A stretch of DNA of 64,000 nucleotides from Neotabrizicola shimadae (GTDB lineage Bacteria; Pseudomonadota; Alphaproteobacteria; Rhodobacterales; Rhodobacteraceae): the NCBI RefSeq assembly GCF_019623905.1, contig NZ_CP069370.1, forward strand, positions 372,001 to 436,000, read 5' to 3'. The notes beneath the pieces were generated by a model. It did not search any database, was not told where the DNA came from, and saw only the letters and a list, made by a program, of their open reading frames with translations. Shown here piece by piece: positions 1 through 64,000 of this stretch (positions within the stretch are counted from its first letter, which is position 1; every line of letters begins with the position of its first letter). The position numbers were made by a program, and so were the translations under genes.

Positions 1-1243
1 TCACCTTCTGCTGGTTGCCGCCCGACAACAGCTTCACCGGCATGTCATGATCGGCCGCCCGGATGTCCAGCGCCTCGGCAAAGCGCCCGGCAATCTCGTC
101 CTGCTCGTCGCGGTTCAACGCCTTGAACCAGCCCAGCTTGGCCTGCAGCGCGATGATGATGTTCTCGCGCACCGACAGGTCGCCGAAGATGCCGTCCAGC
201 TTGCGGTCCTCGGGGCAGAAGCCGAAGCCCGCCGCCACCGCCTGCGCCGGATTGCGGATCGTGGCGGGCTTGCCGCCCACCGAGATCCGGCCGCTGTCGG
301 CCTGATCCACGCCGAACATCAGCCGCGCCATCTCGGTCCGGCCGGAACCCAGAAGCCCGGCTACGCCCACGACCTCGCCCTCGTGCAGGGCCAGGGTGAA
401 GGGCGCCACGCGGCCCGCCTTGCCCAACCCCTCGAAAGACACGCGCACCGGCCCGGTCGCGCCCTCGGCCACCGCGGTCGGGTGATGCTCGAAGGCCAGA
501 TCCTTGCCCAGCATCATGCGCACCACCGAGGTCGGCGTCAGCGCATCCAGCCGCTCGCTGCCCACCTTGCGCCCGTTGCGCAGGATGGTCACGCGGTCGG
601 AAATCGCAAAGACCTGATCCAGGAAATGGGTGATGAAGATGATCGCCAGGCCCCGCGCCTTCAGCCGCTGGACCACCTCGAACAGCCGCTTCACCTCGTT
701 GCGGTCCAGGCTCGCGGTCGGCTCGTCCAGAACCAGCACCTTGCCCGAAAGCTCCACCGCGCGGGCAATGGCCACGACCTGCTGCACGGCCACCGAGAAT
801 GTGCCCAACTCGGCCCGCACGTCGATTTCCAGCCCATAGGTCGACAGGACCTCGCGCGCCTTCGCCTCGATCGCCGATTTCCGCACCAGGCCGAACCGCG
901 TGGGCTGACGCCCAAGGAACAGGTTTTCCGCCACCGACCGGTTCGGCAGCAGGTTCACTTCCTGATAGACCGTGCCAATCCCTGCGGCCTGCGCCTGCAA
1001 GGGGTCGCGAAAGGCGACCGCTTCGCCGTCCACCAGAACCTCGCCTTCGTCAGGCTGATAGGCTCCGGTCAAAATCTTGATCAGCGTGGATTTTCCCGCG
1101 CCATTCTCGCCCAGAAGCGCATGAACCTCGCCGGCCCGCGCTTCGAAATCCACCCCGTCCAGGGCCCGGTGCTGGCCAAACACCTTGCAGATGCCGTGCG
1201 CCTGCAGCACCGCGGCGCCAGGGCCCGTGTTCACGTCCGCCAT
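1..1243 (-). CDS. ytfR: YtfR-like sugar ABC transporter ATP-binding protein (partial)
   Basis: This is the ATPase subunit of a ribose/galactofuranose-type importer that couples ATP hydrolysis to sugar uptake at the inner membrane. The visible 414 residues begin with ATG at 1243 and hold the first nucleotide-binding half (Walker [15 protein letters not shown]-loop, LDEPTASLD Walker B) and the start of the second half, ending at its LSGGNQQKV signature. Roughly the last 80-90 residues of a usual 500-residue RbsA/MglA-type protein lie beyond the left edge. It lies 100 bp downstream of the ytfQ-like binding-protein gene, which gives the substrate guess (galactofuranose); the permeases would be further left. 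Family assignment is firm; substrate is inferred only from the neighbour. Confidence 0.88.
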   Translation of the reverse strand, partial: MADVNTGPGAAVLQAHGICKVFGQHRALDGVDFEARAGEVHALLGENGAGKSTLIKILTGAYQPDEGEVLVDGEAVAFRDPLQAQAAGIGTVYQEVNLLPNRSVAENLFLGRQPTRFGLVRKSAIEAKAREVLSTYGLEIDVRAELGTFSVAVQQVVAIARAVELSGKVLVLDEPTASLDRNEVKRLFEVVQRLKARGLAIIFITHFLDQVFAISDRVTILRNGRKVGSERLDALTPTSVVRMMLGKDLAFEHHPTAVAEGATGPVRVSFEGLGKAGRVAPFTLALHEGEVVGVAGLLGSGRTEMARLMFGVDQADSGRISVGGKPATIRNPAQAVAAGFGFCPEDRKLDGIFGDLSVRENIIIALQAKLGWFKALNRDEQDEIAGRFAEALDIRAADHDMPVKLLSGGNQQKV

Positions 1244-1300
1244 GTTTCCCCCGCATCCTCTCCCCTTCAGGACTTTGACCGCCCTGTACGGGAAAGCAAT

Positions 1301-1329
1301 GCCGCCGACCGGGGGTCCCGGTCGGCGGC
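1301..1329 (-). terminator. Strong hairpin between ytfQ and ytfR (attenuator-like)
   Basis: A perfect 13-bp inverted repeat (GCCGCCGACCGGG and its complement) with a 3-nt loop lies 14 bp after the ytfQ stop. There is no long T-run after it (ATTGCTTTCCC on the minus strand). Hairpins here often protect the binding-protein mRNA or reduce readthrough into the ATPase gene. Confidence 0.6.
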
Positions 1330-1343
1330 AGCCTCTGACATGC

Positions 1344-2315
1344 TCAGTAGCCCAGGCCCTTGCGGGTGTCGTATTCGGACTGGGGATTGTCCGCCGGGGT
1401 GTACAGCTTCGATTCGGTGATGATGAACTTCGGCGGCACGGTGCCGGCATTCAGATAGGCGTCCAGCGCGTCGAAGGCCGGTCCGGCCATGTTCGGCGTC
1501 AGTTCCACCGTGGCATTGGCCTCGCCCGCCACCATGGCCGAGAAGATGTCCGGCACGGCGTCGATCGACACGACCAGGATGTCCGAGCCCGGCTTCAGGC
1601 CGGCATCCTTGATCGCCTGGATGGCGCCTACCGCCATGTCGTCGTTGTGGGCATAGACGGCGCAGATGTTCTTGCCGCCGTCTTCGGCCTTCAGGAAGCC
1701 TTCCATCACTTCTTTGCCCTTCGACCGGGTGAAGTCGCCGGTCTGGCTGCGCACGATGGTGATGTTGGCATGGCCCGCGATGGCTTCCTCGAAGCCCTGC
1801 TTGCGGTTGATCGCGGGCGACGAACCCACGGTGCCCTGAAGTTCCACCACGTTGCAGGGCTTGTCGCCGACGGTGCCGACCAGCCATTCGCCCGCCACGC
1901 GGCCTTCCTTCACCTGGTCCGAGGCCACCGAGGTCAGGTACAGATCCTCGGGCGCCTCGATGCCGCGGTCCAGCAGGATGACCGGGATATTGGCTTCCTT
2001 GGCTTCGGTCAGCACTTCATCCCAGCCGGTCGCCACGACGGGCGCGACCAGGATCGCATCCACGCCCTGCGCGATGAAGCCGCGGATCGCCTTGATCTGG
2101 TTTTCCTGCTTCTGCTGCGCGTCGGCGAACTTCAGGTCCACGCCGCGGGCTTCGGCCTGCTGCTTGGTGACCGAGGTTTCGGCGGCGCGCCAGCCCGACT
2201 CCGACCCGATCTGCGAAAAGCCCACGACCTTGCCTTCCAGGCCCTGAGCCCAGGCTGCCGAAGACAAAAGGGCGCCGATGCCCGCGGCCAGCGCGAGCTT
2301 CTTGATGACAGACAT
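1344..2315 (-). CDS. ytfQ: Galactofuranose-type sugar-binding protein (YtfQ-like)
   Basis: This is a periplasmic sugar-binding lipoprotein-free receptor of 323 residues for an ABC importer. A Sec signal peptide (MSVIKKLALAAG...SSAAWA, about 22 residues) precedes the mature protein. Segments such as GFSQIGSESGWRAAETSV, QQKQENQIKA, VAPVVATGW, GKPCNVVELQGTVG and FTRSKGKEVME match E. coli YtfQ from memory almost residue for residue, so a galactofuranose/galactose ligand is likely. The start at 2315 was chosen over an upstream in-frame ATG (2366) because it sits behind GGGAGGATAC and begins the signal peptide. It is the first gene of the transporter operon and is followed by a hairpin and the ATPase gene. 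Confidence 0.92.
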   Translation of the reverse strand: MSVIKKLALAAGIGALLSSAAWAQGLEGKVVGFSQIGSESGWRAAETSVTKQQAEARGVDLKFADAQQKQENQIKAIRGFIAQGVDAILVAPVVATGWDEVLTEAKEANIPVILLDRGIEAPEDLYLTSVASDQVKEGRVAGEWLVGTVGDKPCNVVELQGTVGSSPAINRKQGFEEAIAGHANITIVRSQTGDFTRSKGKEVMEGFLKAEDGGKNICAVYAHNDDMAVGAIQAIKDAGLKPGSDILVVSIDAVPDIFSAMVAGEANATVELTPNMAGPAFDALDAYLNAGTVPPKFIITESKLYTPADNPQSEYDTRKGLGY

Positions 2316-2378
2316 GTATCCTCCCAGAAGTTGGACCGAAGCTCCTCTCCCCGGTCTGGCGATCACGCTAGCAAAAGT

Positions 2379-2400
2379 AATACTATATGGGAATAGTTTT
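2379..2400. promoter_or_regulatory. Candidate operator/promoter upstream of ytfQ
   Basis: In a locally AT-rich stretch 64 bp upstream of the ytfQ start lies the imperfect inverted repeat AATACTAT-N6-ATAGTTTT (one mismatch). The same bases on the minus strand offer TATAGT/TATTAC as a -10-like element. It is the only obvious AT-rich island between proB and ytfQ. The binding regulator is not identifiable. Confidence 0.35.
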
Positions 2401-2697
2401 GTTATCTGGGTGCCGGGCAGGGCATGGCGCAGGCCGCGCGACCTTATTCTGCCTTTGATTCCTGCATGATTTCAGATGTTTGCCCTGTTGGTTCGGAAGG
2501 CCGCAAAGACCCCTGAGCGGGCGCCCCGTCTTGGCCGCCTTTCTCACCCGCCGCGCAGCCCGGCACACAGCAGCCCGGAAATGCCCCCGGAATCGCCTGT
2601 CGAAAGGGCAGGGGGCCGCCCGCTCCCTGCGGGCGGCAAACGCCACAGGCGTCAGGCCCGCGGCCACGCCCCGGCCACTCCCGGCGCAGGGCCAGAA
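2401..2697. other. Intergenic stretch with no supported gene
   Basis: This stretch lies upstream of ytfQ and downstream of proB. Open frames exist on both strands but are Arg/Pro/Ala-rich, lack convincing ribosome-binding sites and resemble no family I know. I see no RNA gene in it. Confidence 0.5.
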
Positions 2698-2772
2698 GTT
2701 AAGTCCAAGTTAATTGGATCAGGCAAGTCGTTGATTTCATTGAATCCGTCAAGGCGTCCGAGCTCGGACGCC
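2698..2772 (-). repeat. 75-bp intergenic repeat, copy A
   Basis: Read on the minus strand, the element starts with the perfect palindrome GGCGTCCGAGCTCGGACGCC (2753-2772), passes through GGATTCAATGA and TCAACGACTTG, and ends with TTAACTTGGACTTAAC. It begins 7 bp after the proB stop and has the same orientation as proB, so the palindrome (8-bp stem, AGCT loop) may serve as its terminator. Copies B (24286-24360) and C (26363-26438) share both ends and the spacing; copy D at katG keeps the palindrome only. Confidence 0.85.
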
Positions 2773-2779
2773 CTGAGGC

Positions 2780-6025
<3,246 letters not shown>

Positions 6026-6045
6026 CGCCCCTGCTCCCCTTGATC

Positions 6046-7134
6046 CTATGGCACCAGGGCCACGGTCCGCTTCTCGCGCGCCGACAGGGCCGCGCTGTCC
6101 ACGATGCGCTGGCCCAGAAGGCTGATCTCCGGGTCCAGCGGGCCGGTCAGCGGATCCCCCCGCGCGATGCAACCCAGCACATACTCGATGGCGTTGCGCT
6201 CGCCCGCGGGCAGCGGATCGGCCGGCATCGGGTGGGGTTCGGGCCGGGCGCGGGTCTGCACCATGACGTGATCGGCATAATCCTCGCTGCGGATGGTGCC
6301 CTCCGTGCCCACCAGCACGAAGCCGCAGGCCGGCTGCGGCTGGATCACCCAGGGGTCGGTGAAGGTGCCCCACTGGGTTTCCATCTTGGAAAGCCCGGTC
6401 TCATAGCGGCAGACGGTGATGGAATGCTGGTCCACCTCGGTGCCGGGGGTTTCGTCCACCGTGCAGGTCACCTCCAGCGGCGCGCGACCGTCCATGTACC
6501 AGGTGCCAAGCGTGGCGCCGTAACCGAGGTAGTCCAGCAGGCTCCCCCCGCCCGAGGCGCGCTTGTACCACCAGGAGCCCGGCTTCTGCCGCTCCACCTC
6601 TTCCGGCGTGACCTCCACCTTGTCGGCCAGGTGATACAGCGGCCCACGGTTGCCGCCGTAGTGATGCACCTCGATCAGCCCGCCGATCATCCCCTGATCC
6701 AGCAGCCGCTTGGCGGTGACATGAGATTCCACCCACCGAAGCGGCCAGTTCACCGCCAGCAGTTTCCCGGTGGCCCCCACGGCCGCGATCATCCGCCGCG
6801 CATCGGCGACCGAGGCGGCAAAGGGTTTCTCCACGAAGACATGCACGCCGTAACCCGCCAGCCGCTCGGCATGATCCGCATGGGCGGCGGTCGCGACGCA
6901 AAGGATCGCCAGGTCAGGCTTCGCCGTCGCCATGCAGGCGTCAAGATCCGTGAAGACCCGCTCCGGCGGGATGCCAAAGTTGGCGATGGCACCCGCCATC
7001 CGGGCGGGATCGGGGTCGAAGATGCCGGCAATCTCGGCCTCGGGGTGCTCATGCACCTGCCGCAGCAGGTCGCCCATGTGCATGTGATCGAAGCTGATGC
7101 CGACAACGCGAAACGGCGGGCGGATCGGGGCCAT
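6046..7134 (-). CDS. Gfo/Idh/MocA-family oxidoreductase
   Basis: This 362-residue protein has an N-terminal nucleotide-binding region that departs from the usual GxGxxG (VVGISFDHMHMGDLL at about 10-24), followed by the conserved VFVEKPFAASVADA and a C-terminal domain with GGSLLDYLGYGATLG. The altered dinucleotide loop is seen in some family members that act on unusual sugars. It sits 9 bp after the permease gene (7144-8118) and 20 bp before the last Gfo gene, so it is part of the same transcript. Function beyond a redox step on a sugar-like substrate cannot be read from sequence. Confidence 0.85.
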   Translation of the reverse strand: MAPIRPPFRVVGISFDHMHMGDLLRQVHEHPEAEIAGIFDPDPARMAGAIANFGIPPERVFTDLDACMATAKPDLAILCVATAAHADHAERLAGYGVHVFVEKPFAASVADARRMIAAVGATGKLLAVNWPLRWVESHVTAKRLLDQGMIGGLIEVHHYGGNRGPLYHLADKVEVTPEEVERQKPGSWWYKRASGGGSLLDYLGYGATLGTWYMDGRAPLEVTCTVDETPGTEVDQHSITVCRYETGLSKMETQWGTFTDPWVIQPQPACGFVLVGTEGTIRSEDYADHVMVQTRARPEPHPMPADPLPAGERNAIEYVLGCIARGDPLTGPLDPEISLLGQRIVDSAALSAREKRTVALVP

Positions 7135-7143
7135 GTCTCTCCC

Positions 7144-8118
7144 TCAGTTCTGGTTGGTCAGCCGCACATACAGCGCGGTCACGGCCAGGATGATCAGGCC
7201 GAACAGGATGCGCCGCCCGCCTTCGGGGATCTGCATCAGCGTCAGCATCGTGGTCAGCACCGTCAGGATCAGCGCGCCGATGATCGTGCCGCCATAGCCG
7301 CCGCGCCCGCCAAAGATCGAGGTGCCGCCGATCACTGCCGCGGCGACCGACGGCAGGTCCAGGGGCAGGGCCAGCGAAAGCGAGGCGGTCTTGATCTGGC
7401 CCAGGTAAAGCAGGCCCGTCATGCCCGCGATGACCGAGGACAGCGAGTACAGCGTGAACTGCACCTGCCAGACCCGCACGCCCGACAGCCGCGCCGCCGC
7501 CTCGTTCGATCCGATGGCATAGAGCATCCGGCCAAAGCCGGTGCGCCGCTGCGCCCAGATCACCAGAACGGCGAAGGGCACGAACAGGAACAGCCCGTTC
7601 GGCAGGCCAAAGCTGCGCCCGGTTCCCAGCCACAGAAGAAAGTCGGGGATCAGGACACCGGTCGCAATGACATACCGCTGATAGACCAGCAGGCAACCCG
7701 TGGCGATCAGCGCGGTGCCAAGCGTCATGATCAGCGGATGAACGCGGCAGACCGCAATACCGAAGCCGTTCACAAGGCCCACGGTCACCGCGCAGACCAG
7801 GGCCACGACAATCGCCACCGGCACGCCCGTCAGGGGCGACAGGGTGGCGGCGACAAAGGCGGTGATGGTGGCCACCGTGCCAACCGAAAGGTCGATGCCG
7901 CCGGTCAGCATGGTCAGCGTCTGGCAGGCCGCCAGCATGGCCAGCGGAATCGCGATCTTGATGGTATTGCCGACCCAGAACAGGCTCAGGATCGTCGGAT
8001 TCAGGATCGCCAGCACGGCGATCAGGGCCACCAGCAGGCCCACAAGCGGCATCAGCGGGTTGTTCACCACCACGCGCCCAAGGCGGCCAAGCGAAGAGGG
8101 GCTTTCGGTCAGGGTCAT
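7144..8118 (-). CDS. RbsC-type ABC sugar permease
   Basis: This is a membrane subunit of 324 residues from a branched RbsC/BPD_transp_2 family importer. Many hydrophobic segments are visible (PLMPLVGLLVALIAVLAIL at the start, later GGIDLSVGTVATITAFVAATL, the family-typical GGIDLSVG motif, and IGGTSIFGGRGGYGGTIIGAL near the C-terminus). ATG at 8118 overlaps the stop of the preceding permease gene as ATGA, so the two permeases are translationally coupled and probably form a heterodimer. It serves the ATPase at 9086-10582 and binding protein at 10652-11668. Confidence 0.92.
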   Translation of the reverse strand: MTLTESPSSLGRLGRVVVNNPLMPLVGLLVALIAVLAILNPTILSLFWVGNTIKIAIPLAMLAACQTLTMLTGGIDLSVGTVATITAFVAATLSPLTGVPVAIVVALVCAVTVGLVNGFGIAVCRVHPLIMTLGTALIATGCLLVYQRYVIATGVLIPDFLLWLGTGRSFGLPNGLFLFVPFAVLVIWAQRRTGFGRMLYAIGSNEAAARLSGVRVWQVQFTLYSLSSVIAGMTGLLYLGQIKTASLSLALPLDLPSVAAAVIGGTSIFGGRGGYGGTIIGALILTVLTTMLTLMQIPEGGRRILFGLIILAVTALYVRLTNQN

Positions 8119-9089
8119 GTCTTGCGTCCCCGTGTGGCCAGAACCGCGCCGAACATCACGACGACGGCCATGATGCTGCCCTCGATGATCGCCGCGACAT
8201 TGGGGTCGATGGAAAGAAGCGTCAGGTCCATACGCACCGTGCGCAGCACCAGAACCGCCAGGATCGGGCCGAGCAGCCCGCCCCGCCCGCCGCCCAGCAC
8301 CACGCCGCCCAGCACCACCGCCGCGACCGAGGCCATCAGATACGGGCCGGGGATCGGCTCGCCGATGCCGGTGCCCATCGTCACCGACAACCCGCCGAGT
8401 GCGGCAAACAGCCCTGCCACCGCATAGGCGGCAATCCGTGTCGGCCCGACCGGCACGCCAGACCGATAGGCGGCCAGGGGGTCGCTGCCGATGGCATAGA
8501 AGCGCAGCCCCAGCTTCGACCGGCGGAGCGGCAGCCAGATCGCCCCCACCACCACGATCAGGAAGACCAGCGCCTTGGGGATCCATTCGGTCAGCGCGGC
8601 GGGCAGGAAGGGCAGGGTGACCCCGCCCACGATCAGCCCGCGCAGCCAGGGCGCCGCACTGCCCCCCGGTGCATTCAGGATCAGAAGCGCCACGCCCTGC
8701 CAGACGAACAGCATCGCCAGCGTCACCACGATGTCGGGCACGCGGGTCAGCACGATCAGAGTGCCGTTGATCGCCCCCATGCCGATGCCGACCATGAGCA
8801 CGAACAGCACGGCCAGCGCCGCCTCGCCGTCGCTGGCGCCGGTCATCAGCACCGCGCCGGTGACAGATGCGACGGCCATCATCGCCGCCATCGACAGGTC
8901 GATGCCACCCGCGATCACCACCACCGCCATGCCCACCGAGGCCAGCGCGAAGGGCAGCGCGGCGCGGGCCAGCGAATCCAGCCCCGATACGCCGAAATCC
9001 GGCTGGATCACCTTGGTCGCAATCAGAAGGAAGGCCAGCAGCCCGGCCAAGCCCAGTGTCCAGGAATTGTTCGTGAGCACGCGCCTCAT
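8115..9089 (-). CDS. RbsC-type ABC sugar permease
   Basis: This is the second permease of the same importer, 324 residues, with the same architecture: first membrane segment SWTLGLAGLLAFLLIAT, GGIDLSMAAMMAVASVTGAVL, and the C-terminal LGGVVLGGGRGGLLGPILAVL. It overlaps the ATPase gene upstream by ATGA (9086-9089) and the next permease downstream by ATGA (8115-8118). The two permeases are diverged paralogues of equal length, as is usual for importers with a heterodimeric membrane channel. Confidence 0.92.
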   Translation of the reverse strand: MRRVLTNNSWTLGLAGLLAFLLIATKVIQPDFGVSGLDSLARAALPFALASVGMAVVVIAGGIDLSMAAMMAVASVTGAVLMTGASDGEAALAVLFVLMVGIGMGAINGTLIVLTRVPDIVVTLAMLFVWQGVALLILNAPGGSAAPWLRGLIVGGVTLPFLPAALTEWIPKALVFLIVVVGAIWLPLRRSKLGLRFYAIGSDPLAAYRSGVPVGPTRIAAYAVAGLFAALGGLSVTMGTGIGEPIPGPYLMASVAAVVLGGVVLGGGRGGLLGPILAVLVLRTVRMDLTLLSIDPNVAAIIEGSIMAVVVMFGAVLATRGRKT

Positions 9090-10582
9090 GACGGCACCGC
9101 GTCTTTCGCGGTCAGGCCATAGGCCGCGCGCATCAGCCGGGCCTCGTCGGCTTCGGCCGCATCGAAACTGTCCACCACGCGGCCGTTGAAGATCACCACC
9201 ACGCGGTCGCAGGCCAAGCGGATTTCGGCCAGTTCCGAGGTATAGAACAGGACCGCCGCGCCCTGATCGGCCAGTTCCCGGACAAGCGCATAGATCTGCC
9301 GCTTGGTGCGGATGTCGATGCCGCGCGTCGGGTCGAACAAGAGCAGCGTTTTCACGCCCTTGGCGATCCAGCGCGCGATTGTCACCTTCTGCTGGTTGCC
9401 GCCCGACAGCCGCCGCACCTCACCCTGCGCCCGCGTGTCGATCTGCAACCGCTCGATGGCCGCGCCCACCCGCGCCGCCTCGTCGCGCATCGCGATGGCG
9501 CCCCAATTCCGAACGCGGGCCAAGAGCGGCACGGCAATGTTCTCGCGCACCGACCGCGACATGAGCAGCGCATGGGCGCGGTCGCCCGGCACCAGCGTCA
9601 GCCCCTCGGCAATCGCATCCGCCGGATGGTGGAACGCGACCGCCTTGCCATCCACCTCCAGCCCGCCCGCGAGTGCAGGCCGGTTGCCGGCCAAGACGTC
9701 GAACAATTCGTCCTGACCCTGGCCTTCCAGAGCCACGACGCCCAGAACCTCGCCGCGGTACAGGTCGAACGACACGTCCGACAACCGCGTGCCCGCCCGC
9801 AGGCCGCGCACCTTCAGCCGCGCCTCGCCCGGCGCCCGCCGCGCCGCCGTGGCATGCCGTTCGGGCGCCGTCACCGCGCCGCCCAGCATCAGCTCCACGA
9901 TATGCTCCTCGATCCCCGGCTCGATCTTCAGGTCGCCGACCGTCAGCCCCTCGCGCAGCACCGTGGCGCGGTCACAGATCGCCGCGATCTCGCGGAACCG
10001 GTGCGAGACATAGATCACCGAACGCCCCGCATCCGCCTGCGCCCGCACCGTCCTCAGCACCCGCTCCACCAGGTCGGTCGGCAGCGCCGCCGTCATCTCG
10101 TCCAGCATCAGCACGTCCGGCTCCACCGCCAGCGCGCGCGCCAGGTCCAGGATGCGCAAGGTGGCCAGTGGCAGCGCGCGGATCGCATCGTCCATCCGCA
10201 GGTCGGCAATGCCCAGTTCCGCCACCCAGTGCTGGAACGGCTCCACCGGCGTCTCGCACAGCCGCAGGTTGTCGGCCACATCCAGATCGGGGATCAGCGA
10301 GGGCTCCTGATAGATCGGCACCAGCCCCGAAGCCCGCGCCGCCCCCGGCGAAGACAGCCGCACGTCGCGCCCGTGAATACGCACATGCCCGCTGTCGCGC
10401 TTCAGCGCACCGGTGAGGATCTTCACCAGCGTGGACTTGCCCGCCCCGTTCGCGCCCATCAGCGCGACAATTTCGCCCCGGCCCACCTGAAGCGAGGCAT
10501 CCTTCAGCGCGACCACCGCGCCAAATCTTTTCGACACGCCTTGCGCGTCCAGAACGGCACTCGTCGTTCCAGCTGGGGTCAT
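9086..10582 (-). CDS. RbsA/MglA-type sugar ABC ATPase
   Basis: This 498-residue protein has two nucleotide-binding halves and energises the importer. The N-terminal half has an intact Walker A (GANGAGKST, about 41-49) and LDEMTAALP in the Walker B position. The second half has the degenerate P-loop LEGQGQDELFDV typical of MglA/RbsA and an LSGGNQQKV signature followed by LLFDPTRGIDI. In the first half the signature region reads ALPLATLRILDLARAL rather than a canonical LSxGxxQ, which is a notable departure. It is separated from the binding-protein gene by a hairpin. Confidence 0.93.
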   Translation of the reverse strand: MTPAGTTSAVLDAQGVSKRFGAVVALKDASLQVGRGEIVALMGANGAGKSTLVKILTGALKRDSGHVRIHGRDVRLSSPGAARASGLVPIYQEPSLIPDLDVADNLRLCETPVEPFQHWVAELGIADLRMDDAIRALPLATLRILDLARALAVEPDVLMLDEMTAALPTDLVERVLRTVRAQADAGRSVIYVSHRFREIAAICDRATVLREGLTVGDLKIEPGIEEHIVELMLGGAVTAPERHATAARRAPGEARLKVRGLRAGTRLSDVSFDLYRGEVLGVVALEGQGQDELFDVLAGNRPALAGGLEVDGKAVAFHHPADAIAEGLTLVPGDRAHALLMSRSVRENIAVPLLARVRNWGAIAMRDEAARVGAAIERLQIDTRAQGEVRRLSGGNQQKVTIARWIAKGVKTLLLFDPTRGIDIRTKRQIYALVRELADQGAAVLFYTSELAEIRLACDRVVVIFNGRVVDSFDAAEADEARLMRAAYGLTAKDAVPS

Positions 10583-10606
10583 GCTTGCGCTTCCTGCGGT
10601 GGCAAA

Positions 10607-10630
10607 GGGCCCCCGGCGATGCGGGGGCCC
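10607..10630 (-). terminator. Hairpin between binding-protein and ATPase genes
   Basis: GGGCCCCCG and its perfect complement (9-bp stem, 6-nt loop) lie 22 bp after the binding-protein stop; on the minus strand the hairpin is followed by TTTGCC. It probably stabilises or partly terminates the transcript so that the binding protein is made in excess. Confidence 0.6.
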
Positions 10631-10651
10631 CTTCGTGTCATGCGGTCCGGC

Positions 10652-11668
10652 TTATTCGCCCGGGCCCTTGCAGGCGATGATCTGGTCCATCGTGTAGGTG
10701 GTCCAGCCGGGGATCGACACCGAAACCGGCCATTCCGGCGACAGGTTCGGGTTGGCCGCCGCGGCCAGCGTCGCCTTGCCCTCGTCCGTCACGTTTTCCC
10801 ACAGCACCGGGTCCACCAGAACGGTCTTCTCGGCCGGGGCCTGGCCGTCCAGGATCTTGATCGCCAGCGCCACGCCCGCGCCGCCGACCGAGCCGGGGTT
10901 CGTCACCGCCGCGCCCTTCAGCCCTTCGACCGAGGACAGCTGGCTCACGAAGCCCGCGTTGTCCGCGCCGACAATCGGCACCAGCGGCGCGCCGCTTTCC
11001 ACGAAGGCATCCACGATCACGTTGTCGATGCCGCTGGTCCAGACGCCCTGGAACGGCACGCCCGCCGCGATGATGTCGTTGATCTGCTGCTTGCCCTGGT
11101 CCTGCTGCCAGCCGGTGAAGACTTCCTGCGCCACGGTGATGTCGGGGAATTCCGCCATCGCCCGCTTGAAGCCCTTGTCGCGGTCATTGTCCGCCCCCGC
11201 GCCGGCCGCGCCGCGCATGTAGACCACGGCGCCCTTGCCGCCCATCTGCTCGAACAGCCACTTGGCGCCCAGGTAGGCATATTCTTCCTGGTTGTTCGAC
11301 AGGATATAGGCCGAAGGCTCGGTCACCGCCTGGTCCACCGCCACCACGACGATGCCCTTGTCGGTCGCTTCCTTGATCGCCGCGTTGATGCCGTCGGCAT
11401 TGGCCGGGTTCACCACGATGGCGTTCACGCCCGCCTGGATCAGGTTGCGGATGTCCTCCAGCTGGCCGGCCGCATCGGTGTTGCGGTGGGCGATGTTCAG
11501 GCTTTCCACCTTGCCCGAGGCCAGCGCCTCGGCCTTCATGGCGCAGACCATCTCTTCCCGCCAGCCGTTGCCCTGCACGGTGTTGGAAATGCCGATCTTG
11601 TAGCCTTCCGCCTGCGCCATGCCGGCAAGGCCCATGGCCATGGCGGTACCCAGCAGAAATTTCTTCAT
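10652..11668 (-). CDS. Periplasmic sugar-binding protein (Peripla_BP_4 type)
   Basis: This is a receptor of 338 residues with Sec signal peptide MKKFLLGTAMAMGLAGMAQA (cleavage after about residue 20). The mature N-terminus YKIGISNTVQGNGWREEM is typical of the ribose/xylose-binding class; AGVNAIVVNPANADGINAAIKEA and VVAVDQAV are conserved ligand-domain segments. Cysteines at the MVCAMKAE and IIACKGPGE positions could form a disulfide. It lies 43 bp after the isomerase gene and precedes the ATPase. The ligand is unknown; neighbouring dehydrogenases suggest a sugar or polyol. Confidence 0.92.
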   Translation of the reverse strand: MKKFLLGTAMAMGLAGMAQAEGYKIGISNTVQGNGWREEMVCAMKAEALASGKVESLNIAHRNTDAAGQLEDIRNLIQAGVNAIVVNPANADGINAAIKEATDKGIVVVAVDQAVTEPSAYILSNNQEEYAYLGAKWLFEQMGGKGAVVYMRGAAGAGADNDRDKGFKRAMAEFPDITVAQEVFTGWQQDQGKQQINDIIAAGVPFQGVWTSGIDNVIVDAFVESGAPLVPIVGADNAGFVSQLSSVEGLKGAAVTNPGSVGGAGVALAIKILDGQAPAEKTVLVDPVLWENVTDEGKATLAAAANPNLSPEWPVSVSIPGWTTYTMDQIIACKGPGE

Positions 11669-11711
11669 TCTCTTCCTCCCGTTGAAGTCCGTTCAGGTCG
11701 TCTTGCGCGTC

Positions 11712-12626
11712 CTATTTGACGTAGGGGCGAAGGACGTCTCTCGCCAGAAGGAACCCGCGTTCGACCTTTTCGCGCGTCCCCTCGAAATTGCGGTCCTCGT
11801 GCTCGATGATCACCGGCCCGTCGTATCCGGCGCGGTACAGCGCCGCGAACAGCGGGGGCCAGTCCACCTCTCCCAGCCCCGGTATCCGCGGCACCTGCCA
11901 GCCCATGCCAAGCGACATGATCCCGTTTTCGTACAGACCCTCCCTGTCGATCATCAGGTCCTTGGCGTGCACATGGACCATGCGGCCTCCGAACTCGCGG
12001 ATGAAGCGTAGCGGGTCGATCATCTGCCACACAAGATGGCTTGGATCGAAATTCATCCCCACGCCGTCGCCCCAGCTGTCGAAGATGCGCCGCCAGATCT
12101 TCGGCGAATAGGCGATGTTGTGCCCGCCCGGCCATTCGTCATGGGAAAAGATCATCGGGCAGTTCTCGAAGGCAAGGGCCACCCCGTGGTCGCGCGCAAA
12201 GGAGACGATGTCAGGGAAGATCTGCTCTGCCCGCGCCCAGTTCTGATCCAGCGTCAGGGTCCGGTCGCCGCCGACGAAGGTGTTGACGACGCCAACCTTC
12301 ATCATCGCCGCCGCGCGGATGACCTTCTTCAAATGCCCGATAACCATCTCGCGGTGCGCCGCATCGGCGTGCAGCGGATTGGGGTAATAGCCAAGGCCCG
12401 ATATCGCCAGCCCCTGCGCCGCGATGTCGTCGGCAATCTCGCTGGCCAGCCCCGGCGTCATGTCCTCGATCGGCAGATGCGCCGTACCGGCATAGCGCCG
12501 CGTCTCGCCGCCGGTCGAAGGCCAGCAGGCGATCTCCAGCGCCTCGAACCCCGCGCCTTTCGCCCATTGGGCCACCTCGCCCAGGCTCAACTCGGGGAAG
12601 GGGGCGGTCAGGATGCCCAGTTTCAT
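11712..12626 (-). CDS. Sugar phosphate isomerase/epimerase (AP-endonuclease-2 TIM barrel)
   Basis: This 304-residue TIM-barrel protein belongs to the xylose-isomerase-like family that epimerises, isomerises or dehydrates keto-sugars with a divalent metal. Likely metal ligands occur in order: E of LAFENCPM, D of NFDPSHL, H of VHVHAKD and E of VIIEHEDRN. The ATG at 12626 overlaps the stop of the upstream Gfo gene as ATGA. A dehydrogenase coupled directly to such a barrel is the pattern of keto-sugar pathways (inositol, anhydro-sugars, glycoside 3-oxidation), which is an inference for this operon. Confidence 0.88.
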   Translation of the reverse strand: MKLGILTAPFPELSLGEVAQWAKGAGFEALEIACWPSTGGETRRYAGTAHLPIEDMTPGLASEIADDIAAQGLAISGLGYYPNPLHADAAHREMVIGHLKKVIRAAAMMKVGVVNTFVGGDRTLTLDQNWARAEQIFPDIVSFARDHGVALAFENCPMIFSHDEWPGGHNIAYSPKIWRRIFDSWGDGVGMNFDPSHLVWQMIDPLRFIREFGGRMVHVHAKDLMIDREGLYENGIMSLGMGWQVPRIPGLGEVDWPPLFAALYRAGYDGPVIIEHEDRNFEGTREKVERGFLLARDVLRPYVK

Positions 12627-13780
12627 CTTGTCTCTCCCAGTTCGACCCAACGGCCTTCGCGCGCCGAGGCCAGCACGGCATCGCAGAACAGCATCTCGTG
12701 GTGCCCGTCCTCAAAGCTGGCCCAGGTGGACTCCGGCCCCCGCCCGCCGCGCGCCACGTCGCCATAGACCTGCGCGAAGAAGGCGCGGAAGCTGTCGGCG
12801 AAGCCCTCCACATGCCCGCCCGGCAGCGCCGCCGCCGCACGCCCGGTGGCGTTCATCAGCCCCGGATCGCGCTGCAACACCGCGTTCGGCCTGTCGCGGT
12901 GGCCCAGCCACAGATGGTCCGGCGTCTCGGAAAACCAGGCCGCTGCGCCGGCGGCGCCGGCAATCTCCCAATCCAGCGCGTTCTTCTTGCCAAAGCTCAC
13001 CTGGCTGGTGGTCAGCGCCCCCCGCGCACCATCCGCGAAGCGCAGAAGGATCATCGCAGCGTCATCGGTTTCGACCCGGCGCGTCTCGGTCGCGCCCTGC
13101 GCCGCCGAAAACGTCTCTACCGGCCCCACCGGCTTTTGCCGTTCGGGCAGGAAGGTCGCCAGTTCTGCCATCACCGCCGCCACCTTCTGCCCGGTGATGA
13201 AGCTCACAAGGTCAACCCAATGCGTGCCGATGTCGCCCACCGACCGCAGCGCGCCGCCCTCGTCGGCCTCCAGCCGCCAGTTCCAGTCGGTGGGCCTGGC
13301 CAGCCAGTCCTGGTGATACTGCCCGGTCACCAACCGGATATCCCCCAGCTCGCCCGCCGCCACCATGCCGCGCGCCTGCTGGTTCAGGGGATAGAAGCGG
13401 ATGTTGTAGCAGACCGCCGCCACCTTCCCGCTTGCCCTTGCCAGCGCCACCATCTCGGCCGACTGGGCCGAGGTCATGGCAAGGGGCTTCTCGCAGATCA
13501 CATGTTTTCCCGCAGCGAGGATCGCCTTCACCTGCGGATAATGCGCGACATTGGGCGACGTGACATGCACCACCTGCACCGCCGGATCCGCCAGCAATTC
13601 GTCAAGCGAGCCATAGGAATGGCTCACGCCAAGCGCCGCCGCCCGTTCCGCACCGCGCGCGGCCGATGACCCCAGCACCCCGCGCACCGGCACGCCAAGG
13701 CGCCGCAACGCCTCGACATGCACCGTGCCGATGAAGCCGGTGCCGATGACCGCCGCGCCGATTCCGCTGATCGTGCTCAC
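12623..13780 (-). CDS. Gfo/Idh/MocA-family sugar dehydrogenase
   Basis: This is a 385-residue oxidoreductase with Rossmann motif VIGTGFIGTVH (about 11-21), ICEKPLAM near residue 96, and YHQDWLARPTDWNWRLEADEGGALRSVGDIGTHWVDL; the G-D-I-G-T-H stretch holds the presumed catalytic His. The segment around QDW and DWNWR resembles levoglucosan-dehydrogenase-like members from memory, a weak but specific hint of a glycoside or anhydro-sugar substrate. The start is GTG at 13780 behind GGGGGG. It is coupled by ATGA to the TIM-barrel isomerase, so both probably act on the same intermediate. Confidence 0.88.
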   Translation of the reverse strand: MSTISGIGAAVIGTGFIGTVHVEALRRLGVPVRGVLGSSAARGAERAAALGVSHSYGSLDELLADPAVQVVHVTSPNVAHYPQVKAILAAGKHVICEKPLAMTSAQSAEMVALARASGKVAAVCYNIRFYPLNQQARGMVAAGELGDIRLVTGQYHQDWLARPTDWNWRLEADEGGALRSVGDIGTHWVDLVSFITGQKVAAVMAELATFLPERQKPVGPVETFSAAQGATETRRVETDDAAMILLRFADGARGALTTSQVSFGKKNALDWEIAGAAGAAAWFSETPDHLWLGHRDRPNAVLQRDPGLMNATGRAAAALPGGHVEGFADSFRAFFAQVYGDVARGGRGPESTWASFEDGHHEMLFCDAVLASAREGRWVELGETR

Positions 13781-13801
13781 GAAAGCCCCCCTGACCCAAG
13801 G

Positions 13802-14527
13802 TCACGCTACAGAATAGCCGCCGTCAATGGCCAGGCACGTCCCGGTCATGAAGGCAGCGCCGGGCGAGGCGAGGAACAGCACCGGCGCCGCGATATCCTC
13901 GGGCTGGCCCCATCGCCCCATCGGCGTCCGCAGGTTCACTGCCGCCACATGCGCCGGGTCGGTGCGGCTGCGCGCCGATTGCTGCGTCACGATGAACCCC
14001 GGCGCCACCGCATTCACCCGGATGCCGTCCGCCGCCCAGGCAATCGCCAGCGACCGCGTCAGCTGCGCCACTGCCGCCTTGCTGGCGCCATAGGCCGGAT
14101 TCTTCGGGCTGCCGAAGGTCGCATACATCGAGGCGATGTTGATCAGACTGCCCTTCGACGCCTTCAGTTGCGGATGGAAGGCCTCGGCACAGCGGAAGGT
14201 GCCGTGCAGGTTCACGTCCACCACCCGTTCAAAGAACTCTGGCGCCATCTCCTCCCCGCGCGAGGTGATGGCGGCCCCGTTCACCAGCACGTCCAGCCGC
14301 GGCATCGCCGCCGACAGCGCGCGAACCGCTGCCCCATCGGTCACGTCCAGCTGAGTATAGACAAAACGTCCGCGATCCTCTTCCGCCGGTTCCGGTTCTG
14401 CCCCGGTGATCGCCACCTCGGCCCCGGCGTCCTGAAAGGCCCGCGCGATGGCGGCTCCGATGCCGGCCCTGCTTGCGCCGACGACAAGCACGAAAGCCCC
14501 CGAAAAATCGAAGCTGATTCCCGCCAT
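13802..14527 (-). CDS. Short-chain dehydrogenase/reductase
   Basis: This is a classical SDR of 241 residues. The cofactor loop is VVGASRAGIGAAIARAF (a G-x-x-x-G-x-G variant), with LVNGAAIT (NxA motif), a catalytic Tyr-Lys pair in NPAYGASKAAVAQL, and a C-terminal MTGTCLAIDGGYS typical of the family. ATG at 14527 was chosen since it opens the Rossmann fold; the frame continues upstream without further homology. It lies 21 bp before the Gfo gene in the same operon. The substrate is probably a hydroxyl of the imported sugar; direction of reaction unknown. Confidence 0.88.
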   Translation of the reverse strand: MAGISFDFSGAFVLVVGASRAGIGAAIARAFQDAGAEVAITGAEPEPAEEDRGRFVYTQLDVTDGAAVRALSAAMPRLDVLVNGAAITSRGEEMAPEFFERVVDVNLHGTFRCAEAFHPQLKASKGSLINIASMYATFGSPKNPAYGASKAAVAQLTRSLAIAWAADGIRVNAVAPGFIVTQQSARSRTDPAHVAAVNLRTPMGRWGQPEDIAAPVLFLASPGAAFMTGTCLAIDGGYSVA

Positions 14528-14585
14528 GGCTGTCTCCCTCAAGGCCGGATCATCGGCCCGGTGCGAGGGCTTTGCAACGGAATTT

Positions 14586-15452
14586 TCAGGTATCGTCGGT
14601 TTGATTATTCTGTTCCACGTCGCCCTGTGCCGCACCCAGCAATCGGCCCAGGCTCAGGATCACGCTCTGGCAGACCACCATCGCCGGCACCTGCGACCGG
14701 AAGTGCCCAAGCCGGGCCTCGTTCACGAACAGCACCGGCGAGGCGAGGCCCGCCACCGGGCTCAGGTCATTGTCGGTGATCGCCACCACACGCCGCCCCG
14801 CCGCATGGGCCAGCCGCGCGACCTCCACGCTTTCGGGCGTATAATCGTCGAAGGTCATCACCCACAGCACGTCGCGCGGCCCGATGGCCGCCGCCTGCTC
14901 GCGCCGCATGGCGCCCAGATTGTCCACTAGATGCGCGCGCTTGCCCACGCTCGCCAGGCCGTACACGCTGTAGGCGCCAAGCCCGAAGGCCCCCCGCGCC
15001 GCCGCCACATGCACCGCCTCGGCCTCGGCCAGCGCCGCCACGAACCCGGCCAGTGCCGCCCGGTCCAGCGTATCCTCGATCCGCAGAAGCGATTGCACCC
15101 CGGCCCCCACCAGCCCCGCGAATACATCGCCAGGGCGGTCCAGGTCCGCCCCCGCCGCCCCCGCCACCCGTTCGGCAAAGGGCCGGTGCGGGCCCAGAAG
15201 CCGTTCGCGGAACACCGCCTGGAACTCGGCAAAGCCCGCGAAATCCAGATCCTTGGCGAACCGCGTGATGGTGGCCGGCGGCACCCCGGCCCGCTCGGCC
15301 AACTTGACCAGGGTATCCAGCGCCACCTCCTCGGGGTGGTTCAGCACATAGCGCGCGACCTGCGCCAGCCGCGGACTGAGCCCCTCGCCCCGCCGTGCCA
15401 GCCTCTGCCTCAGTTCCTCGAAATCGCGCGGCGCGCCGTCCTCATCCGCCAT
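14586..15452 (-). CDS. MurR/RpiR-family transcriptional regulator
   Basis: This is a cytoplasmic sugar-sensing regulator of 288 residues: an N-terminal helix-turn-helix domain of about 80 residues (SPRLAQVARYVLNHPEEVAL, AERAGVPPATITRFAKDLDF) and a C-terminal SIS domain (about 125-270) that normally binds a phosphosugar. It is embedded in the operon between two SDR genes, 9 bp after the upstream one, so it most likely controls this operon, responding to a pathway intermediate. Whether it represses or activates cannot be told. Confidence 0.9.
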   Translation of the reverse strand: MADEDGAPRDFEELRQRLARRGEGLSPRLAQVARYVLNHPEEVALDTLVKLAERAGVPPATITRFAKDLDFAGFAEFQAVFRERLLGPHRPFAERVAGAAGADLDRPGDVFAGLVGAGVQSLLRIEDTLDRAALAGFVAALAEAEAVHVAAARGAFGLGAYSVYGLASVGKRAHLVDNLGAMRREQAAAIGPRDVLWVMTFDDYTPESVEVARLAHAAGRRVVAITDNDLSPVAGLASPVLFVNEARLGHFRSQVPAMVVCQSVILSLGRLLGAAQGDVEQNNQTDDT

Positions 15453-15461
15453 GCCGCCCCC

Positions 15462-16226
15462 TCAGATGGCCCCTGCCACCTTCTGCTCGAAATCCACCAG
15501 CGCCCCGCTCATCGGCACCGAAGCCTCGCCCAGAAGAAACACCGCCAGCCGCGCCGCCTCCTCCGCCGTCACCAGCCGCTTCAGCGGCAGCCCCGCCGCC
15601 GCCTCGGCCTCCCAGCCCGGACCCTTGCCCAGAACCTCGGCCTGCATGTGCCGCTCGCTCTCCGTCGCCACCCAGCCCAGGTTGATGCCGTTCACCCGGA
15701 TCCGGTCCGCCATATGCGCATGGGCTGCGTTCTTCGTCAGTGTGGCCAGCGCGCCCTTGGTCGCCGCATAGATCGCCAGTTCCGGTATGCCGCAATGCGC
15801 GTTCATCGACAGGATGTTGACGATCGCGCCCGCCGCACCCCGCGCCTGCATGTCCAGGATCGCCGCCTGCATCATCAGGAAGGCGCCCCGCGCATTCACG
15901 TCGAACAGCCGGTCCCAGACATCCGCCGTCCCCGTCACGAACGACCCCCGCGTGGTCAGCCCCGCCGCATTCACCAGCCCGTCGATCCGCCCGAACCGCG
16001 CCCGCACCGCCGCCGCCACCCGGGCCGGAGCTTCGGGGTCCGCCATATCCTCGCACAGCGCCAGCCCTCCCACCGCCTCGGCCGCGAGCGCGCAACCTGC
16101 TGCGTCGCGGTCCACCAGCACCAGCGCGCCCACGCCCTCGGCAGCGGCCAGCCCCGCGATGGCCCGGCCGATCCCCGCCGCCCCGCCGGTGACGACGATC
16201 ACCCGGTCACCAAGCCCCATGTCCAT
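15462..16226 (-). CDS. Short-chain dehydrogenase/reductase, first gene of the sugar operon
   Basis: This SDR of 254 residues has TGGAAGIGRAI (cofactor loop), LVNAAGLT, the catalytic Ser region NILSMNAHCG and Y-x-x-x-K in IYAATKGALATL. Two in-frame ATGs occur; 16226 was preferred because GGGAGG lies 6 nt upstream. It is the promoter-proximal gene of the eleven-gene minus-strand operon. The 172 bp upstream separate it divergently from the nicX-like gene, so this interval must carry promoters for both directions. Confidence 0.88.
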   Translation of the reverse strand: MDMGLGDRVIVVTGGAAGIGRAIAGLAAAEGVGALVLVDRDAAGCALAAEAVGGLALCEDMADPEAPARVAAAVRARFGRIDGLVNAAGLTTRGSFVTGTADVWDRLFDVNARGAFLMMQAAILDMQARGAAGAIVNILSMNAHCGIPELAIYAATKGALATLTKNAAHAHMADRIRVNGINLGWVATESERHMQAEVLGKGPGWEAEAAAGLPLKRLVTAEEAARLAVFLLGEASVPMSGALVDFEQKVAGAI

Positions 16227-16313
16227 CGCTGACCTCCCCACCCGGTCCGGCAGCATCTTTGCAGCCTGGCGAAGCCCTTGCCTAGCCCATCCCCCGGCCC
16301 CGCAACATTTCAG

Positions 16314-16378
16314 TTGACAGATTGCCGCAGTCTCGAAAACCTTAACTCCACAGTTAAGAAATTCGCGCGAACGCGAAT
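16314..16378. promoter_or_regulatory. Divergent promoter region with two tandem palindromes
   Basis: A TTGACA hexamer (16314-16319, plus strand) is followed by two perfect inverted repeats: CTTAACT-N4-AGTTAAG at 16341-16358 and ATTCGCG-N4-CGCGAAT at 16361-16378. They have the same geometry (7-bp arms, 4-bp spacer), are 2 bp apart and end 20 bp before the nicX-like start. No good -10 is seen at 17 bp. They are candidate operators for the TetR protein of the cluster and/or the RpiR protein of the opposite operon. Confidence 0.5.
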
Positions 16379-16398
16379 CAGCAACAAGGGTGGTGGCG

Positions 16399-17448
16399 AT
16401 GCTGCAAGAGCGCATCGAAGGGAAGTGGCTTGCCGCTTTCCGCAGGGTTCTCGCATTGAACGGCATCGGGAAGGGCACGCCGATTGCCATCCTGTCCGAA
16501 ACGCAATCGCGCCCGGTGCTGGTGCAACTCTGCGAACTGGCGGCCTATGACCTGGGCGCCGAATTCTGCATGATCCAGATGCCCACGCCGCCGCAATCCG
16601 CGCCGGTCCCGGTGAAATCCACCGGCACAAGTTGGGCGCTTCAAGGCAACCGCGCGGTGGTCGAGGCGCTGAAACGTGTCGAGGTCATCGTGGATTGCAC
16701 CGTGGAAGGGCTGATCCACGCCCCCGAATGGCCCGAAATCGAAGAGGCCGGCAACACCCGCCTTCTGGTCATCACCAACGAACACCCGGAAATCCTCGAA
16801 CGCACCGAACCGAAGGCCGAAGACGGCATCAAGCTTCAGATCGGCATCCAGATGCTGCGCGAAGCCTCGGAAATGCGCGTGACCTCGCCCGCCGGCACCG
16901 ACCTGACGGTTGACCTGCGCGGCGCGCCCTGCGGTGGCACCGCGGGTTTCGGCACCACGCCCGGCGCCGTGGCGCACTGGCCGGGCGGGCTCTGCCTCGC
17001 CTTCCCCGGAAAGGATGCGGTCAACGGTCGCATCGTGATGGACGTCGGCGACATGAACCTGACGTTCAAGACCTTCCTGACCAGCCGCATCGACTTCACG
17101 GTCGAGAACGACTTCGTCACCGCCATCAAGGGCGACGGCATAGATGCGCTTCATCTGCGCGAGTACATGGAGGCCTGGGGCGACCGCAACGCCTATGGCC
17201 TGTCCCATGTCGGCTGGGGCATGAACCACGGCGCGAAATGGGTCTCGGCCGCGATGTACGACAAGCGCGACATGCAGGCCGTGGAGTTCCGTGCCATCGC
17301 CGGATCGTTCCTCTGGTCCACCGGCGCCAACCAGTATGCCGGGCGCTACACGCTCGGCCATTTCGACCTTCCGATGAGAAATTGCACCATCGCCCTCGAC
17401 GGGCGCGTCGTCGTCAAGGACGGCGTTTTGCAGGGAGAACTTGCCTGA
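16399..17448 (+). CDS. NicX-like 2,5-dihydroxypyridine 5,6-dioxygenase family protein
   Basis: This 349-residue protein belongs to the M29-peptidase-like fold family that includes NicX, the non-heme Fe(II) enzyme opening the ring of 2,5-dihydroxypyridine to N-formylmaleamate. Segments GLSHVGWGMN, FLWSTGANQYAG and GHFDLPMRNC closely parallel NicX from memory. H270 (of SHVGWG), H321 and D323 (of GHFD) occupy the positions of its reported iron ligands H265, H318, D320. ATG at 16399 was chosen; two in-frame GTGs lie just upstream at 16390 and 16393. Its stop overlaps the next start as TGATG. The protein could act on another hydroxylated ring; general annotations call relatives leucyl aminopeptidase. 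Confidence 0.82.
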   Translation: MLQERIEGKWLAAFRRVLALNGIGKGTPIAILSETQSRPVLVQLCELAAYDLGAEFCMIQMPTPPQSAPVPVKSTGTSWALQGNRAVVEALKRVEVIVDCTVEGLIHAPEWPEIEEAGNTRLLVITNEHPEILERTEPKAEDGIKLQIGIQMLREASEMRVTSPAGTDLTVDLRGAPCGGTAGFGTTPGAVAHWPGGLCLAFPGKDAVNGRIVMDVGDMNLTFKTFLTSRIDFTVENDFVTAIKGDGIDALHLREYMEAWGDRNAYGLSHVGWGMNHGAKWVSAAMYDKRDMQAVEFRAIAGSFLWSTGANQYAGRYTLGHFDLPMRNCTIALDGRVVVKDGVLQGELA

Positions 17449-18791
17449 TGACCGACCAGAGCCCGATCGCCGCCGCCATGCCGATGAGCGCCCCTGGCGA
17501 CTATTACGACCTGACCCGCATCCGCCCCGAAGTTCTGGCCGCGCTGGAAAAGATCAACACGATGGGCCCGGCCTTTGCCGCCCGCGCGAAATCGGTGGAT
17601 GACGAGGCCTCCTTCCCGACCGAAAACTACCGCGACCTCGCCGATGCCGGCTTCCTCGGCCTCTCGATCCCGCAGGAATTCGGCGGCTGGGGCTTCTCCA
17701 TGGGTGAATACGCCATGGTGGGCGCCGAAATCGCCAAGTACTGCGGCGCCACCGCGCTGACCTTCAACATGCACAATTCCTCGATGGCCTGGTCGCGCTT
17801 CATGTACGACATGCCGAACCTGACGCCCGAGGAAAGGGCCGAATTCGCGCCGCTGCGCGAACGCCAGTTCCTGCGCGCCATGAAGGAACGCGCGATCTAT
17901 TCGCAGCCGATCTCCGAAGGCGGCCAGAACTGGACCTCCAAGCCCAACCAGACGCAGGCCCGTGCGGTGGAAGGCGGCTGGAAGATCAACGGTTTCAAGA
18001 AGTTCGCTTCGCTGGCCGGCTATTGCGACTACTACACCATCGTCTGCACCGAGGTCTTTGAAGGCATCGAACCGCGTCACGAAGACACGATGCTGTTCGT
18101 CGTCCACAAGGATACGCCCGGCCTTCTGGTGAAAGGCGAGTGGGATCCTCTGGGGATGCGCGGCACCAATTCCCGCGACCTGATCCTGAAGGATGTCTTC
18201 GTCACCAAGGACGACCTGCTCATGCCGCGCGGCATCTTCGGCAAGACGCTGCCGAACTGGCCGCACATGATGGCCACCCTCTCGCCCACCTACATGGGCG
18301 TGGCCCAGGGCGCGTTCGATTTCACCGTGGCCTATCTCCAGGGCCGTGTGCCGGGCCAGCCGCCCATCGACCGCCGCATGTATGCGACCAAGCGCATCGC
18401 CGTGGGCAAGATGTATGCCCGGCTCGCCGCCATGCGCGCGCTCTGGTGGCAGGCCTTCGGCGAGGCCAAGGGCTTCCCCTCCAAGGGCGAGGTCATGCGC
18501 ATGTATGCTGCGCAGTATAATGTGATGGAGGGCGTGCAGGAAATCGCCGCCATGGCGATCCGCACCTGCGGCGGCCAGTCCATGCTGCGCTCGCTGCCCC
18601 TGGAACGCATGTACCGCGACAGCCGCTGCGGCGCGCTGATGCTGCCCTATACCTCGGAAATCATGGAAGATTACCTCTCGGTCCTCTCGCTCTACGACAT
18701 GGACGAGCTGGATACCGCACCGGGGGACGAGGGTGGCGCGCGCAACTCGCTGTGGCGTGGCGACAGCGGCACCCTCCGGATGCTGCGCTGA
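17448..18791 (+). CDS. Acyl-CoA-dehydrogenase-fold flavoprotein, probable FMNH2/FADH2-dependent monooxygenase
   Basis: This 447-residue protein has the full acyl-CoA dehydrogenase fold: N-terminal helical domain (FPTENYRDLADAGFLGLSIPQEFGG), middle beta domain (YSQPISEGGQNW, FKKFASLAGYCDYY, WDPLGMRGTNSRDLIL) and C-terminal helices. In the C-terminal segment that usually reads YEGTSxIQ, it reads LPYTSEI, so the catalytic Glu of medium-chain dehydrogenases appears replaced by Pro. With a flavin reductase encoded in the same cluster (22110-22628), a two-component monooxygenase of the DszC type is more likely than a dehydrogenase. It is coupled (TGATG) to the NicX-like gene, suggesting it hydroxylates the ring before cleavage. 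Substrate unproven. Confidence 0.8.
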   Translation: MTDQSPIAAAMPMSAPGDYYDLTRIRPEVLAALEKINTMGPAFAARAKSVDDEASFPTENYRDLADAGFLGLSIPQEFGGWGFSMGEYAMVGAEIAKYCGATALTFNMHNSSMAWSRFMYDMPNLTPEERAEFAPLRERQFLRAMKERAIYSQPISEGGQNWTSKPNQTQARAVEGGWKINGFKKFASLAGYCDYYTIVCTEVFEGIEPRHEDTMLFVVHKDTPGLLVKGEWDPLGMRGTNSRDLILKDVFVTKDDLLMPRGIFGKTLPNWPHMMATLSPTYMGVAQGAFDFTVAYLQGRVPGQPPIDRRMYATKRIAVGKMYARLAAMRALWWQAFGEAKGFPSKGEVMRMYAAQYNVMEGVQEIAAMAIRTCGGQSMLRSLPLERMYRDSRCGALMLPYTSEIMEDYLSVLSLYDMDELDTAPGDEGGARNSLWRGDSGTLRMLR

Positions 18792-18795
18792 TCCG

Positions 18796-20085
18796 ATGCC
18801 GCGCGATACCGTTCATGTCCATGCCCGCATCGCCGCCGATCCGGCGGCGGTCTGGGCCGTGGCGCGCGATTTCGGTGGGGCCTGGCACCCCTGGATCGAC
18901 AGGGTCCGCACCGAACGCGACGCGAAGGGCCACCTGATCCGTGCCTTCACCGTGAAGGGCGAGGACACGCTCTACCGCGAACAACGGACCTACCTGTCCG
19001 ACAGCGACCGGGTGCTGGCCTATACCCACCTGGAAGGCATCTCCGGCGCCGACAGCTACGATGCGCGCCTGACGGTGACCCCGGCCGACGAGGGCGGTTC
19101 CGTCGTCACCTGGATCGCCCAGGTCAGCGCCCCAGCCACCCGGCTCGGGTCCATCTGCGAGGGCACCCGCGCGGTGTTTCAGGCGGGGATTCAGGCGCTC
19201 GGCACAGCCGCCGCGCCGCCCGACCCGGCCCCCGAACCCAGGCTTCCGGACCCGGAGATCCAGGAGATCACCCTCGACGGTCTCCCCCGCCTTGGCCTCT
19301 CGGTCACGCCCGACCTTGGCGACGGGCGGCTCTGCCTCTTCCTGCATGGCATCGGCGGCAACCGCCGCAACTGGCACAGGCAACTCTCCGCCGTCGCGCC
19401 CCACATGCGCGCCGCCGCTCTCGACCTGCGCGGCTATGGCACCAGCACGCTCGGCCCCCGCCAGACCGGCGTTGACGACTACATCGCCGACATCCTTCGC
19501 GTGGCCGAAGCGCTCGGCGCGCGGCGGCTGGTTCTGGTGGGCCTGTCCTACGGCTCCTGGATCGCCACCTCCTTCGCCACCTGGCACCCCGACCGGCTGG
19601 ACGGCCTCGTGCTCTCGGGCGGCTGCACCGGCATGTCAGAGGCCGGGCCCGAGGAACGCGAAGCCTTCCGCCTCAGCCGCGAGGTGCCGCTGAACGCGGG
19701 CCAGGTCCCCGCCGACTTCGCCCCCGCCGTGGTCAAGGTGCTGGCCGGCCCCCACGCCACGGAAGACATCCGCGCCGAGCTTCTGGCCTCCATGGCCGAA
19801 ATCCCCGCCTCCACCTACCGCGACGCGCTCACCTGTTTCACCAATCCCCTGGAACGCTTCGACTTCGCGCGCCTCACCATGCCCGTCCTGATGATGACGG
19901 GCGAGCACGACCGCCTCGCCCCCCCCGCCGAAATCCGCGGCGTCGCCGGGCGCATCTGGGACAGCGCCCCGCACCCCGACGTCCGGTTCGAGGTCATCCC
20001 CGGCGCGGGCCACCTGTGCAACATCGAGCAACCCGCGCCCTACAACCGTCACCTCACCGAATTCCTCTCCGGCCTGCCCGCATGA
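18796..20085 (+). CDS. SRPBCC domain fused to alpha/beta hydrolase (possible deformylase/amide hydrolase)
   Basis: The 429 residues show two domains. Residues 1-135 resemble the SRPBCC/START-like polyketide-cyclase fold (TVHVHARIAADPAAVWAVARDF, SYDARLTVTPADEGGSVVTW). After a Pro-rich linker (about 138-152), an alpha/beta hydrolase follows with oxyanion motif LFLHGIGGN, nucleophile S251 in GLSYGS, D372 in GEHDRLAPP and H406 in GAGHLCNIEQP. In the nicotinate pathway NicX is followed by the alpha/beta hydrolase NicD, an N-formylmaleamate deformylase, so an analogous step is plausible. The SRPBCC domain may bind the hydrophobic substrate. The start at 18796 lies 4 bp after the previous stop. Confidence 0.82.
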   Translation: MPRDTVHVHARIAADPAAVWAVARDFGGAWHPWIDRVRTERDAKGHLIRAFTVKGEDTLYREQRTYLSDSDRVLAYTHLEGISGADSYDARLTVTPADEGGSVVTWIAQVSAPATRLGSICEGTRAVFQAGIQALGTAAAPPDPAPEPRLPDPEIQEITLDGLPRLGLSVTPDLGDGRLCLFLHGIGGNRRNWHRQLSAVAPHMRAAALDLRGYGTSTLGPRQTGVDDYIADILRVAEALGARRLVLVGLSYGSWIATSFATWHPDRLDGLVLSGGCTGMSEAGPEEREAFRLSREVPLNAGQVPADFAPAVVKVLAGPHATEDIRAELLASMAEIPASTYRDALTCFTNPLERFDFARLTMPVLMMTGEHDRLAPPAEIRGVAGRIWDSAPHPDVRFEVIPGAGHLCNIEQPAPYNRHLTEFLSGLPA

Positions 20086-20768
20086 CCGCGCCGCTCTCCC
20101 GCCGCGAACAGAACCGCCAGTCGCGCGAACGCCGCATCCTCGACGCCGCGCTCCGCGTCTTCTCCTCGATGGGCTACAGCGGCACCACGATGGATGCCGT
20201 CGCCGCCGAAGCCGGCCTGTCCAAGCCCACGCTCTACCAGTACTTCCCCAGCAAGGAGCAGCTCTTCCAGGAGATGATGCTCGCGCAGCGCGACCAGATG
20301 CTCGACATGTTCCAGCATCCCTCGCCTGACGGCATGGTGCACGAGCTGCTCGCCTTCGCCTGGGCCTATGCCGGCGTGGTGATGCGCCCCGACATGCTCT
20401 CGCTCGCCCGGCTCATCATCGGCGAAGTCAGCCGCTTCCCCGAAATCGGCCGCGCCTACCAGGCTTCCGGCCCCGACAAGCTTCTGCGCGGCATCATCGA
20501 CTACCTCGTCGCGCAGCGCGCCGCCGGCCGGCTCACCTTCGACGACGGCGAACTGGCCGCGCAGGATCTCTGGGGCCTCATCCTTTCGGCCCCCCGCACC
20601 CAGGCGCTCTACCTGCCCGACGACCAGCCGACGCAGGCCCAGCTTGGCCGCTACATCTCGAACGGGCTCAGCGTCTTCCTGCGCGCCTATTCCACCGATC
20701 CGGCCACCGATCTCAACCGCCTGAAGGCGCTGGAACGCGCCAGGGCCACGACAGGGAACAGGGAATGA
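20082..20768 (+). CDS. TetR/AcrR-family transcriptional regulator
   Basis: This is a 228-residue repressor-type regulator. The N-terminal HTH is clear (RERRILDAALRVFSSMGYSG, TTMDAVAAEAGLSKPTLYQYFPSKEQLF, about 15-62); the C-terminal ligand domain looks like the AefR-type (LSLARLIIGEVSRFPEIG). ATG at 20082 overlaps the hydrolase stop (ATGA), and its own stop overlaps the next start (ATGA), so it is made with the pathway enzymes. Likely operators are the palindromes at 16341-16378 or 22646-22663. Confidence 0.9.
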   Translation: MTAPLSRREQNRQSRERRILDAALRVFSSMGYSGTTMDAVAAEAGLSKPTLYQYFPSKEQLFQEMMLAQRDQMLDMFQHPSPDGMVHELLAFAWAYAGVVMRPDMLSLARLIIGEVSRFPEIGRAYQASGPDKLLRGIIDYLVAQRAAGRLTFDDGELAAQDLWGLILSAPRTQALYLPDDQPTQAQLGRYISNGLSVFLRAYSTDPATDLNRLKALERARATTGNRE

Positions 20769-22105
20769 CCTTCGACGACTACCTCGCCGATCCCGCAAGC
20801 CGTTTTGCCACGGTGGCGATGGCCGATACCAACGGGCTCCTGCGCGGGCAGATGGTATCGCTCTCCAGCCTCAAGGGCATCGCCAGGGCCGGCATGGGCA
20901 TGGCCCCGGCGCAGCTTGCGCTGGACCCGACCGACGTGCATCTCAACCTGCCCGGCGTGAACGACGACAGCGGAGACTTCCACGACGACCCGCTGAAGGT
21001 CGACCCCGCCACCGCCCGCCGCCTGCCCTGGTCCAAACCCGGCCACGACCTGCTGGTCCTGTCCAACTTCACCGGCGCCTCCGCCGAGCTCTGCCCCCGC
21101 TCGATCCTCACCCGCGTCCTCGCCCGCGCCGCCGAAGCCGGGTTCTTCCCGAAATACGGGATGGAACTGGAATACACACTCTTCGACGAAACCCCTGAAA
21201 GCGCCCGCGCCAAGGGCTACCGCAACCTCAAGCCCGCCACGCTGCACGCCAGCCACGACCTGATCCTCTACCAGGCCGTCCAGACCGAATGGTACGAAGC
21301 GCTGGCCGCCATCTGCGAGCCGCTGAAGATCAACCTCGCCAAGATGCACGAGGAAATCGGCGCCGGCTTCATGGAATGCTGCATCGGCGCGGGCGAGGGG
21401 CTTGAACCGGCCGACCAGCTCGTGCTGCTCAAGAACTTCCTGCGCGCCCTGGCGCTGCGGCAGGGCAAGTCCGTCACCTTCATGCCGCGCTGGAACGAAC
21501 AGGCCGACAGCCAGTCGATCCACCTGCACATCAGCCTGAAGGACAAGTCGGGCACCCCGGTCTTCTGGGATGCGGCCGGCAAGAACGGCGTTAGCCAGAC
21601 CTTCCGCCACTTCCTCGGCGGCCTGCAGAAATACATCGGCGACATGACGCTGGTGTTCCAGCCCACGGTGAACAGCTACCGCCGCTTCGCCCCCGGCACC
21701 TTCGCGCCGCCCGGCCTGACCTGGGGCTATGAAAATCGCACCACCTGCTTCCGCCTCGTCGGCCACGATCCGGGCTCGCTGCGCGTGGAAAACCGCCTGC
21801 CGGGCGCCGATTCCAATCCCTACCTCACCGCCGCCGCCACCATCGCGGCCGGTGTCGCAGGCATCCTGGAAAAGGCCGAACCCGAGGCAGAGGTCATCGG
21901 CTCCGGCTATGCCCAGGAACCTGCGCGCGACTTCGCCCGCTCCATGCCCGAGGCGATCGACCGCCTGAAAGCCTCGGATTTCGCGCGCGACTGGCTCGGT
22001 CCCCGCTTTGTCGAGGGCTTCACCGCCACGCGCCAAAGCCAGTACGACGAATTCCGCCGCAAGGTGCCGGATGTCGAACTGGAACGCTTCTTCGACCTGG
22101 GGTGA
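20765..22105 (+). CDS. Glutamine-synthetase-family ligase (probable gamma-glutamyl-amine synthetase)
   Basis: This 446-residue protein has the GS fold: N-terminal beta-grasp (about 1-110) and catalytic domain with metal-ligand motif YGMELEYTLFDE, ENRTTCFRLVG and the RLPGADSNPYL motif (from about residue 341). The adenylylation Tyr region of GlnA is not evident and the protein lies in a catabolic cluster with an amine/amino-acid permease, so it resembles PuuA/IpuC-type enzymes that attach glutamate to an amine, rather than housekeeping GlnA. It overlaps tetR by ATGA. The acceptor amine is unknown. Confidence 0.85.
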   Translation: MTFDDYLADPASRFATVAMADTNGLLRGQMVSLSSLKGIARAGMGMAPAQLALDPTDVHLNLPGVNDDSGDFHDDPLKVDPATARRLPWSKPGHDLLVLSNFTGASAELCPRSILTRVLARAAEAGFFPKYGMELEYTLFDETPESARAKGYRNLKPATLHASHDLILYQAVQTEWYEALAAICEPLKINLAKMHEEIGAGFMECCIGAGEGLEPADQLVLLKNFLRALALRQGKSVTFMPRWNEQADSQSIHLHISLKDKSGTPVFWDAAGKNGVSQTFRHFLGGLQKYIGDMTLVFQPTVNSYRRFAPGTFAPPGLTWGYENRTTCFRLVGHDPGSLRVENRLPGADSNPYLTAAATIAAGVAGILEKAEPEAEVIGSGYAQEPARDFARSMPEAIDRLKASDFARDWLGPRFVEGFTATRQSQYDEFRRKVPDVELERFFDLG

Positions 22106-22109
22106 TCCG

Positions 22110-22628
22110 ATGACATCCGCACTGCGCGCAGACTTCCTCGAAGGCATGAGCCGGGCGGCGACCTTCGTGGCCGTGGCCACCACCGATGGCGAGGCCGGGC
22201 GCTATGGCGTCACCATCTCCTCGCTCACCTCGGTTTCGGCCGACGGCGACCACCCCTCGCTGCTCGCCTGCATCCACCATCTCTCCCCGGCGGCGGCGGC
22301 GATCCTGAAGAACCGCGCCTTCTGCGCCAACCTCCTGCACGAAGACCAGAAAGCCGTCTCCGACCTCTTCGCCGGGCGCGGCCAGCCCGGCGACCATGCC
22401 GCCCGCTTCGACCGCGCTGCCTGGACGCCCGGCCCGCACCGCCAGCCCATGATCGACGGCGCCACCGCCGCCTTCGAATGTCGCCTGGCCACCGCGCTCC
22501 TGTGGGAGACGCATTACATCATCGTCGGCCGCGTCACCCATGTTGCGCTGTCCGACAGCCCCGCCGCGCTCCTCTACGGCCAGCGCGCCTATCGCCGGGC
22601 GGTTCACCTGCCGCCCGCGGACCCCTGA
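22110..22628 (+). CDS. Flavin reductase (HpaC-like)
   Basis: This 172-residue protein belongs to the split-barrel flavin reductase family that supplies reduced FMN/FAD to partner monooxygenases. Typical features are VTISSLTSVSADGDHPSLLACI (flavin-phosphate and isoalloxazine loop), FCANLLHEDQ and the C-terminal HYIIVGRVTHV. The start at 22110 lies 4 bp after the GS-like stop, and the usual reductase length is about 160-180. Its presence is the main argument that the 17448-18791 flavoprotein is a two-component oxygenase. Confidence 0.88.
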   Translation: MTSALRADFLEGMSRAATFVAVATTDGEAGRYGVTISSLTSVSADGDHPSLLACIHHLSPAAAAILKNRAFCANLLHEDQKAVSDLFAGRGQPGDHAARFDRAAWTPGPHRQPMIDGATAAFECRLATALLWETHYIIVGRVTHVALSDSPAALLYGQRAYRRAVHLPPADP

Positions 22629-22645
22629 AAAAGGTCTCAAGAGAA

Positions 22646-22663
22646 TAGTTGATAAAGCAACTA
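22646..22663. promoter_or_regulatory. Candidate operator upstream of the permease gene
   Basis: A perfect inverted repeat TAGTTG-N6-CAACTA lies in the only AT-rich patch of the cluster (22630-22680), 74 bp before the permease start and 18 bp after the flavin-reductase stop. It suggests the permease has its own regulated promoter. A GTATCCACG near 22675 resembles a DnaA box by chance only. Confidence 0.4.
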
Positions 22664-22736
22664 ATTGGTGAATAGTGTATCCACGAATGAAGAAAGAGGC
22701 GGGCAACACACCCGCCCATCCAACCAGGAGAGGGAA

Positions 22737-24179
22737 ATGACAGATACATCCGGGCTGGGCGCGAACCAGCTCAAGAAGAACTCGCTCGGCCTTCTGGCCG
22801 TGACCTTCATGGTCGTCTCGGCCGCTTCGCCGCTGACGGGGGTGGCGGGCGCCATGCCGCTCGCCTTCCTCTTGGGCAACGGCACCGGGGTTCCGGCCAT
22901 GTTCATCGTCATCACCGCGCTGATGCTGGCCTTCGCGGTCGGCTACGTGGCGATGGCCAGACATGTGAAGAACGCCGGCGCCTTCTATGCCTATGCCGCG
23001 CGCGGGCTCGGTGGCCATGTCGGCGGCGCCGTGGCGATCCTCGCGCTCTTGTCCTACAACTGCATGCAGTTCGGCCTGATCGGCCTGTTCGGCGGCGTGG
23101 CCTCGGGCGTGTTCGGCGGCTTCGGCATCGTTCTGCCCTGGTGGGGCTGGAGCCTGATCGCCCTCATCCTCGTCGGCTTCCTCGGCTATCGCCAGGTCGA
23201 TCTTTCGGCCAAGGTGATGATCGTTCTGGTGGCGCTGGAATATCTCATCGTGCTCGTGGTCGATTTCGCGATCCTCGGCCAGGGCGGCGCCAACGGGCTT
23301 GCCTTCCCGATGTTCGACTCCTCGGCCTTCTTCTCGGGCTCGCTGACCGCCGCCGTGCTGTTCTGCCTCGGCTGCTTCATCGGCTTCGAGGCGACGACGA
23401 TCTATGCCGAAGAAGCCCGCGATCCCGACCGCACCATCCCGCGCGCGACCTATCTCTCCGTGCTGGCGATCGGCATCTTCTTCATCTTCACCACCTGGCT
23501 GATGATCGTCGGCGTCGGCGCCGAAAACCTCCTGCCCACGCTGGGTGGCATGGCCGATCCGACCGTGTTCTTCTTCGATCTCGCCGGCCAGTATGCCGGC
23601 GGAACCGTGGCGAACATCACCGGCATCCTCTTCGTGACCGGCCTCTTTGCCGCGCTCTCGGCCTTCCACAACTACATCGCCCGCTATTCCTATGTTGCCG
23701 GGCGCGACGGTCTTCTGCCTGCCGCCTTCGGCCGCACCCATGACCAGCACCTCAGCCCGCATATCGGCTCGGTGGTGCAAAGCATCGGCGCGCTCATCAT
23801 CCTGGCGGTGTTTGCGGGCCTCGGCCTCGACCCGGTGCTGAACATGTTCACCTGGATCAGCCAGATCGGCACGCTTGGCGTTCTCGCCATGATGACGATC
23901 ACCTCGCTCTCGGTCATGGCCTTCTTCCGCCAGCCCGGCCAGCAAGAGGGCGCGATGGCCGCGGTGATCCTGCCGCTCGTGACCGGCGTGGTGATGGCCT
24001 CGCTCTATGTCTACATCTTCGTCAACTTCGGCGATCTGACCGGCACCACCGGCGGTGCGCTCAGCTGGATCCTGCCGCTCCTGACGGTGATCGCCGCCGT
24101 GCTGGGCCATTTCATCGCAGCGGGCCTCAAGGCCCGCTCCCCCGCCCGGTTCGAGGCCATGGGCCAGAACCAGTTCTGA
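22737..24179 (+). CDS. APC-family amino acid/amine permease
   Basis: This 480-residue inner-membrane transporter has about 12 hydrophobic segments. The N-terminus LKKNSLGLLAVTFMVVSAASPLTGVAGAMPLAF and FIGFEATTIYAEEARDPDRTIPRATYLS are the APC signatures (helix-1 loop and the E-E-A-R-x-P motif). The family imports amino acids, polyamines and related amines by cation symport. ATG at 22737 follows GGAGAGGG. With a GS-like ligase in the same cluster, the pair recalls the PuuP-PuuA arrangement for putrescine, implying that the cluster's growth substrate is an amine or amino acid. Confidence 0.9.
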   Translation: MTDTSGLGANQLKKNSLGLLAVTFMVVSAASPLTGVAGAMPLAFLLGNGTGVPAMFIVITALMLAFAVGYVAMARHVKNAGAFYAYAARGLGGHVGGAVAILALLSYNCMQFGLIGLFGGVASGVFGGFGIVLPWWGWSLIALILVGFLGYRQVDLSAKVMIVLVALEYLIVLVVDFAILGQGGANGLAFPMFDSSAFFSGSLTAAVLFCLGCFIGFEATTIYAEEARDPDRTIPRATYLSVLAIGIFFIFTTWLMIVGVGAENLLPTLGGMADPTVFFFDLAGQYAGGTVANITGILFVTGLFAALSAFHNYIARYSYVAGRDGLLPAAFGRTHDQHLSPHIGSVVQSIGALIILAVFAGLGLDPVLNMFTWISQIGTLGVLAMMTITSLSVMAFFRQPGQQEGAMAAVILPLVTGVVMASLYVYIFVNFGDLTGTTGGALSWILPLLTVIAAVLGHFIAAGLKARSPARFEAMGQNQF

Positions 24180-24185
24180 ACCAAA

Positions 24186-24212
24186 GGCGCCGCGGGCCCG
24201 TCCCGCGGCGCC
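24186..24212 (+). terminator. Hairpin after the permease gene
   Basis: GGCGCCGCGGG and its perfect complement (11-bp stem, 5-nt loop) start 6 bp after the permease stop. It lacks a T-run but ends the catabolic cluster. Confidence 0.65.
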
Positions 24213-24285
24213 TCCCCCGGCCCGGCAGGGCAGGGGATTGGACTTCGCCAGCCGCGCGCCGACGCCCCGCGTCCGGCAGGCAATC

Positions 24286-24360
24286 GTTAAGTCCAAGTTA
24301 ATCCGACTTCGCAACCCATTGATTTTGTTATATCCAGGATAGCGTCCGAGCTCGGACGCC
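24286..24360 (-). repeat. 75-bp intergenic repeat, copy B
   Basis: This copy has the same layout as copy A: an 18-bp palindrome core GCGTCCGAGCTCGGACGC (24342-24359), then GGAT, AATCAATGGGTTG and TTAACTTGGACTTAACG on the minus strand. It is oriented against both neighbours (permease and murD are on the plus strand), so unlike the other copies it does not sit at the 3' end of a co-oriented gene. It lies between the catabolic cluster and murD. Confidence 0.85.
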
Positions 24361-24419
24361 CCCTTCCGTCCGGGGCCAAACTCCCCTATCCCAAGGGGGC
24401 AAGGATAAGGGAGGGCAGC

Positions 24420-25823
24420 ATGATCCCGGTCAGGGGCTATCAAGGGCAGAAGGTGGCGGTCCTCGGGCTGGGCCGGTCGGGGCTGGCCACGGCCCGGGCG
24501 CTGGCCGCCGGCGGGGCCGAGGCCCTCCTGTGGGACGACAGCCCCGAAGCCCGCGCCAAGGCCGAGGCCGAGGGCTTCTCCCTGACCGACCTGACCCGCG
24601 CCACCGCCCTCGACGGGGTCGCGGCCCTCGTCACCTCCCCCGGCATCCCCCACCTCTTCCCCAGGCCCCACCCCATCATCGCCCGCGCCCTCGAGGCGGG
24701 CGTCCCCGTGGACAACGATATCGGCCTCTTCTTCCGCTCCTGGGCCACCCCCGACTGGGACCGCTTCGACACGCCCCCCCGGGCGGTCTGCATCACCGGC
24801 TCCAACGGCAAGTCCACCACGACGGCCCTGATCCACCACATCCTCCAGGTCGCCGGCCGCCCCACCCAGATGGCCGGCAACATCGGCCGCGGCGTGCTGG
24901 ACATCGACCCGCCCCAGGACGGCGAGGTCGTGGTGCTGGAGCTCTCCTCCTACCAGACCGACCTCGCCCGCGCCCTGACCCCCGACGTCGCGGTCTTCAC
25001 GAACCTCTCCCCCGACCACCTCGACCGCCACGGCGGCATGGGCGGCTACCTCGCCGCCAAGGCCCGCCTCTTCACCGCCGGCGGCCCCGACCGCGCCGTG
25101 ATCGGCGTGGACGAGGTCGAGGGCCGCTTCCTCGCCGACCAGATCGGCCAGGGCCCGCAGGACGACCGGGTAATCCGCATCTCCTCGGGCACCAAGCTGG
25201 AAGGCTTCGGCTGGTCGGTCTTCGCCCGTAAGGGGTTCCTTTCCGAATGGCGCAAGGGCCGGCAGATGGCGTCCATCGACCTGCGCGAGGTCAAGGGTCT
25301 CCCCGGCGCCCACAACCACCAGAACGCCTGCGCCGCCTATGCCGCCTGCCGGTCCCTCGGCGTGGCACCCAAGTTGATCGAGCAGGCGCTCCACTCCTTC
25401 GCGGGCCTGCCCCACCGCAGCCAGCTGGTCGGCGAGCGGAATGGGGTCCGCTTCGTGAACGACAGCAAGGCCACAAACGTGGACGCCGCGGCCAAGGCGC
25501 TGCAGGCCTTCCCGAAGATCCGCTGGATCGCCGGTGGCCTCGGCAAGGAGGGCGGCATCGCCGCGCTGCAGCCCCTGCTGGGCGCCGTGGTGAAGGCCTA
25601 TCTCATCGGCCACAGCGCCCGCGACTTCGCGCTCCAGATCGGCGAGACCCCCCACGAAATCTGCGAGACCATGGAGCGTGCCGTGGCGCGGGCGGCGGAG
25701 GAGGCGCAGCCGGGGGAGGTGGTGCTGCTGGCGCCGGCGGCGGCCAGCTTTGACCAGTATCCGAACTTCGAGAAGCGGGGCGAGGACTTCACGGCGCGGG
25801 TCAGGGCCTTGACGGGCGGCTGA
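24420..25823 (+). CDS. murD: UDP-N-acetylmuramoyl-L-alanine--D-glutamate ligase
   Basis: MurD adds D-glutamate to UDP-MurNAc-L-Ala in the cytoplasm during peptidoglycan synthesis. The 467 residues comprise an N-terminal Rossmann-like domain ([17 protein letters not shown]), the ATP-binding domain (GSNGKST, 127-133; [20 protein letters not shown]) and a C-terminal domain ([22 protein letters not shown]). It is usually embedded in the dcw cell-wall cluster but here stands alone. Codon ends change sharply within the gene: mainly GCC/CTC/ACC up to about 25670, then GCG/CTG/CCG to the stop. Confidence 0.95.
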
Positions 25824-25886
25824 ACCGCCGGGCGGTTTGACATCCTGGCCGGGCCGCGTCAGCTTGCCGGCCAAAGGGAGGAGCCC

Positions 25887-26357
25887 ATGCACGGCCGCTG
25901 CACCTGCGGAGCGATCCGCTATCACCTCAAGCATCGCCCGCTTTTCGTTCATTGCTGTCACTGTACCTGGTGCCAGCGGGAGACCGGGTCGGCCTTTGCG
26001 TTGAACGCGATGATCGAGACCGAGATGATCGAGGTCACGGGCACGCCCGACATGGTGATGACCCCGTCGAACTCGGGCCGGGGGCAGGAGATCGCGCGGT
26101 GCCCGGCCTGCAGGGTGGCGCTGTTCAGCCATTATGCCGGGGCGGGGCGGGCTTTGGCCTTTGTCCGGGTGGGCACGCTGGACGAGCCGGGGGCGCTGCC
26201 GCCGGATGTCCATATCTTTGCCGCTTCGAAGCAGGCCTGGGTCGAGTTGGACGACAGGGTGCCGGTGGTTCCGGAGTATTATGACCGGCGGGAGCTTTGG
26301 CCGCAGTGGGCGCTGGACCGTTGGCAGGCGATGAAGGACCGGGCCAGTGGAAGCTGA
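25887..26357 (+). CDS. GFA (CENP-V/S-hydroxymethylglutathione synthase-like) family protein
   Basis: This small zinc protein of 156 residues belongs to the GFA family, whose founder was proposed to speed up conjugation of glutathione with formaldehyde. Zinc-binding cysteines are visible as C5-x-C7, the HCCHCTWCQ segment (C23, C24, C26, C29) and RCPACR near residue 73. The start follows GGGAGGAG. Most bacterial members have no tested function. It lies 63 bp after murD and is followed within 5 bp by repeat copy C. Confidence 0.88.
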   Translation: MHGRCTCGAIRYHLKHRPLFVHCCHCTWCQRETGSAFALNAMIETEMIEVTGTPDMVMTPSNSGRGQEIARCPACRVALFSHYAGAGRALAFVRVGTLDEPGALPPDVHIFAASKQAWVELDDRVPVVPEYYDRRELWPQWALDRWQAMKDRASGS

Positions 26358-26362
26358 GGGGA

Positions 26363-26438
26363 GGCGTCCGAGCTCGGACGCCTTGCCGGATTCAATGATT
26401 TCAACGGGTTGTCTGGGCGTCTTAACTTGGACTTAACG
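26363..26438 (+). repeat. 75-bp intergenic repeat, copy C
   Basis: The perfect 20-bp palindrome at 26363-26382 is followed by TTGCCGGATTCAATGATTTC, AACGGGTTG and TTAACTTGGACTTAACG. It begins 5 bp after the GFA stop and has the same orientation, so the palindrome could terminate that transcript. Copies B and C form an inverted pair around murD-GFA. Confidence 0.85.
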
Positions 26439-26450
26439 ATTGCGGCGTGA

Positions 26451-26479
26451 GGAGCGACGTTTCGTCGAAAGTTCGCTCC
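26451..26479. terminator. Inverted repeat between convergent GFA and ldh genes
   Basis: GGAGCGA and TCGCTCC enclose an inner TTTCG-T-CGAAA palindrome, giving a nested hairpin on either strand. It lies between repeat copy C and the end of ldh (26521) and may terminate either gene; no T-run is present. Confidence 0.45.
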
Positions 26480-26520
26480 TATCGGCTTTCGCAGGAAGGC
26501 GCGCGTCCCGGCGGGGTTCC

Positions 26521-27516
<996 letters not shown>

Positions 27517-28224
27517 CTATTCGATGTCTTCGCCGGGATCGACGCCCCAGAGCGCGTCTTCGGGGACCCAGCCCTTGTCGCCCTCGACCGAGATGCGGCA
27601 CCAGCCGTTCAGACATTCGACGACCTTGCCGATCACGCCCATTTCGGCCTGGAACAGCACATCGGCCCGCAAGTCGGGTTGGGCGCGAAATTCGGCCATG
27701 TCCTGTTCGACCATCACGGTGCGGACGCCGGAGAGGAGCGAGTAATGCACCCATCCGCCTTCGCCATCGGCATCTTCAATGCGGCGCCAGTGTTCGTATT
27801 CGGCGGTGATGCGCAGCGGCATCCCGGCGCGGGTGAAGACCCAGTCGATGCGGTGCGTGAGGCCGGGGCCGCGGCGGGCATTGCCTTCGCCTGTCTTGAG
27901 CGAGACGAAGCGGGGGAGCGGCAGGTTGGTGACAGCGCCGCGCGAGGGGTCGCGCGCCGGTTCCTGCGGCTTGGCAGAAGCGGTGGGTTCGGCGGCGGGC
28001 GCGGGGGCGGCGAGCGCCACGGGTTCGGCCGGGGCGGGGGCCGAGACCTGGATGGCGGCCTTGACGGCAGGGGGAAGCTGGTCCGGTGGAGGGGTGGCCG
28101 CCACGGCCTGCGCGAGCGGGGCCGTCAGACCCTGCGTCTGTGCCTGCTGCATCATGCCAGGAAGCGTCAGCGCACAGACCACTGCCGTAGCCCCGCCTGC
28201 CGCGATCCATCGCGCCTTGCCCAT
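27517..28224 (-). CDS. Exported SH3-domain protein
   Basis: This is a predicted periplasmic or envelope protein of 235 residues. The N-terminus (GKARWIAAGGATAVVCALTLPG) is a signal peptide or anchor; residues 35-95 are an Ala/Pro-rich linker; from about 100 onward are two bacterial SH3-like repeats (LPRFVSLKTGEGNARRGPGLTHRIDWVF and DLRADVLFQAEMGVIGKVVECLNGWCRISV). Such domains bind cell-wall peptides. It is divergent from the dehydrogenase at 28386 and may share a promoter interval of 161 bp. Function is otherwise unknown. Confidence 0.85.
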   Translation of the reverse strand: MGKARWIAAGGATAVVCALTLPGMMQQAQTQGLTAPLAQAVAATPPPDQLPPAVKAAIQVSAPAPAEPVALAAPAPAAEPTASAKPQEPARDPSRGAVTNLPLPRFVSLKTGEGNARRGPGLTHRIDWVFTRAGMPLRITAEYEHWRRIEDADGEGGWVHYSLLSGVRTVMVEQDMAEFRAQPDLRADVLFQAEMGVIGKVVECLNGWCRISVEGDKGWVPEDALWGVDPGEDIE

Positions 28225-28385
28225 GCCTCACCGCCTGTCATGTGGCGCCCTTGAGAGGGTCGCCCACTGCCGCCCATCCGGGCCGCCATGCGACACCGGA
28301 CACCTCTTCCGGGGCTTGTGGATCGCCCCGCTTGCCGTCACTTTGCCATCCGAGGCCCTGAGAGGGAAGCAGGAGGAGAGCGCCG

Positions 28386-29372
28386 ATGCCCGCACAAAGG
28401 CCGAGTGTTGTTGTTACGCGACGGTTGCCCGAGCCGGTGGAGACCCGGATGAAGGAACTGTTCAACGTCGAGCTGCGCGACGACGATACGCCGATGACCC
28501 GCGAGGACCTGGCCGCCGCCATGGCGCGGGCCGATGTTCTGGTGCCCACCATCACCGACCGCATCGATGCGGGCCTGATCGCGCAGGCCGGCGAGAAGCT
28601 GCGGCTGATCGCCAATTACGGGGCGGGCTTCGACCATATCGACGTGGCAACGGCGCGGAGCCGGGGAATCCTGGTGTCGAACACGCCCGGCGTGACCACC
28701 GAGGACACCGCCGACATGGCGATGGCGCTGATCCTGGCGGTGACGCGGCGCATTCCCGAGGGGCTGGCCCTGGTGCAATCGGGCGAATGGGCAGGCTGGG
28801 CGCCGACCGCCCTGATGGGTGGGCGCATCGCCGGGCGGCGCCTGGGCATCCTGGGCATGGGCCGCATCGGATCGGCGGTGGCGCGGCGGGCGCGGGTCTT
28901 CGGGATGCAGGTTCATTACCACAACCGCCGCCGGGTCCGGCCCGAGCTGGAAGAGGAACTGGACGCGACCTGGTGGGAAAGCCTGGACCAGATGATCGCC
29001 CGGATGGACGTGATCAGCGTGAACTGCCCGCACACGCCTTCGACCTATCATCTGTTGAACGCGCGGCGGCTGAAGCTGCTGAAGCCCTCGGCGGTGGTCG
29101 TGAACACCTCGCGCGGGGAGGTGATCGACGAGAACGCCCTGACGCGGGGCCTGCGCGCGGGCGAGATCGCCGGGGCGGGGCTGGACGTGTACGAGCACGG
29201 CAAGGAGATCAATCCCCGACTGCGCGAGCTGCCGAATGTCGTGCTGTTGCCGCATATGGGGTCGGCCACGGTCGAGGGCCGGCTGGAGATGGGCGAGAAG
29301 GTGATCATCAACATCAAGACCTTCGCCGACGGGCACCGTCCGCCGGATCAGGTCGTGCCCTCGATGCTGTAG
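28386..29372 (+). CDS. D-2-hydroxyacid dehydrogenase (glyoxylate/hydroxypyruvate reductase type)
   Basis: This 328-residue NAD(P)-dependent enzyme probably reduces glyoxylate or hydroxypyruvate (D-glycerate dehydrogenase). Evidence: ANYGAGFDHIDV, cofactor motif LGILGMGRIGSAVARRA, the catalytic Arg in VVNTSRGEVIDE, Glu in AGLDVYEHGKE and His in LLPHMGSAT. It starts 161 bp from the divergent SH3 gene and ends 26 bp before the membrane glycosyltransferase gene. Substrate preference among small 2-ketoacids is uncertain. Confidence 0.9.
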   Translation: MPAQRPSVVVTRRLPEPVETRMKELFNVELRDDDTPMTREDLAAAMARADVLVPTITDRIDAGLIAQAGEKLRLIANYGAGFDHIDVATARSRGILVSNTPGVTTEDTADMAMALILAVTRRIPEGLALVQSGEWAGWAPTALMGGRIAGRRLGILGMGRIGSAVARRARVFGMQVHYHNRRRVRPELEEELDATWWESLDQMIARMDVISVNCPHTPSTYHLLNARRLKLLKPSAVVVNTSRGEVIDENALTRGLRAGEIAGAGLDVYEHGKEINPRLRELPNVVLLPHMGSATVEGRLEMGEKVIINIKTFADGHRPPDQVVPSML

Positions 29373-29398
29373 CGCGTGGCCGCGCGGGCCAGACGGGC

Positions 29399-30838
29399 AT
29401 GATGCGGAAAGACGTTCTCGTCCTTGGGGCATTTGCGGCCTATTTCGCCGCCCATGCGGCCCTGCGCACCTGGGCGGGCGGCGGGCTGGAGGTGGACGAG
29501 GGCGAGATGCTGGTGCTGGGGCGGCGCTGGCAATGGGGCTATGGCCCGCAGTTCCCGCTGTACAACTGGATGCAGGCGGCTTCCTTCGCGCTGTTCGGAC
29601 CGACGACGCTGGGGCTTGCCGCGCTGAAGAACCTGGTGCTGTGGATTTCGGTTGCGGGGCTCTATCTGGGCCTTCGGCGGGTACATGCCTTGCCGGTGGC
29701 TTTGGCGGGGGCGCTGACGCTGGCGCTGTTGCCGAACGTGGTGTGGGAATTCCAGCGCGCGTCGTCCCATTCGATCGTGCTTCTGGCGGGGGTGTGCTGG
29801 ACCGTCTGGGCGGTGATGGGCGTGTTGGCGCGGGGGGCGCGGCGCGACTGGGTGCTGCTGGGGCTGGTGGTCGGGCTGGGAGGGCTGACCAAGGCGAATT
29901 ACTGGCTGGTGCCGGTGGTGCTGGCCGCGGTGCTGGCGCTTGGGCGGCCGCCCTTGCCCGACCTGCCGCGCCGGTCGGTCTGGCCTGGGCTTGCGGTGGC
30001 CGGCCTGGTGGCGGTGGCGATCCTGGCCTGGCCGTACCTTTGGATGCTGGAGCATCCGGATCTGACGATGGCCTCGACCGGCAAGGCGTTCCGCAGCGAG
30101 TTCGGACTGGTGCCGGGCCTGGAGGGTCTGGCCGAGGCGGCGGTGGGCACGGTGGCGGGGCTGTTGCCGGTGGGGCTGGCGGCCTGGATGCTGGCGCGGG
30201 GCCGGGCGGTGCCGGCGGGGCCGGACTGGCCGGGGCGGCTGTTGGTGGCGGCGGGGATCGCGGGGCTGGGGCTGAGCGCGGTGGCGATCCTGGTGGCGGG
30301 GGCGACGGAGGTGGAATCGCGCTGGCTGGTGCCGGCCTATGTGCTGCTGGCGGCCGGCCTGATGGTGCAGGCTGCACGGCGGGCGACGCCGGCGGGGCTG
30401 CGGCGGCTTTGGGTGGCCTGCGGGGTGATCGGGGCGCTGACGCTTGGCGGCATGGCCAACCACCGGCTGTCGGCGCCGGGGACCGGGATGATCGATTTCG
30501 CGCCGCTGGCCGAGGCGGTGGACCGGATGGCGCCGGATGTGGTGATGGCGGATTACCACATCGGCGGGAACCTGGTGCTGCTGCGGCCCGGATTGGCGGT
30601 GCTGGCGCCCTTGGCCGGGGCGGTGCCGCCGGAGGCGCGGCGGGTGCTGGTCCTGACGCGGGGCGGGGCGGTGCCGGATCCGGTGACGGCTTTCGCGCTG
30701 CGCGGGCTTGAGCCGCCGCCCGAGGCGGCGGGGCGCGTGGTCGAGACGGTGGCGCTGCCCTATCTGAGGCCGGTGGAGGAGCGGTTCGAGGTCGGGGCGA
30801 TGCTGCTGCCGGAGGTGGCGCTTAGCCTGGCGCGCTGA
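29399..30838 (+). CDS. Membrane glycosyltransferase, GT39/ArnT-like
   Basis: This 479-residue integral membrane protein has about 9-11 hydrophobic segments. The N-terminal loop AGGGLEVDEGEMLVLGRRWQWGYGPQFPLYNW matches the acidic first periplasmic loop (DE pair) of PMT/ArnT-type transferases that use polyprenyl-phosphate sugars. Later are KANYWLVPVV and a soluble C-terminal region from about 370. The start is ATGATG at 29399. Acceptor (lipid A, glycan or protein) unknown. Its 3' end overlaps the convergent oxyR by 17 bp. Strongly G-ending codons. Confidence 0.82.
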   Translation: MMRKDVLVLGAFAAYFAAHAALRTWAGGGLEVDEGEMLVLGRRWQWGYGPQFPLYNWMQAASFALFGPTTLGLAALKNLVLWISVAGLYLGLRRVHALPVALAGALTLALLPNVVWEFQRASSHSIVLLAGVCWTVWAVMGVLARGARRDWVLLGLVVGLGGLTKANYWLVPVVLAAVLALGRPPLPDLPRRSVWPGLAVAGLVAVAILAWPYLWMLEHPDLTMASTGKAFRSEFGLVPGLEGLAEAAVGTVAGLLPVGLAAWMLARGRAVPAGPDWPGRLLVAAGIAGLGLSAVAILVAGATEVESRWLVPAYVLLAAGLMVQAARRATPAGLRRLWVACGVIGALTLGGMANHRLSAPGTGMIDFAPLAEAVDRMAPDVVMADYHIGGNLVLLRPGLAVLAPLAGAVPPEARRVLVLTRGGAVPDPVTAFALRGLEPPPEAAGRVVETVALPYLRPVEERFEVGAMLLPEVALSLAR

Positions 30839-31730
30839 GGGGGCGGGCGGCGGAGGCGCGGATCAGGGCGGCAATGCCCTGCAATTGCCGGGCAAGGGGG
30901 GTGGAGTTCCGCCAGACCATGCCCACGGTGCGCGAGGGGCGGGGGCTGTCGAAGCGCTGCACCGCCACGTCGGCCGAGCGGGTTTCCACCGCGACGGCCA
31001 TGTCGGGGATCAGCGTCACGCCGATGCCGGCGCCGACCATCTGGACCAGGGTGGAGAGCGAGCTGCCGTCGAGGAGTTCGCGGGGGGGCGCGGGCTGCAT
31101 GTTGCAGAAGGAGAGCGCCTGGTCGCGGAAGCAGTGGCCTTCTTCCAGCAGGAGGAGCCGCATCTCGCGCAGGCCCTCGCGGTCGGGGACGGGGAGGGCC
31201 GCCTCATGCGCGGGACGGACGAGGACAAAATCCTCGGAGAAGAGCGCAACCTCGGTCAGCGCGGGTTCCGAGACGGGCAGGGCCACGACGGCGGTGTCGA
31301 GCCGGCCGTCGAGCAGTTCCTGGATCAGTTTGGGCGTGACCGTCTCGCGCACATGGATGTCCAGCTCGGGGTGGTTCCGTGTCAGGTCGGCGATGATGCG
31401 GGGCAGGAGATAGGGGGCCACGGTGGGGATGATGCCGATGCGTAGGCGGCCGAGAAGCCTGTCGCGCGCGGCGCGGGCCATGTCGCCCAATTCGTCCACC
31501 TGCGCCAGGATGGCGCGGACACGGGGGGCAAACTCCTCGCCGAAGCTGGTCAGCCGCACCTGCCGCGCGCTGCGTTCAAAGAGGGGGGCGCCCAGGTCTT
31601 CTTCCAGCTCGCGGATCTGCATGGAAAGGGCAGGTTGTGACACGGCGCTGGCTTCGGCCGCGCGGCCGAAATGGCCGTGGCGGGCGAGCGCCTCGAAATA
31701 GCGGAGCTGGCGGAGGGTGAGCGCGTTCAT
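30822..31730 (-). CDS. oxyR: OxyR-type LysR regulator of peroxide response
   Basis: This is a LysR-family activator of 302 residues, divergent from katG. The N-terminal HTH (LRQLRYFEALARHGHFGRAAEASAVSQPALS) is followed by the redox domain, in which C200 and C209 in GHCFRDQALSFC reproduce the spacing of E. coli OxyR Cys199/Cys208. It therefore senses H2O2 by disulfide formation and most likely activates katG. ATG at 31730 lies inside a 21-bp inverted repeat (31726-31746), a probable autoregulatory site. Confidence 0.93.
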   Translation of the reverse strand: MNALTLRQLRYFEALARHGHFGRAAEASAVSQPALSMQIRELEEDLGAPLFERSARQVRLTSFGEEFAPRVRAILAQVDELGDMARAARDRLLGRLRIGIIPTVAPYLLPRIIADLTRNHPELDIHVRETVTPKLIQELLDGRLDTAVVALPVSEPALTEVALFSEDFVLVRPAHEAALPVPDREGLREMRLLLLEEGHCFRDQALSFCNMQPAPPRELLDGSSLSTLVQMVGAGIGVTLIPDMAVAVETRSADVAVQRFDSPRPSRTVGMVWRNSTPLARQLQGIAALIRASAARPLSAPG

Positions 31731-31746
31731 AAGGGCATCTTATGAA
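31726..31746. promoter_or_regulatory. Palindrome overlapping the oxyR start codon (candidate OxyR site)
   Basis: TTCATAAG-N5-CTTATGAA is a perfect inverted repeat that includes a T-N11-A LysR box (TAAG...CTTA). It covers the oxyR start codon (complement of 31728-31730) and lies 137 bp upstream of katG. It could be an OxyR operator for autorepression and katG activation, or a hairpin masking the oxyR start. Confidence 0.55.
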
Positions 31747-31810
31747 GGTGATCAGGAAATACAACTTCTTCTAATCGCTCTCACTTGCTAGAACAGGGCA
31801 TCGGCACTGA

Positions 31811-34108
<2,298 letters not shown>

Positions 34109-34124
34109 AGCGGGGCAGGGTCGG

Positions 34125-34150
34125 GGAGGCGTCCGAGCTCGGACGCCTCC
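34125..34150 (+). repeat. Repeat copy D: palindrome serving as katG terminator
   Basis: This is the same 20-bp palindrome as the other copies (34128-34147), here extended to a 26-bp perfect palindrome and followed by TTGAGTTTTT, which makes a good intrinsic terminator 17 bp after katG. Downstream, AACAATGGGTTGCG recalls the middle of copies B and C, but the TTAACTTGGACTTAAC end is missing. Confidence 0.8.
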
Positions 34151-34225
34151 TTGAGTTTTTGCAGAACAATGGGTTGCGCGGTCGGGTGTTTCGGCGGGGC
34201 GTTGCTCTGTTCCCGGCGCCAGAGG

Positions 34226-35011
34226 TCAGCCGAGAGCGGCGACCTGGGGTTCCGCCGCTTCCGCCAGAACCAGTGCGGCACCGCCCGAGGCCATGGCCTG
34301 AGCCACGTCGGTCGGCGGCGGCCTGTCGGTGACCACCTCGTCCAGTAGATCGAAGCCGCCCACGCGGATGAAGCCGCGGCGGCCGAACTTGCTGGCATCG
34401 GTCAGCACGGCACGGCGCGCGCCGCAGCCCAGGGCGACGCGGGCAAACTCGGCCTCGTGCAGGTCGAAATCCATCACGCCCCCCGCATCCACCGCGCCGG
34501 CCGAGATGATGGAATGTTCCACGGTGAAATCGCGGATGAAGGCGAGGGCCGAGGCGCCGAGGGCGGCGCCGGAATCGCCGCGCAACTCTCCCCCCGCCAT
34601 GAAGACGCGGTTGCCGTTCACGGTGGCGAGTGTCCGCGCCACGTCGGAGGAGTTGGTGACGACCGTCAGGCGGCGGTGGCCCAGAAGCTCACGCGCGAGG
34701 AAGCTGGTGGTGGTGCCGGTGTCGAGCATGAGCGAGGCGCCATCGGCGATGCGCTGTGCCATGGCGCGGGCGATGCGGCGCTTTGCTTCGGCATTTTCGC
34801 GCATCCGCCGGTCGAACGGGGCTTCGCCCATCTGGCCGGCCAGGCCCACGGCGCCGTGGACGCGGACGGCGGCGCCGGTATCGACCAGAGCGCGGATGTC
34901 GCGGCGGACGGTTTCGGTGGAGACGCCCAGTTCCTGCGAAAGTGCTGTCACACTGAGCGAGCCGCGCCCTTCGAGAAGCTTGAGAATCGCCCCGTGGCGC
35001 TTGGAAGACAT
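34226..35011 (-). CDS. DeoR/GlpR-family transcriptional regulator
   Basis: This is a 261-residue repressor of the DeoR class: N-terminal winged HTH (LEGRGSLSVTALSQELGVSTETVRRDIRAL, about 13-42) and a C-terminal sugar-phosphate-sensing domain (MLDTGTTTSFLARELLG, VTNSSDVARTL, LTDASKFGRRGFIRV). It is divergent from the betaine transporter operon with 218 bp between the starts, so it may regulate that operon, although DeoR ligands are usually sugar phosphates. ATG at 35011. Confidence 0.88.
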   Translation of the reverse strand: MSSKRHGAILKLLEGRGSLSVTALSQELGVSTETVRRDIRALVDTGAAVRVHGAVGLAGQMGEAPFDRRMRENAEAKRRIARAMAQRIADGASLMLDTGTTTSFLARELLGHRRLTVVTNSSDVARTLATVNGNRVFMAGGELRGDSGAALGASALAFIRDFTVEHSIISAGAVDAGGVMDFDLHEAEFARVALGCGARRAVLTDASKFGRRGFIRVGGFDLLDEVVTDRPPPTDVAQAMASGGAALVLAEAAEPQVAALG

Positions 35012-35115
35012 GACTGGAACGTGACCGGTTCTGTGACTTGATGCGCGATACTGACCGAATTCGGGGGAAGATTCAAATCAGCGGTCACGAAAACCACAAA
35101 ATACCCCGAATCCCG

Positions 35116-35146
35116 TTGACAGGTCGGTCAGAGCGGCGCGTAATTC
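35116..35146 (+). promoter_or_regulatory. Weak candidate promoter for the betaine transporter operon
   Basis: TTGACA (35116-35121) is followed after 19 bp by TAATTC (35141-35146). Spacing is long and the -10 is poor. It lies 84 bp before the binding-protein start. Confidence 0.25.
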
Positions 35147-35229
35147 GGGAAAGAGGAGAAGGCGCGCAGATGCGCCCGAAGGACGACCGGGTGGGCCGTT
35201 CCGGCCTGTTCAACAGCTGGGGGTTACCG

Positions 35230-36174
35230 ATGCGCTCTTCCTTGCCGCTTGCTGCGGTTCTTTCCCTTTCCACCGCCTTTGCCGCCCTGGCGCAGGAAAG
35301 CGCCGATCCGATCAAGCTGACGCTGCACGACTGGACGGGGCAGCTGATCACGACGACCATGATGGGCGAGGTGCTGAAGAAGGCGGGCTATAACGTCGAA
35401 TATGTCCAGGCAGATTACCTGGCCCAGTTTGCCGGGCTGGAAACCGGCGACCTGGATGTGGCGATGGAGATGTGGGAGACGACCGGCCGCGAGGCGATGG
35501 ATGCGGCGGTGGCCACGGGCGGGGTCGAGGTCTTTGGGCCGACCGGCATGAAGGCCAAGGAAGAGTGGTGGTATCCGGCCTACATGAAGGAGAAATGCCC
35601 CGGCCTGCCCAACTGGGAGGCGCTGAAAGACCCGGCCTGTGCCGAGGCCTTTGCCACGCCGGAAACTGCGCCGAAGGGGCGCTATCTGGGCGGGCCGGTC
35701 ACCTGGGGCGGCTTTGACGAGGAGCGGATCGAGGCGCTGGATCTGCCCTTCGAGGTGATCCATGCCGGCACCGATGCCGCGCTGTTCGCCGAGCTGGAAA
35801 GTGCTTACCAGCGCGAGGCGCCGGTCATGCTGTGGATCTATGCGCCGCACTGGGCGCCGGCGAAGTACAAGGGCGAGTGGGTCGAGTTCCCCGAATACAC
35901 GGCGGAGTGCTACACCGACCCCGCCTGGGGATCGAACCCCGACGCCACGCATGATTGCGGCAAGCCCTTCGGCGAGATCTGGAAGGTCGGCTGGGTGGGC
36001 GTGAAGGACAAATGGCCGGGCGCGTACAACGCGATCAAGGCCTTCACCATCGACAACGATACGATGGGCGCGCTGATCACCGAGGTCGATCTGAACGGCA
36101 AGACGGTGGATGCCGTGGTGGGTGAATGGATGGCGGCCAACGAGGCGGTCTGGAAGCCCTGGATCGGTCAGTGA
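35230..36174 (+). CDS. Glycine betaine/choline-type substrate-binding protein (OpuAC family)
   Basis: This periplasmic receptor of 314 residues has a Sec signal peptide (MRSSLPLAAVLSLSTAFAALAQ). Tryptophan-containing motifs that form the aromatic box for quaternary amines in this family are present: LHDWTGQL, AMEMWETT, KEEWWYPAYM, APHWAPAKY. Two Cys pairs (KCPGLPNWEALKDPAC and ECYTDPAWGSNPDATHDC) may form disulfides. ATG at 35230 was chosen over upstream in-frame ATGs because it opens the signal peptide. The ligand is likely betaine, choline or dimethylglycine, given the neighbouring dehydrogenase. Confidence 0.88.
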   Translation: MRSSLPLAAVLSLSTAFAALAQESADPIKLTLHDWTGQLITTTMMGEVLKKAGYNVEYVQADYLAQFAGLETGDLDVAMEMWETTGREAMDAAVATGGVEVFGPTGMKAKEEWWYPAYMKEKCPGLPNWEALKDPACAEAFATPETAPKGRYLGGPVTWGGFDEERIEALDLPFEVIHAGTDAALFAELESAYQREAPVMLWIYAPHWAPAKYKGEWVEFPEYTAECYTDPAWGSNPDATHDCGKPFGEIWKVGWVGVKDKWPGAYNAIKAFTIDNDTMGALITEVDLNGKTVDAVVGEWMAANEAVWKPWIGQ

Positions 36175-36196
36175 CGCGACGCTTTCGGCCGATCAG

Positions 36197-37213
36197 ATGA
36201 CGGACGCCCCGGAAACTCTGGTCTGCCGCAATGTCTGGAAGATCTTCGGAGCCCGCGCCGAAGAAAGGCTGGCCGCGCTGGATCATGTCCCCGATCTGGC
36301 GCGGCTGGCCGAGCTGGGCCTTGTGGCCGCGGTGCGTGGCGTGGACCTGTCGGTGCGGCGGGGCGAGATTTTCGTCATCATGGGGCTTTCTGGGTCGGGC
36401 AAATCGACCCTGGTGCGGTGCCTGTCGCGGCTGATCGAGCCGACGCGGGGCGAGGTGCTGTTCGAGGGGCATGATCTGCTGAAGGCCAGCGAGGCCGAGA
36501 TGACGCAAATCCGGCGTCACAAGATGGGCATGGTTTTCCAGAACTTTGCCCTTTTGCCGCATCTGAGCGTGCTGGAAAACGTGGCCTTTCCGCTGGAGGT
36601 GCAGGGCGTGGCGCGCGCGGTGCGCGAGGCGAGGGCGCGCGAGATGGTGGCGCTGGTCGGGCTGGCCGGACGCGAGGCGGCCTATCCGCGCCAATTGTCT
36701 GGCGGGCAGCAGCAGCGGGTGGGCATCGCCCGGTCGCTGGCGGGCAAGCCGGAACTGTGGTTCCTGGACGAGCCGTTTTCGGCGCTGGACCCGCTGATCC
36801 GCCGCGAGTTGCAGGACGAGTTCCTGCGCCTGCAATCGCGGCTGAAGAAGACCATCGTCTTCATCACCCATGATTTCGACGAGGCGATCCGGTTGGCGGA
36901 TCGCATTGCCATCATGAAGGATGGGGCGGTCGAGCAATGCGGCACGCCCGAGGAGCTGGTGCTGAGCCCGGCCACGGATTACGTGCGCGAGTTCACGCGG
37001 GGCGTGGCCAAGGCCAAGGTGGTGCGTCTGGGGTCGCTGGCAGGGCCGGGCGAGGCGGCGGGGCCGCGACTGCCCGCGCGGATGACCGTGGCCGAGGCGG
37101 GGCCGGCCTTTCTGGCCGGGGCGGAAACGGTGACGGTCGAGGAGGATGGCGCACCGCGTGGCGTGGTTGCGCGCGAGGCGGTGGTGCGGATCCTTCTGGG
37201 AGGCGAGGCATGA
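36197..37213 (+). CDS. Glycine betaine/proline-type ABC ATPase (ProV/OpuAA-like)
   Basis: This 338-residue ATPase has an N-terminal family-specific extension (CRNVWKIFG), Walker A GLSGSGKST, Q-loop MVFQNFALLPHLSV, signature LSGGQQQRVGIARSL, Walker B LWFLDEPFSALDP and a short C-terminal remnant of a CBS-like region (from about 290), shorter than the full CBS pair of osmoregulated ProV. This favours a catabolic rather than osmotic role. Its stop overlaps an ATG at 37210 that no longer leads into the permease (see the insertion at 37219-37305). Confidence 0.9.
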   Translation: MTDAPETLVCRNVWKIFGARAEERLAALDHVPDLARLAELGLVAAVRGVDLSVRRGEIFVIMGLSGSGKSTLVRCLSRLIEPTRGEVLFEGHDLLKASEAEMTQIRRHKMGMVFQNFALLPHLSVLENVAFPLEVQGVARAVREARAREMVALVGLAGREAAYPRQLSGGQQQRVGIARSLAGKPELWFLDEPFSALDPLIRRELQDEFLRLQSRLKKTIVFITHDFDEAIRLADRIAIMKDGAVEQCGTPEELVLSPATDYVREFTRGVAKAKVVRLGSLAGPGEAAGPRLPARMTVAEAGPAFLAGAETVTVEEDGAPRGVVAREAVVRILLGGEA

Positions 37214-37218
37214 GCGCG

Positions 37219-37305
37219 TTCGTCCGGGTGCCCCCCTCCCCCGACCCCTCCCCACGAGGGGGAGGGGAGGGCGCAGTACCCGCCGTTTGCGTGGGGGACA
37301 TGGCG
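37219..37305. repeat. GC-rich palindromic insertion at the permease start
   Basis: Near-direct repeats GGCATGAGCGCG (37207-37218) and GGCGTGAGCGCG (37302-37313) flank a segment containing CCCCTCCCC-N5-GGGGAGGGG (37245-37267). The first copy carries an ATG overlapping the ATPase stop as ATGA, the usual coupling here; the second carries the GTG in frame with the permease. It looks as if a 95-bp repeat element inserted at the permease start and duplicated the target, replacing ATG by GTG. Confidence 0.5.
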
Positions 37306-39293
37306 TGAGCGCGCTGGCGACTTCCTGGCCCTTGCGGCTGGATGGGCGCTGGCTTTGGGCGGCGGCGTTGCTGCTGGCGGCGGCGATCTGGCTTTGGGGC
37401 GCGAGCCTGATGCCCTGGGCCTTCGACTATCCCAAGGCCTGGCGGATTCCCGCGGCGCGCTGGATCGGCGGGTTCGTCACCTGGCTGACCAAGGAGGCGG
37501 CGCTTGGCCCGGTCGCCTTTTCCGACATGACACGCGGCATCGCGGCGGTGGTGGAGGCGCCCTACCGGCTGGTGCATGGCGTGCTGGCGACAGGCTGGGT
37601 GCGGGCGGAGGCCGGCACGACGGTGGTGCTGGTGCCACCGCTGGCCTGGGTGGCGGTGATCGGCATCGTGGCGCTGATGGGGCTATGGGCCGGGGGCTGG
37701 GGGCTGGCCCTGCTGATGGCGGCCTGTTTCGGCTTTGTCGCGGTTTTCGGGCAATGGGGCTCGGCCATGGTGACGCTGGCCTCGATCCTGGTGGCGGTGC
37801 CGATCGGGGTGGCGGGCGGGCTGATGCTGGGCGTGCTGGCCTTTCGACATGCCTGGTTCGAAAGGGCGCTGCGCCCCTTCCTGGACCTGATGCAGACCAT
37901 GCCAGTCTTTGCCTATCTGGTGCCGATCCTGATCCTGTTCGGCTTTGGCCCCACGGCGGCGGTGATCGCCACGCTGATCTATGCCATGCCGCCGATGACG
38001 CGGCTGACCACGCTGGCGCTGGCCCGCGTGCCCTCGGAAACCCATGACCTGGCGCGGATGGTGGGCTGCACTCCGCGCCAGACGCTGTGGCGTGTGCTGG
38101 TGCCCTCGGCGCGCGAGGCGCTGATGGTGGGGGTGAACCAGGTGATCATGCTGTCGCTGAACATGGTGATCATCGCCTCGATGATCGGCGCGGGGGGGCT
38201 GGGCTTCGATGTGCTGACGGCGCTCAGGCGGCTGGATTTCGGCGCGGGGCTGGAGGCGGGGCTGGCCATCGTGGCGCTTGCCATCGCGCTGGACCGGCTG
38301 AGCCAGGCGGTGGCGCACAAGGCGGCGGGGGTGGAGCGGCAGGGCGGCTGGGTGGCGCGACATCCCTACCTTGCCTCGGGTCTTGCGCTGGTGGTCGGGA
38401 CTTTCGTGCTGGGGCTTCTGGTGCCGGCGGTGCAGAGCTATCCCGAAGGTGCGCGGCTTTCGACCAGCGCCTTCTGGGCGGCGGCAGTGGAGTGGATCAA
38501 CGTCACCTTCTTCGACACGTTCGAGGCGATCAAGACGGCGGCGCTGACCTGGGTGCTGGTGCCGGTGAAACGGTTCCTGACCGGGCTGCCCTGGGTTGTG
38601 GTGGTGGGGCTTCTGGGGCTGGCCGGGTGGCGGCTGGGGGGCTGGCGGCTGGGGCTTCTGTGCGCGGCGCTGTCCTTCCTGATTGCGGCGACAGGGCAGT
38701 GGGAGAAGGCGATGATCACCGTCTATCTCTGCGGCATCTCCAGCCTGATCGCCATGGCGATCGGCCTGCCCATCGGCATCCTGGTGGCCGAGCGCGAGCG
38801 GCTGTGGGGGGTGACCCGGGTGGTGATCGACACGCTGCAGACGCTGCCCTCGTTCGTCTATCTCATGCCGGTGGTGATGCTGTTCCGGGTGGGGGATTTC
38901 ACCGCAATGATCGCGGTGGTGGCCTTCGCTCTGGTGGCGTCGATCCGCTATACCGTGCTGGGGTTGCAGGGCGTTGACCCGCGGCTGATCGAGGCGGGGC
39001 GCGCTATGGGCTGCACCGACTGGCAGGTGCTGACGCGCATCCGGCTGCCGCTGGCCTTGCCCGAGATTCTGCTGGGGCTGAACCAGACGATCATGTTCGC
39101 GCTGTCGATGCTGGTGATCACTGCGCTGGTGGGCACGCGCGACCTGGGGCAGGACGTGTACATCGCGCTGACCAAGGCCAATCCGGGCAACGGGCTGGTG
39201 GCGGGGCTGGCCATTGCCTTCATCGCCATCATCGCCGACCGGCTTCTGGCCGCCGCAGCGCGGGCGGAACGCGAAAAGCTGGGGCTGGCATGA
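37305..39293 (+). CDS. Fused double glycine betaine ABC permease (OpuAB/ProW-like)
   Basis: This inner-membrane protein of 662 residues is about twice the usual length. It contains two permease domains, each with an EAA-type cytoplasmic loop: MVGCTPRQTLWRVLVPSARE near residue 250 and MGCTDWQVLTRIRLPLALPE near residue 570, followed by VIIASMIGAGGLG and VITALVGTRDLG. The halves are similar, so it arose by tandem duplication and fusion. GTG at 37305 is the only plausible start downstream of the ATPase stop. It ends ATGA-coupled to the kinase gene. Confidence 0.88.
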   Translation: MSALATSWPLRLDGRWLWAAALLLAAAIWLWGASLMPWAFDYPKAWRIPAARWIGGFVTWLTKEAALGPVAFSDMTRGIAAVVEAPYRLVHGVLATGWVRAEAGTTVVLVPPLAWVAVIGIVALMGLWAGGWGLALLMAACFGFVAVFGQWGSAMVTLASILVAVPIGVAGGLMLGVLAFRHAWFERALRPFLDLMQTMPVFAYLVPILILFGFGPTAAVIATLIYAMPPMTRLTTLALARVPSETHDLARMVGCTPRQTLWRVLVPSAREALMVGVNQVIMLSLNMVIIASMIGAGGLGFDVLTALRRLDFGAGLEAGLAIVALAIALDRLSQAVAHKAAGVERQGGWVARHPYLASGLALVVGTFVLGLLVPAVQSYPEGARLSTSAFWAAAVEWINVTFFDTFEAIKTAALTWVLVPVKRFLTGLPWVVVVGLLGLAGWRLGGWRLGLLCAALSFLIAATGQWEKAMITVYLCGISSLIAMAIGLPIGILVAERERLWGVTRVVIDTLQTLPSFVYLMPVVMLFRVGDFTAMIAVVAFALVASIRYTVLGLQGVDPRLIEAGRAMGCTDWQVLTRIRLPLALPEILLGLNQTIMFALSMLVITALVGTRDLGQDVYIALTKANPGNGLVAGLAIAFIAIIADRLLAAAARAEREKLGLA

Positions 39294-40177
39294 GCGTTCC
39301 CGACCATATCGCGGCACTGCCCTGCTGGGCGGGGACTGTGACGGCCGAGCCGCTGCACGGCGGACTTTCCAACGAAAGCTGGAAAGTGACGGACGAGCGG
39401 GGCGCGCATGTGGTGCGGTTCGGTCGGGACTTTCCGTTCCACCATGTGGACCGGGCGCGCGAGGCGATGACGGCGCGGGCGGCGCATGACGCGGGCTTTG
39501 GCCCGGCGCTGGAATATGCGGCGCCGGGGGTCAGCGTGGTGGCCTTTGTCGCGGGGCGGACCTGGGGGGCGGCGGATCTGGCTGCGGCGCCCGACCGGGT
39601 GGGGCGGCTGATCCGGTCCTTTCACGACACGATGGCGCGGCATGTCAGCGGCGCGGCCTTTCTCTTCTGGCCGTTTCATGTTGTGCGCGATTATGCCCGT
39701 ACGATTGCCCAGGGCGGCAGCCCGTTCAGCGAGGGCTTGCCGGGCTGGATGGAGCTGAACGAGACACTGGAGGCGGTGCAGGTGCCCTTGCCCATCGTCT
39801 TTGGCCACCATGACCTGTTGCCCGCGAATTTCCTGGATGACGGCGCGCGGCTCTGGCTGATCGACTATGAATACGCGGGTTTCGGCACTTGCCTGTTCGA
39901 TCTGGCGGGGGCGGCGTCCAATGCCGGGATGGGGCGCGAGGCGACCGAGGCGCTGCTGCTGGCCTATCTGGGCGCCCCTCCCGATCCGGCCTTTCGCCGA
40001 GCCTTCGACGCCATGGCCTGCGCCAGCCTTCTGCGTGAGGCGCTGTGGGCCATGGTGAGCGACCTGCATCTGAACGCGCCGGGGGCGGATTACCGCGCCT
40101 ATGCGGAAGAGAACCTCGACCGGCTGGCTGCGGCCGTGTCGCATTTCAACACGACCTACGGGACCGACCTGCCATGA
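39290..40177 (+). CDS. Choline-kinase-like phosphotransferase
   Basis: This 295-residue protein has the aminoglycoside-phosphotransferase/choline-kinase fold. HGGLSNESWKV is the choline-kinase-type glycine loop, FGHHDLLPANFL the catalytic Brenner-like motif (D, N) and LWLIDYEYAGFG the metal-binding Asp motif. It would phosphorylate choline or a similar amino alcohol. Its location inside a betaine-uptake/dimethylglycine-oxidation operon, ATGA-coupled on both sides, is unusual since phosphorylation and demethylation are different fates of choline. Confidence 0.82.
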   Translation: MSVPDHIAALPCWAGTVTAEPLHGGLSNESWKVTDERGAHVVRFGRDFPFHHVDRAREAMTARAAHDAGFGPALEYAAPGVSVVAFVAGRTWGAADLAAAPDRVGRLIRSFHDTMARHVSGAAFLFWPFHVVRDYARTIAQGGSPFSEGLPGWMELNETLEAVQVPLPIVFGHHDLLPANFLDDGARLWLIDYEYAGFGTCLFDLAGAASNAGMGREATEALLLAYLGAPPDPAFRRAFDAMACASLLREALWAMVSDLHLNAPGADYRAYAEENLDRLAAAVSHFNTTYGTDLP

Positions 40178-42606
40178 CCCTGCCCACCCATGCCCAAGTG
40201 ATTGTGATCGGTGGCGGCATCATCGGCTGTTCGACCGCCTACCACCTGGCGCGCGATCACAAGGCGGATGTGCTGCTCTTGGAGCAGGGCAAGATCACCA
40301 GCGGATCGACCTGGCATGCGGCGGGGCTGGTGGGGCAGCTTCGGTCTTCGGCCTCGATCACGCGGGTGCTGAAGTATTCGGTGGAGCTTTACAAGGGGCT
40401 GGCGGCCGAGACGGGGCTGGACACCGGCTGGAAGATGACCGGCTGTCTGCGGCTGGCGACCAATGCCGACCGCTGGACCGAGTTCCGGCGACTGGCGACC
40501 ACGGCGAAGAGCTTCGGGATGGAGATGCATCTGGTCTCGCCGGCCGAGGTCAAGCGGATGTGGCCGCTGATGGATGTGTCGGATCTGGTGGGGGCAAGCT
40601 GGTTGCCCACGGACGGGCAGGCGAGCCCTTCGGACATCACCCAGTCGCTGGCCAAGGGCGCGCGGATGCATGGGGCGCGGATCGTGGAGGGCGTGACCGT
40701 CACGGGGTTCGTGATGGACGGGCGCCGCATCACCCATGTCGAGACGGACCAGGGCGTGATTGCCTGCGAGAAGGTGGTGAACTGCGGCGGCATGTGGGCG
40801 CGGCAGATCGGCGCCAAGGCCGGTGTGACGGTGCCGCTGCATCCGGTGAAGCACCAGTACATCGTGACCGAGCGGATCGAGGGGCTGTCGCCCGATGCGC
40901 CCACGCTGCGCGACCCGGACCGGCGGACCTATTTCAAGGAAGAGGTCGGCGGGCTGGTGATGGGCGGCTATGAGCCCGATCCGCAGGGTTGGGTGACGGG
41001 GGACATTCCGGCGAACTGGGAGTTCCGGCTGTTCGACGACGACTACGACCATTTCGCGCAGCACCTGGTGCAGGCGGTGGAGCGCGTGCCGGCGCTGGCC
41101 GAGGTGGGCGTGAAGCAGATGATCAATGGTGCGGAAAGTTTCACGCCGGACGGGAATTTCATCCTTGGACCGGCCCCGGAATGTTCGAACATGTATATCG
41201 GCGCCGGGTTCAACGCCTTTGGCATCGCGAGTGGAGGCGGGGCGGGATGGGTGCTGGCCGACTGGGTGATGCGGGGCGAGGCGCCGCTGGATCTGTGGGC
41301 GGTGGATATCCGGCGCTTTTCCGGCCTGCACCGTGACCGCGACTGGGTGGCGGAGCGGACGCTGGAAGCCTATGGCAAGCACTACACCGTGGCCTACCCC
41401 CACGAGGAATATGAGAGCGGGCGGCCGCGCATCGTGTCGCCACTTTTTGACCGGCTGAAGGCGCGGCGGGCGGTGTTCGGGTCCAAGCTCGGCTGGGAGC
41501 GGCCCAACTGGTTTGCGCCCGAAGGGATGGAGGCACGCGACCGCTATTCCATGGGGCGCCAGAACTGGTTTGGCCCAGTGGGCGAGGAACATGCCCATGT
41601 GCGCGAGAAGGTCGGGTTGTTCGATCAGTCCTCTTTTGCGAAATACGAACTCAGCGGGCCGGGTGCGGCGGAGGCGCTGGAGGCGATCTGCGCCAACCGG
41701 GTGGCGCGCGAGGTGGGACGGCTGACCTATACGCAGCTTCTGAACTCGCGCGGGGGGATCGAGGCCGATCTGACGGTGGCGCGGCTGGCCGAGGACAAGT
41801 TCTACATCGTCACCGGGACGGGGTTCCGCACCCATGATTTCGGCTGGATCGCGGATCACCTGCCGGGAACTGGTGTCCGGTTCGAGGATGTGACCGAGGG
41901 CTGGGGCACGCTGTCCTTGATGGGGCCGATGGCGCGCGAGGTGCTGGCCAAGGTGTCGGCCGAGGATGTGTCGAACGCGGCCTTCCCCTTTGGCCATGTA
42001 CGCTCGCTGACGCTGGCCGGTGTGCCCGTGCGGGCGCTGCGCGTGACCTATGTGGGCGAACTGGGCTGGGAGCTGCATGTGCCGCTGTCTGAGACGGGCG
42101 CGGTGTTCGACGCGCTGATGGCTGCAGAGCCGGCCTTGCGGCCGGTGGGGTATCGCGCGCTGGAGTCCTTGCGGCTGGAGAAGGGCTATCGCGCCTGGGC
42201 TTCGGACATCACCCCCAACGACACGCCGTTCGAGGCGGGGCTGGGCTGGGCGGTGAAGATGAAGGGCAACACATCTTTCCTGGGCCGCACGGCGCTGGAA
42301 GCGGTGGTGGGCCAGCCGCTGAAGCGCCGGCTAATGGGCTTTAGCGTGGCCGATCCGGCGGCGGTGCTGGTGGGGCGCGAGACCATCCTGCGGGATGGGG
42401 TGGCGGTGGGCTACCTGACCTCGGGCGGATATGGCTACACCGCGGGGCGGAACATCGGCTTTGGCTATCTGCGCCATGCCGAGGGGGTCAGCGACGACTG
42501 GCTGACCGCAGGGCGGTACGAGCTGGTGGTGGCGGATGAGGTCTTTGCGGCAGAGCTGGCGCCGCGGCCGCTGTATGACCCGGAGGGGCTGCGAATCCGC
42601 GCGTAA
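40174..42606 (+). CDS. Dimethylglycine/sarcosine dehydrogenase family, FAD + folate domains
   Basis: This 810-residue enzyme oxidatively demethylates dimethylglycine or sarcosine. The N-terminal DAO domain begins with VIVIGGGIIGCSTAYHLA; the His in SGSTWHAAGL is the likely covalent FAD site. From about residue 430 a GcvT-like tetrahydrofolate domain follows (SSFAKYELSGPGAAEAL, GLFDQ, SLRLEKGYRAWASDITPNDTPFEAGLGWAV), which captures the one-carbon unit as methylene-THF. Length and order equal those of mammalian and bacterial dimethylglycine dehydrogenases. It is the last gene of the betaine-uptake operon. Confidence 0.92.
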   Translation: MTLPTHAQVIVIGGGIIGCSTAYHLARDHKADVLLLEQGKITSGSTWHAAGLVGQLRSSASITRVLKYSVELYKGLAAETGLDTGWKMTGCLRLATNADRWTEFRRLATTAKSFGMEMHLVSPAEVKRMWPLMDVSDLVGASWLPTDGQASPSDITQSLAKGARMHGARIVEGVTVTGFVMDGRRITHVETDQGVIACEKVVNCGGMWARQIGAKAGVTVPLHPVKHQYIVTERIEGLSPDAPTLRDPDRRTYFKEEVGGLVMGGYEPDPQGWVTGDIPANWEFRLFDDDYDHFAQHLVQAVERVPALAEVGVKQMINGAESFTPDGNFILGPAPECSNMYIGAGFNAFGIASGGGAGWVLADWVMRGEAPLDLWAVDIRRFSGLHRDRDWVAERTLEAYGKHYTVAYPHEEYESGRPRIVSPLFDRLKARRAVFGSKLGWERPNWFAPEGMEARDRYSMGRQNWFGPVGEEHAHVREKVGLFDQSSFAKYELSGPGAAEALEAICANRVAREVGRLTYTQLLNSRGGIEADLTVARLAEDKFYIVTGTGFRTHDFGWIADHLPGTGVRFEDVTEGWGTLSLMGPMAREVLAKVSAEDVSNAAFPFGHVRSLTLAGVPVRALRVTYVGELGWELHVPLSETGAVFDALMAAEPALRPVGYRALESLRLEKGYRAWASDITPNDTPFEAGLGWAVKMKGNTSFLGRTALEAVVGQPLKRRLMGFSVADPAAVLVGRETILRDGVAVGYLTSGGYGYTAGRNIGFGYLRHAEGVSDDWLTAGRYELVVADEVFAAELAPRPLYDPEGLRIRA

Positions 42607-42785
42607 GGGGATTCTGCGGTGCCTCCCGATTGGGCGGCTTGCCTGCACAGTGGGCGAACTGTGGCGTATTCTGTTTGACCGGTGGCTGAGTCAGGTGCAG
42701 CGGGCGCGCGGGAGCGGGCTGTGGTTGACATGGTGCCCGGGTCGAGACGCGCCCGGACCGTTGTGGGCGGGATGGAGGATTCGCG

Positions 42786-44573
42786 ATGCTGCCCCTGATG
42801 CTGACCCTGCCGGCCCTGCGCGCGGCCTATGCCGAAGGTGCGACGCCCCTGGACGTGATCGAGGAGGTGATCGCCCGGAGGGCGGCGCTGGCCGATCCGG
42901 CGGTGTTCATCTCGACCGTGGCCGACGACGATCTGCGTGAGGCGGCGCGCGCCGTGATGGCAGAGGGGCCGGAGGGCAAACCCCTGTGGGGCGTGCCCTT
43001 CGCGGTCAAGGACAACATCGACGTGGCGGGGCTGCCGACCACGGCGGCCTGCCCGGCCTTTGCCTATGACCCCGCGGCGGATGCGGCGGTGGTCGCGCGG
43101 CTGCGCGCGGCGGGGGCGATCGTCGTCGGCAAGACCAACCTGGACCAGTTTGCCACCGGGCTGAACGGCACGCGGTCGCCCTATGGCGCGCCGCGGTCGG
43201 TGTTCAACGCGGACTATGTCTCGGGCGGGTCGTCCTCGGGGTCTGCGGTGGCGGTGGCGGCGGGGCTATGCTGCTTTGCGCTTGGGACGGACACGGCGGG
43301 GTCAGGGCGGGTGCCGGCGGCGTTCAACAACCTGGTCGGGATCAAGCCGACGCCGGGACGGGTGCCGAATACGGGCGTGGTTCCGGCCTGTCGGTCGGTG
43401 GATGTGGTGACGGTCTTTGCCGGATCGGTGGAAGACGGCGTGGCGGTGCGCCGCGTGATGGACGGGCCGGACGCGGGCGATCCCTTCTCGCGCCAGACGG
43501 TGCCGGCGCCGCTGCCGCCGCGGCCGCGGATCGGTGTGCTGGCGGGGGCGGAGCGCGAGTTCTACGGCAATGCCGAGGTCGAGGCGCTGTATGACGCGGC
43601 GATTGCGCGGGCCGAGGCATTGGGCGCGGTGGTGGTGCCCTTCGACTATGCGCCGTTCCGCGAGGCGGCGGCGCTTCTGTACGACGGGCCCTGGGTGGCG
43701 GAGCGGCTGGCGGCGGTGGAAGGGTTCCTGGAGACCAACGCCGAGGATTTCGACCCGACGGTTCGCAAGATCATCGAGGGCGCGAAGGGCAAGACGGCGG
43801 TGGAGGCGTTCCGCGGGCGCTACCGGCTGGAAGAATTGCGCAAGGCGGTCGCGCCGGTCTGGGAGGCGGTGGACATGCTTCTGCTTCCGACCGCGCCCAC
43901 CACGCATACCGTGGCCGACATGCTGGCCGATCCGGTGGCGAAGAACAGCCAGTTCGGGCGCTACACCAACTTTGCCAACCTTCTGGGCTATGCCGCGATT
44001 GCCGTGCCGGCGGGGTTCGGGGCGTCCGGCCTGCCGGGTGGGGTGACGCTGGTGGGGCCGGCCTTCAGCGACGATGCGCTGGCGCCCTTTGCCGCGGCGA
44101 TGCATGCGGCGGCGGGCTGCGGCATGGGGAAAGACCGGGCGGCGGAAGTGCCGCCCGCGCCGGTGCCGGGCGTGCCAGAGGGGATGCTGGCGATCTGCGT
44201 GGTGGGCGCGCATCTGACGGGGATGCCCTTGAACCGCGAGTTGACCGGGCCAGGCGGGTTTCTGCTGCGCGAGGCGCGGACGGCTCCGGGGTACCGGCTG
44301 TATGCGCTGGCCGGGACGGTGCCGCCCAAGCCTGGCATGGTGTTCGAGCCAGGCTTCCAGGGACCGGGGTTGGCGGTGGAGGTCTGGGCCCTGCCGGCGG
44401 CGGCCTTCGGCGCCTTTGTCGCGGCGATTCCGGCGCCCTTGGGCGTGGGCAAGGTCACGCTGGAGGATGGCGCGCAGGTGACGGGCTTCCTGTGCGAGGC
44501 CCATGCGCTGGCCGGGGCGGAAGAGATCACCCGGTTTGGCGGCTGGCGGGCCTATCGGGCGGCTCAGTCGTAG
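42786..44573 (+). CDS. atzF: Allophanate hydrolase
   Basis: AtzF hydrolyses allophanate to ammonia and CO2. Of 595 residues, the first 440 or so form an amidase-signature domain with Lys-Ser-Ser triad K75 (VKDN), S149 (SGGSSSGSA) and S173 (TAGSGR); the spacing 74 and 24 equals that of K91-S165-S189 in AtzF. The C-terminal domain (from about 460: VVGAHLTGMPLNREL, YRLYALAGTVPPKPGM) is the gamma-glutamylcyclotransferase-like part that assists decarboxylation. No urea carboxylase is adjacent, so allophanate probably comes from biuret. The 179 bp upstream contain no gene; a TTGACA at 42725 lacks a -10. Confidence 0.94.
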   Translation: MLPLMLTLPALRAAYAEGATPLDVIEEVIARRAALADPAVFISTVADDDLREAARAVMAEGPEGKPLWGVPFAVKDNIDVAGLPTTAACPAFAYDPAADAAVVARLRAAGAIVVGKTNLDQFATGLNGTRSPYGAPRSVFNADYVSGGSSSGSAVAVAAGLCCFALGTDTAGSGRVPAAFNNLVGIKPTPGRVPNTGVVPACRSVDVVTVFAGSVEDGVAVRRVMDGPDAGDPFSRQTVPAPLPPRPRIGVLAGAEREFYGNAEVEALYDAAIARAEALGAVVVPFDYAPFREAAALLYDGPWVAERLAAVEGFLETNAEDFDPTVRKIIEGAKGKTAVEAFRGRYRLEELRKAVAPVWEAVDMLLLPTAPTTHTVADMLADPVAKNSQFGRYTNFANLLGYAAIAVPAGFGASGLPGGVTLVGPAFSDDALAPFAAAMHAAAGCGMGKDRAAEVPPAPVPGVPEGMLAICVVGAHLTGMPLNRELTGPGGFLLREARTAPGYRLYALAGTVPPKPGMVFEPGFQGPGLAVEVWALPAAAFGAFVAAIPAPLGVGKVTLEDGAQVTGFLCEAHALAGAEEITRFGGWRAYRAAQS

Positions 44574-45466
44574 CGGGCGTCCAGCGCGCGCGCGATCTGG
44601 GCCGCGAACTTGGCCGCCGCCACCGGCAGGGTGCGGCCGCGCAGCTGGCACAGATAGAGCCGCCCTTCGGGCACGTCGCGAGGATCGAGAGGGCGGGAGA
44701 CGATGCCCTCGGGTCCGGCATCGGGCGGGAGGCCGATGGGGATCTGGAACGAGATGAGCGGTTCCTGCACCGGGTAGCGGCGCAGGAATTCGAAGTGGTC
44801 GGCGTCGATGGCGACGCGGAGCGAAACCGAGGATTTTACCAGCGCAAGGTCGATCAGGTGCCGGACGCCGTATTGCGCGGTGGGCAGGGCGACGGGCCAG
44901 GCGGCGCAGTCGCGCAGGCGCAGGCTGTCGCGCGCCGCAAGCGGATGGTCGGCGGCCATGACGGCGTGGACGGTCTGGCGGGCCGATCCGAGGATTTGCA
45001 CGTCGGACAGCCGCACCGGCTCGAAGATCAGGGCGAGATCGGCATCGTGATCGACCAGCGCCGCCTCGGCGGCGGTGCGGTCGCGGACGCGGACCGAGAA
45101 GGTGACGCCCGGATGGTCGCGGCGGTAGGTGCCGATCTGTTCGGGCAGGAAATAGGGCAGGAAGGCCTGGGAGCAGGCGATGGCCACATGGCCGCGCCGC
45201 TCGCCCGCAAGGTCGGCGATCTGGCTTTTCAGCTTTTCGAAGTCGGCCGCCTGGCTGCGCAGGTGATGGATCAGAAGTTCCCCAGCCGTGGACAGGCGCA
45301 CGCCGCGCGGCAGGCGTTCGAAGATCGGCACGCCGAGTTCTTCTTCCAGCGCAAGGACGCGGCGGTTCAGTGCGGTGGAGGTCAGCGCCATGCCTTCGGC
45401 CGCCTTGCGGATGGAGCCGGCGCGGGCGACGGCCTCGACGAACTGCAGGGGGGTGAGTTGGCGCAT
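44564..45466 (-). CDS. LysR-family transcriptional regulator of the biuret cluster
   Basis: This 300-residue regulator has an N-terminal HTH (LTPLQFVEAVARAGSIRKAAEGMALTSTALNRRV) and an effector domain (HVAIACSQAFLPYFLPEQ). ATG at 45466 was chosen as the start of the HTH. It overlaps the convergent atzF by 10 bp and is divergent from the BMP-type transporter operon, so it most likely activates the latter through palindromes in the 135-bp gap. Ligand could be biuret, allophanate or cyanurate-like compounds. Confidence 0.9.
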   Translation of the reverse strand: MRQLTPLQFVEAVARAGSIRKAAEGMALTSTALNRRVLALEEELGVPIFERLPRGVRLSTAGELLIHHLRSQAADFEKLKSQIADLAGERRGHVAIACSQAFLPYFLPEQIGTYRRDHPGVTFSVRVRDRTAAEAALVDHDADLALIFEPVRLSDVQILGSARQTVHAVMAADHPLAARDSLRLRDCAAWPVALPTAQYGVRHLIDLALVKSSVSLRVAIDADHFEFLRRYPVQEPLISFQIPIGLPPDAGPEGIVSRPLDPRDVPEGRLYLCQLRGRTLPVAAAKFAAQIARALDARYD

Positions 45467-45478
45467 GGGCGATCCAGT

Positions 45479-45495
45479 GCTGCAAATCATGCAGC
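45479..45495. promoter_or_regulatory. Candidate LysR binding sites between lysR and the transporter operon
   Basis: GCTGCA-N5-TGCAGC is a perfect inverted repeat centred 21 bp upstream of the lysR start. A related CTGC-N7-GCAG follows at about 45501-45515. Paired palindromes in this position fit a LysR recognition site plus activation site. Confidence 0.5.
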
Positions 45496-45601
45496 GCAAT
45501 GCTGCGAAGTTAGCAGACGACAGCATCGGTGCGATGCGCAAGTGTTTTCACAACGAGTCGATGCCGCACCGCAGCGCGACCTTCCCGGCAAGGAGAGCCA
45601 C

Positions 45602-46726
45602 ATGACGCAACCGTTCAAGACCGTGACCCGCCGCCGCCTGTTGCAGGGCGCGGCTGCCCTTTCAGGCGCGACGATGATTTCGGGCCTGCCCTTTGCGGCG
45701 CGGGCTGCCGGGCCGATCACCGTAGGCTTCATCTATGTCGGCCCGCGCGACGACTTTGGCTACAACCAGGCCCATGCCGAAGGCGCGGCCGCGGTAAAGG
45801 CCATGGAGGGCGTCACCGTCATCGAGGAGGAGAATGTCCCCGAGACCATCGACGTACAGAAGACGATGGAATCCATGATCAACCTGGACGGGGCGACGCT
45901 GTTGTTCCCGACCTCTTTCGGCTATTTCGACCCCCATATCCTGACCCTGGCACCGAAGTATCCAGACGTGCGGTTCGAGCACGCCGCGGGCCTGTGGACC
46001 GACGGGATGCCGCCGAACATCGGTAGCTATTTCGGCTATATCGGCATGGGCCAGTACCTGAACGGCATCGTGGCCGGCCACATGACAAAGACCAAGAAGA
46101 TCGGGTTCGTCGCGGCCAAGCCCATTCCGCAGGTGCTGCAGAACATCAACTCGTTCCTCTTGGGCGCGCGGTCGGTGGACCCCGCGATCACCTGCCAGGT
46201 GATCTTTACCGGCGAATGGTCGCTGGCGGTGAAGGAGGCCGAGGCCACCAACGCGCTGTGCGACGCGGGCTGCGATGTCATCACCTGCCATGTGGACAGC
46301 CCCAAGGTGGTGATCGAGACGGCGGCCGGGCGTGGCGCCTATGTCTGCGGCTATCACGCCGACCAGTCGGCGCTGGCGCCGGAACTGTATCTGACCGGGG
46401 CCGAATGGAACTGGGCCGGGGTCTATCCCAAGATGGTGCAGACGGCGATCGACGGCGGCACGCTGGAGAACTTCCAGCGCGGCGGCCTGGCAGACGGCTA
46501 CATCAAGATGTCCCCGCTTGGTCCGGCAGTGACGCCCGAGGCCAAGGCGCAGTTCGACGCCACACTGGCCGAGATGATGAAGGGCGGCTTTGCCGTCTTC
46601 AAGGGACCGATGAAGGACAATCAGGGCAATGTCGTGCTGGAAGAAGGCCAGGTGCAGGTGGAAACCGACATCGCGCTGGAAAGCATGAACTACCTGGTCG
46701 AAGGCGTCATCGGCTCGACCTCGTAA
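45602..46726 (+). CDS. BMP-family ABC transporter substrate-binding protein
   Basis: This is a periplasmic receptor of the basic-membrane-protein (PnrA/Med) family, 374 residues. The N-terminus TRRRLLQGAAALSGATMISGLPFAARAA is a twin-arginine-type signal. The mature part begins with ITVGFIYVGPRDDFGYNQAHAEG and includes YFGYIGMGQYLNGIVAGHMTKTKKIGFVAAKPIP and GAYVCGYHADQS, as in nucleoside-type receptors. Here the operon encodes biuret-degrading enzymes, so a biuret-like urea derivative is the expected ligand rather than a nucleoside. Confidence 0.9.
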   Translation: MTQPFKTVTRRRLLQGAAALSGATMISGLPFAARAAGPITVGFIYVGPRDDFGYNQAHAEGAAAVKAMEGVTVIEEENVPETIDVQKTMESMINLDGATLLFPTSFGYFDPHILTLAPKYPDVRFEHAAGLWTDGMPPNIGSYFGYIGMGQYLNGIVAGHMTKTKKIGFVAAKPIPQVLQNINSFLLGARSVDPAITCQVIFTGEWSLAVKEAEATNALCDAGCDVITCHVDSPKVVIETAAGRGAYVCGYHADQSALAPELYLTGAEWNWAGVYPKMVQTAIDGGTLENFQRGGLADGYIKMSPLGPAVTPEAKAQFDATLAEMMKGGFAVFKGPMKDNQGNVVLEEGQVQVETDIALESMNYLVEGVIGSTS

Positions 46727-46736
46727 GGAGGCCTAC

Positions 46737-47831
46737 ATGGCGGATCAGGTGGCAATCGCAGGACGGGAGGCGACCTGGCTTCCCGCGCTGGCGCGAAGGT
46801 CGGAGGCGGTGGTGATCCCGCTGGTGGCGCTGGCGGCGGGATTCGCGATCTTTGCGCTGTTCCTGCTGACGCAGGGCAAGTCGCCGGTCGAGTTCCTGGC
46901 CATCACCTGGAAGGGGGCTTTCGGATCCGCCTTTTCCTGGCAGAACACCTTGTCGCGGGCAGCCCCCCTTCTGCTTGCGGCATTGTGCGTGGCCCTGCCG
47001 GCTCGGCTGGGTCTGGTCGTGATCGGCGGCGAGGGTGCGATTGTTCTGGGCGGCGTTGCGGTGGGGGCCGTCGGCCCGCATCTGGGCGCTGTTCCGGCCA
47101 TCGCCGCGCTGCCGATCATGGCGCTTGCCGCCATGGCGGTGGGGGCGCTGTGGATCGGCCTTGCCGGGGCACTGCGCCAGTACCGGGGCGTCAACGAGAC
47201 AATTTCCTCCCTGCTTCTGGCCTACATTGCCATTTCGCTGATGAACCATCTGGTCGAGGGTCCGTTCCGCGACCCGGCCAGCCTGAACAAGCCCTCGACC
47301 GCGCCGCTGGCCGAGACGTTGCGGGTGGGCAACATCCCCGGCATGGACGTGCACTGGGGTCTGATCGCCGGGCTTCTTGGGTGCCTGGTGAGCTGGGTGC
47401 TGATCGACCGCACGACCTGGGGTTTTGCGGCGCGGATCGCGGGCGGCAACGTGCGGACGGCGCAGGTGCAGGGCCTGCCCGTGGGCCGGCTGATCCTGGG
47501 CTTCACCGCGCTTGCGGGCGCCTTTGCCGGGCTTGCCGGGTTCTTCGAGGTGACGGCGGTACATGGCAACGCCAACGGGTCGCTGGCGGCGGGCTATGGC
47601 TACACCGGCATCCTGATCGCCTTTCTGGCGCGGCACAATCCGTTGGCGATCATCCCGGTGGCCTTGCTGCTGGCCGGGTTCGATGCGGCGTCGGGGCTGA
47701 TCCAGCGGCGGATGGACCTGCCGGATGCGACGATCCTGGTGCTGCAGGGCTTTGTCTTCCTGGCGATCCTGGTGTCTGACACGGCCTATGGGCGGTTCCG
47801 CCTGTTCGCGCCGGAACGGTGGGGGCGGTGA
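46737..47831 (+). CDS. ABC permease (NupP-like, BMP-associated)
   Basis: This 364-residue membrane subunit has about 9-10 hydrophobic segments (VVIPLVALAAGFAIFALFLL, LGLVVIGGEGAIVLGGVAVGAV, ETISSLLLAYIAISLMNHLVEGP). It pairs with the BMP receptor 10 bp upstream and the second permease, with which it shares a TGATG overlap. The GGEGAIVLG motif corresponds to the GxDLS-like membrane motif in this branch. Confidence 0.9.
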   Translation: MADQVAIAGREATWLPALARRSEAVVIPLVALAAGFAIFALFLLTQGKSPVEFLAITWKGAFGSAFSWQNTLSRAAPLLLAALCVALPARLGLVVIGGEGAIVLGGVAVGAVGPHLGAVPAIAALPIMALAAMAVGALWIGLAGALRQYRGVNETISSLLLAYIAISLMNHLVEGPFRDPASLNKPSTAPLAETLRVGNIPGMDVHWGLIAGLLGCLVSWVLIDRTTWGFAARIAGGNVRTAQVQGLPVGRLILGFTALAGAFAGLAGFFEVTAVHGNANGSLAAGYGYTGILIAFLARHNPLAIIPVALLLAGFDAASGLIQRRMDLPDATILVLQGFVFLAILVSDTAYGRFRLFAPERWGR

Positions 47832-48754
47832 TGGATAGCGACCTGGGCCTGTGGGCCATTCCGATTGCCATGCTGGGCGGGGCGATCCGCGTGTCGACCC
47901 CCTTCCTGTTCGTATCACTGGGCGAGGTGCTGACCGAACGGTCAGGGCGCATCAACCTGGGTCTTGAGGGCACCTTGGTCTTTGGCGCGATGGCGGGCTA
48001 TGCCACGGCGGTGATGACGGGGTCTGCCTGGGCGGGGGTGCTGGTCGCGGCGCTGGCGGGCACGGCCTTCGGGCTGCTGCACGGGCTGATCTGTTCGCTG
48101 CCCAAGGTGAACGACATCGCCATTGGCATTGCCATGATGCTGTTTGGCACCGGGCTGGCGTTCTACTTCGGAAAGCCCTTCATCCAGCCAGTGGCGCCCG
48201 ATCTGCCCTCGATCTCCTTCGGGTTCTGGACCGACGTGCCACAGTTGCAGGCGGCCTTGCAGGTGAACGTGCTGTTCCTGATCGGCCTGGCGCTGGCCCT
48301 GGGCATGGCCTGGATGTTCCGCGCCACGCGAGTTGGGCTGATCGTGCGGGTGGTGGGCGACAGCACCGATGCGGCCCGCGCCATGGGCCTGCGCCCGGCG
48401 GTGATCCGCACGCTGGCGACGGCGGTGGGTGGGGCCTTTGCCGGTGTCGCGGGGGCGTATCTGTCGCTCTACTATCCGGGCAGCTGGAACGAAGGGCTGT
48501 CGTCGGGGCAGGGGCTGATGGCGGTGGCACTGGTGATCTTTGCGCGCTGGAACCCCATCGCCTGCTTTGGCGCGGCGCTGCTGTTCGGTGCCGCCGGTGC
48601 CCTTGGCCCGGCGCTGCAATCGGTGGGTGTAAGCGAGGGATACTACCTCTTCTACGCTGCGCCCTATGTGCTGACCCTTGGCGTGCTGATCGCCACCTCT
48701 TCGCCCACGCGCGCCATGACGGGCGCACCGGGCGAGTTGTCCATCACCAAGTGA
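47831..48754 (+). CDS. ABC permease (NupQ-like, BMP-associated)
   Basis: This is the second membrane subunit, 307 residues: [36 protein letters not shown] is the conserved N-terminal motif of this family. It starts at ATG 47831, overlapping the previous stop by one base, and ends 7 bp before the biuret hydrolase gene. It forms the heterodimeric channel with the preceding permease. Confidence 0.9.
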
Positions 48755-48761
48755 GATCCCC

Positions 48762-49439
48762 ATGATGACGGTTGCCTCGACCCCCTATGCCTGGCCCTGG
48801 AACGGCGATCTGCGCCCGGACAACACGGCACTGATCATCATCGACATGCAGACCGACTTCTGCGGCAAGGGCGGCTATGTCGACATGATGGGCTATGACC
48901 TGAGCATGACCCAGGCCCCCATCGGGCCGATCAAGGCGGTGCTGACCGCGATGCGCGAGAAGGGCTATCACATCATTCACACGCGCGAGGGGCACCGGCC
49001 AGATCTGTCGGACCTGCCGCCCAACAAGCGCTGGCGGAGCCAGCAGATCGGCGCCGGCATCGGCGATGCCGGGCCCTGCGGCAAGATCCTGATCCGGGGC
49101 GAGCCGGGCTGGGACATCATCCCCGAGCTGTACCCCGAACCGGGAGAGGCAATCATCGACAAGCCCGGCAAGGGCAGTTTCTGCGCCACGGATCTGGAAC
49201 TGATCCTGCGCACGCGGGGCATCCAGAACCTGATCCTGACCGGCATCACCACCGACGTCTGCGTGTCCACCACCATGCGCGAGGCCAACGACCGGGGCTT
49301 TGAATGCCTGGTGCTGTCGGACTGCTGCGGGGCGACGGATGCGGGCAACCACGCGGCGGCGCTGAAGATGGTGACGATGCAGGGCGGCGTCTTCGGCGCA
49401 GTTGGCGACAGCGCAAGCCTGATCGCGGCGCTGCCATGA
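48762..49439 (+). CDS. biuH: Biuret amidohydrolase (isochorismatase-like cysteine hydrolase)
   Basis: BiuH cleaves biuret to allophanate and ammonia. The 225-residue sequence matches Rhizobium BiuH from memory over long stretches ([88 protein letters not shown]). The catalytic triad is D28-K134-C167; the spacings 106 and 33 equal those of D36-K142-C175 in BiuH. Its product is the substrate of the nearby AtzF. It lies within the importer operon and is ATGA-coupled to the ATPase gene. Confidence 0.93.
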
Positions 49440-50971
49440 GCATCATCGGCGAGGAACCCTTCCCGCCTGGCGCGCTGGAAGTGGCGACCCTGGGCATGAC
49501 CATGCGTTTCGGCGGCTTCACGGCGCTGGACGACGTGTCGATCACGGTTGCGCCGGGATCGTTCCACGCGCTTCTGGGCGAAAACGGCGCGGGCAAGTCC
49601 ACGCTGGTGAAGTGCATGATGGGCTTCTACCACGCGACCTCGGGTCAGATGACGGTGGACCGGCGCGAGGTGAAGGTGGCCGATCCGCGCGATGCCCATG
49701 CGCTTGGCCTGGGCATGGTGTACCAGCATTTCACGCTGGTGCCCTCGCTGACGGCGGCAGAGAACCTGGTGATCAGCCGGCATGACACGCCTTCGGTGAT
49801 CGACTGGGGCAAGGAGCGCAAGGCGCTGGATGCCTTCATGGCCTCGATGCCATTCCGCGTTCCGCTGGATCAGCCGGTGGCGCGGCTGGCGGCGGGCGAA
49901 AAGCAGAAGTTGGAGATCCTCAAGCAATTGTACCTTGGCCGGCGCTTCCTGATCCTGGACGAGCCGACTTCGGTGCTGACGCCGGACGAGGCCGACGAGG
50001 TTCTGGGCCATGTGCGGGGGCTGTGCGAAAAGGGCGAAATCTCGGTCCTGATGATCAGCCACAAGTTCCGCGAGGTGACGGCCTTTGCCGATGAGGTTTC
50101 GGTGCTGCGTCGCGGGCGGCTGGCGGGGCAGGGCAAGGTGACTGACCTGAGCCATGCCGACATGGCGGCGATGATGATCGGATCGGGCGCGGCGCGGGCA
50201 CCGATGCCGCGCACCGGCACGGCGGGGGAGACAGTGCTTTCGGTCGAGGGGGTGCGCGCGCGCGACCGGTCCGGCCTCAAGGAAATTGCCATCGACAGCC
50301 TGTCGGTGAAGGCGGGCGAGATCGTGGGCATCGCCGGGATTTCCGGCAACGGCCAGATGGAGCTGATGGAGGTGCTGACCGGGCAGCGCGCGGCTCTGGC
50401 GGGCGAGGTGAAGGTGGAGGGCCGGCCCTACCACGCGACGCGGGCCGAGGCGCAGGCGCTTGCCGTGCGGTATCTGCCCGAGGAGCCGCTGCGCAATGCC
50501 TGCGCAGGCCGGATGTCGGTGGCCGAGAACATCGCCTTCCGCAGCTTCGACCGCAAGGGAACAGGGCAGAGGTTCTGGCTGGATGGCCGCGCGATGCGCG
50601 ACAGCGCCGCGAAACTGGTCGAGGCGTTCAAGGTCAAGACAGCCTCGCTGGACAGTCCGATAGCCTCGCTTTCCGGGGGCAATGTGCAGCGAGCGGTGCT
50701 CGCGCGGGAACTGACGGGCGAGGTGCGGCTTCTGGTCATTTCGAACCCGTGCTTCGGGCTGGATTTCTCGGCCGTGGCCGAGATCCGGGCGCGCATCATG
50801 GCGGCGCGGAACGGCGGCACGGCGGTCTTGCTGATGAGCGAGGACCTGGACGAGGTGATGGAGCTGTCTGACCGCATTCTGGTGATGTCGGAAGGGCGCA
50901 TCGCCTATGAGACGGCGGGGCAGGGCGCGGACATCGCCACCATCGGCCACCACATGGGAGGGCATGCCTGA
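49436..50971 (+). CDS. ABC ATPase of the BMP-type importer
   Basis: This 511-residue, two-domain ATPase (NupO/RbsA type) has Walker [10 protein letters not shown] at about 43-51, [10 protein letters not shown] in the first half, and a second half with the degenerate [18 protein letters not shown] and [17 protein letters not shown] signature. It is encoded between the two cysteine-hydrolase genes and overlaps both (ATGA upstream, TGATG downstream), so transport and hydrolysis are made together. Confidence 0.92.
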
Positions 50972-51639
50972 TGGCCGAAATTCCCGGTGCGCTGCCCTTC
51001 GGGTTCACCTTCGACCCGGCGACCACGGCGCTGATCGTCATCGACATGCAGCGCGACTTTGTCGAAGAGGGCGGCTTCGGCGCGGCACTTGGCAATGATG
51101 TGACGGTGTTGCAGGCCATCGTGCCCACAACGGCGCGGCTGATCGCGGCGGCGCGGGCGGCCGGCTTGCCGGTGATTCACACCCGCGAGTGCCATCTGCC
51201 CGACCTGTCGGATTGCCCTCCGGCCAAGCACAGCCGGGGCAAGCCCTCGCTGCGGATCGGCGATCCGGGGCCGATGGGGCGGATTCTGATAGCGGGCGAG
51301 CCAGGGGCCGAGATCGTGGCGGACCTCGCTCCGGTGGCGGGTGAGATCGTCATCGACAAGCCGGGCAAGGGCGCGTTTCACGCCACGCCCTTGAGCGGGG
51401 AACTGGCGCGGCTTGGCATCCGCAGCCTGATCTTTGCTGGCGTGACAACCGAGGTCTGTGTGCAGACCACGATGCGCGAGGCCAATGACCGGGGCTTTGA
51501 ATGCCTTCTGGTCGAGGATGCGACGGAAAGCTACTTCCCGGCCTTCAAGGCGGCGGCGCTGGAGATGATCCGGGCGCAAGGTGCCATCGTCGGCTGGACG
51601 GCGACCTGCGATCAATTGCAGGAGGCGCTTGGTGTCTGA
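50971..51639 (+). CDS. Second isochorismatase-like cysteine hydrolase (candidate triuret hydrolase)
   Basis: This 222-residue paralogue of BiuH has triad D25 (IDMQRDF), K130 (IDKPGKGAF) and C163 ([17 protein letters not shown]). It differs from BiuH in the substrate region: [25 protein letters not shown] replaces the BiuH GDAGPCG...GWDIIPEL stretch. Triuret hydrolase (TrtA) is a known BiuH relative found with biuret genes, so triuret or another acylated urea is a reasonable guess. A maleamate amidase (NicF-like) is a weaker alternative. Confidence 0.82.
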
Positions 51640-51964
51640 CAGCTTCGACATGTGCGGCTTTCTGGCCGGCGGCTGGCGCGACTGCACCTTTGAGCCCTTC
51701 CGCGAAGGTGTTGAGATCAGCCATCTGTTTCGCGGCGAGGCTTCGGCGGCCTTGCTGCGCTATGCGCCGGGGGCGGGCGTACCCGCGCACCGCCATGCCG
51801 GGCTGGAGACGATCCTGGTGCTTGAGGGCAGTCAGTCGGATGAGCGAGGCACCTATGCTGCGGGAACGCTGGTGTTCAATCCCGCGGGATCCGTGCACCG
51901 GGTCTGGTCGGACAAGGGCTGTGTCGTGTTGATCCAGTGGGCGAAGCCCGTGGAGTTCGTCTGA
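51632..51964 (+). CDS. Cupin-domain protein
   Basis: This is a small single-domain cupin of 110 residues. The motif [23 protein letters not shown] gives the first metal-binding set (H, H, E) and [11 protein letters not shown] the second His. It starts at GTG 51632, behind GGAGG, overlapping the hydrolase stop by 8 bp. It resembles ChrR-type anti-sigma cupins or simple sensing/isomerase cupins; its role at the end of the biuret operon is unknown. It ends 5 bp before the convergent opgC. Confidence 0.78.
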
Positions 51965-51969
51965 CAGGA

Positions 51970-53169
51970 TCAGCGGGCCGGTTTCGGCCAGTGTTCCCGC
52001 GCGAAGGCGAAGGCGAATTGCAGGGCCAGCCCGCTGCCGATGAGCAATCCGTCCAACAGGATGTCACGTTCGGTGCTGTGGCGCAGGCCTTGCAGGCCGA
52101 TCGCCATGATGCTGCCAAAGGCAAAGACCGGCAGCGCGTGGCGCCCGAGCACGGCAAGCGGATGCAGGAGCCGCGAGGCGCAGATGCGGCGGACGACGGC
52201 AAGGCTGGACAGGAGATAGGTCAGCGCAAGGATATGCAGCAGGCGTGGCGCAGTAAGGAAGCTCTTGTCGAAATCGGTGAAGAGCCACGGCACGCCGACC
52301 TTGTCCTTCAGGAACCACAGCGTCGAGCCGACCCCGCGCGAGAAGTCGAGCCAGAGGCAGGTGACCAGCGCAAAGAGAAGGTAGCCGCCGGCCAGGATCT
52401 GCAGCGACAGGCGCACGGGCACGAAGCGGCGGCCGTCCTTCGAGGCAACGCCGATGAGAAGGCCGGTGACGAAGATCACCTGCCACGAGAATGGGTTGAA
52501 GAACCAGTTGCCGCTCATGGGCCAGAGTTGCGGCGCGATCATCGCGATGCCGAAGCCCGCCCAGATCGCCACCGACAGGCCAAATGTCAGCCATGGGGCG
52601 CGCCAGGCGCCGATCAGGGCGAGCGGTGAGGCGAGCAGCAACAGGATGTAGAGCGGCAGGATGTTCAGGTAGTCGAACTGGTGCAGCAGCAGCGGAAGGG
52701 CGATGAGCGTTTCGAGCGGATGGTGCCACAGCCAGCCCATCTGGTTTTCGAACAGGATGCGCATGTCGCCGGTCGCGCGGACGGCGAGCGCCGCGGCGGC
52801 GAGGGCGGCGACCGTGACGAGCATCTGCACGAGATACAGCGTCCAGCAGCGTTTCCAGATGCGGGTCAGACCCTGCCAGAGCTTCATTGGCGCGCGAAAG
52901 TCGGCGGAATAGGCCAGGCCCGCGGCGATGCCCGAGATCATCACGAAGGCTTCGGCGGCATCGGAAAAGCCGAAGTTGCGTGTCGTGAATGCCTCGAAGT
53001 CGTTGCCGGGGACGTGGTTGATGAAGATCGTCACCAGGCAGAGCCCGCGCAGCACATCCAGCCGCAGGTCGCGCGGTGCCCTTGTGCGGGGCGCGCCACG
53101 CGAACCGGGCAGCGCCATACCCCCGACCGGCACAGTGTGGGGCGCGAGGCCCGAACTGCCGTCAGGCAT
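51970..53169 (-). CDS. opgC: OpgC membrane acyltransferase (glucan succinylation)
   Basis: This is a multispanning protein of 399 residues with about 10 membrane segments. The N-terminal RDLRLDVLRGLCLVTIFINHVPGN and FGFSDAAEAFVMISGIAAGLAYS are OpgC-family hallmarks. In R. sphaeroides OpgC succinylates osmoregulated periplasmic glucans. It is the last gene of the opgG-I-H-C operon and overlaps opgH by 8 bp. Confidence 0.9.
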   Translation of the reverse strand: MPDGSSGLAPHTVPVGGMALPGSRGAPRTRAPRDLRLDVLRGLCLVTIFINHVPGNDFEAFTTRNFGFSDAAEAFVMISGIAAGLAYSADFRAPMKLWQGLTRIWKRCWTLYLVQMLVTVAALAAAALAVRATGDMRILFENQMGWLWHHPLETLIALPLLLHQFDYLNILPLYILLLLASPLALIGAWRAPWLTFGLSVAIWAGFGIAMIAPQLWPMSGNWFFNPFSWQVIFVTGLLIGVASKDGRRFVPVRLSLQILAGGYLLFALVTCLWLDFSRGVGSTLWFLKDKVGVPWLFTDFDKSFLTAPRLLHILALTYLLSSLAVVRRICASRLLHPLAVLGRHALPVFAFGSIMAIGLQGLRHSTERDILLDGLLIGSGLALQFAFAFAREHWPKPAR

Positions 53170-54946
53170 GGGTTACCGCCAGGGGGGGGGACTGCACAGA
53201 GTGCGTCGCCTCTTCACCCAGCCAGCTACCAAGAAGGCGCTGGTGCGCGGCAATCAGGGTCGAGGTGGCAGCACCCTCGGGCGTGGCGAAGAGGTCGTCT
53301 GCGGCAGGACGAGAGGACCAGGCGATGATGGCCGGGGCGAGGACCATCGGTCCTGCCACCGGCAGAAGCCAGGGAAGGAGCGCGGGCGAGAACCACCAGG
53401 CCAGCGCGAGGCCGAGCGTGCCGGAGGTCACGATCCAGTGGCTGGCTACCCAGGCCTGGCCAAGGGTCAGGCGGCCGTCGCCCCGCACCTGGGCGGGCCA
53501 GCCGCCATCCCAGCCTGAGACGACCTGAAGCACCGAGCGCGTCTGGTACATGAGAAAGACGGGGGCGGCGAGCGATGTCTGGACCAGTTCCACCACAACC
53601 GACTGCGCGGCCCGCAGGACGCCGCCAAAGCCGCGGGTCCGGCCGCGCAGAATTGCGTCAAGGAGGATCAGGAGCTTGGGCACAAAGAGCAATCCGACGA
53701 TTCCGATCGCGAGGCCAAGCGCATCCGCCGCGCGACTGGGCGGTAGCACGGGGAAGGGCCAGTCGTCGATGGGGAAGTAATCCACCGGCGGAATGAAGAG
53801 CGGCGCGAGGATCGAGGCCAGAAGGAAGGACAGCCAGACCAGCGAGGAGAGATAGGCGAGGATGCCCTGAAGGAAGACGAAGCGGCTCCAGGGTTTCAGG
53901 CCGGGCGCCAGCAGAAGGCGGGAGTGCTGAAGATTGCCCTGGCACCAGCGGCGGTCGCGCTTGGCGTGATCGACGATGTTCTCGGGGCCTTCCTCGTAGG
54001 AACCTTGAAGGTCGTCGTCCACGCGCACGGTCCAGCCGGCGCGGGCCAGAAGCGCTGCTTCCACATAGTCGTGGCTGAGAATGTGGCCGCCGAAAGGAGG
54101 CGCGCCGCGGAGTTCGGGCAGGCCGCAGCTGCGGGCGAAGGCGCCCACCCGGACGATGGCATTGTGGCCCCAGAACGGGCCGGTGCGACCCTGCATCATC
54201 GCAAGGCCGCGGCAGAAGACCGGTGAGTAGAACGAGGCCGAGAATTGCATGAGCCGGCCGAAGCGCGAGCCGGCGTTGATGATCTTCGGCAGGGTCTGCA
54301 GCAGGCCAAGCTGCGGGTCGGCCTGCATCCGGCGGATCATCTGCAGGATGGTTTCTGCCTCCATCAGGCTGTCGGCATCCAGGATGACGGCGAAGTCATA
54401 GGCAGCACCGGATGTCTTGATGAAATCCTCGATGTTGCCGGCCTTGCGGCCACGGTTGTCGGCGCGGCGGCGGTAGAAGATGCGGCCGTCGCCGCTGGTC
54501 TCGTCCAGCAGGCGCAGGAACCAGTGCGCCTCGCGCTGCGCGATCTGGTCATTGCGGGTGTCGGACAGGATCGCGAAATCGACCCTGTCGCCGGCGCCCG
54601 CCGCTTGCAGGGCAGCATCCATCACCGCAACTCGGGCAAAGGTGGATACCGGGTCTTCGTTGTAGACCGGCACCAGCACCACCGTACGCGTCGTGATCGG
54701 TCCGGGGTCTGTGGCGGGGCGAGGTGGTCGGGTCATCAGCCCCGCCAGAGCCTGCGCGGCACCCCAGGCCAGCCAGAAGGTCGAAACGAAGATCAGCGCC
54801 GCGCGTACACCGTCCATAGGGTCCAGCCCGTCGCCGGCGCCGAATTGCAGGAACAGAAGAAAGGCGGCACAGCACGCTAGGAAGCTGGCCGTCAGCGCTA
54901 TGGTCCGGGTCAGGACCGTAGCCGCGTTGGACCGGCGCCTGCCCAC
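53162..54946 (-). CDS. opgH: Glucan glucosyltransferase OpgH
   Basis: This GT2 inner-membrane glucosyltransferase makes the linear backbone of periplasmic glucans from UDP-glucose. The 594 residues have two N-terminal membrane helices, the catalytic domain (VLVPVYNEDP, the D in FAILSDTRND, the DxD motif VILDADSLM, HDYVEAALLARAGW and RDRRWCQGN, the QxxRW-type motif) and several C-terminal helices. It starts at GTG 54946, 3 bp after the opgI stop. It is shorter than the 840-residue E. coli MdoH, as in Rhodobacter. Confidence 0.92.
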   Translation of the reverse strand: MGRRRSNAATVLTRTIALTASFLACCAAFLLFLQFGAGDGLDPMDGVRAALIFVSTFWLAWGAAQALAGLMTRPPRPATDPGPITTRTVVLVPVYNEDPVSTFARVAVMDAALQAAGAGDRVDFAILSDTRNDQIAQREAHWFLRLLDETSGDGRIFYRRRADNRGRKAGNIEDFIKTSGAAYDFAVILDADSLMEAETILQMIRRMQADPQLGLLQTLPKIINAGSRFGRLMQFSASFYSPVFCRGLAMMQGRTGPFWGHNAIVRVGAFARSCGLPELRGAPPFGGHILSHDYVEAALLARAGWTVRVDDDLQGSYEEGPENIVDHAKRDRRWCQGNLQHSRLLLAPGLKPWSRFVFLQGILAYLSSLVWLSFLLASILAPLFIPPVDYFPIDDWPFPVLPPSRAADALGLAIGIVGLLFVPKLLILLDAILRGRTRGFGGVLRAAQSVVVELVQTSLAAPVFLMYQTRSVLQVVSGWDGGWPAQVRGDGRLTLGQAWVASHWIVTSGTLGLALAWWFSPALLPWLLPVAGPMVLAPAIIAWSSRPAADDLFATPEGAATSTLIAAHQRLLGSWLGEEATHSVQSPPLAVTHA

Positions 54947-54949
54947 AGG

Positions 54950-55129
54950 TTACCGTCCGGCGCGCGCCGGGCGCCCCCACAGTGCCATGGCCAGAAGCGC
55001 CCACCGGCTGAGACGGCGCGGGCGTTCCAGCCGCTGTGCCGGCATGGCGAGCGGGGCCTGGGGCAGGGCGCCACGACGGCGCACCGCAGAGATTAGATCG
55101 GCGGGGTTCGGAACGTCGCTGTCGATCAT
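54950..55129 (-). CDS. opgI: Small protein between opgG and opgH (OpgI position)
   Basis: This 59-residue frame starts at ATG 55129 overlapping the opgG stop as ATGA, and ends in TAA 3 bp before the opgH GTG. The predicted peptide begins MIDSDVPNPADLISAVRRRG and has a short hydrophobic stretch (SRWALLAMALWG) near the C-terminus flanked by many Arg. In R. sphaeroides a small gene, opgI, sits exactly here in opgGIHC. The tight coupling on both sides argues that it is translated; the function is unknown, perhaps a small membrane-associated partner of OpgH. Confidence 0.7.
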   Translation of the reverse strand: MIDSDVPNPADLISAVRRRGALPQAPLAMPAQRLERPRRLSRWALLAMALWGRPARAGR

Positions 55130-56727
55130 GTTTCACTGACCCATTGGTAGAGCCAAAGCTCGGTGAGGCGGCGGTCATAGCCGGCAAGATGGGCCGAAAG
55201 CTCCACCACGGCGCCGGTGTCGGCAGATATGTCGATGGCGAGCCGCCAGATGTCGCTGTCGGGGATCTTCTCGATCGTGGCACCCAGAAGCTCGGCATTG
55301 GCGACGGTCACCACGGGTTCGACCGCAGCCTCGCCGTCCAGTTGGCCTACGAGGCCGCCCTTGAAGTCCACCACGAACTTGCGGGTGCCCTTCTGGGCCT
55401 CGACCCCTGAAACGCCGCCATGACCTGCGCGGGTTTCATAGACGAAGGCGAGCGCCTCGGTGTCGTCGTGCGGCAGGTCGCCCCAGTGCAGACGGTACGA
55501 GAATTCCAGGCTGTCGCCGGCCATTGCCTTGGCCTCGGGCACCCAATAGGCGACGATGTTGTCGTTCGCCTCCAGGTCCGACGGGATTTCGACCAGACGG
55601 ACGGCGCCCTTGCCCCAGTCGCCCAGCATCTCGACTTCAAGCGAGGGACGGCGTTCGTAGCGCGCACCGGTGTCCTGATAGTTCTGGAAGTCGCGGTCGC
55701 GCTGGAACAGGCCGAAGCTTTTCGGCGAGACCTCGGCGAAATAGCTGCCGGACAGTTGCGGCGGGTTGTTCAGCGGACGCCAGATCACGTCGCCATCGGC
55801 GCGAAGGATGCGCAGGCCCTCGCTGTCGTGCACGTTCGGGCGGAAGTCGTCGAACTTGGCTCGATTCTTTTCCGAGAACAGGAACATCGAGGTGAGGGGG
55901 GCGATACCCAGCTCCTCGATGTCCTTGCGGAAGAACAGCCGTGCCGTGACGTCCATCGTGGTGGTGCCGCCGGGGCGGATGACGAAGCGGTAGGCGCCGG
56001 TGACGCTTGGGCCTTCCAGCGTGGCATAGACGGTCAGCGTCTCGCTGCCCGCAGGGCCACGTTCCATGTAGAAGTTGGAGAAGCGCGGGAACTCTTCACC
56101 CTGAGAGGTGGCGGTGTTCAGCGCCAGTCCCCGGGCAGACAGCCCGTAGGCCGAGTTGCGGCCAAGCGCGCGGAAATAGCTGGCGCCGACAAAGGCGGCC
56201 AGCTCATCCAGCTTGTCGGGCCGGTTCAACGGGAAGTTCAAGCGGAACCCGGCCACGCCTGGCAGGCTGGCGTGTTCCGGCACACGTTCGGCCAATTCGT
56301 TGAGGTACTCGAAATCGTCGGTCGAGAACCGCATCTCGACTGCCTCACCGTTCGCGACCTCGTAGATGCGAACGGGTTCGGGGAAGAGCCAGCCCATGTG
56401 GAAGGCGGCAAGCCGGAAGTTGCTGTCGGGCTCGTTCCACCGGGCATGGTCGTCGCGGAAGCGGATCAGACGATACTCGTCATAGGTCAGATCGCCCAGG
56501 AAACCCTCGGGCGGCGGCGCCGTCACATGGGGTTGCGCGGCAAGAGCGCGCATCTGGTCGGTCAGAATGTCGAACGAGAATTGCTGCGCGGCGGCATCGG
56601 CCGGCGCGGCTGCTTCTTGCGCGTGCAGCACAGATGGCACGAGCATAGCAGCAGGAGCGACAGTTGCAGCAACGTGCAGGATGGCGCGCCGGGATAGGCC
56701 GGGGCGCTTATGGCCAAGAGAGGTCAT
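55126..56727 (-). CDS. opgG: Periplasmic glucan biosynthesis protein OpgG
   Basis: This is a 533-residue periplasmic protein required for branching or shaping osmoregulated periplasmic glucans. The N-terminus GLSRRAILHVAATVAPAAMLVPSVLHA is an export signal, possibly twin-arginine. Family segments: FSFDILTDQMRALA, LGDLTYDEYRLIRFRDDHA, FGRNSAYGLSARGLALNT, RPLNNPP, FGLFQRDRDFQNYQDTGARYE (the QRDR...YQD motif typical of OpgG/D). It is the first gene of the operon. The 286 bp upstream, to rhaK, contain no recognised gene and should hold the promoter. Confidence 0.95.
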   Translation of the reverse strand: MTSLGHKRPGLSRRAILHVAATVAPAAMLVPSVLHAQEAAAPADAAAQQFSFDILTDQMRALAAQPHVTAPPPEGFLGDLTYDEYRLIRFRDDHARWNEPDSNFRLAAFHMGWLFPEPVRIYEVANGEAVEMRFSTDDFEYLNELAERVPEHASLPGVAGFRLNFPLNRPDKLDELAAFVGASYFRALGRNSAYGLSARGLALNTATSQGEEFPRFSNFYMERGPAGSETLTVYATLEGPSVTGAYRFVIRPGGTTTMDVTARLFFRKDIEELGIAPLTSMFLFSEKNRAKFDDFRPNVHDSEGLRILRADGDVIWRPLNNPPQLSGSYFAEVSPKSFGLFQRDRDFQNYQDTGARYERRPSLEVEMLGDWGKGAVRLVEIPSDLEANDNIVAYWVPEAKAMAGDSLEFSYRLHWGDLPHDDTEALAFVYETRAGHGGVSGVEAQKGTRKFVVDFKGGLVGQLDGEAAVEPVVTVANAELLGATIEKIPDSDIWRLAIDISADTGAVVELSAHLAGYDRRLTELWLYQWVSET

Positions 56728-57013
56728 AGGGGAAGGAAACCTAAGGATTTTTCCAGTTAGAGCACACTCCGCTCAGGCGCGCATATAGAGGAATGTCAAA
56801 CCGGCCCGCAAGCGAGGTTCAACTGCTTTTGATCGAAAAAACGTCTTCGTCAGGCAATCCGGCAGGAAGTTGCCCAAGATTTTGGCCCTGACAATGCTGC
56901 AAGCGCGAAAGAGTTGCCGATGTCGGGATGGCTGGACCTGCTTGTTGCTGGCTCAACCAATGCGGGCAGAGAATTGGCTTGGGCGATTCTATGCCGCGCG
57001 GGGCAAGCCCTGC

Positions 57014-58375
57014 CTAGGCGCCCCGCAGGGCATCTCTCCAACGTCGGCCAAGGTCCGCGAGCCTGGCGTCCGGCTGAGGATGGGGAGCCGGCAACGCCTC
57101 GATCCGGTGGAAGTCAGGCTGGAGCAGCAGGGCGGCACCAAGAGCCGTGCCGGTGGAAGAGCCCGATCGGTGCACGGGGCGACCGCTCGCCGCGGCCAGC
57201 ATGGCGCAGTACCAGGCGTTGCGCGCAAGCGGCCCCTCCAGAATCACGGGCCCCGCAGCGCCGATCATCCGAAGGCATTCGGCCGTCATCAGCGCGAGGT
57301 AGTGGCCAAGCGCCACGACGGTTTCGCCGGGGGTTCGGGCCTCGCTTGACCAGCGTGCCTCTTGGCGGGGGAAGGGGCCGCTGCCTGGCTGCACAGAAGG
57401 AAAAAGCAGTAGGCCACGGTCGAGGACGCGGGCTGCATCCGCCTCGGTCGCCGTGACAGCCTGGCCGGCCATGACGATCTCATGCTCGCGCCCGCCCATG
57501 AAGCGGGCCGAGGGAACCGGGTCACCAAGGGCGTTCACGTTGACCAGGGTATCGCGGGTGGGATCGAGCGGCGTGGAGGCACCGCCCACGGCCATCGAGA
57601 CGACCCAGGTGCCGGTGGAGACCACCGAGAAGGGGGCCGGGACCGAAAGGAGATGCGGCAGGAGCGAGGCGTTGGAATCGTGGATCCCGACGGCGACGGG
57701 CGTACCGGGGCGCAGGCCCGTGGCTGCGGCAATGTCCGGCAGGACGGTGCCCAGCATCTCGGTCGGGCGGCGTGGCGTGGCCATGCGGTCTTCAAGCCCC
57801 AGACGGGCAACCAGTGAGGAGAAGCCACCCTTCCACGGGTTCCACAGATCGGTGTGGCAGCCGAGTGAGGTCACGTCAGAGGCCAACTCGCCGGTCAGCC
57901 GGTGGCCCCAGTATTGCGGCCAGGTCACGACATGGGCGATGCGCGCCAGAAGATCCGGGTCCTGACGCAGTTGCCAATGCAGCTGAGCGCCGATGTTCAG
58001 GCCCATCGGCAGCCGGGCCGAGCCGGTTTCCGCGAAATCGGGGCGCAGCGCGTCATACTCTGACGCCAGGTCGTCAGGGCCGGTGCATTCATAGTCCAGA
58101 ACGGGTGCGGCAAGTTGGCCTCGCCGGTCAAGAAGTGCAGCGCAGGCCCCGTGCGTGGTGATCGAGATGGCGTCAATGCCATCGCTGGCCTGCATCTGCG
58201 CAAGACCGTCCAGGAAGAAGCCCCACAGCCCCTCGGTATCGAAATGTGGCCAGGGCGGGCCAGACAGCGCACGGTTCGGGCGAGTGACGACGCGCCTTTC
58301 GGTCAGGGTCTGCAGATCGACCAGGGCCACCTTGGCGTTGGTCTTGCCAAGGTCGAGGACGGCGACATGTCTCAT
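57014..58375 (-). CDS. rhaK: FGGY-family sugar kinase of the rhamnose operon
   Basis: RhaK is a cytoplasmic kinase of 453 residues. The N-terminal ATPase-fold motif [17 protein letters not shown] and the C-terminal [16 protein letters not shown] identify the FGGY family. In Rhizobium leguminosarum RhaK is the last gene of rhaRSTPQUK and is needed for rhamnose uptake as well as phosphorylation; gene order here is the same. It overlaps rhaU by ATGA. Downstream rhamnose enzymes (isomerase, aldolase) are not in the window. Confidence 0.9.
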
Positions 58376-58686
58376 GGCATGTGAAACACGGTGACCAGCG
58401 GCACCGCCACAGGTTCGTTGTCGGGGTGTGTCTGCATGATGTCGGCCATATGCGCCCACCAGCGTTGCATCACCGGGTGCTTCGGCAGGTCGTCCATGCC
58501 ATGATCGTCACGCCGCCACAGAACGCCGAACAGCGTGCCGGTCGCGCGGTCGAGGTGGATGGAATAGTCGCTGACGCCCGCCTCTTTCAGCAGTTCTACC
58601 AGTTCGGGCCAGATCTCATCGTGCCGGCGGCGGTATTCGTCCTCCATTCCGGGGTTCAGGCGCATGGTGAAGGCGTGTTTTTCCAT
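58372..58686 (-). CDS. rhaU: L-rhamnose mutarotase
   Basis: This 104-residue enzyme interconverts alpha- and beta-L-rhamnose anomers. With the start at the second ATG (58686), the active-site Tyr18 and His22 ([11 protein letters not shown]) and Trp76/77 (QRWWAHM) fall at the numbers known for E. coli RhaM, and the length equals RhaM. An ATG one codon upstream (58689) overlaps the permease stop as ATGA but leaves the AGGA too close. The Rhizobium name is rhaU, the E. coli name rhaM. Confidence 0.95.
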
Positions 58687-59681
58687 CATTTCCTCGCGGG
58701 ACCGCGGCGGGAGAACAGGCGGGGCAGGGCGATGACCGCGATCAGCAAGATGCCGATGAAGATCGACATGACGATGCCCGGCACGTTCAGGAGGCCAAAG
58801 CCGAAGGTGACAAGGCCCATGATGAAGGCCGCAAGCACAACGCCCGGTATGCTGCCCGACCCGCCCAGTATGCTGACGCCACCCAGGACCACCATCGTCA
58901 CGACCTCGAGTTCCATGCCCGTCGCTATGGAGGGGCGGGTGGAGCCTAGGCGCGAGGTCAAGCAGACGGCGGCAATGCCGGACATGAGGCCGGTCAGCAG
59001 GAACAGGCTGGCTTTCACCCGCGCCACCCGGATGCCCGAGAACGCCGCGGCGGTGGCGTTGTTGCCGATGGCATAGACGCGGCGTCCGAAAGAGGTGCGA
59101 TGCAGAAGAATGCCGTAGGCCAGCGCCAGCACCAGGAACAGTACGAATTCGAAGCTGAACACCCAGAATACATAGCCCTGCCCGAACCAGGCGAAGCTCT
59201 CGGGATAGCCGGTGAAGGCCTGGTCGCCGAGCACGATGAAGCTGATGCCGCGAAACAGGCTCATCGTGCCGATGGTGACGACGATCGAGGGCAGGCCAAG
59301 ACCGGCCACGAGCCAGGCGTTGAAGGCGCCACAGACGAGCCCCGTGCCAATGCCCACCAGCACAAGTAGCGGCGTTCCGGCGCCGGCCGTCATGGCAAGA
59401 CCCATGGCGGTGGAGGCCAGCGCGATGATCGAGGCGACCGACAGGTCGATCTCGCCCGCGATGATGAGCATCGCCATGGCAAAGGCGATCATCGCCTTTT
59501 CGGTGAAGTTGAAGGTCGCGTCCGACAGGTTCCAGGCATTCAGGAAATAGGGAGAGGCGAACGAGTTCACCACGAAGACGGCGATGAACACCGCCAGAAG
59601 CAGCGCCTCCCAGCTTTTCGCTGCGCGGGCGAAGGGCGATTGCAGCCGGTCGGGGATGACGCGGGGCGTGAGGATGCTCAT
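58686..59681 (-). CDS. rhaQ: Rhamnose ABC permease
   Basis: This is an RbsC-type membrane subunit of 331 residues. Features: [49 protein letters not shown] (EIDLSV in place of the more usual GIDLSV), [21 protein letters not shown]. It overlaps the neighbouring permease by ATGA. In the Rhizobium operon the second permease is RhaQ; P/Q assignment here follows order only. Confidence 0.9.
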
Positions 59682-60646
59682 CTTGCTTCTGCCGATTTCA
59701 GGATGATGCGGCCCCTTGGGCGGCTTTGCAGGGCATTGAAGGCTACGGCCAGGATGATGGCAGAGCCAGAGATCGCCATCTGCCAGAAGGGCGAGATATC
59801 CACCACCGGCAGGGCGTTCTTGATCACGCCAAGGAAGATTGCTCCAAGGACCGCCCCCGCCACGCTGCCCGCGCCGCCGGCGATGGACACCCCGCCGATC
59901 ACGCAGGCGGCGACCACGTCCAGTTCGAACCCGCCTGCGATGTCGACATAGGCCACCGCATATCGCGCGACCCAGAGATAGCCTGTCAGTCCCGCAAGCG
60001 CCCCCGATATCACGAAGGCCGCGGCCTGGGTCCGGCCCACGTCGATGCCGGTGTAAACGGCAGCATGGGGGTTGCCGCCCACGGCATAGAAAGCCCGGCC
60101 GAGGGCCGTGCGGCCAAGCGCCAGCGTCGCGAGCAGGATCACGGCGACGGCGATCCAGCTCATCACCGGGAGCCCCAGCACAATGGCGCGGGGCAGCGCC
60201 TTGAACCCGTCGGTCATCTCGTGCGCGTTCACCCACTTGCCGTTGGTGATGAGGAAGATGATGCCGCGAAAGATCGTCATGGTTCCCAAGGTCACGACGA
60301 TCGAGGGGATGCCGACCTTCCAGACCAGAATTCCGTTCACGGCGCCAAGCGCCGCACCCAGAAGGATGGCTGCCGGCAGGATGATCACAAGGGGCACGCC
60401 CATGCCGTTCAGAAGGGCCGAAACCATGCCGGTCAGCGCAAGGTTGGCCGCGACCGACAGGTCGATGCACTTCGTCAGGATCACGATCATCTGACCGATG
60501 GCCAGGATCATGAGCGGCGCGGTGTCGTTGAACACCAGCGCCAGGTTGGACGGTGCCACGAAACCCGCAAAGCGCGTGGTGACAAGTCCCAAGAGAACAA
60601 GGATGGCCAGCGCCAGGAGCGCCTCGCGGTTCTTCAGAAGGCTCAT
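59678..60646 (-). CDS. rhaP: Rhamnose ABC permease
   Basis: This is the first permease of the rhamnose importer, 322 residues. Typical stretches: [49 protein letters not shown] (CIDLSV motif), [25 protein letters not shown]. Start at ATG 60646 overlaps the stop of the ATPase gene (ATGA); the frame is open upstream inside the ATPase gene. Confidence 0.9.
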
Positions 60647-62139
60647 GCCGCGGCCTCCAGCCCTGCGGCGGCACGCACCAGGTTCTCGGGCGTCATCGCG
60701 TCGCCTGAACACTCTGCCACGATCCGGCCTTCACGCATGACGATGACGCGGTCTGACATGCCCAATACCTCGGGGATCTCGGAAGACACCATGATCACCG
60801 CCAGCCCCTCTGCCGCGAGTTCGGCCATGAATTCATGCACCGCTGCCTTCGATCCGATGTCTATACCCTTGGTGGGTTCGTCCAGGATGATGACACGGGG
60901 TTTCGTGGCCAGCCATTTCGCGATCACCACCTTCTGCTGGTTGCCGCCCGACAACAGCCCTACGTCCTGGTCCAGCGCGGCGGCGCGCAGGTCCAGCCGC
61001 TGCGTATAATGTCGGGTCAGGCGAAACTCTTCGGCCAGGCGCAGAAAGCCGTTGCGCGACGTCGCGGGAAGCGAGGGCAGCGTGACGTTCTGGAAGATCG
61101 GCAGGCCCTTGACGGCACCCTGCCGGCCTCGGTCTTCGGGCACGTAGACGATGCCTGCGGCAATCGCCTCGTCGGCCGACCGCACGATGCGGACCTGACC
61201 ATCCAGCTTCATCGCGCCCTTCGAGGGTCGGGTCATGCCGAACAGCGCCTGCATCACCTCGGACCGGCCCGCACCGACCAGGCCGTAGAAGCCCAGAATC
61301 TCGCCCTGGCGCAGGGTGAAGCCTATGTCCGCGAACTCGGTGGGGTGGCTGTAGTCGGCGACGGTAAGCACCTCGGCGCCGATGTTGTGGACACGGGCGG
61401 GAAAGATCTGGTCTACCGACCGGCCCACCATCAGGCGCACGAGTTCGGATTCCGTTACTTCGGAAACAAGGCCCTCGCCGACGAAGGCACCATCGCGGAA
61501 CACGGTGTATCGGTCGGCGATACGGAAGATCTCGTCGAACTTGTGGCTGATGAAGAGGATCGCCTTGCCTTGGGATTTCAGCTTGTCCACCAGCTCGTAC
61601 AACTCGTGGATTTCCTTGTGCGACAGGGCGGCCGTGGGTTCGTCCATGATCACCACCCTGGCGTCGATGGACAGTGCCCGTGCGATGGCGACCAGATGCT
61701 TCGACGCGATACCAAGATCGCGGAGCTTCAGGTCGGGGTCGAGGTCAGCGCCGATCGAAGTCAGGAGCTTCCGCGCGTCCTCGCGCATCGCCTTCCAGTC
61801 GATCAGGCCGAAGCGGCCGCGCGGTGCATGGCCAAGCCATATGTTCTCGGCCACGGTCAATTCGTCGAACAGCACGGTTTCCTGGTGGATCGCCGTCACG
61901 CCGGCTGCGGCTGCGGCTTCTGCCGTGGGAAACCGCGTCTCGGCGCCGTTGACAGAGATCGTGCCCTCATCAGGCTGGTAGATGCCGGTCAGCACCTTCA
62001 CGATGGTGGATTTGCCTGCGCCGTTTTCGCCCACGAGGGCCGTCACCTGACCGGGATACAGGTCAAGCTGAACGCCGGACAGCGCCTTGACGCCCGGGAA
62101 TGACTTGGAAATGCCGCGCAGCGACAGGACGGGGTGCAT
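60643..62139 (-). CDS. rhaT: Rhamnose ABC transporter ATPase
   Basis: This is a two-domain RbsA-type ATPase of 498 residues. First half: [15 protein letters not shown] (Walker A), IHQETVLFDELTVAENIWLG, VIMDEPTAALS. Second half: LRQGEILGFYGLVGAGRSEVMQAL, LLSGGNQQKVVIAKWL, IILDEPTKGIDIG. Both halves look catalytically complete in their signature motifs, though the first signature reads LGIASKHLVAIARAL. It lies 60 bp after rhaS with a hairpin between them. The symbol follows the Rhizobium order; E. coli RhaT is an unrelated symporter. Confidence 0.9.
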   Translation of the reverse strand: MHPVLSLRGISKSFPGVKALSGVQLDLYPGQVTALVGENGAGKSTIVKVLTGIYQPDEGTISVNGAETRFPTAEAAAAAGVTAIHQETVLFDELTVAENIWLGHAPRGRFGLIDWKAMREDARKLLTSIGADLDPDLKLRDLGIASKHLVAIARALSIDARVVIMDEPTAALSHKEIHELYELVDKLKSQGKAILFISHKFDEIFRIADRYTVFRDGAFVGEGLVSEVTESELVRLMVGRSVDQIFPARVHNIGAEVLTVADYSHPTEFADIGFTLRQGEILGFYGLVGAGRSEVMQALFGMTRPSKGAMKLDGQVRIVRSADEAIAAGIVYVPEDRGRQGAVKGLPIFQNVTLPSLPATSRNGFLRLAEEFRLTRHYTQRLDLRAAALDQDVGLLSGGNQQKVVIAKWLATKPRVIILDEPTKGIDIGSKAAVHEFMAELAAEGLAVIMVSSEIPEVLGMSDRVIVMREGRIVAECSGDAMTPENLVRAAAGLEAAA

Positions 62140-62163
62140 CGGGACAACCTAGGAAGGAAAGGG

Positions 62164-62191
62164 GCCCGGGCAGGGGAGCGACCGCCCGGGC
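62164..62191 (-). terminator. Hairpin between rhaS and rhaT
   Basis: Two copies of the self-complementary octamer GCCCGGGC separated by 12 nt lie 8 bp after the rhaS stop. The sequence can fold as an 8-bp stem; on the minus strand it is followed by CCCTTTCCTTCC. It probably sets the ratio of receptor to ATPase. Confidence 0.5.
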
Positions 62192-62199
62192 AAGGCCGA

Positions 62200-63192
62200 T
62201 CAGAAGATCGACGAGAACTGGTCGATGTTCGAGGCGTCGTAGACGAAGGGATCGGCCATCGCGCCTTCGTTGTTGGCATCAAGCTTGACAGCACCCATGC
62301 GGCCCATCGGGATTTCTGCATCAGGCGCAGCGGTCGCCTTGCCGGTGGCAAGCGCGTAGGCGATCATCGTGGCGGAATAGCCCAGGTCGATCGGGTTCCA
62401 GATCGCGAAGGACTTGGATGCGCCCGATTTCACATGGCCCGCCATTTCCGACGGCAGGCCAAGCCCGGTCACGTTGATCTGCCCGACCTTGCCCGCATCG
62501 GTCACGGCCTGGGCAGCTGCCACGATGCCCACAGAGGTCGGCGCGATGATGGCCTTCAGGTTCGGGTAGGTCTGCATCAGGCCCTGGGCTTCCCGATACG
62601 ACTTGTCGGCCAGATCGTCGCCGTAGACGGTGCCCACCACGGTGATGCCGGGGTAGTTGCCCATGACCTTGTTCATCTCTTCGATCCAGATGTTCTGGTT
62701 CGTGGCGGTGGCGCTGGCCGAAAGCACGGCAACCTCGCCGCCTTCGGGCAGGTTGTCGGCGGCCAGCTTGATGATCATGTTGCCGATCAGCGGGTTGGAC
62801 GACGGGTTCAGGTGCATCTGCCGGCCTTCCGGCGCAACGCCCGAATCCCACGAGATGACGGTGATGCCGCGATCCATTGCCTTCTTCAGCGCGGGAACCA
62901 GCGCGTCGCGGTCATTGGCCGAGATGGCGATGGCGTTCACGCCCTGGGCGATCAGGGCGTTGATGACCTCGATCTGGCCTTCGGCGGTGGTGTCGGTCGG
63001 GCCGGTGTAGATGATCTCCACATCACCCAGTTCCTTGGCCGCTTCTTCCGCGCCCTTGGCGGCGGCCTCGAAGAAGCCGATGCCAAGAGCCTTGGGCACC
63101 AGCGCGATCTTCACCGTCTCGGCCCAGGCCGCCCCGGACATCAGGGCGGTGGCCAGCGCCGCCGTCGTCAAGGCCTTCTTCAGGATGCTCAT
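62200..63192 (-). CDS. rhaS: Rhamnose-binding periplasmic protein
   Basis: This is a receptor of 330 residues with Sec signal MSILKKALTTAALATALMSGAAWA. The mature part starts ETVKIALVPKALGIGFFEAAAKGAEEAAKEL, which resembles the RhaS/AI-2-type receptors; ALIAQGVNAIAISANDRDAL, SWDSGVAPEGRQMHLNPSS and FAIWNPIDLGYSA are further family features. It is the second gene of the operon, 30 bp from rhaR. Start ATG 63192 follows GGGAGGAA. Ligand assigned from the operon content. Confidence 0.92.
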   Translation of the reverse strand: MSILKKALTTAALATALMSGAAWAETVKIALVPKALGIGFFEAAAKGAEEAAKELGDVEIIYTGPTDTTAEGQIEVINALIAQGVNAIAISANDRDALVPALKKAMDRGITVISWDSGVAPEGRQMHLNPSSNPLIGNMIIKLAADNLPEGGEVAVLSASATATNQNIWIEEMNKVMGNYPGITVVGTVYGDDLADKSYREAQGLMQTYPNLKAIIAPTSVGIVAAAQAVTDAGKVGQINVTGLGLPSEMAGHVKSGASKSFAIWNPIDLGYSATMIAYALATGKATAAPDAEIPMGRMGAVKLDANNEGAMADPFVYDASNIDQFSSIF

Positions 63193-63222
63193 TGTTTCCT
63201 CCCTCTGAGCGTTGGTTGCGCC

Positions 63223-64000
63223 TTACCCTTGTTCGGCGCGGGTTTGCCTGTCGATGGCGCCGACCTGCGCCACGATCAGTCTCACATCCGCCGCATCGAG
63301 CATCTGCGCGTCGCGGTCGGTGATGCCATCGTCGGTGATGACGGTATGGATGCGGCTCAGCGGGCAGAGCAGAAGGCTCGACCGCTGGCCGAACTTCGAG
63401 CTGTCGGCCAGCACGATCAATTCGTCCGCCTGCCCGATCAGTTTCTGTTCTGCCTGCACCAGCAGGGGGTCGCCCTCCATCAGGCCAAGCGGCCCGAGGC
63501 CCCGACAGCCCATGAACATCCGGCGGCCATAGAAATGGCGGCTGCCGTCATCGGTGAAGGGCGAAAGGATGATGTTCTGTTCGCGGTAGATGGCGCCGCC
63601 AGGTAGAAGCACCGTGTTGCGCGAGTGCTTCAGAAGGTGCTCGGCAATCGGGAAGCTGTTGGTGAAGACCTGGCAACGCTTGGCCGAAAGCGGGTGGACC
63701 ATCTGAAAGGTCGTGGTGCCACCGTTGATGATGATGGCATCGCCATCGGCGCACAGGTCCACGGCAGCCCTGGCAATGGCCCGCTTCTGGGCCAGGCGGA
63801 TGCCCTCTTCCACCGCGAAGGGGCGGGCGTTGATGCCCACGAACTGCGGCGGCGCAATGCTTTCGGCCCCGCCACGCACTCGGCGCAGCTTTTTCTGAAC
63901 ATGAAGGGTGGCGATGTCGCGGCGGATTGTTGCCTCGCTGGCGCCGGTCAGCGTCACCAGATCGCCCACCGTGGCGACCGGGCGCTCCTGCACCGCGGAC
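63223..64000 (-). CDS. rhaR: DeoR-family regulator of the rhamnose operon (5' end cut)
   Basis: About 258 residues of a DeoR-type regulator are visible. The HTH (GDLVTLTGASEATIRRDIATL) and C-terminal sensing domain (IIINGGTTTFQMVHPL, FTNSFPIAEHLL, VLADSSKFGQRSSLLLCPLS) are clear. A GTG at 63993 could start the frame, but related proteins have 15-20 residues before this point (motif xxRxxxILxxVQERG), and the frame continues open to the edge, so the true start is probably outside. As in Rhizobium, it heads the rhaRSTPQUK operon and likely represses it in the absence of rhamnose. Confidence 0.88.
   Translation of the reverse strand, partial: SAVQERPVATVGDLVTLTGASEATIRRDIATLHVQKKLRRVRGGAESIAPPQFVGINARPFAVEEGIRLAQKRAIARAAVDLCADGDAIIINGGTTTFQMVHPLSAKRCQVFTNSFPIAEHLLKHSRNTVLLPGGAIYREQNIILSPFTDDGSRHFYGRRMFMGCRGLGPLGLMEGDPLLVQAEQKLIGQADELIVLADSSKFGQRSSLLLCPLSRIHTVITDDGITDRDAQMLDAADVRLIVAQVGAIDRQTRAEQG

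Follow-up and report, generated by a model that had tools for sequence, protein, structure and literature searches.

The operon described here may serve to open the ring of an N-heterocycle of the indole type, working by 3-hydroxylation, C2–C3 cleavage and deformylation to (hydroxy)anthranilate, a reading to which we give about an even chance (roughly 0.5). It lies in a stretch of Neotabrizicola shimadae DNA of 64,000 nucleotides (hereafter, the window), and its first gene encodes a ring-cleavage dioxygenase of the NicX family. The operon is common to many soil and water bacteria, and its gene order is conserved beyond chance.

Gene content and upstream region

The seven genes are all on the plus strand and tightly packed within positions 16399–24179 (Table 1), with, in gene order, a 1-bp overlap, a 4-bp gap, two 4-bp overlaps, a 4-bp gap and, before the permease gene, a 108-bp gap. 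Families were assigned by means of Pfam/NCBIfam and a PDB sequence search. These matches, as well as the place and strand of each gene and the junctions, agree with an earlier note on this DNA, which had described seven packed genes of the same families.

Table 1. Features of the operon and of the region preceding it (positions within the window).
Feature	Position	Strand	Basis
TTGACA, possible -35 element, inside GTTGACAG	16314..16319	+	Sequence match only
Inverted repeat CTTAACT-N4-AGTTAAG (18 bp), 58 bp before the NicX-like start; candidate TetR operator	16341..16358	.	Genome uniqueness and conservation
NicX-family non-haem Fe(II) ring-cleavage dioxygenase, 349 aa, T177/Y308/V187 clade	16399..17448	+	Sequence, clade residues, fold
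Acyl-CoA-dehydrogenase (ACDH)-fold flavoprotein; putative oxygenase component of a two-component monooxygenase	17448..18791	+	Pfam/NCBIfam, PDB search
SRPBCC domain fused to alpha/beta hydrolase; putative N-formyl amide hydrolase (deformylase)	18796..20085	+	Ser251/Asp372/His406 conserved
TetR/AefR-type regulator; putative operon repressor	20082..20768	+	Pfam; inverted-repeat co-occurrence
Glutamine-synthetase (GS)-family ligase; putative gamma-glutamylation of an amine	20765..22105	+	Pfam/NCBIfam, PDB search
Flavin reductase, RutF/HpaC-like but below cut-offs; putative reduced-flavin supplier of the monooxygenase	22110..22628	+	Pfam/NCBIfam
APC-superfamily amino acid/amine permease; putative substrate importer	22737..24179	+	Pfam/NCBIfam

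The flavoprotein, the best solved relatives of which are 5gj7 and 5z8t (PDB), lacks at the aligned place the YEGT catalytic-Glu motif of short-chain acyl-CoA dehydrogenases. The GS-family ligase falls under the curated NCBIfam cut-offs for PuuA, type III GS and GlnA (169, 175 and 178 bits, with cut-offs of 650, 469.6 and 429, respectively). Neither a gamma-glutamyl hydrolase nor an SDR dehydrogenase of the IifB type (Pfam/NCBIfam) was found among the seven genes, and genes resembling nicD, nicE or nicF had no match anywhere in the whole 64-kb window, in keeping with the earlier note, which had reported nicE and nicF as absent nearby.

Allowing up to one mismatch, the inverted repeat is a single site in the 4.39-Mb genome. 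Variants of it precede the NicX gene in 68 of 80 related loci, and it is present in 65 of the 72 loci with a TetR gene versus none of the three without (Fisher p 0.002). From this pairing we infer a candidate operator, at which the TetR of the operon would act as its repressor. The repeat had not figured in the earlier note. An operator common to the operon and to a gentisate-type block located elsewhere in the genome was considered and rejected, the repeat occurring just once. As regards the possible -35 element, the 9-mer GTTGACAGA precedes the NicX gene in 27 of the 81 sequences examined.

The NicX-like dioxygenase and its substrate

The first gene encodes a real NicX homologue. Its product matches Pseudomonas putida NicX (7cn3) with 199 bits (E 1e-57, PDB sequence search), and the NicX fold spans its whole length (Z 44.3, rmsd 2.0, 341 residues). 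The three Fe-ligand positions that the earlier note had given as intact are indeed kept (H265, H318 and D320), and so is a fourth ligand, S302, which it did not name. A plain M29 peptidase was ruled out by the lack of a Pfam hit (PF02073 unmatched) and by a fold closer to NicX than to the M29 peptidase AmpT (Z 22.4); the one M29 protein of the genome is encoded at C1:891 kb.

In NicX, Glu177 is the residue that recognises 2,5-dihydroxypyridine (DHP), its role and that of Glu308 being described in PMC7910607. All 95 members of the clade containing the protein studied here (the window clade, support 0.925) carry T177/Y308/V187 instead of Glu177/Glu308/Trp187, and Glu at position 177 is confined to one clade of 20 sequences (support 1.0), including P. 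putida NicX. This true-NicX clade is separate from the window clade, though both are found in the same bacterial family, and its two members with wider context annotated (L128 and L129) have nicD/E/F-like neighbours. Since the three residues are replaced clade-wide and every Glu177 sequence falls in the true-NicX clade, DHP is probably not the substrate of the NicX-like enzyme, as judged from sequence.

A pyridine-type route would start with import and glutamylation of an amine-bearing hydroxypyridine, followed by hydroxylation, ring cleavage by a true DHP-type NicX and loss of the formyl group to leave maleamate. It would agree with the NicX homology and Fe ligands, with an alpha/beta hydrolase following ring opening, as with nicD, and with the maleate-isomerase-like gene adjoining the cluster in L070 and L072. 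We nevertheless consider it unlikely, given the residue replacements and the existence of a distinct true-NicX clade, and because it leaves the gentisate-type carbocycle block without a role. The analysis upholds a catabolic operon that is conserved and likely to have a common operator, and, from the earlier reading, an N-heterocycle opened in the manner of NicX, the pairing of flavoprotein and reductase and a hydrolase acting later; substrates of the DHP or aminopyridine type are not supported, and the neighbours in relatives, which are of anthranilate, kynurenine and gentisate types, also speak against it.

Gene neighbours in relatives and in this genome

The neighbourhood search that the earlier note had proposed showed the gene set, with its order unchanged, in dozens of contigs from Rhodobacterales and Rhizobiales. 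The GS and permease genes look like an add-on module, because they are missing beside some relatives that retain the ring-opening core.

In relatives, a gentisate-dioxygenase/FAA-hydrolase/amidase block is found directly upstream of the NicX gene, the dioxygenase-like gene being present in 37 of 80 loci and the FAA hydrolase in 36 of these 37. The former occurs in 8 of 12 genomes with close NicX relatives versus 1 of 40 others (p 5e-6). The same type of block is present at a second locus of this genome (C1:3,432–3,436 kb), which the earlier note did not cover, and its amidase is of the nitrilase family. The dioxygenase-like protein from one relative (L032), to which the copy in this genome is 88% identical, scores 307 bits against TIGR02272 (NCBIfam), below the cut-off of 442, and 561 bits against 3bu7, a structure deposited under the name gentisate 1,2-dioxygenase. 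Since this closest relative of solved structure bears the name of a gentisate enzyme, gentisate itself is a possible substrate.

Sister clusters consist of NicX, hydrolase and ACDH genes, mostly followed by a CoA ligase gene. One of them (L204) is beside genes for arylformamidase, kynureninase and Trp 2,3-dioxygenase (over cut-offs), another (L199) beside a Trp dioxygenase gene, and a bifunctional salicylyl-CoA 5-hydroxylase/oxidoreductase-family protein is encoded beside two more (L194, over cut-off, and L200, partial). Within the window clade, a benzoate-CoA-ligase-family gene is present in 9 of 80 loci, accompanied in L054 and L078 by RidA and cupin genes, and a Trp dioxygenase gene in L104; in most relatives, Trp/anthranilate genes within 10 kb are absent. 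Taken together, the relatives suggest a link of the module to anthranilate-type, kynurenine-pathway and gentisate-type genes, but the benzoate-CoA-ligase neighbours, which fit plain anthranilate, and the gentisate-type ones, which fit hydroxyanthranilate, do not have to reflect a single substrate. This genome harbours a benzoate-CoA-ligase-family gene clustered with one for an aminobenzoyl/salicylyl-CoA monooxygenase homologue; kynU and a Trp dioxygenase gene are located elsewhere.

The kynurenine-pathway links in L104, L199 and L204 would also suit a 4-quinolone/kynurenate route, in which the flavoprotein would make 3-hydroxy-4-quinolone, having the same N-CH=C-OH unit as DHP, and the NicX-like enzyme would cleave C2–C3, with anthranilate-type products after further hydrolysis. 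We see a slim chance for this route, however, as the cleavage would give an isatinate-type product requiring a further C–C cleavage that is not encoded here, and no quinolone-specific gene was seen nearby.

In this genome, a gamma-glutamyl-hydrolase-like GATase is encoded near a second GS and a P450 (C1:3.89 Mb). This module was rejected as a partner of the operon, the sole tie being that the two are neighbours in five of the 80 window-clade loci (L044, L048, L066, L101 and L105) and in L125.

Proposed route and comparison with known systems

In the indole-type reading, the ACDH-fold flavoprotein and the flavin reductase would hydroxylate C3 of the indole ring; acyl-CoA-dehydrogenase-like proteins are among the published two-component indole oxygenases (PMC6221969). 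The NicX-family Fe(II) enzyme would then split C2–C3 of the 3-hydroxyindole, in which the N-CH=C-OH unit is also what NicX cleaves in DHP, to an N-formylanthranilate, and the SRPBCC–alpha/beta-hydrolase would take off the formyl group to give an anthranilate. Because of the gentisate-type block, the product in this branch would probably be 5-hydroxyanthranilate, and its further breakdown would fall to the gentisate-dioxygenase-like enzyme, the FAA hydrolase and the nitrilase-family amidase, with maleamoylpyruvate expected to yield pyruvate and maleamate, and the latter maleate and ammonia. Outside these steps, the GS-like ligase and permease may ensure uptake and glutamylation of a precursor amine, for instance an aromatic monoamine. 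The complete sequence, leading from a (5-hydroxy)indole, possibly derived from serotonin-like amines, via N-formyl-(5-hydroxy)anthranilate to gentisate-type opening of 5-hydroxyanthranilate and amide hydrolysis, is put forward tentatively as an undescribed route that would supply genes for the gentisate branch reported long ago for indole and anthranilate breakdown. No obvious candidate was found here for an enzyme removing the C3 side chain of serotonin or indoleacetate.

In a narrower form of the indole model, which we consider possible but doubtful, the permease and GS-like ligase would import and glutamylate serotonin- or tryptamine-type amines, the core would open 5-hydroxyindole after side-chain loss, and catecholamines would be handled via homoprotocatechuate genes. 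Genes of the latter type adjoin the cluster in L033, L066, L069, L088, L094 and L105. Three of these loci (L069, L094 and L105) also have a DOPA-decarboxylase-like gene, the L094 copy scoring 394 bits to DOPA decarboxylase, and aniline is an established case of GS-like aromatic-amine glutamylation (PMC4539516). However, this link concerns only 6 of 80 loci, the homoprotocatechuate operon that this genome possesses is at a distant locus (C1:3.17 Mb), and the operon studied here has no amine oxidase or side-chain-removing enzyme. Alternatively, the flavoprotein could act as a 5-hydroxylase of the anthranilate type while the substrate of the NicX-like enzyme is a different heterocycle, so that the operon and gentisate block would be only partly joined in a single route. 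In Nocardia opaca, 5-hydroxyanthranilate has been reported as an intermediate of a gentisate branch of anthranilate breakdown (PMC4539516), and two flavin reductases often co-occur, but we judge this reading improbable, as the flavoprotein stays with NicX and the hydrolase even in loci that have a CoA ligase instead of the gentisate block.

The earlier note knew of no characterised pathway with such a gene combination and, likewise, no published operon or pathway matching the gene set was found in the open-access literature, preprints excluded (homarine, serotonin, indole and dihydroxypyridine). With NicX/NicD of the nic pathway (P. putida KT2440), the operon shares the Fe(II) dioxygenase family and fold, the four Fe ligands, R293, H189 and H105, and an alpha/beta hydrolase acting once the ring is open. 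It differs in its lack of E177/E308/W187, in the absence of nicD/E/F-like genes from the window, in having an ACDH-fold oxygenase and reductase in place of NicC, and in the SRPBCC fusion of its hydrolase. The indole iif/ind pathway (Acinetobacter, Cupriavidus; PMC6221969) uses a two-component ACDH-like oxygenase with a flavin reductase, a role for which the flavoprotein and reductase of the operon are candidates by family, and leads to anthranilate, the putative product here, with a 2-aminobenzoyl-CoA-type downstream route in some relatives; in the operon, a NicX-family dioxygenase and the hydrolase take the place of its IifB (SDR) and IifA (cofactor-independent oxygenase). As for AtdA1, IpuC and PuuA (gamma-glutamylation of aniline, isopropylamine and putrescine), the genes of a GS-family ligase, an oxygenase and a permease occur together, whereas the ligase of the operon is far below the PuuA model and is not accompanied by a gamma-glutamyl hydrolase. 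Finally, in the gentisate branch by which anthranilate and indole are broken down (Claus and Kutzner 1983; Cain 1968; cited in PMC6221969 and PMC4539516), an anthranilate-type intermediate precedes ring cleavage of the gentisate type, as would be the case here.

If the indole-type reading is true, the NicX family would not be confined to dihydroxypyridine and would include a large indole-ring-opening branch, which would call for caution against giving the window clade the name '2,5-dihydroxypyridine dioxygenase'. In addition, this widespread alphaproteobacterial operon would offer candidates for the genes behind the gentisate branch of indole/anthranilate breakdown, for which a 2018 review (PMC6221969) could name none.

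Composition and conservation of the operon

All seven genes that the earlier note had assigned to this operon were found in place, and their claimed families were upheld by Pfam, NCBIfam and PDB sequence comparison. The junctions measure at most 4 bp, with the sole exception of 108 bp ahead of the permease. A genome scan for close NicX relatives gave 80 contigs, and the neighbourhood search suggested in the same note revealed the recurrence of the gene set across Rhodobacterales and Rhizobiales, in the order NicX, flavoprotein, SRPBCC-hydrolase, TetR, GS-family ligase, flavin reductase and APC permease. Of the 80 NicX loci, 71 include GS and 54 APC, some contigs stopping early. Since relatives such as L100, L106, L109 and L110 retain only the first four operon genes, with no adjoining GS and permease, NicX, flavoprotein and hydrolase are considered as the core. 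The sugar-type minus-strand genes upstream in the window are outside the conserved unit. In two relatives, enzyme and regulator form a single chain, and in two Mesorhizobium-type loci the flavin reductase is extended at its C terminus (Table).

An inverted repeat, CTTAACT-N4-AGTTAAG, precedes the operon and is the single such site in the genome (at most one mismatch), with variants in front of NicX at 68 of 80 loci. Where enough sequence was available, it occurs in 65 of 72 loci with TetR versus none of three without (p 0.002, indicative only, the loci being related). The repeat is a candidate operator that TetR would bind. A second conserved palindrome, around TTTCGAAA, lies about 42 bp ahead of the repeat in some 30 related loci (L074 and L085, for instance, at -99 upstream of NicX), and is absent from the window.

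Table. Coordinates of the operon region and of related loci (C1, contig of this genome)
Feature	Location	Strand	Content
Operon	window 16399-24179	plus	seven genes
Inverted repeat	window 16341-16358		58 bp before first operon gene
Sugar-type catabolic cluster	window 5006-16226	minus	ABC transporter, periplasmic binding protein, Gfo/Idh/MocA proteins, xylose-isomerase-like TIM barrel, SDRs, RpiR-like regulator
Hydrolase-TetR fusion, relative L125	5538-7538	minus	666 aa; SRPBCC + alpha/beta hydrolase + TetR
Hydrolase-TetR fusion, relative L127	5757-7757	minus	as L125
Extended flavin reductase, L088	15711-16877		extension resembles LysR substrate-binding domain (by eye only)
Extended flavin reductase, L072	15713-16888		as L088
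Gentisate block	C1:3,432-3,436 kb		78-88% identity to the copy of relative L032
Tyrosine-recombinase-like ORF	L115:6834-7877 (C1:3.43 Mb)		adjoins the separated gentisate block
CoA-ligase cluster	C1:2.69-2.70 Mb		benzoate-CoA-ligase-family gene (86%), RidA, cupin, aminobenzoyl/salicylyl-CoA monooxygenase homologue
Kynurenine-pathway genes	C1:0.92 Mb		kynU, Trp dioxygenase
L210	C1:3.166-3.185 Mb		homoprotocatechuate operon enclosing an aromatic-L-amino-acid-decarboxylase-like gene
L218	C1:3,885-3,904 kb		GS-like ligase, P450, small ferredoxin-like protein, GATase; aminotransferase-like and aldehyde-dehydrogenase-like genes

The NicX-like enzyme and its pocket

Neither Pfam nor NCBIfam gives a match for the NicX-like protein, which scores 199 bits against P. 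putida NicX in PDB sequence comparison. Its AlphaFold model (pLDDT 87) aligns to NicX with a Z of 44.3 over 341 residues, versus about 22 to M29 peptidases, which argues against the plain metallopeptidase envisaged as an alternative. In the NicX structure, Fe is liganded by H265, S302, H318 and D320, the substrate is contacted by E177 and H189, and activity is also affected by H105 and E308 (PMC7910607). Among 162 distinct homologues, the four Fe-ligand positions, three of which had previously been described as intact, and R293 show essentially no variation. E177 is found in 20 sequences, which all fall within one clade (support 1.0) that includes P. putida NicX and two members, L128 and L129, with nicD/E/F-like genes alongside. 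The NicX-like protein of the operon belongs to a separate clade of 95 sequences (support 0.925) characterised by T177/Y308/V187; in other relatives, position 177 is V, I, G, N, S or A. These residues speak against 2,5-dihydroxypyridine as the substrate, and the NicX-like protein is probably not a dihydroxypyridine enzyme.

A candidate route to anthranilate

The simplest reading is a route in which an indole would be hydroxylated at C3 and its C2-C3 bond cleaved to N-formylanthranilate, which would then be deformylated. The hydrolase triad S251/D372/H406 is invariant (13 sequences). In the flavoprotein, the glutamate motif of short-chain acyl-CoA dehydrogenases is missing at the aligned position, which fits, rather than shows, a role as oxygenase. 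In the iif/ind indole route, a two-component oxygenase is followed by IifB and IifA (PMC6221969); the operon may resemble it in its putative two-component oxygenase, whereas the IifB and IifA steps are a feature of iif/ind.

In a second group of relatives, NicX (about 42-58% identical) is joined by a hydrolase that lacks SRPBCC, by the flavoprotein and, in most cases, by a CoA ligase. The NicX cluster of L204 has genes for arylformamidase, kynureninase and Trp 2,3-dioxygenase nearby, all above cut-offs. A Trp dioxygenase is found at L199, and L194 encodes a protein that exceeds the cut-off for bifunctional salicylyl-CoA 5-hydroxylase/oxidoreductase; 2-aminobenzoyl-CoA monooxygenases are relatives of this family. 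Within the window clade, a benzoate-CoA-ligase-family gene is near the permease in 9 of 80 loci; L054 and L078 have RidA and cupin genes as well. A Trp dioxygenase occurs in L104. Such CoA-ligase, kynurenine-pathway and Trp-dioxygenase neighbours, which this genome carries elsewhere (Table), point to an anthranilate-type product.

Gentisate-type block and amine-related genes

The review cited above for the iif/ind route (PMC6221969) assigns no genes to the gentisate branch. Of the 80 loci, 37 have a gentisate-dioxygenase-like gene upstream of NicX, usually immediately before it; 36 of the 37 have an FAA hydrolase, 32 a second flavin reductase and 22 a nitrilase-family protein. The block is present in 8 of 12 genomes with close NicX relatives versus 1 of 40 others, a significance weakened by relatedness. 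Gentisate-type ring cleavage is established for gentisate; by the same chemistry, 5-hydroxyanthranilate would be cleaved between C1 and C2. The amide left by this cleavage would account for the amidase of the block, and maleamate for the maleate-isomerase-like gene found in L070 and L072.

An aromatic amine could be what the GS ligase and permease handle. Six loci have homoprotocatechuate-type genes next to the cluster, three of them also with a DOPA-decarboxylase-like gene; in this genome, the homoprotocatechuate-type genes are far from the operon. The L218 set of this genome resembles the aniline trio, but has a P450 instead of the Rieske oxygenase.

In agreement with the earlier note, which knew of no characterised pathway with this combination, no paper describing the gene set was found in the open-access library searched. 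We rate the operon as an undescribed combination of known enzyme families, in which the NicX relative has a changed substrate pocket.
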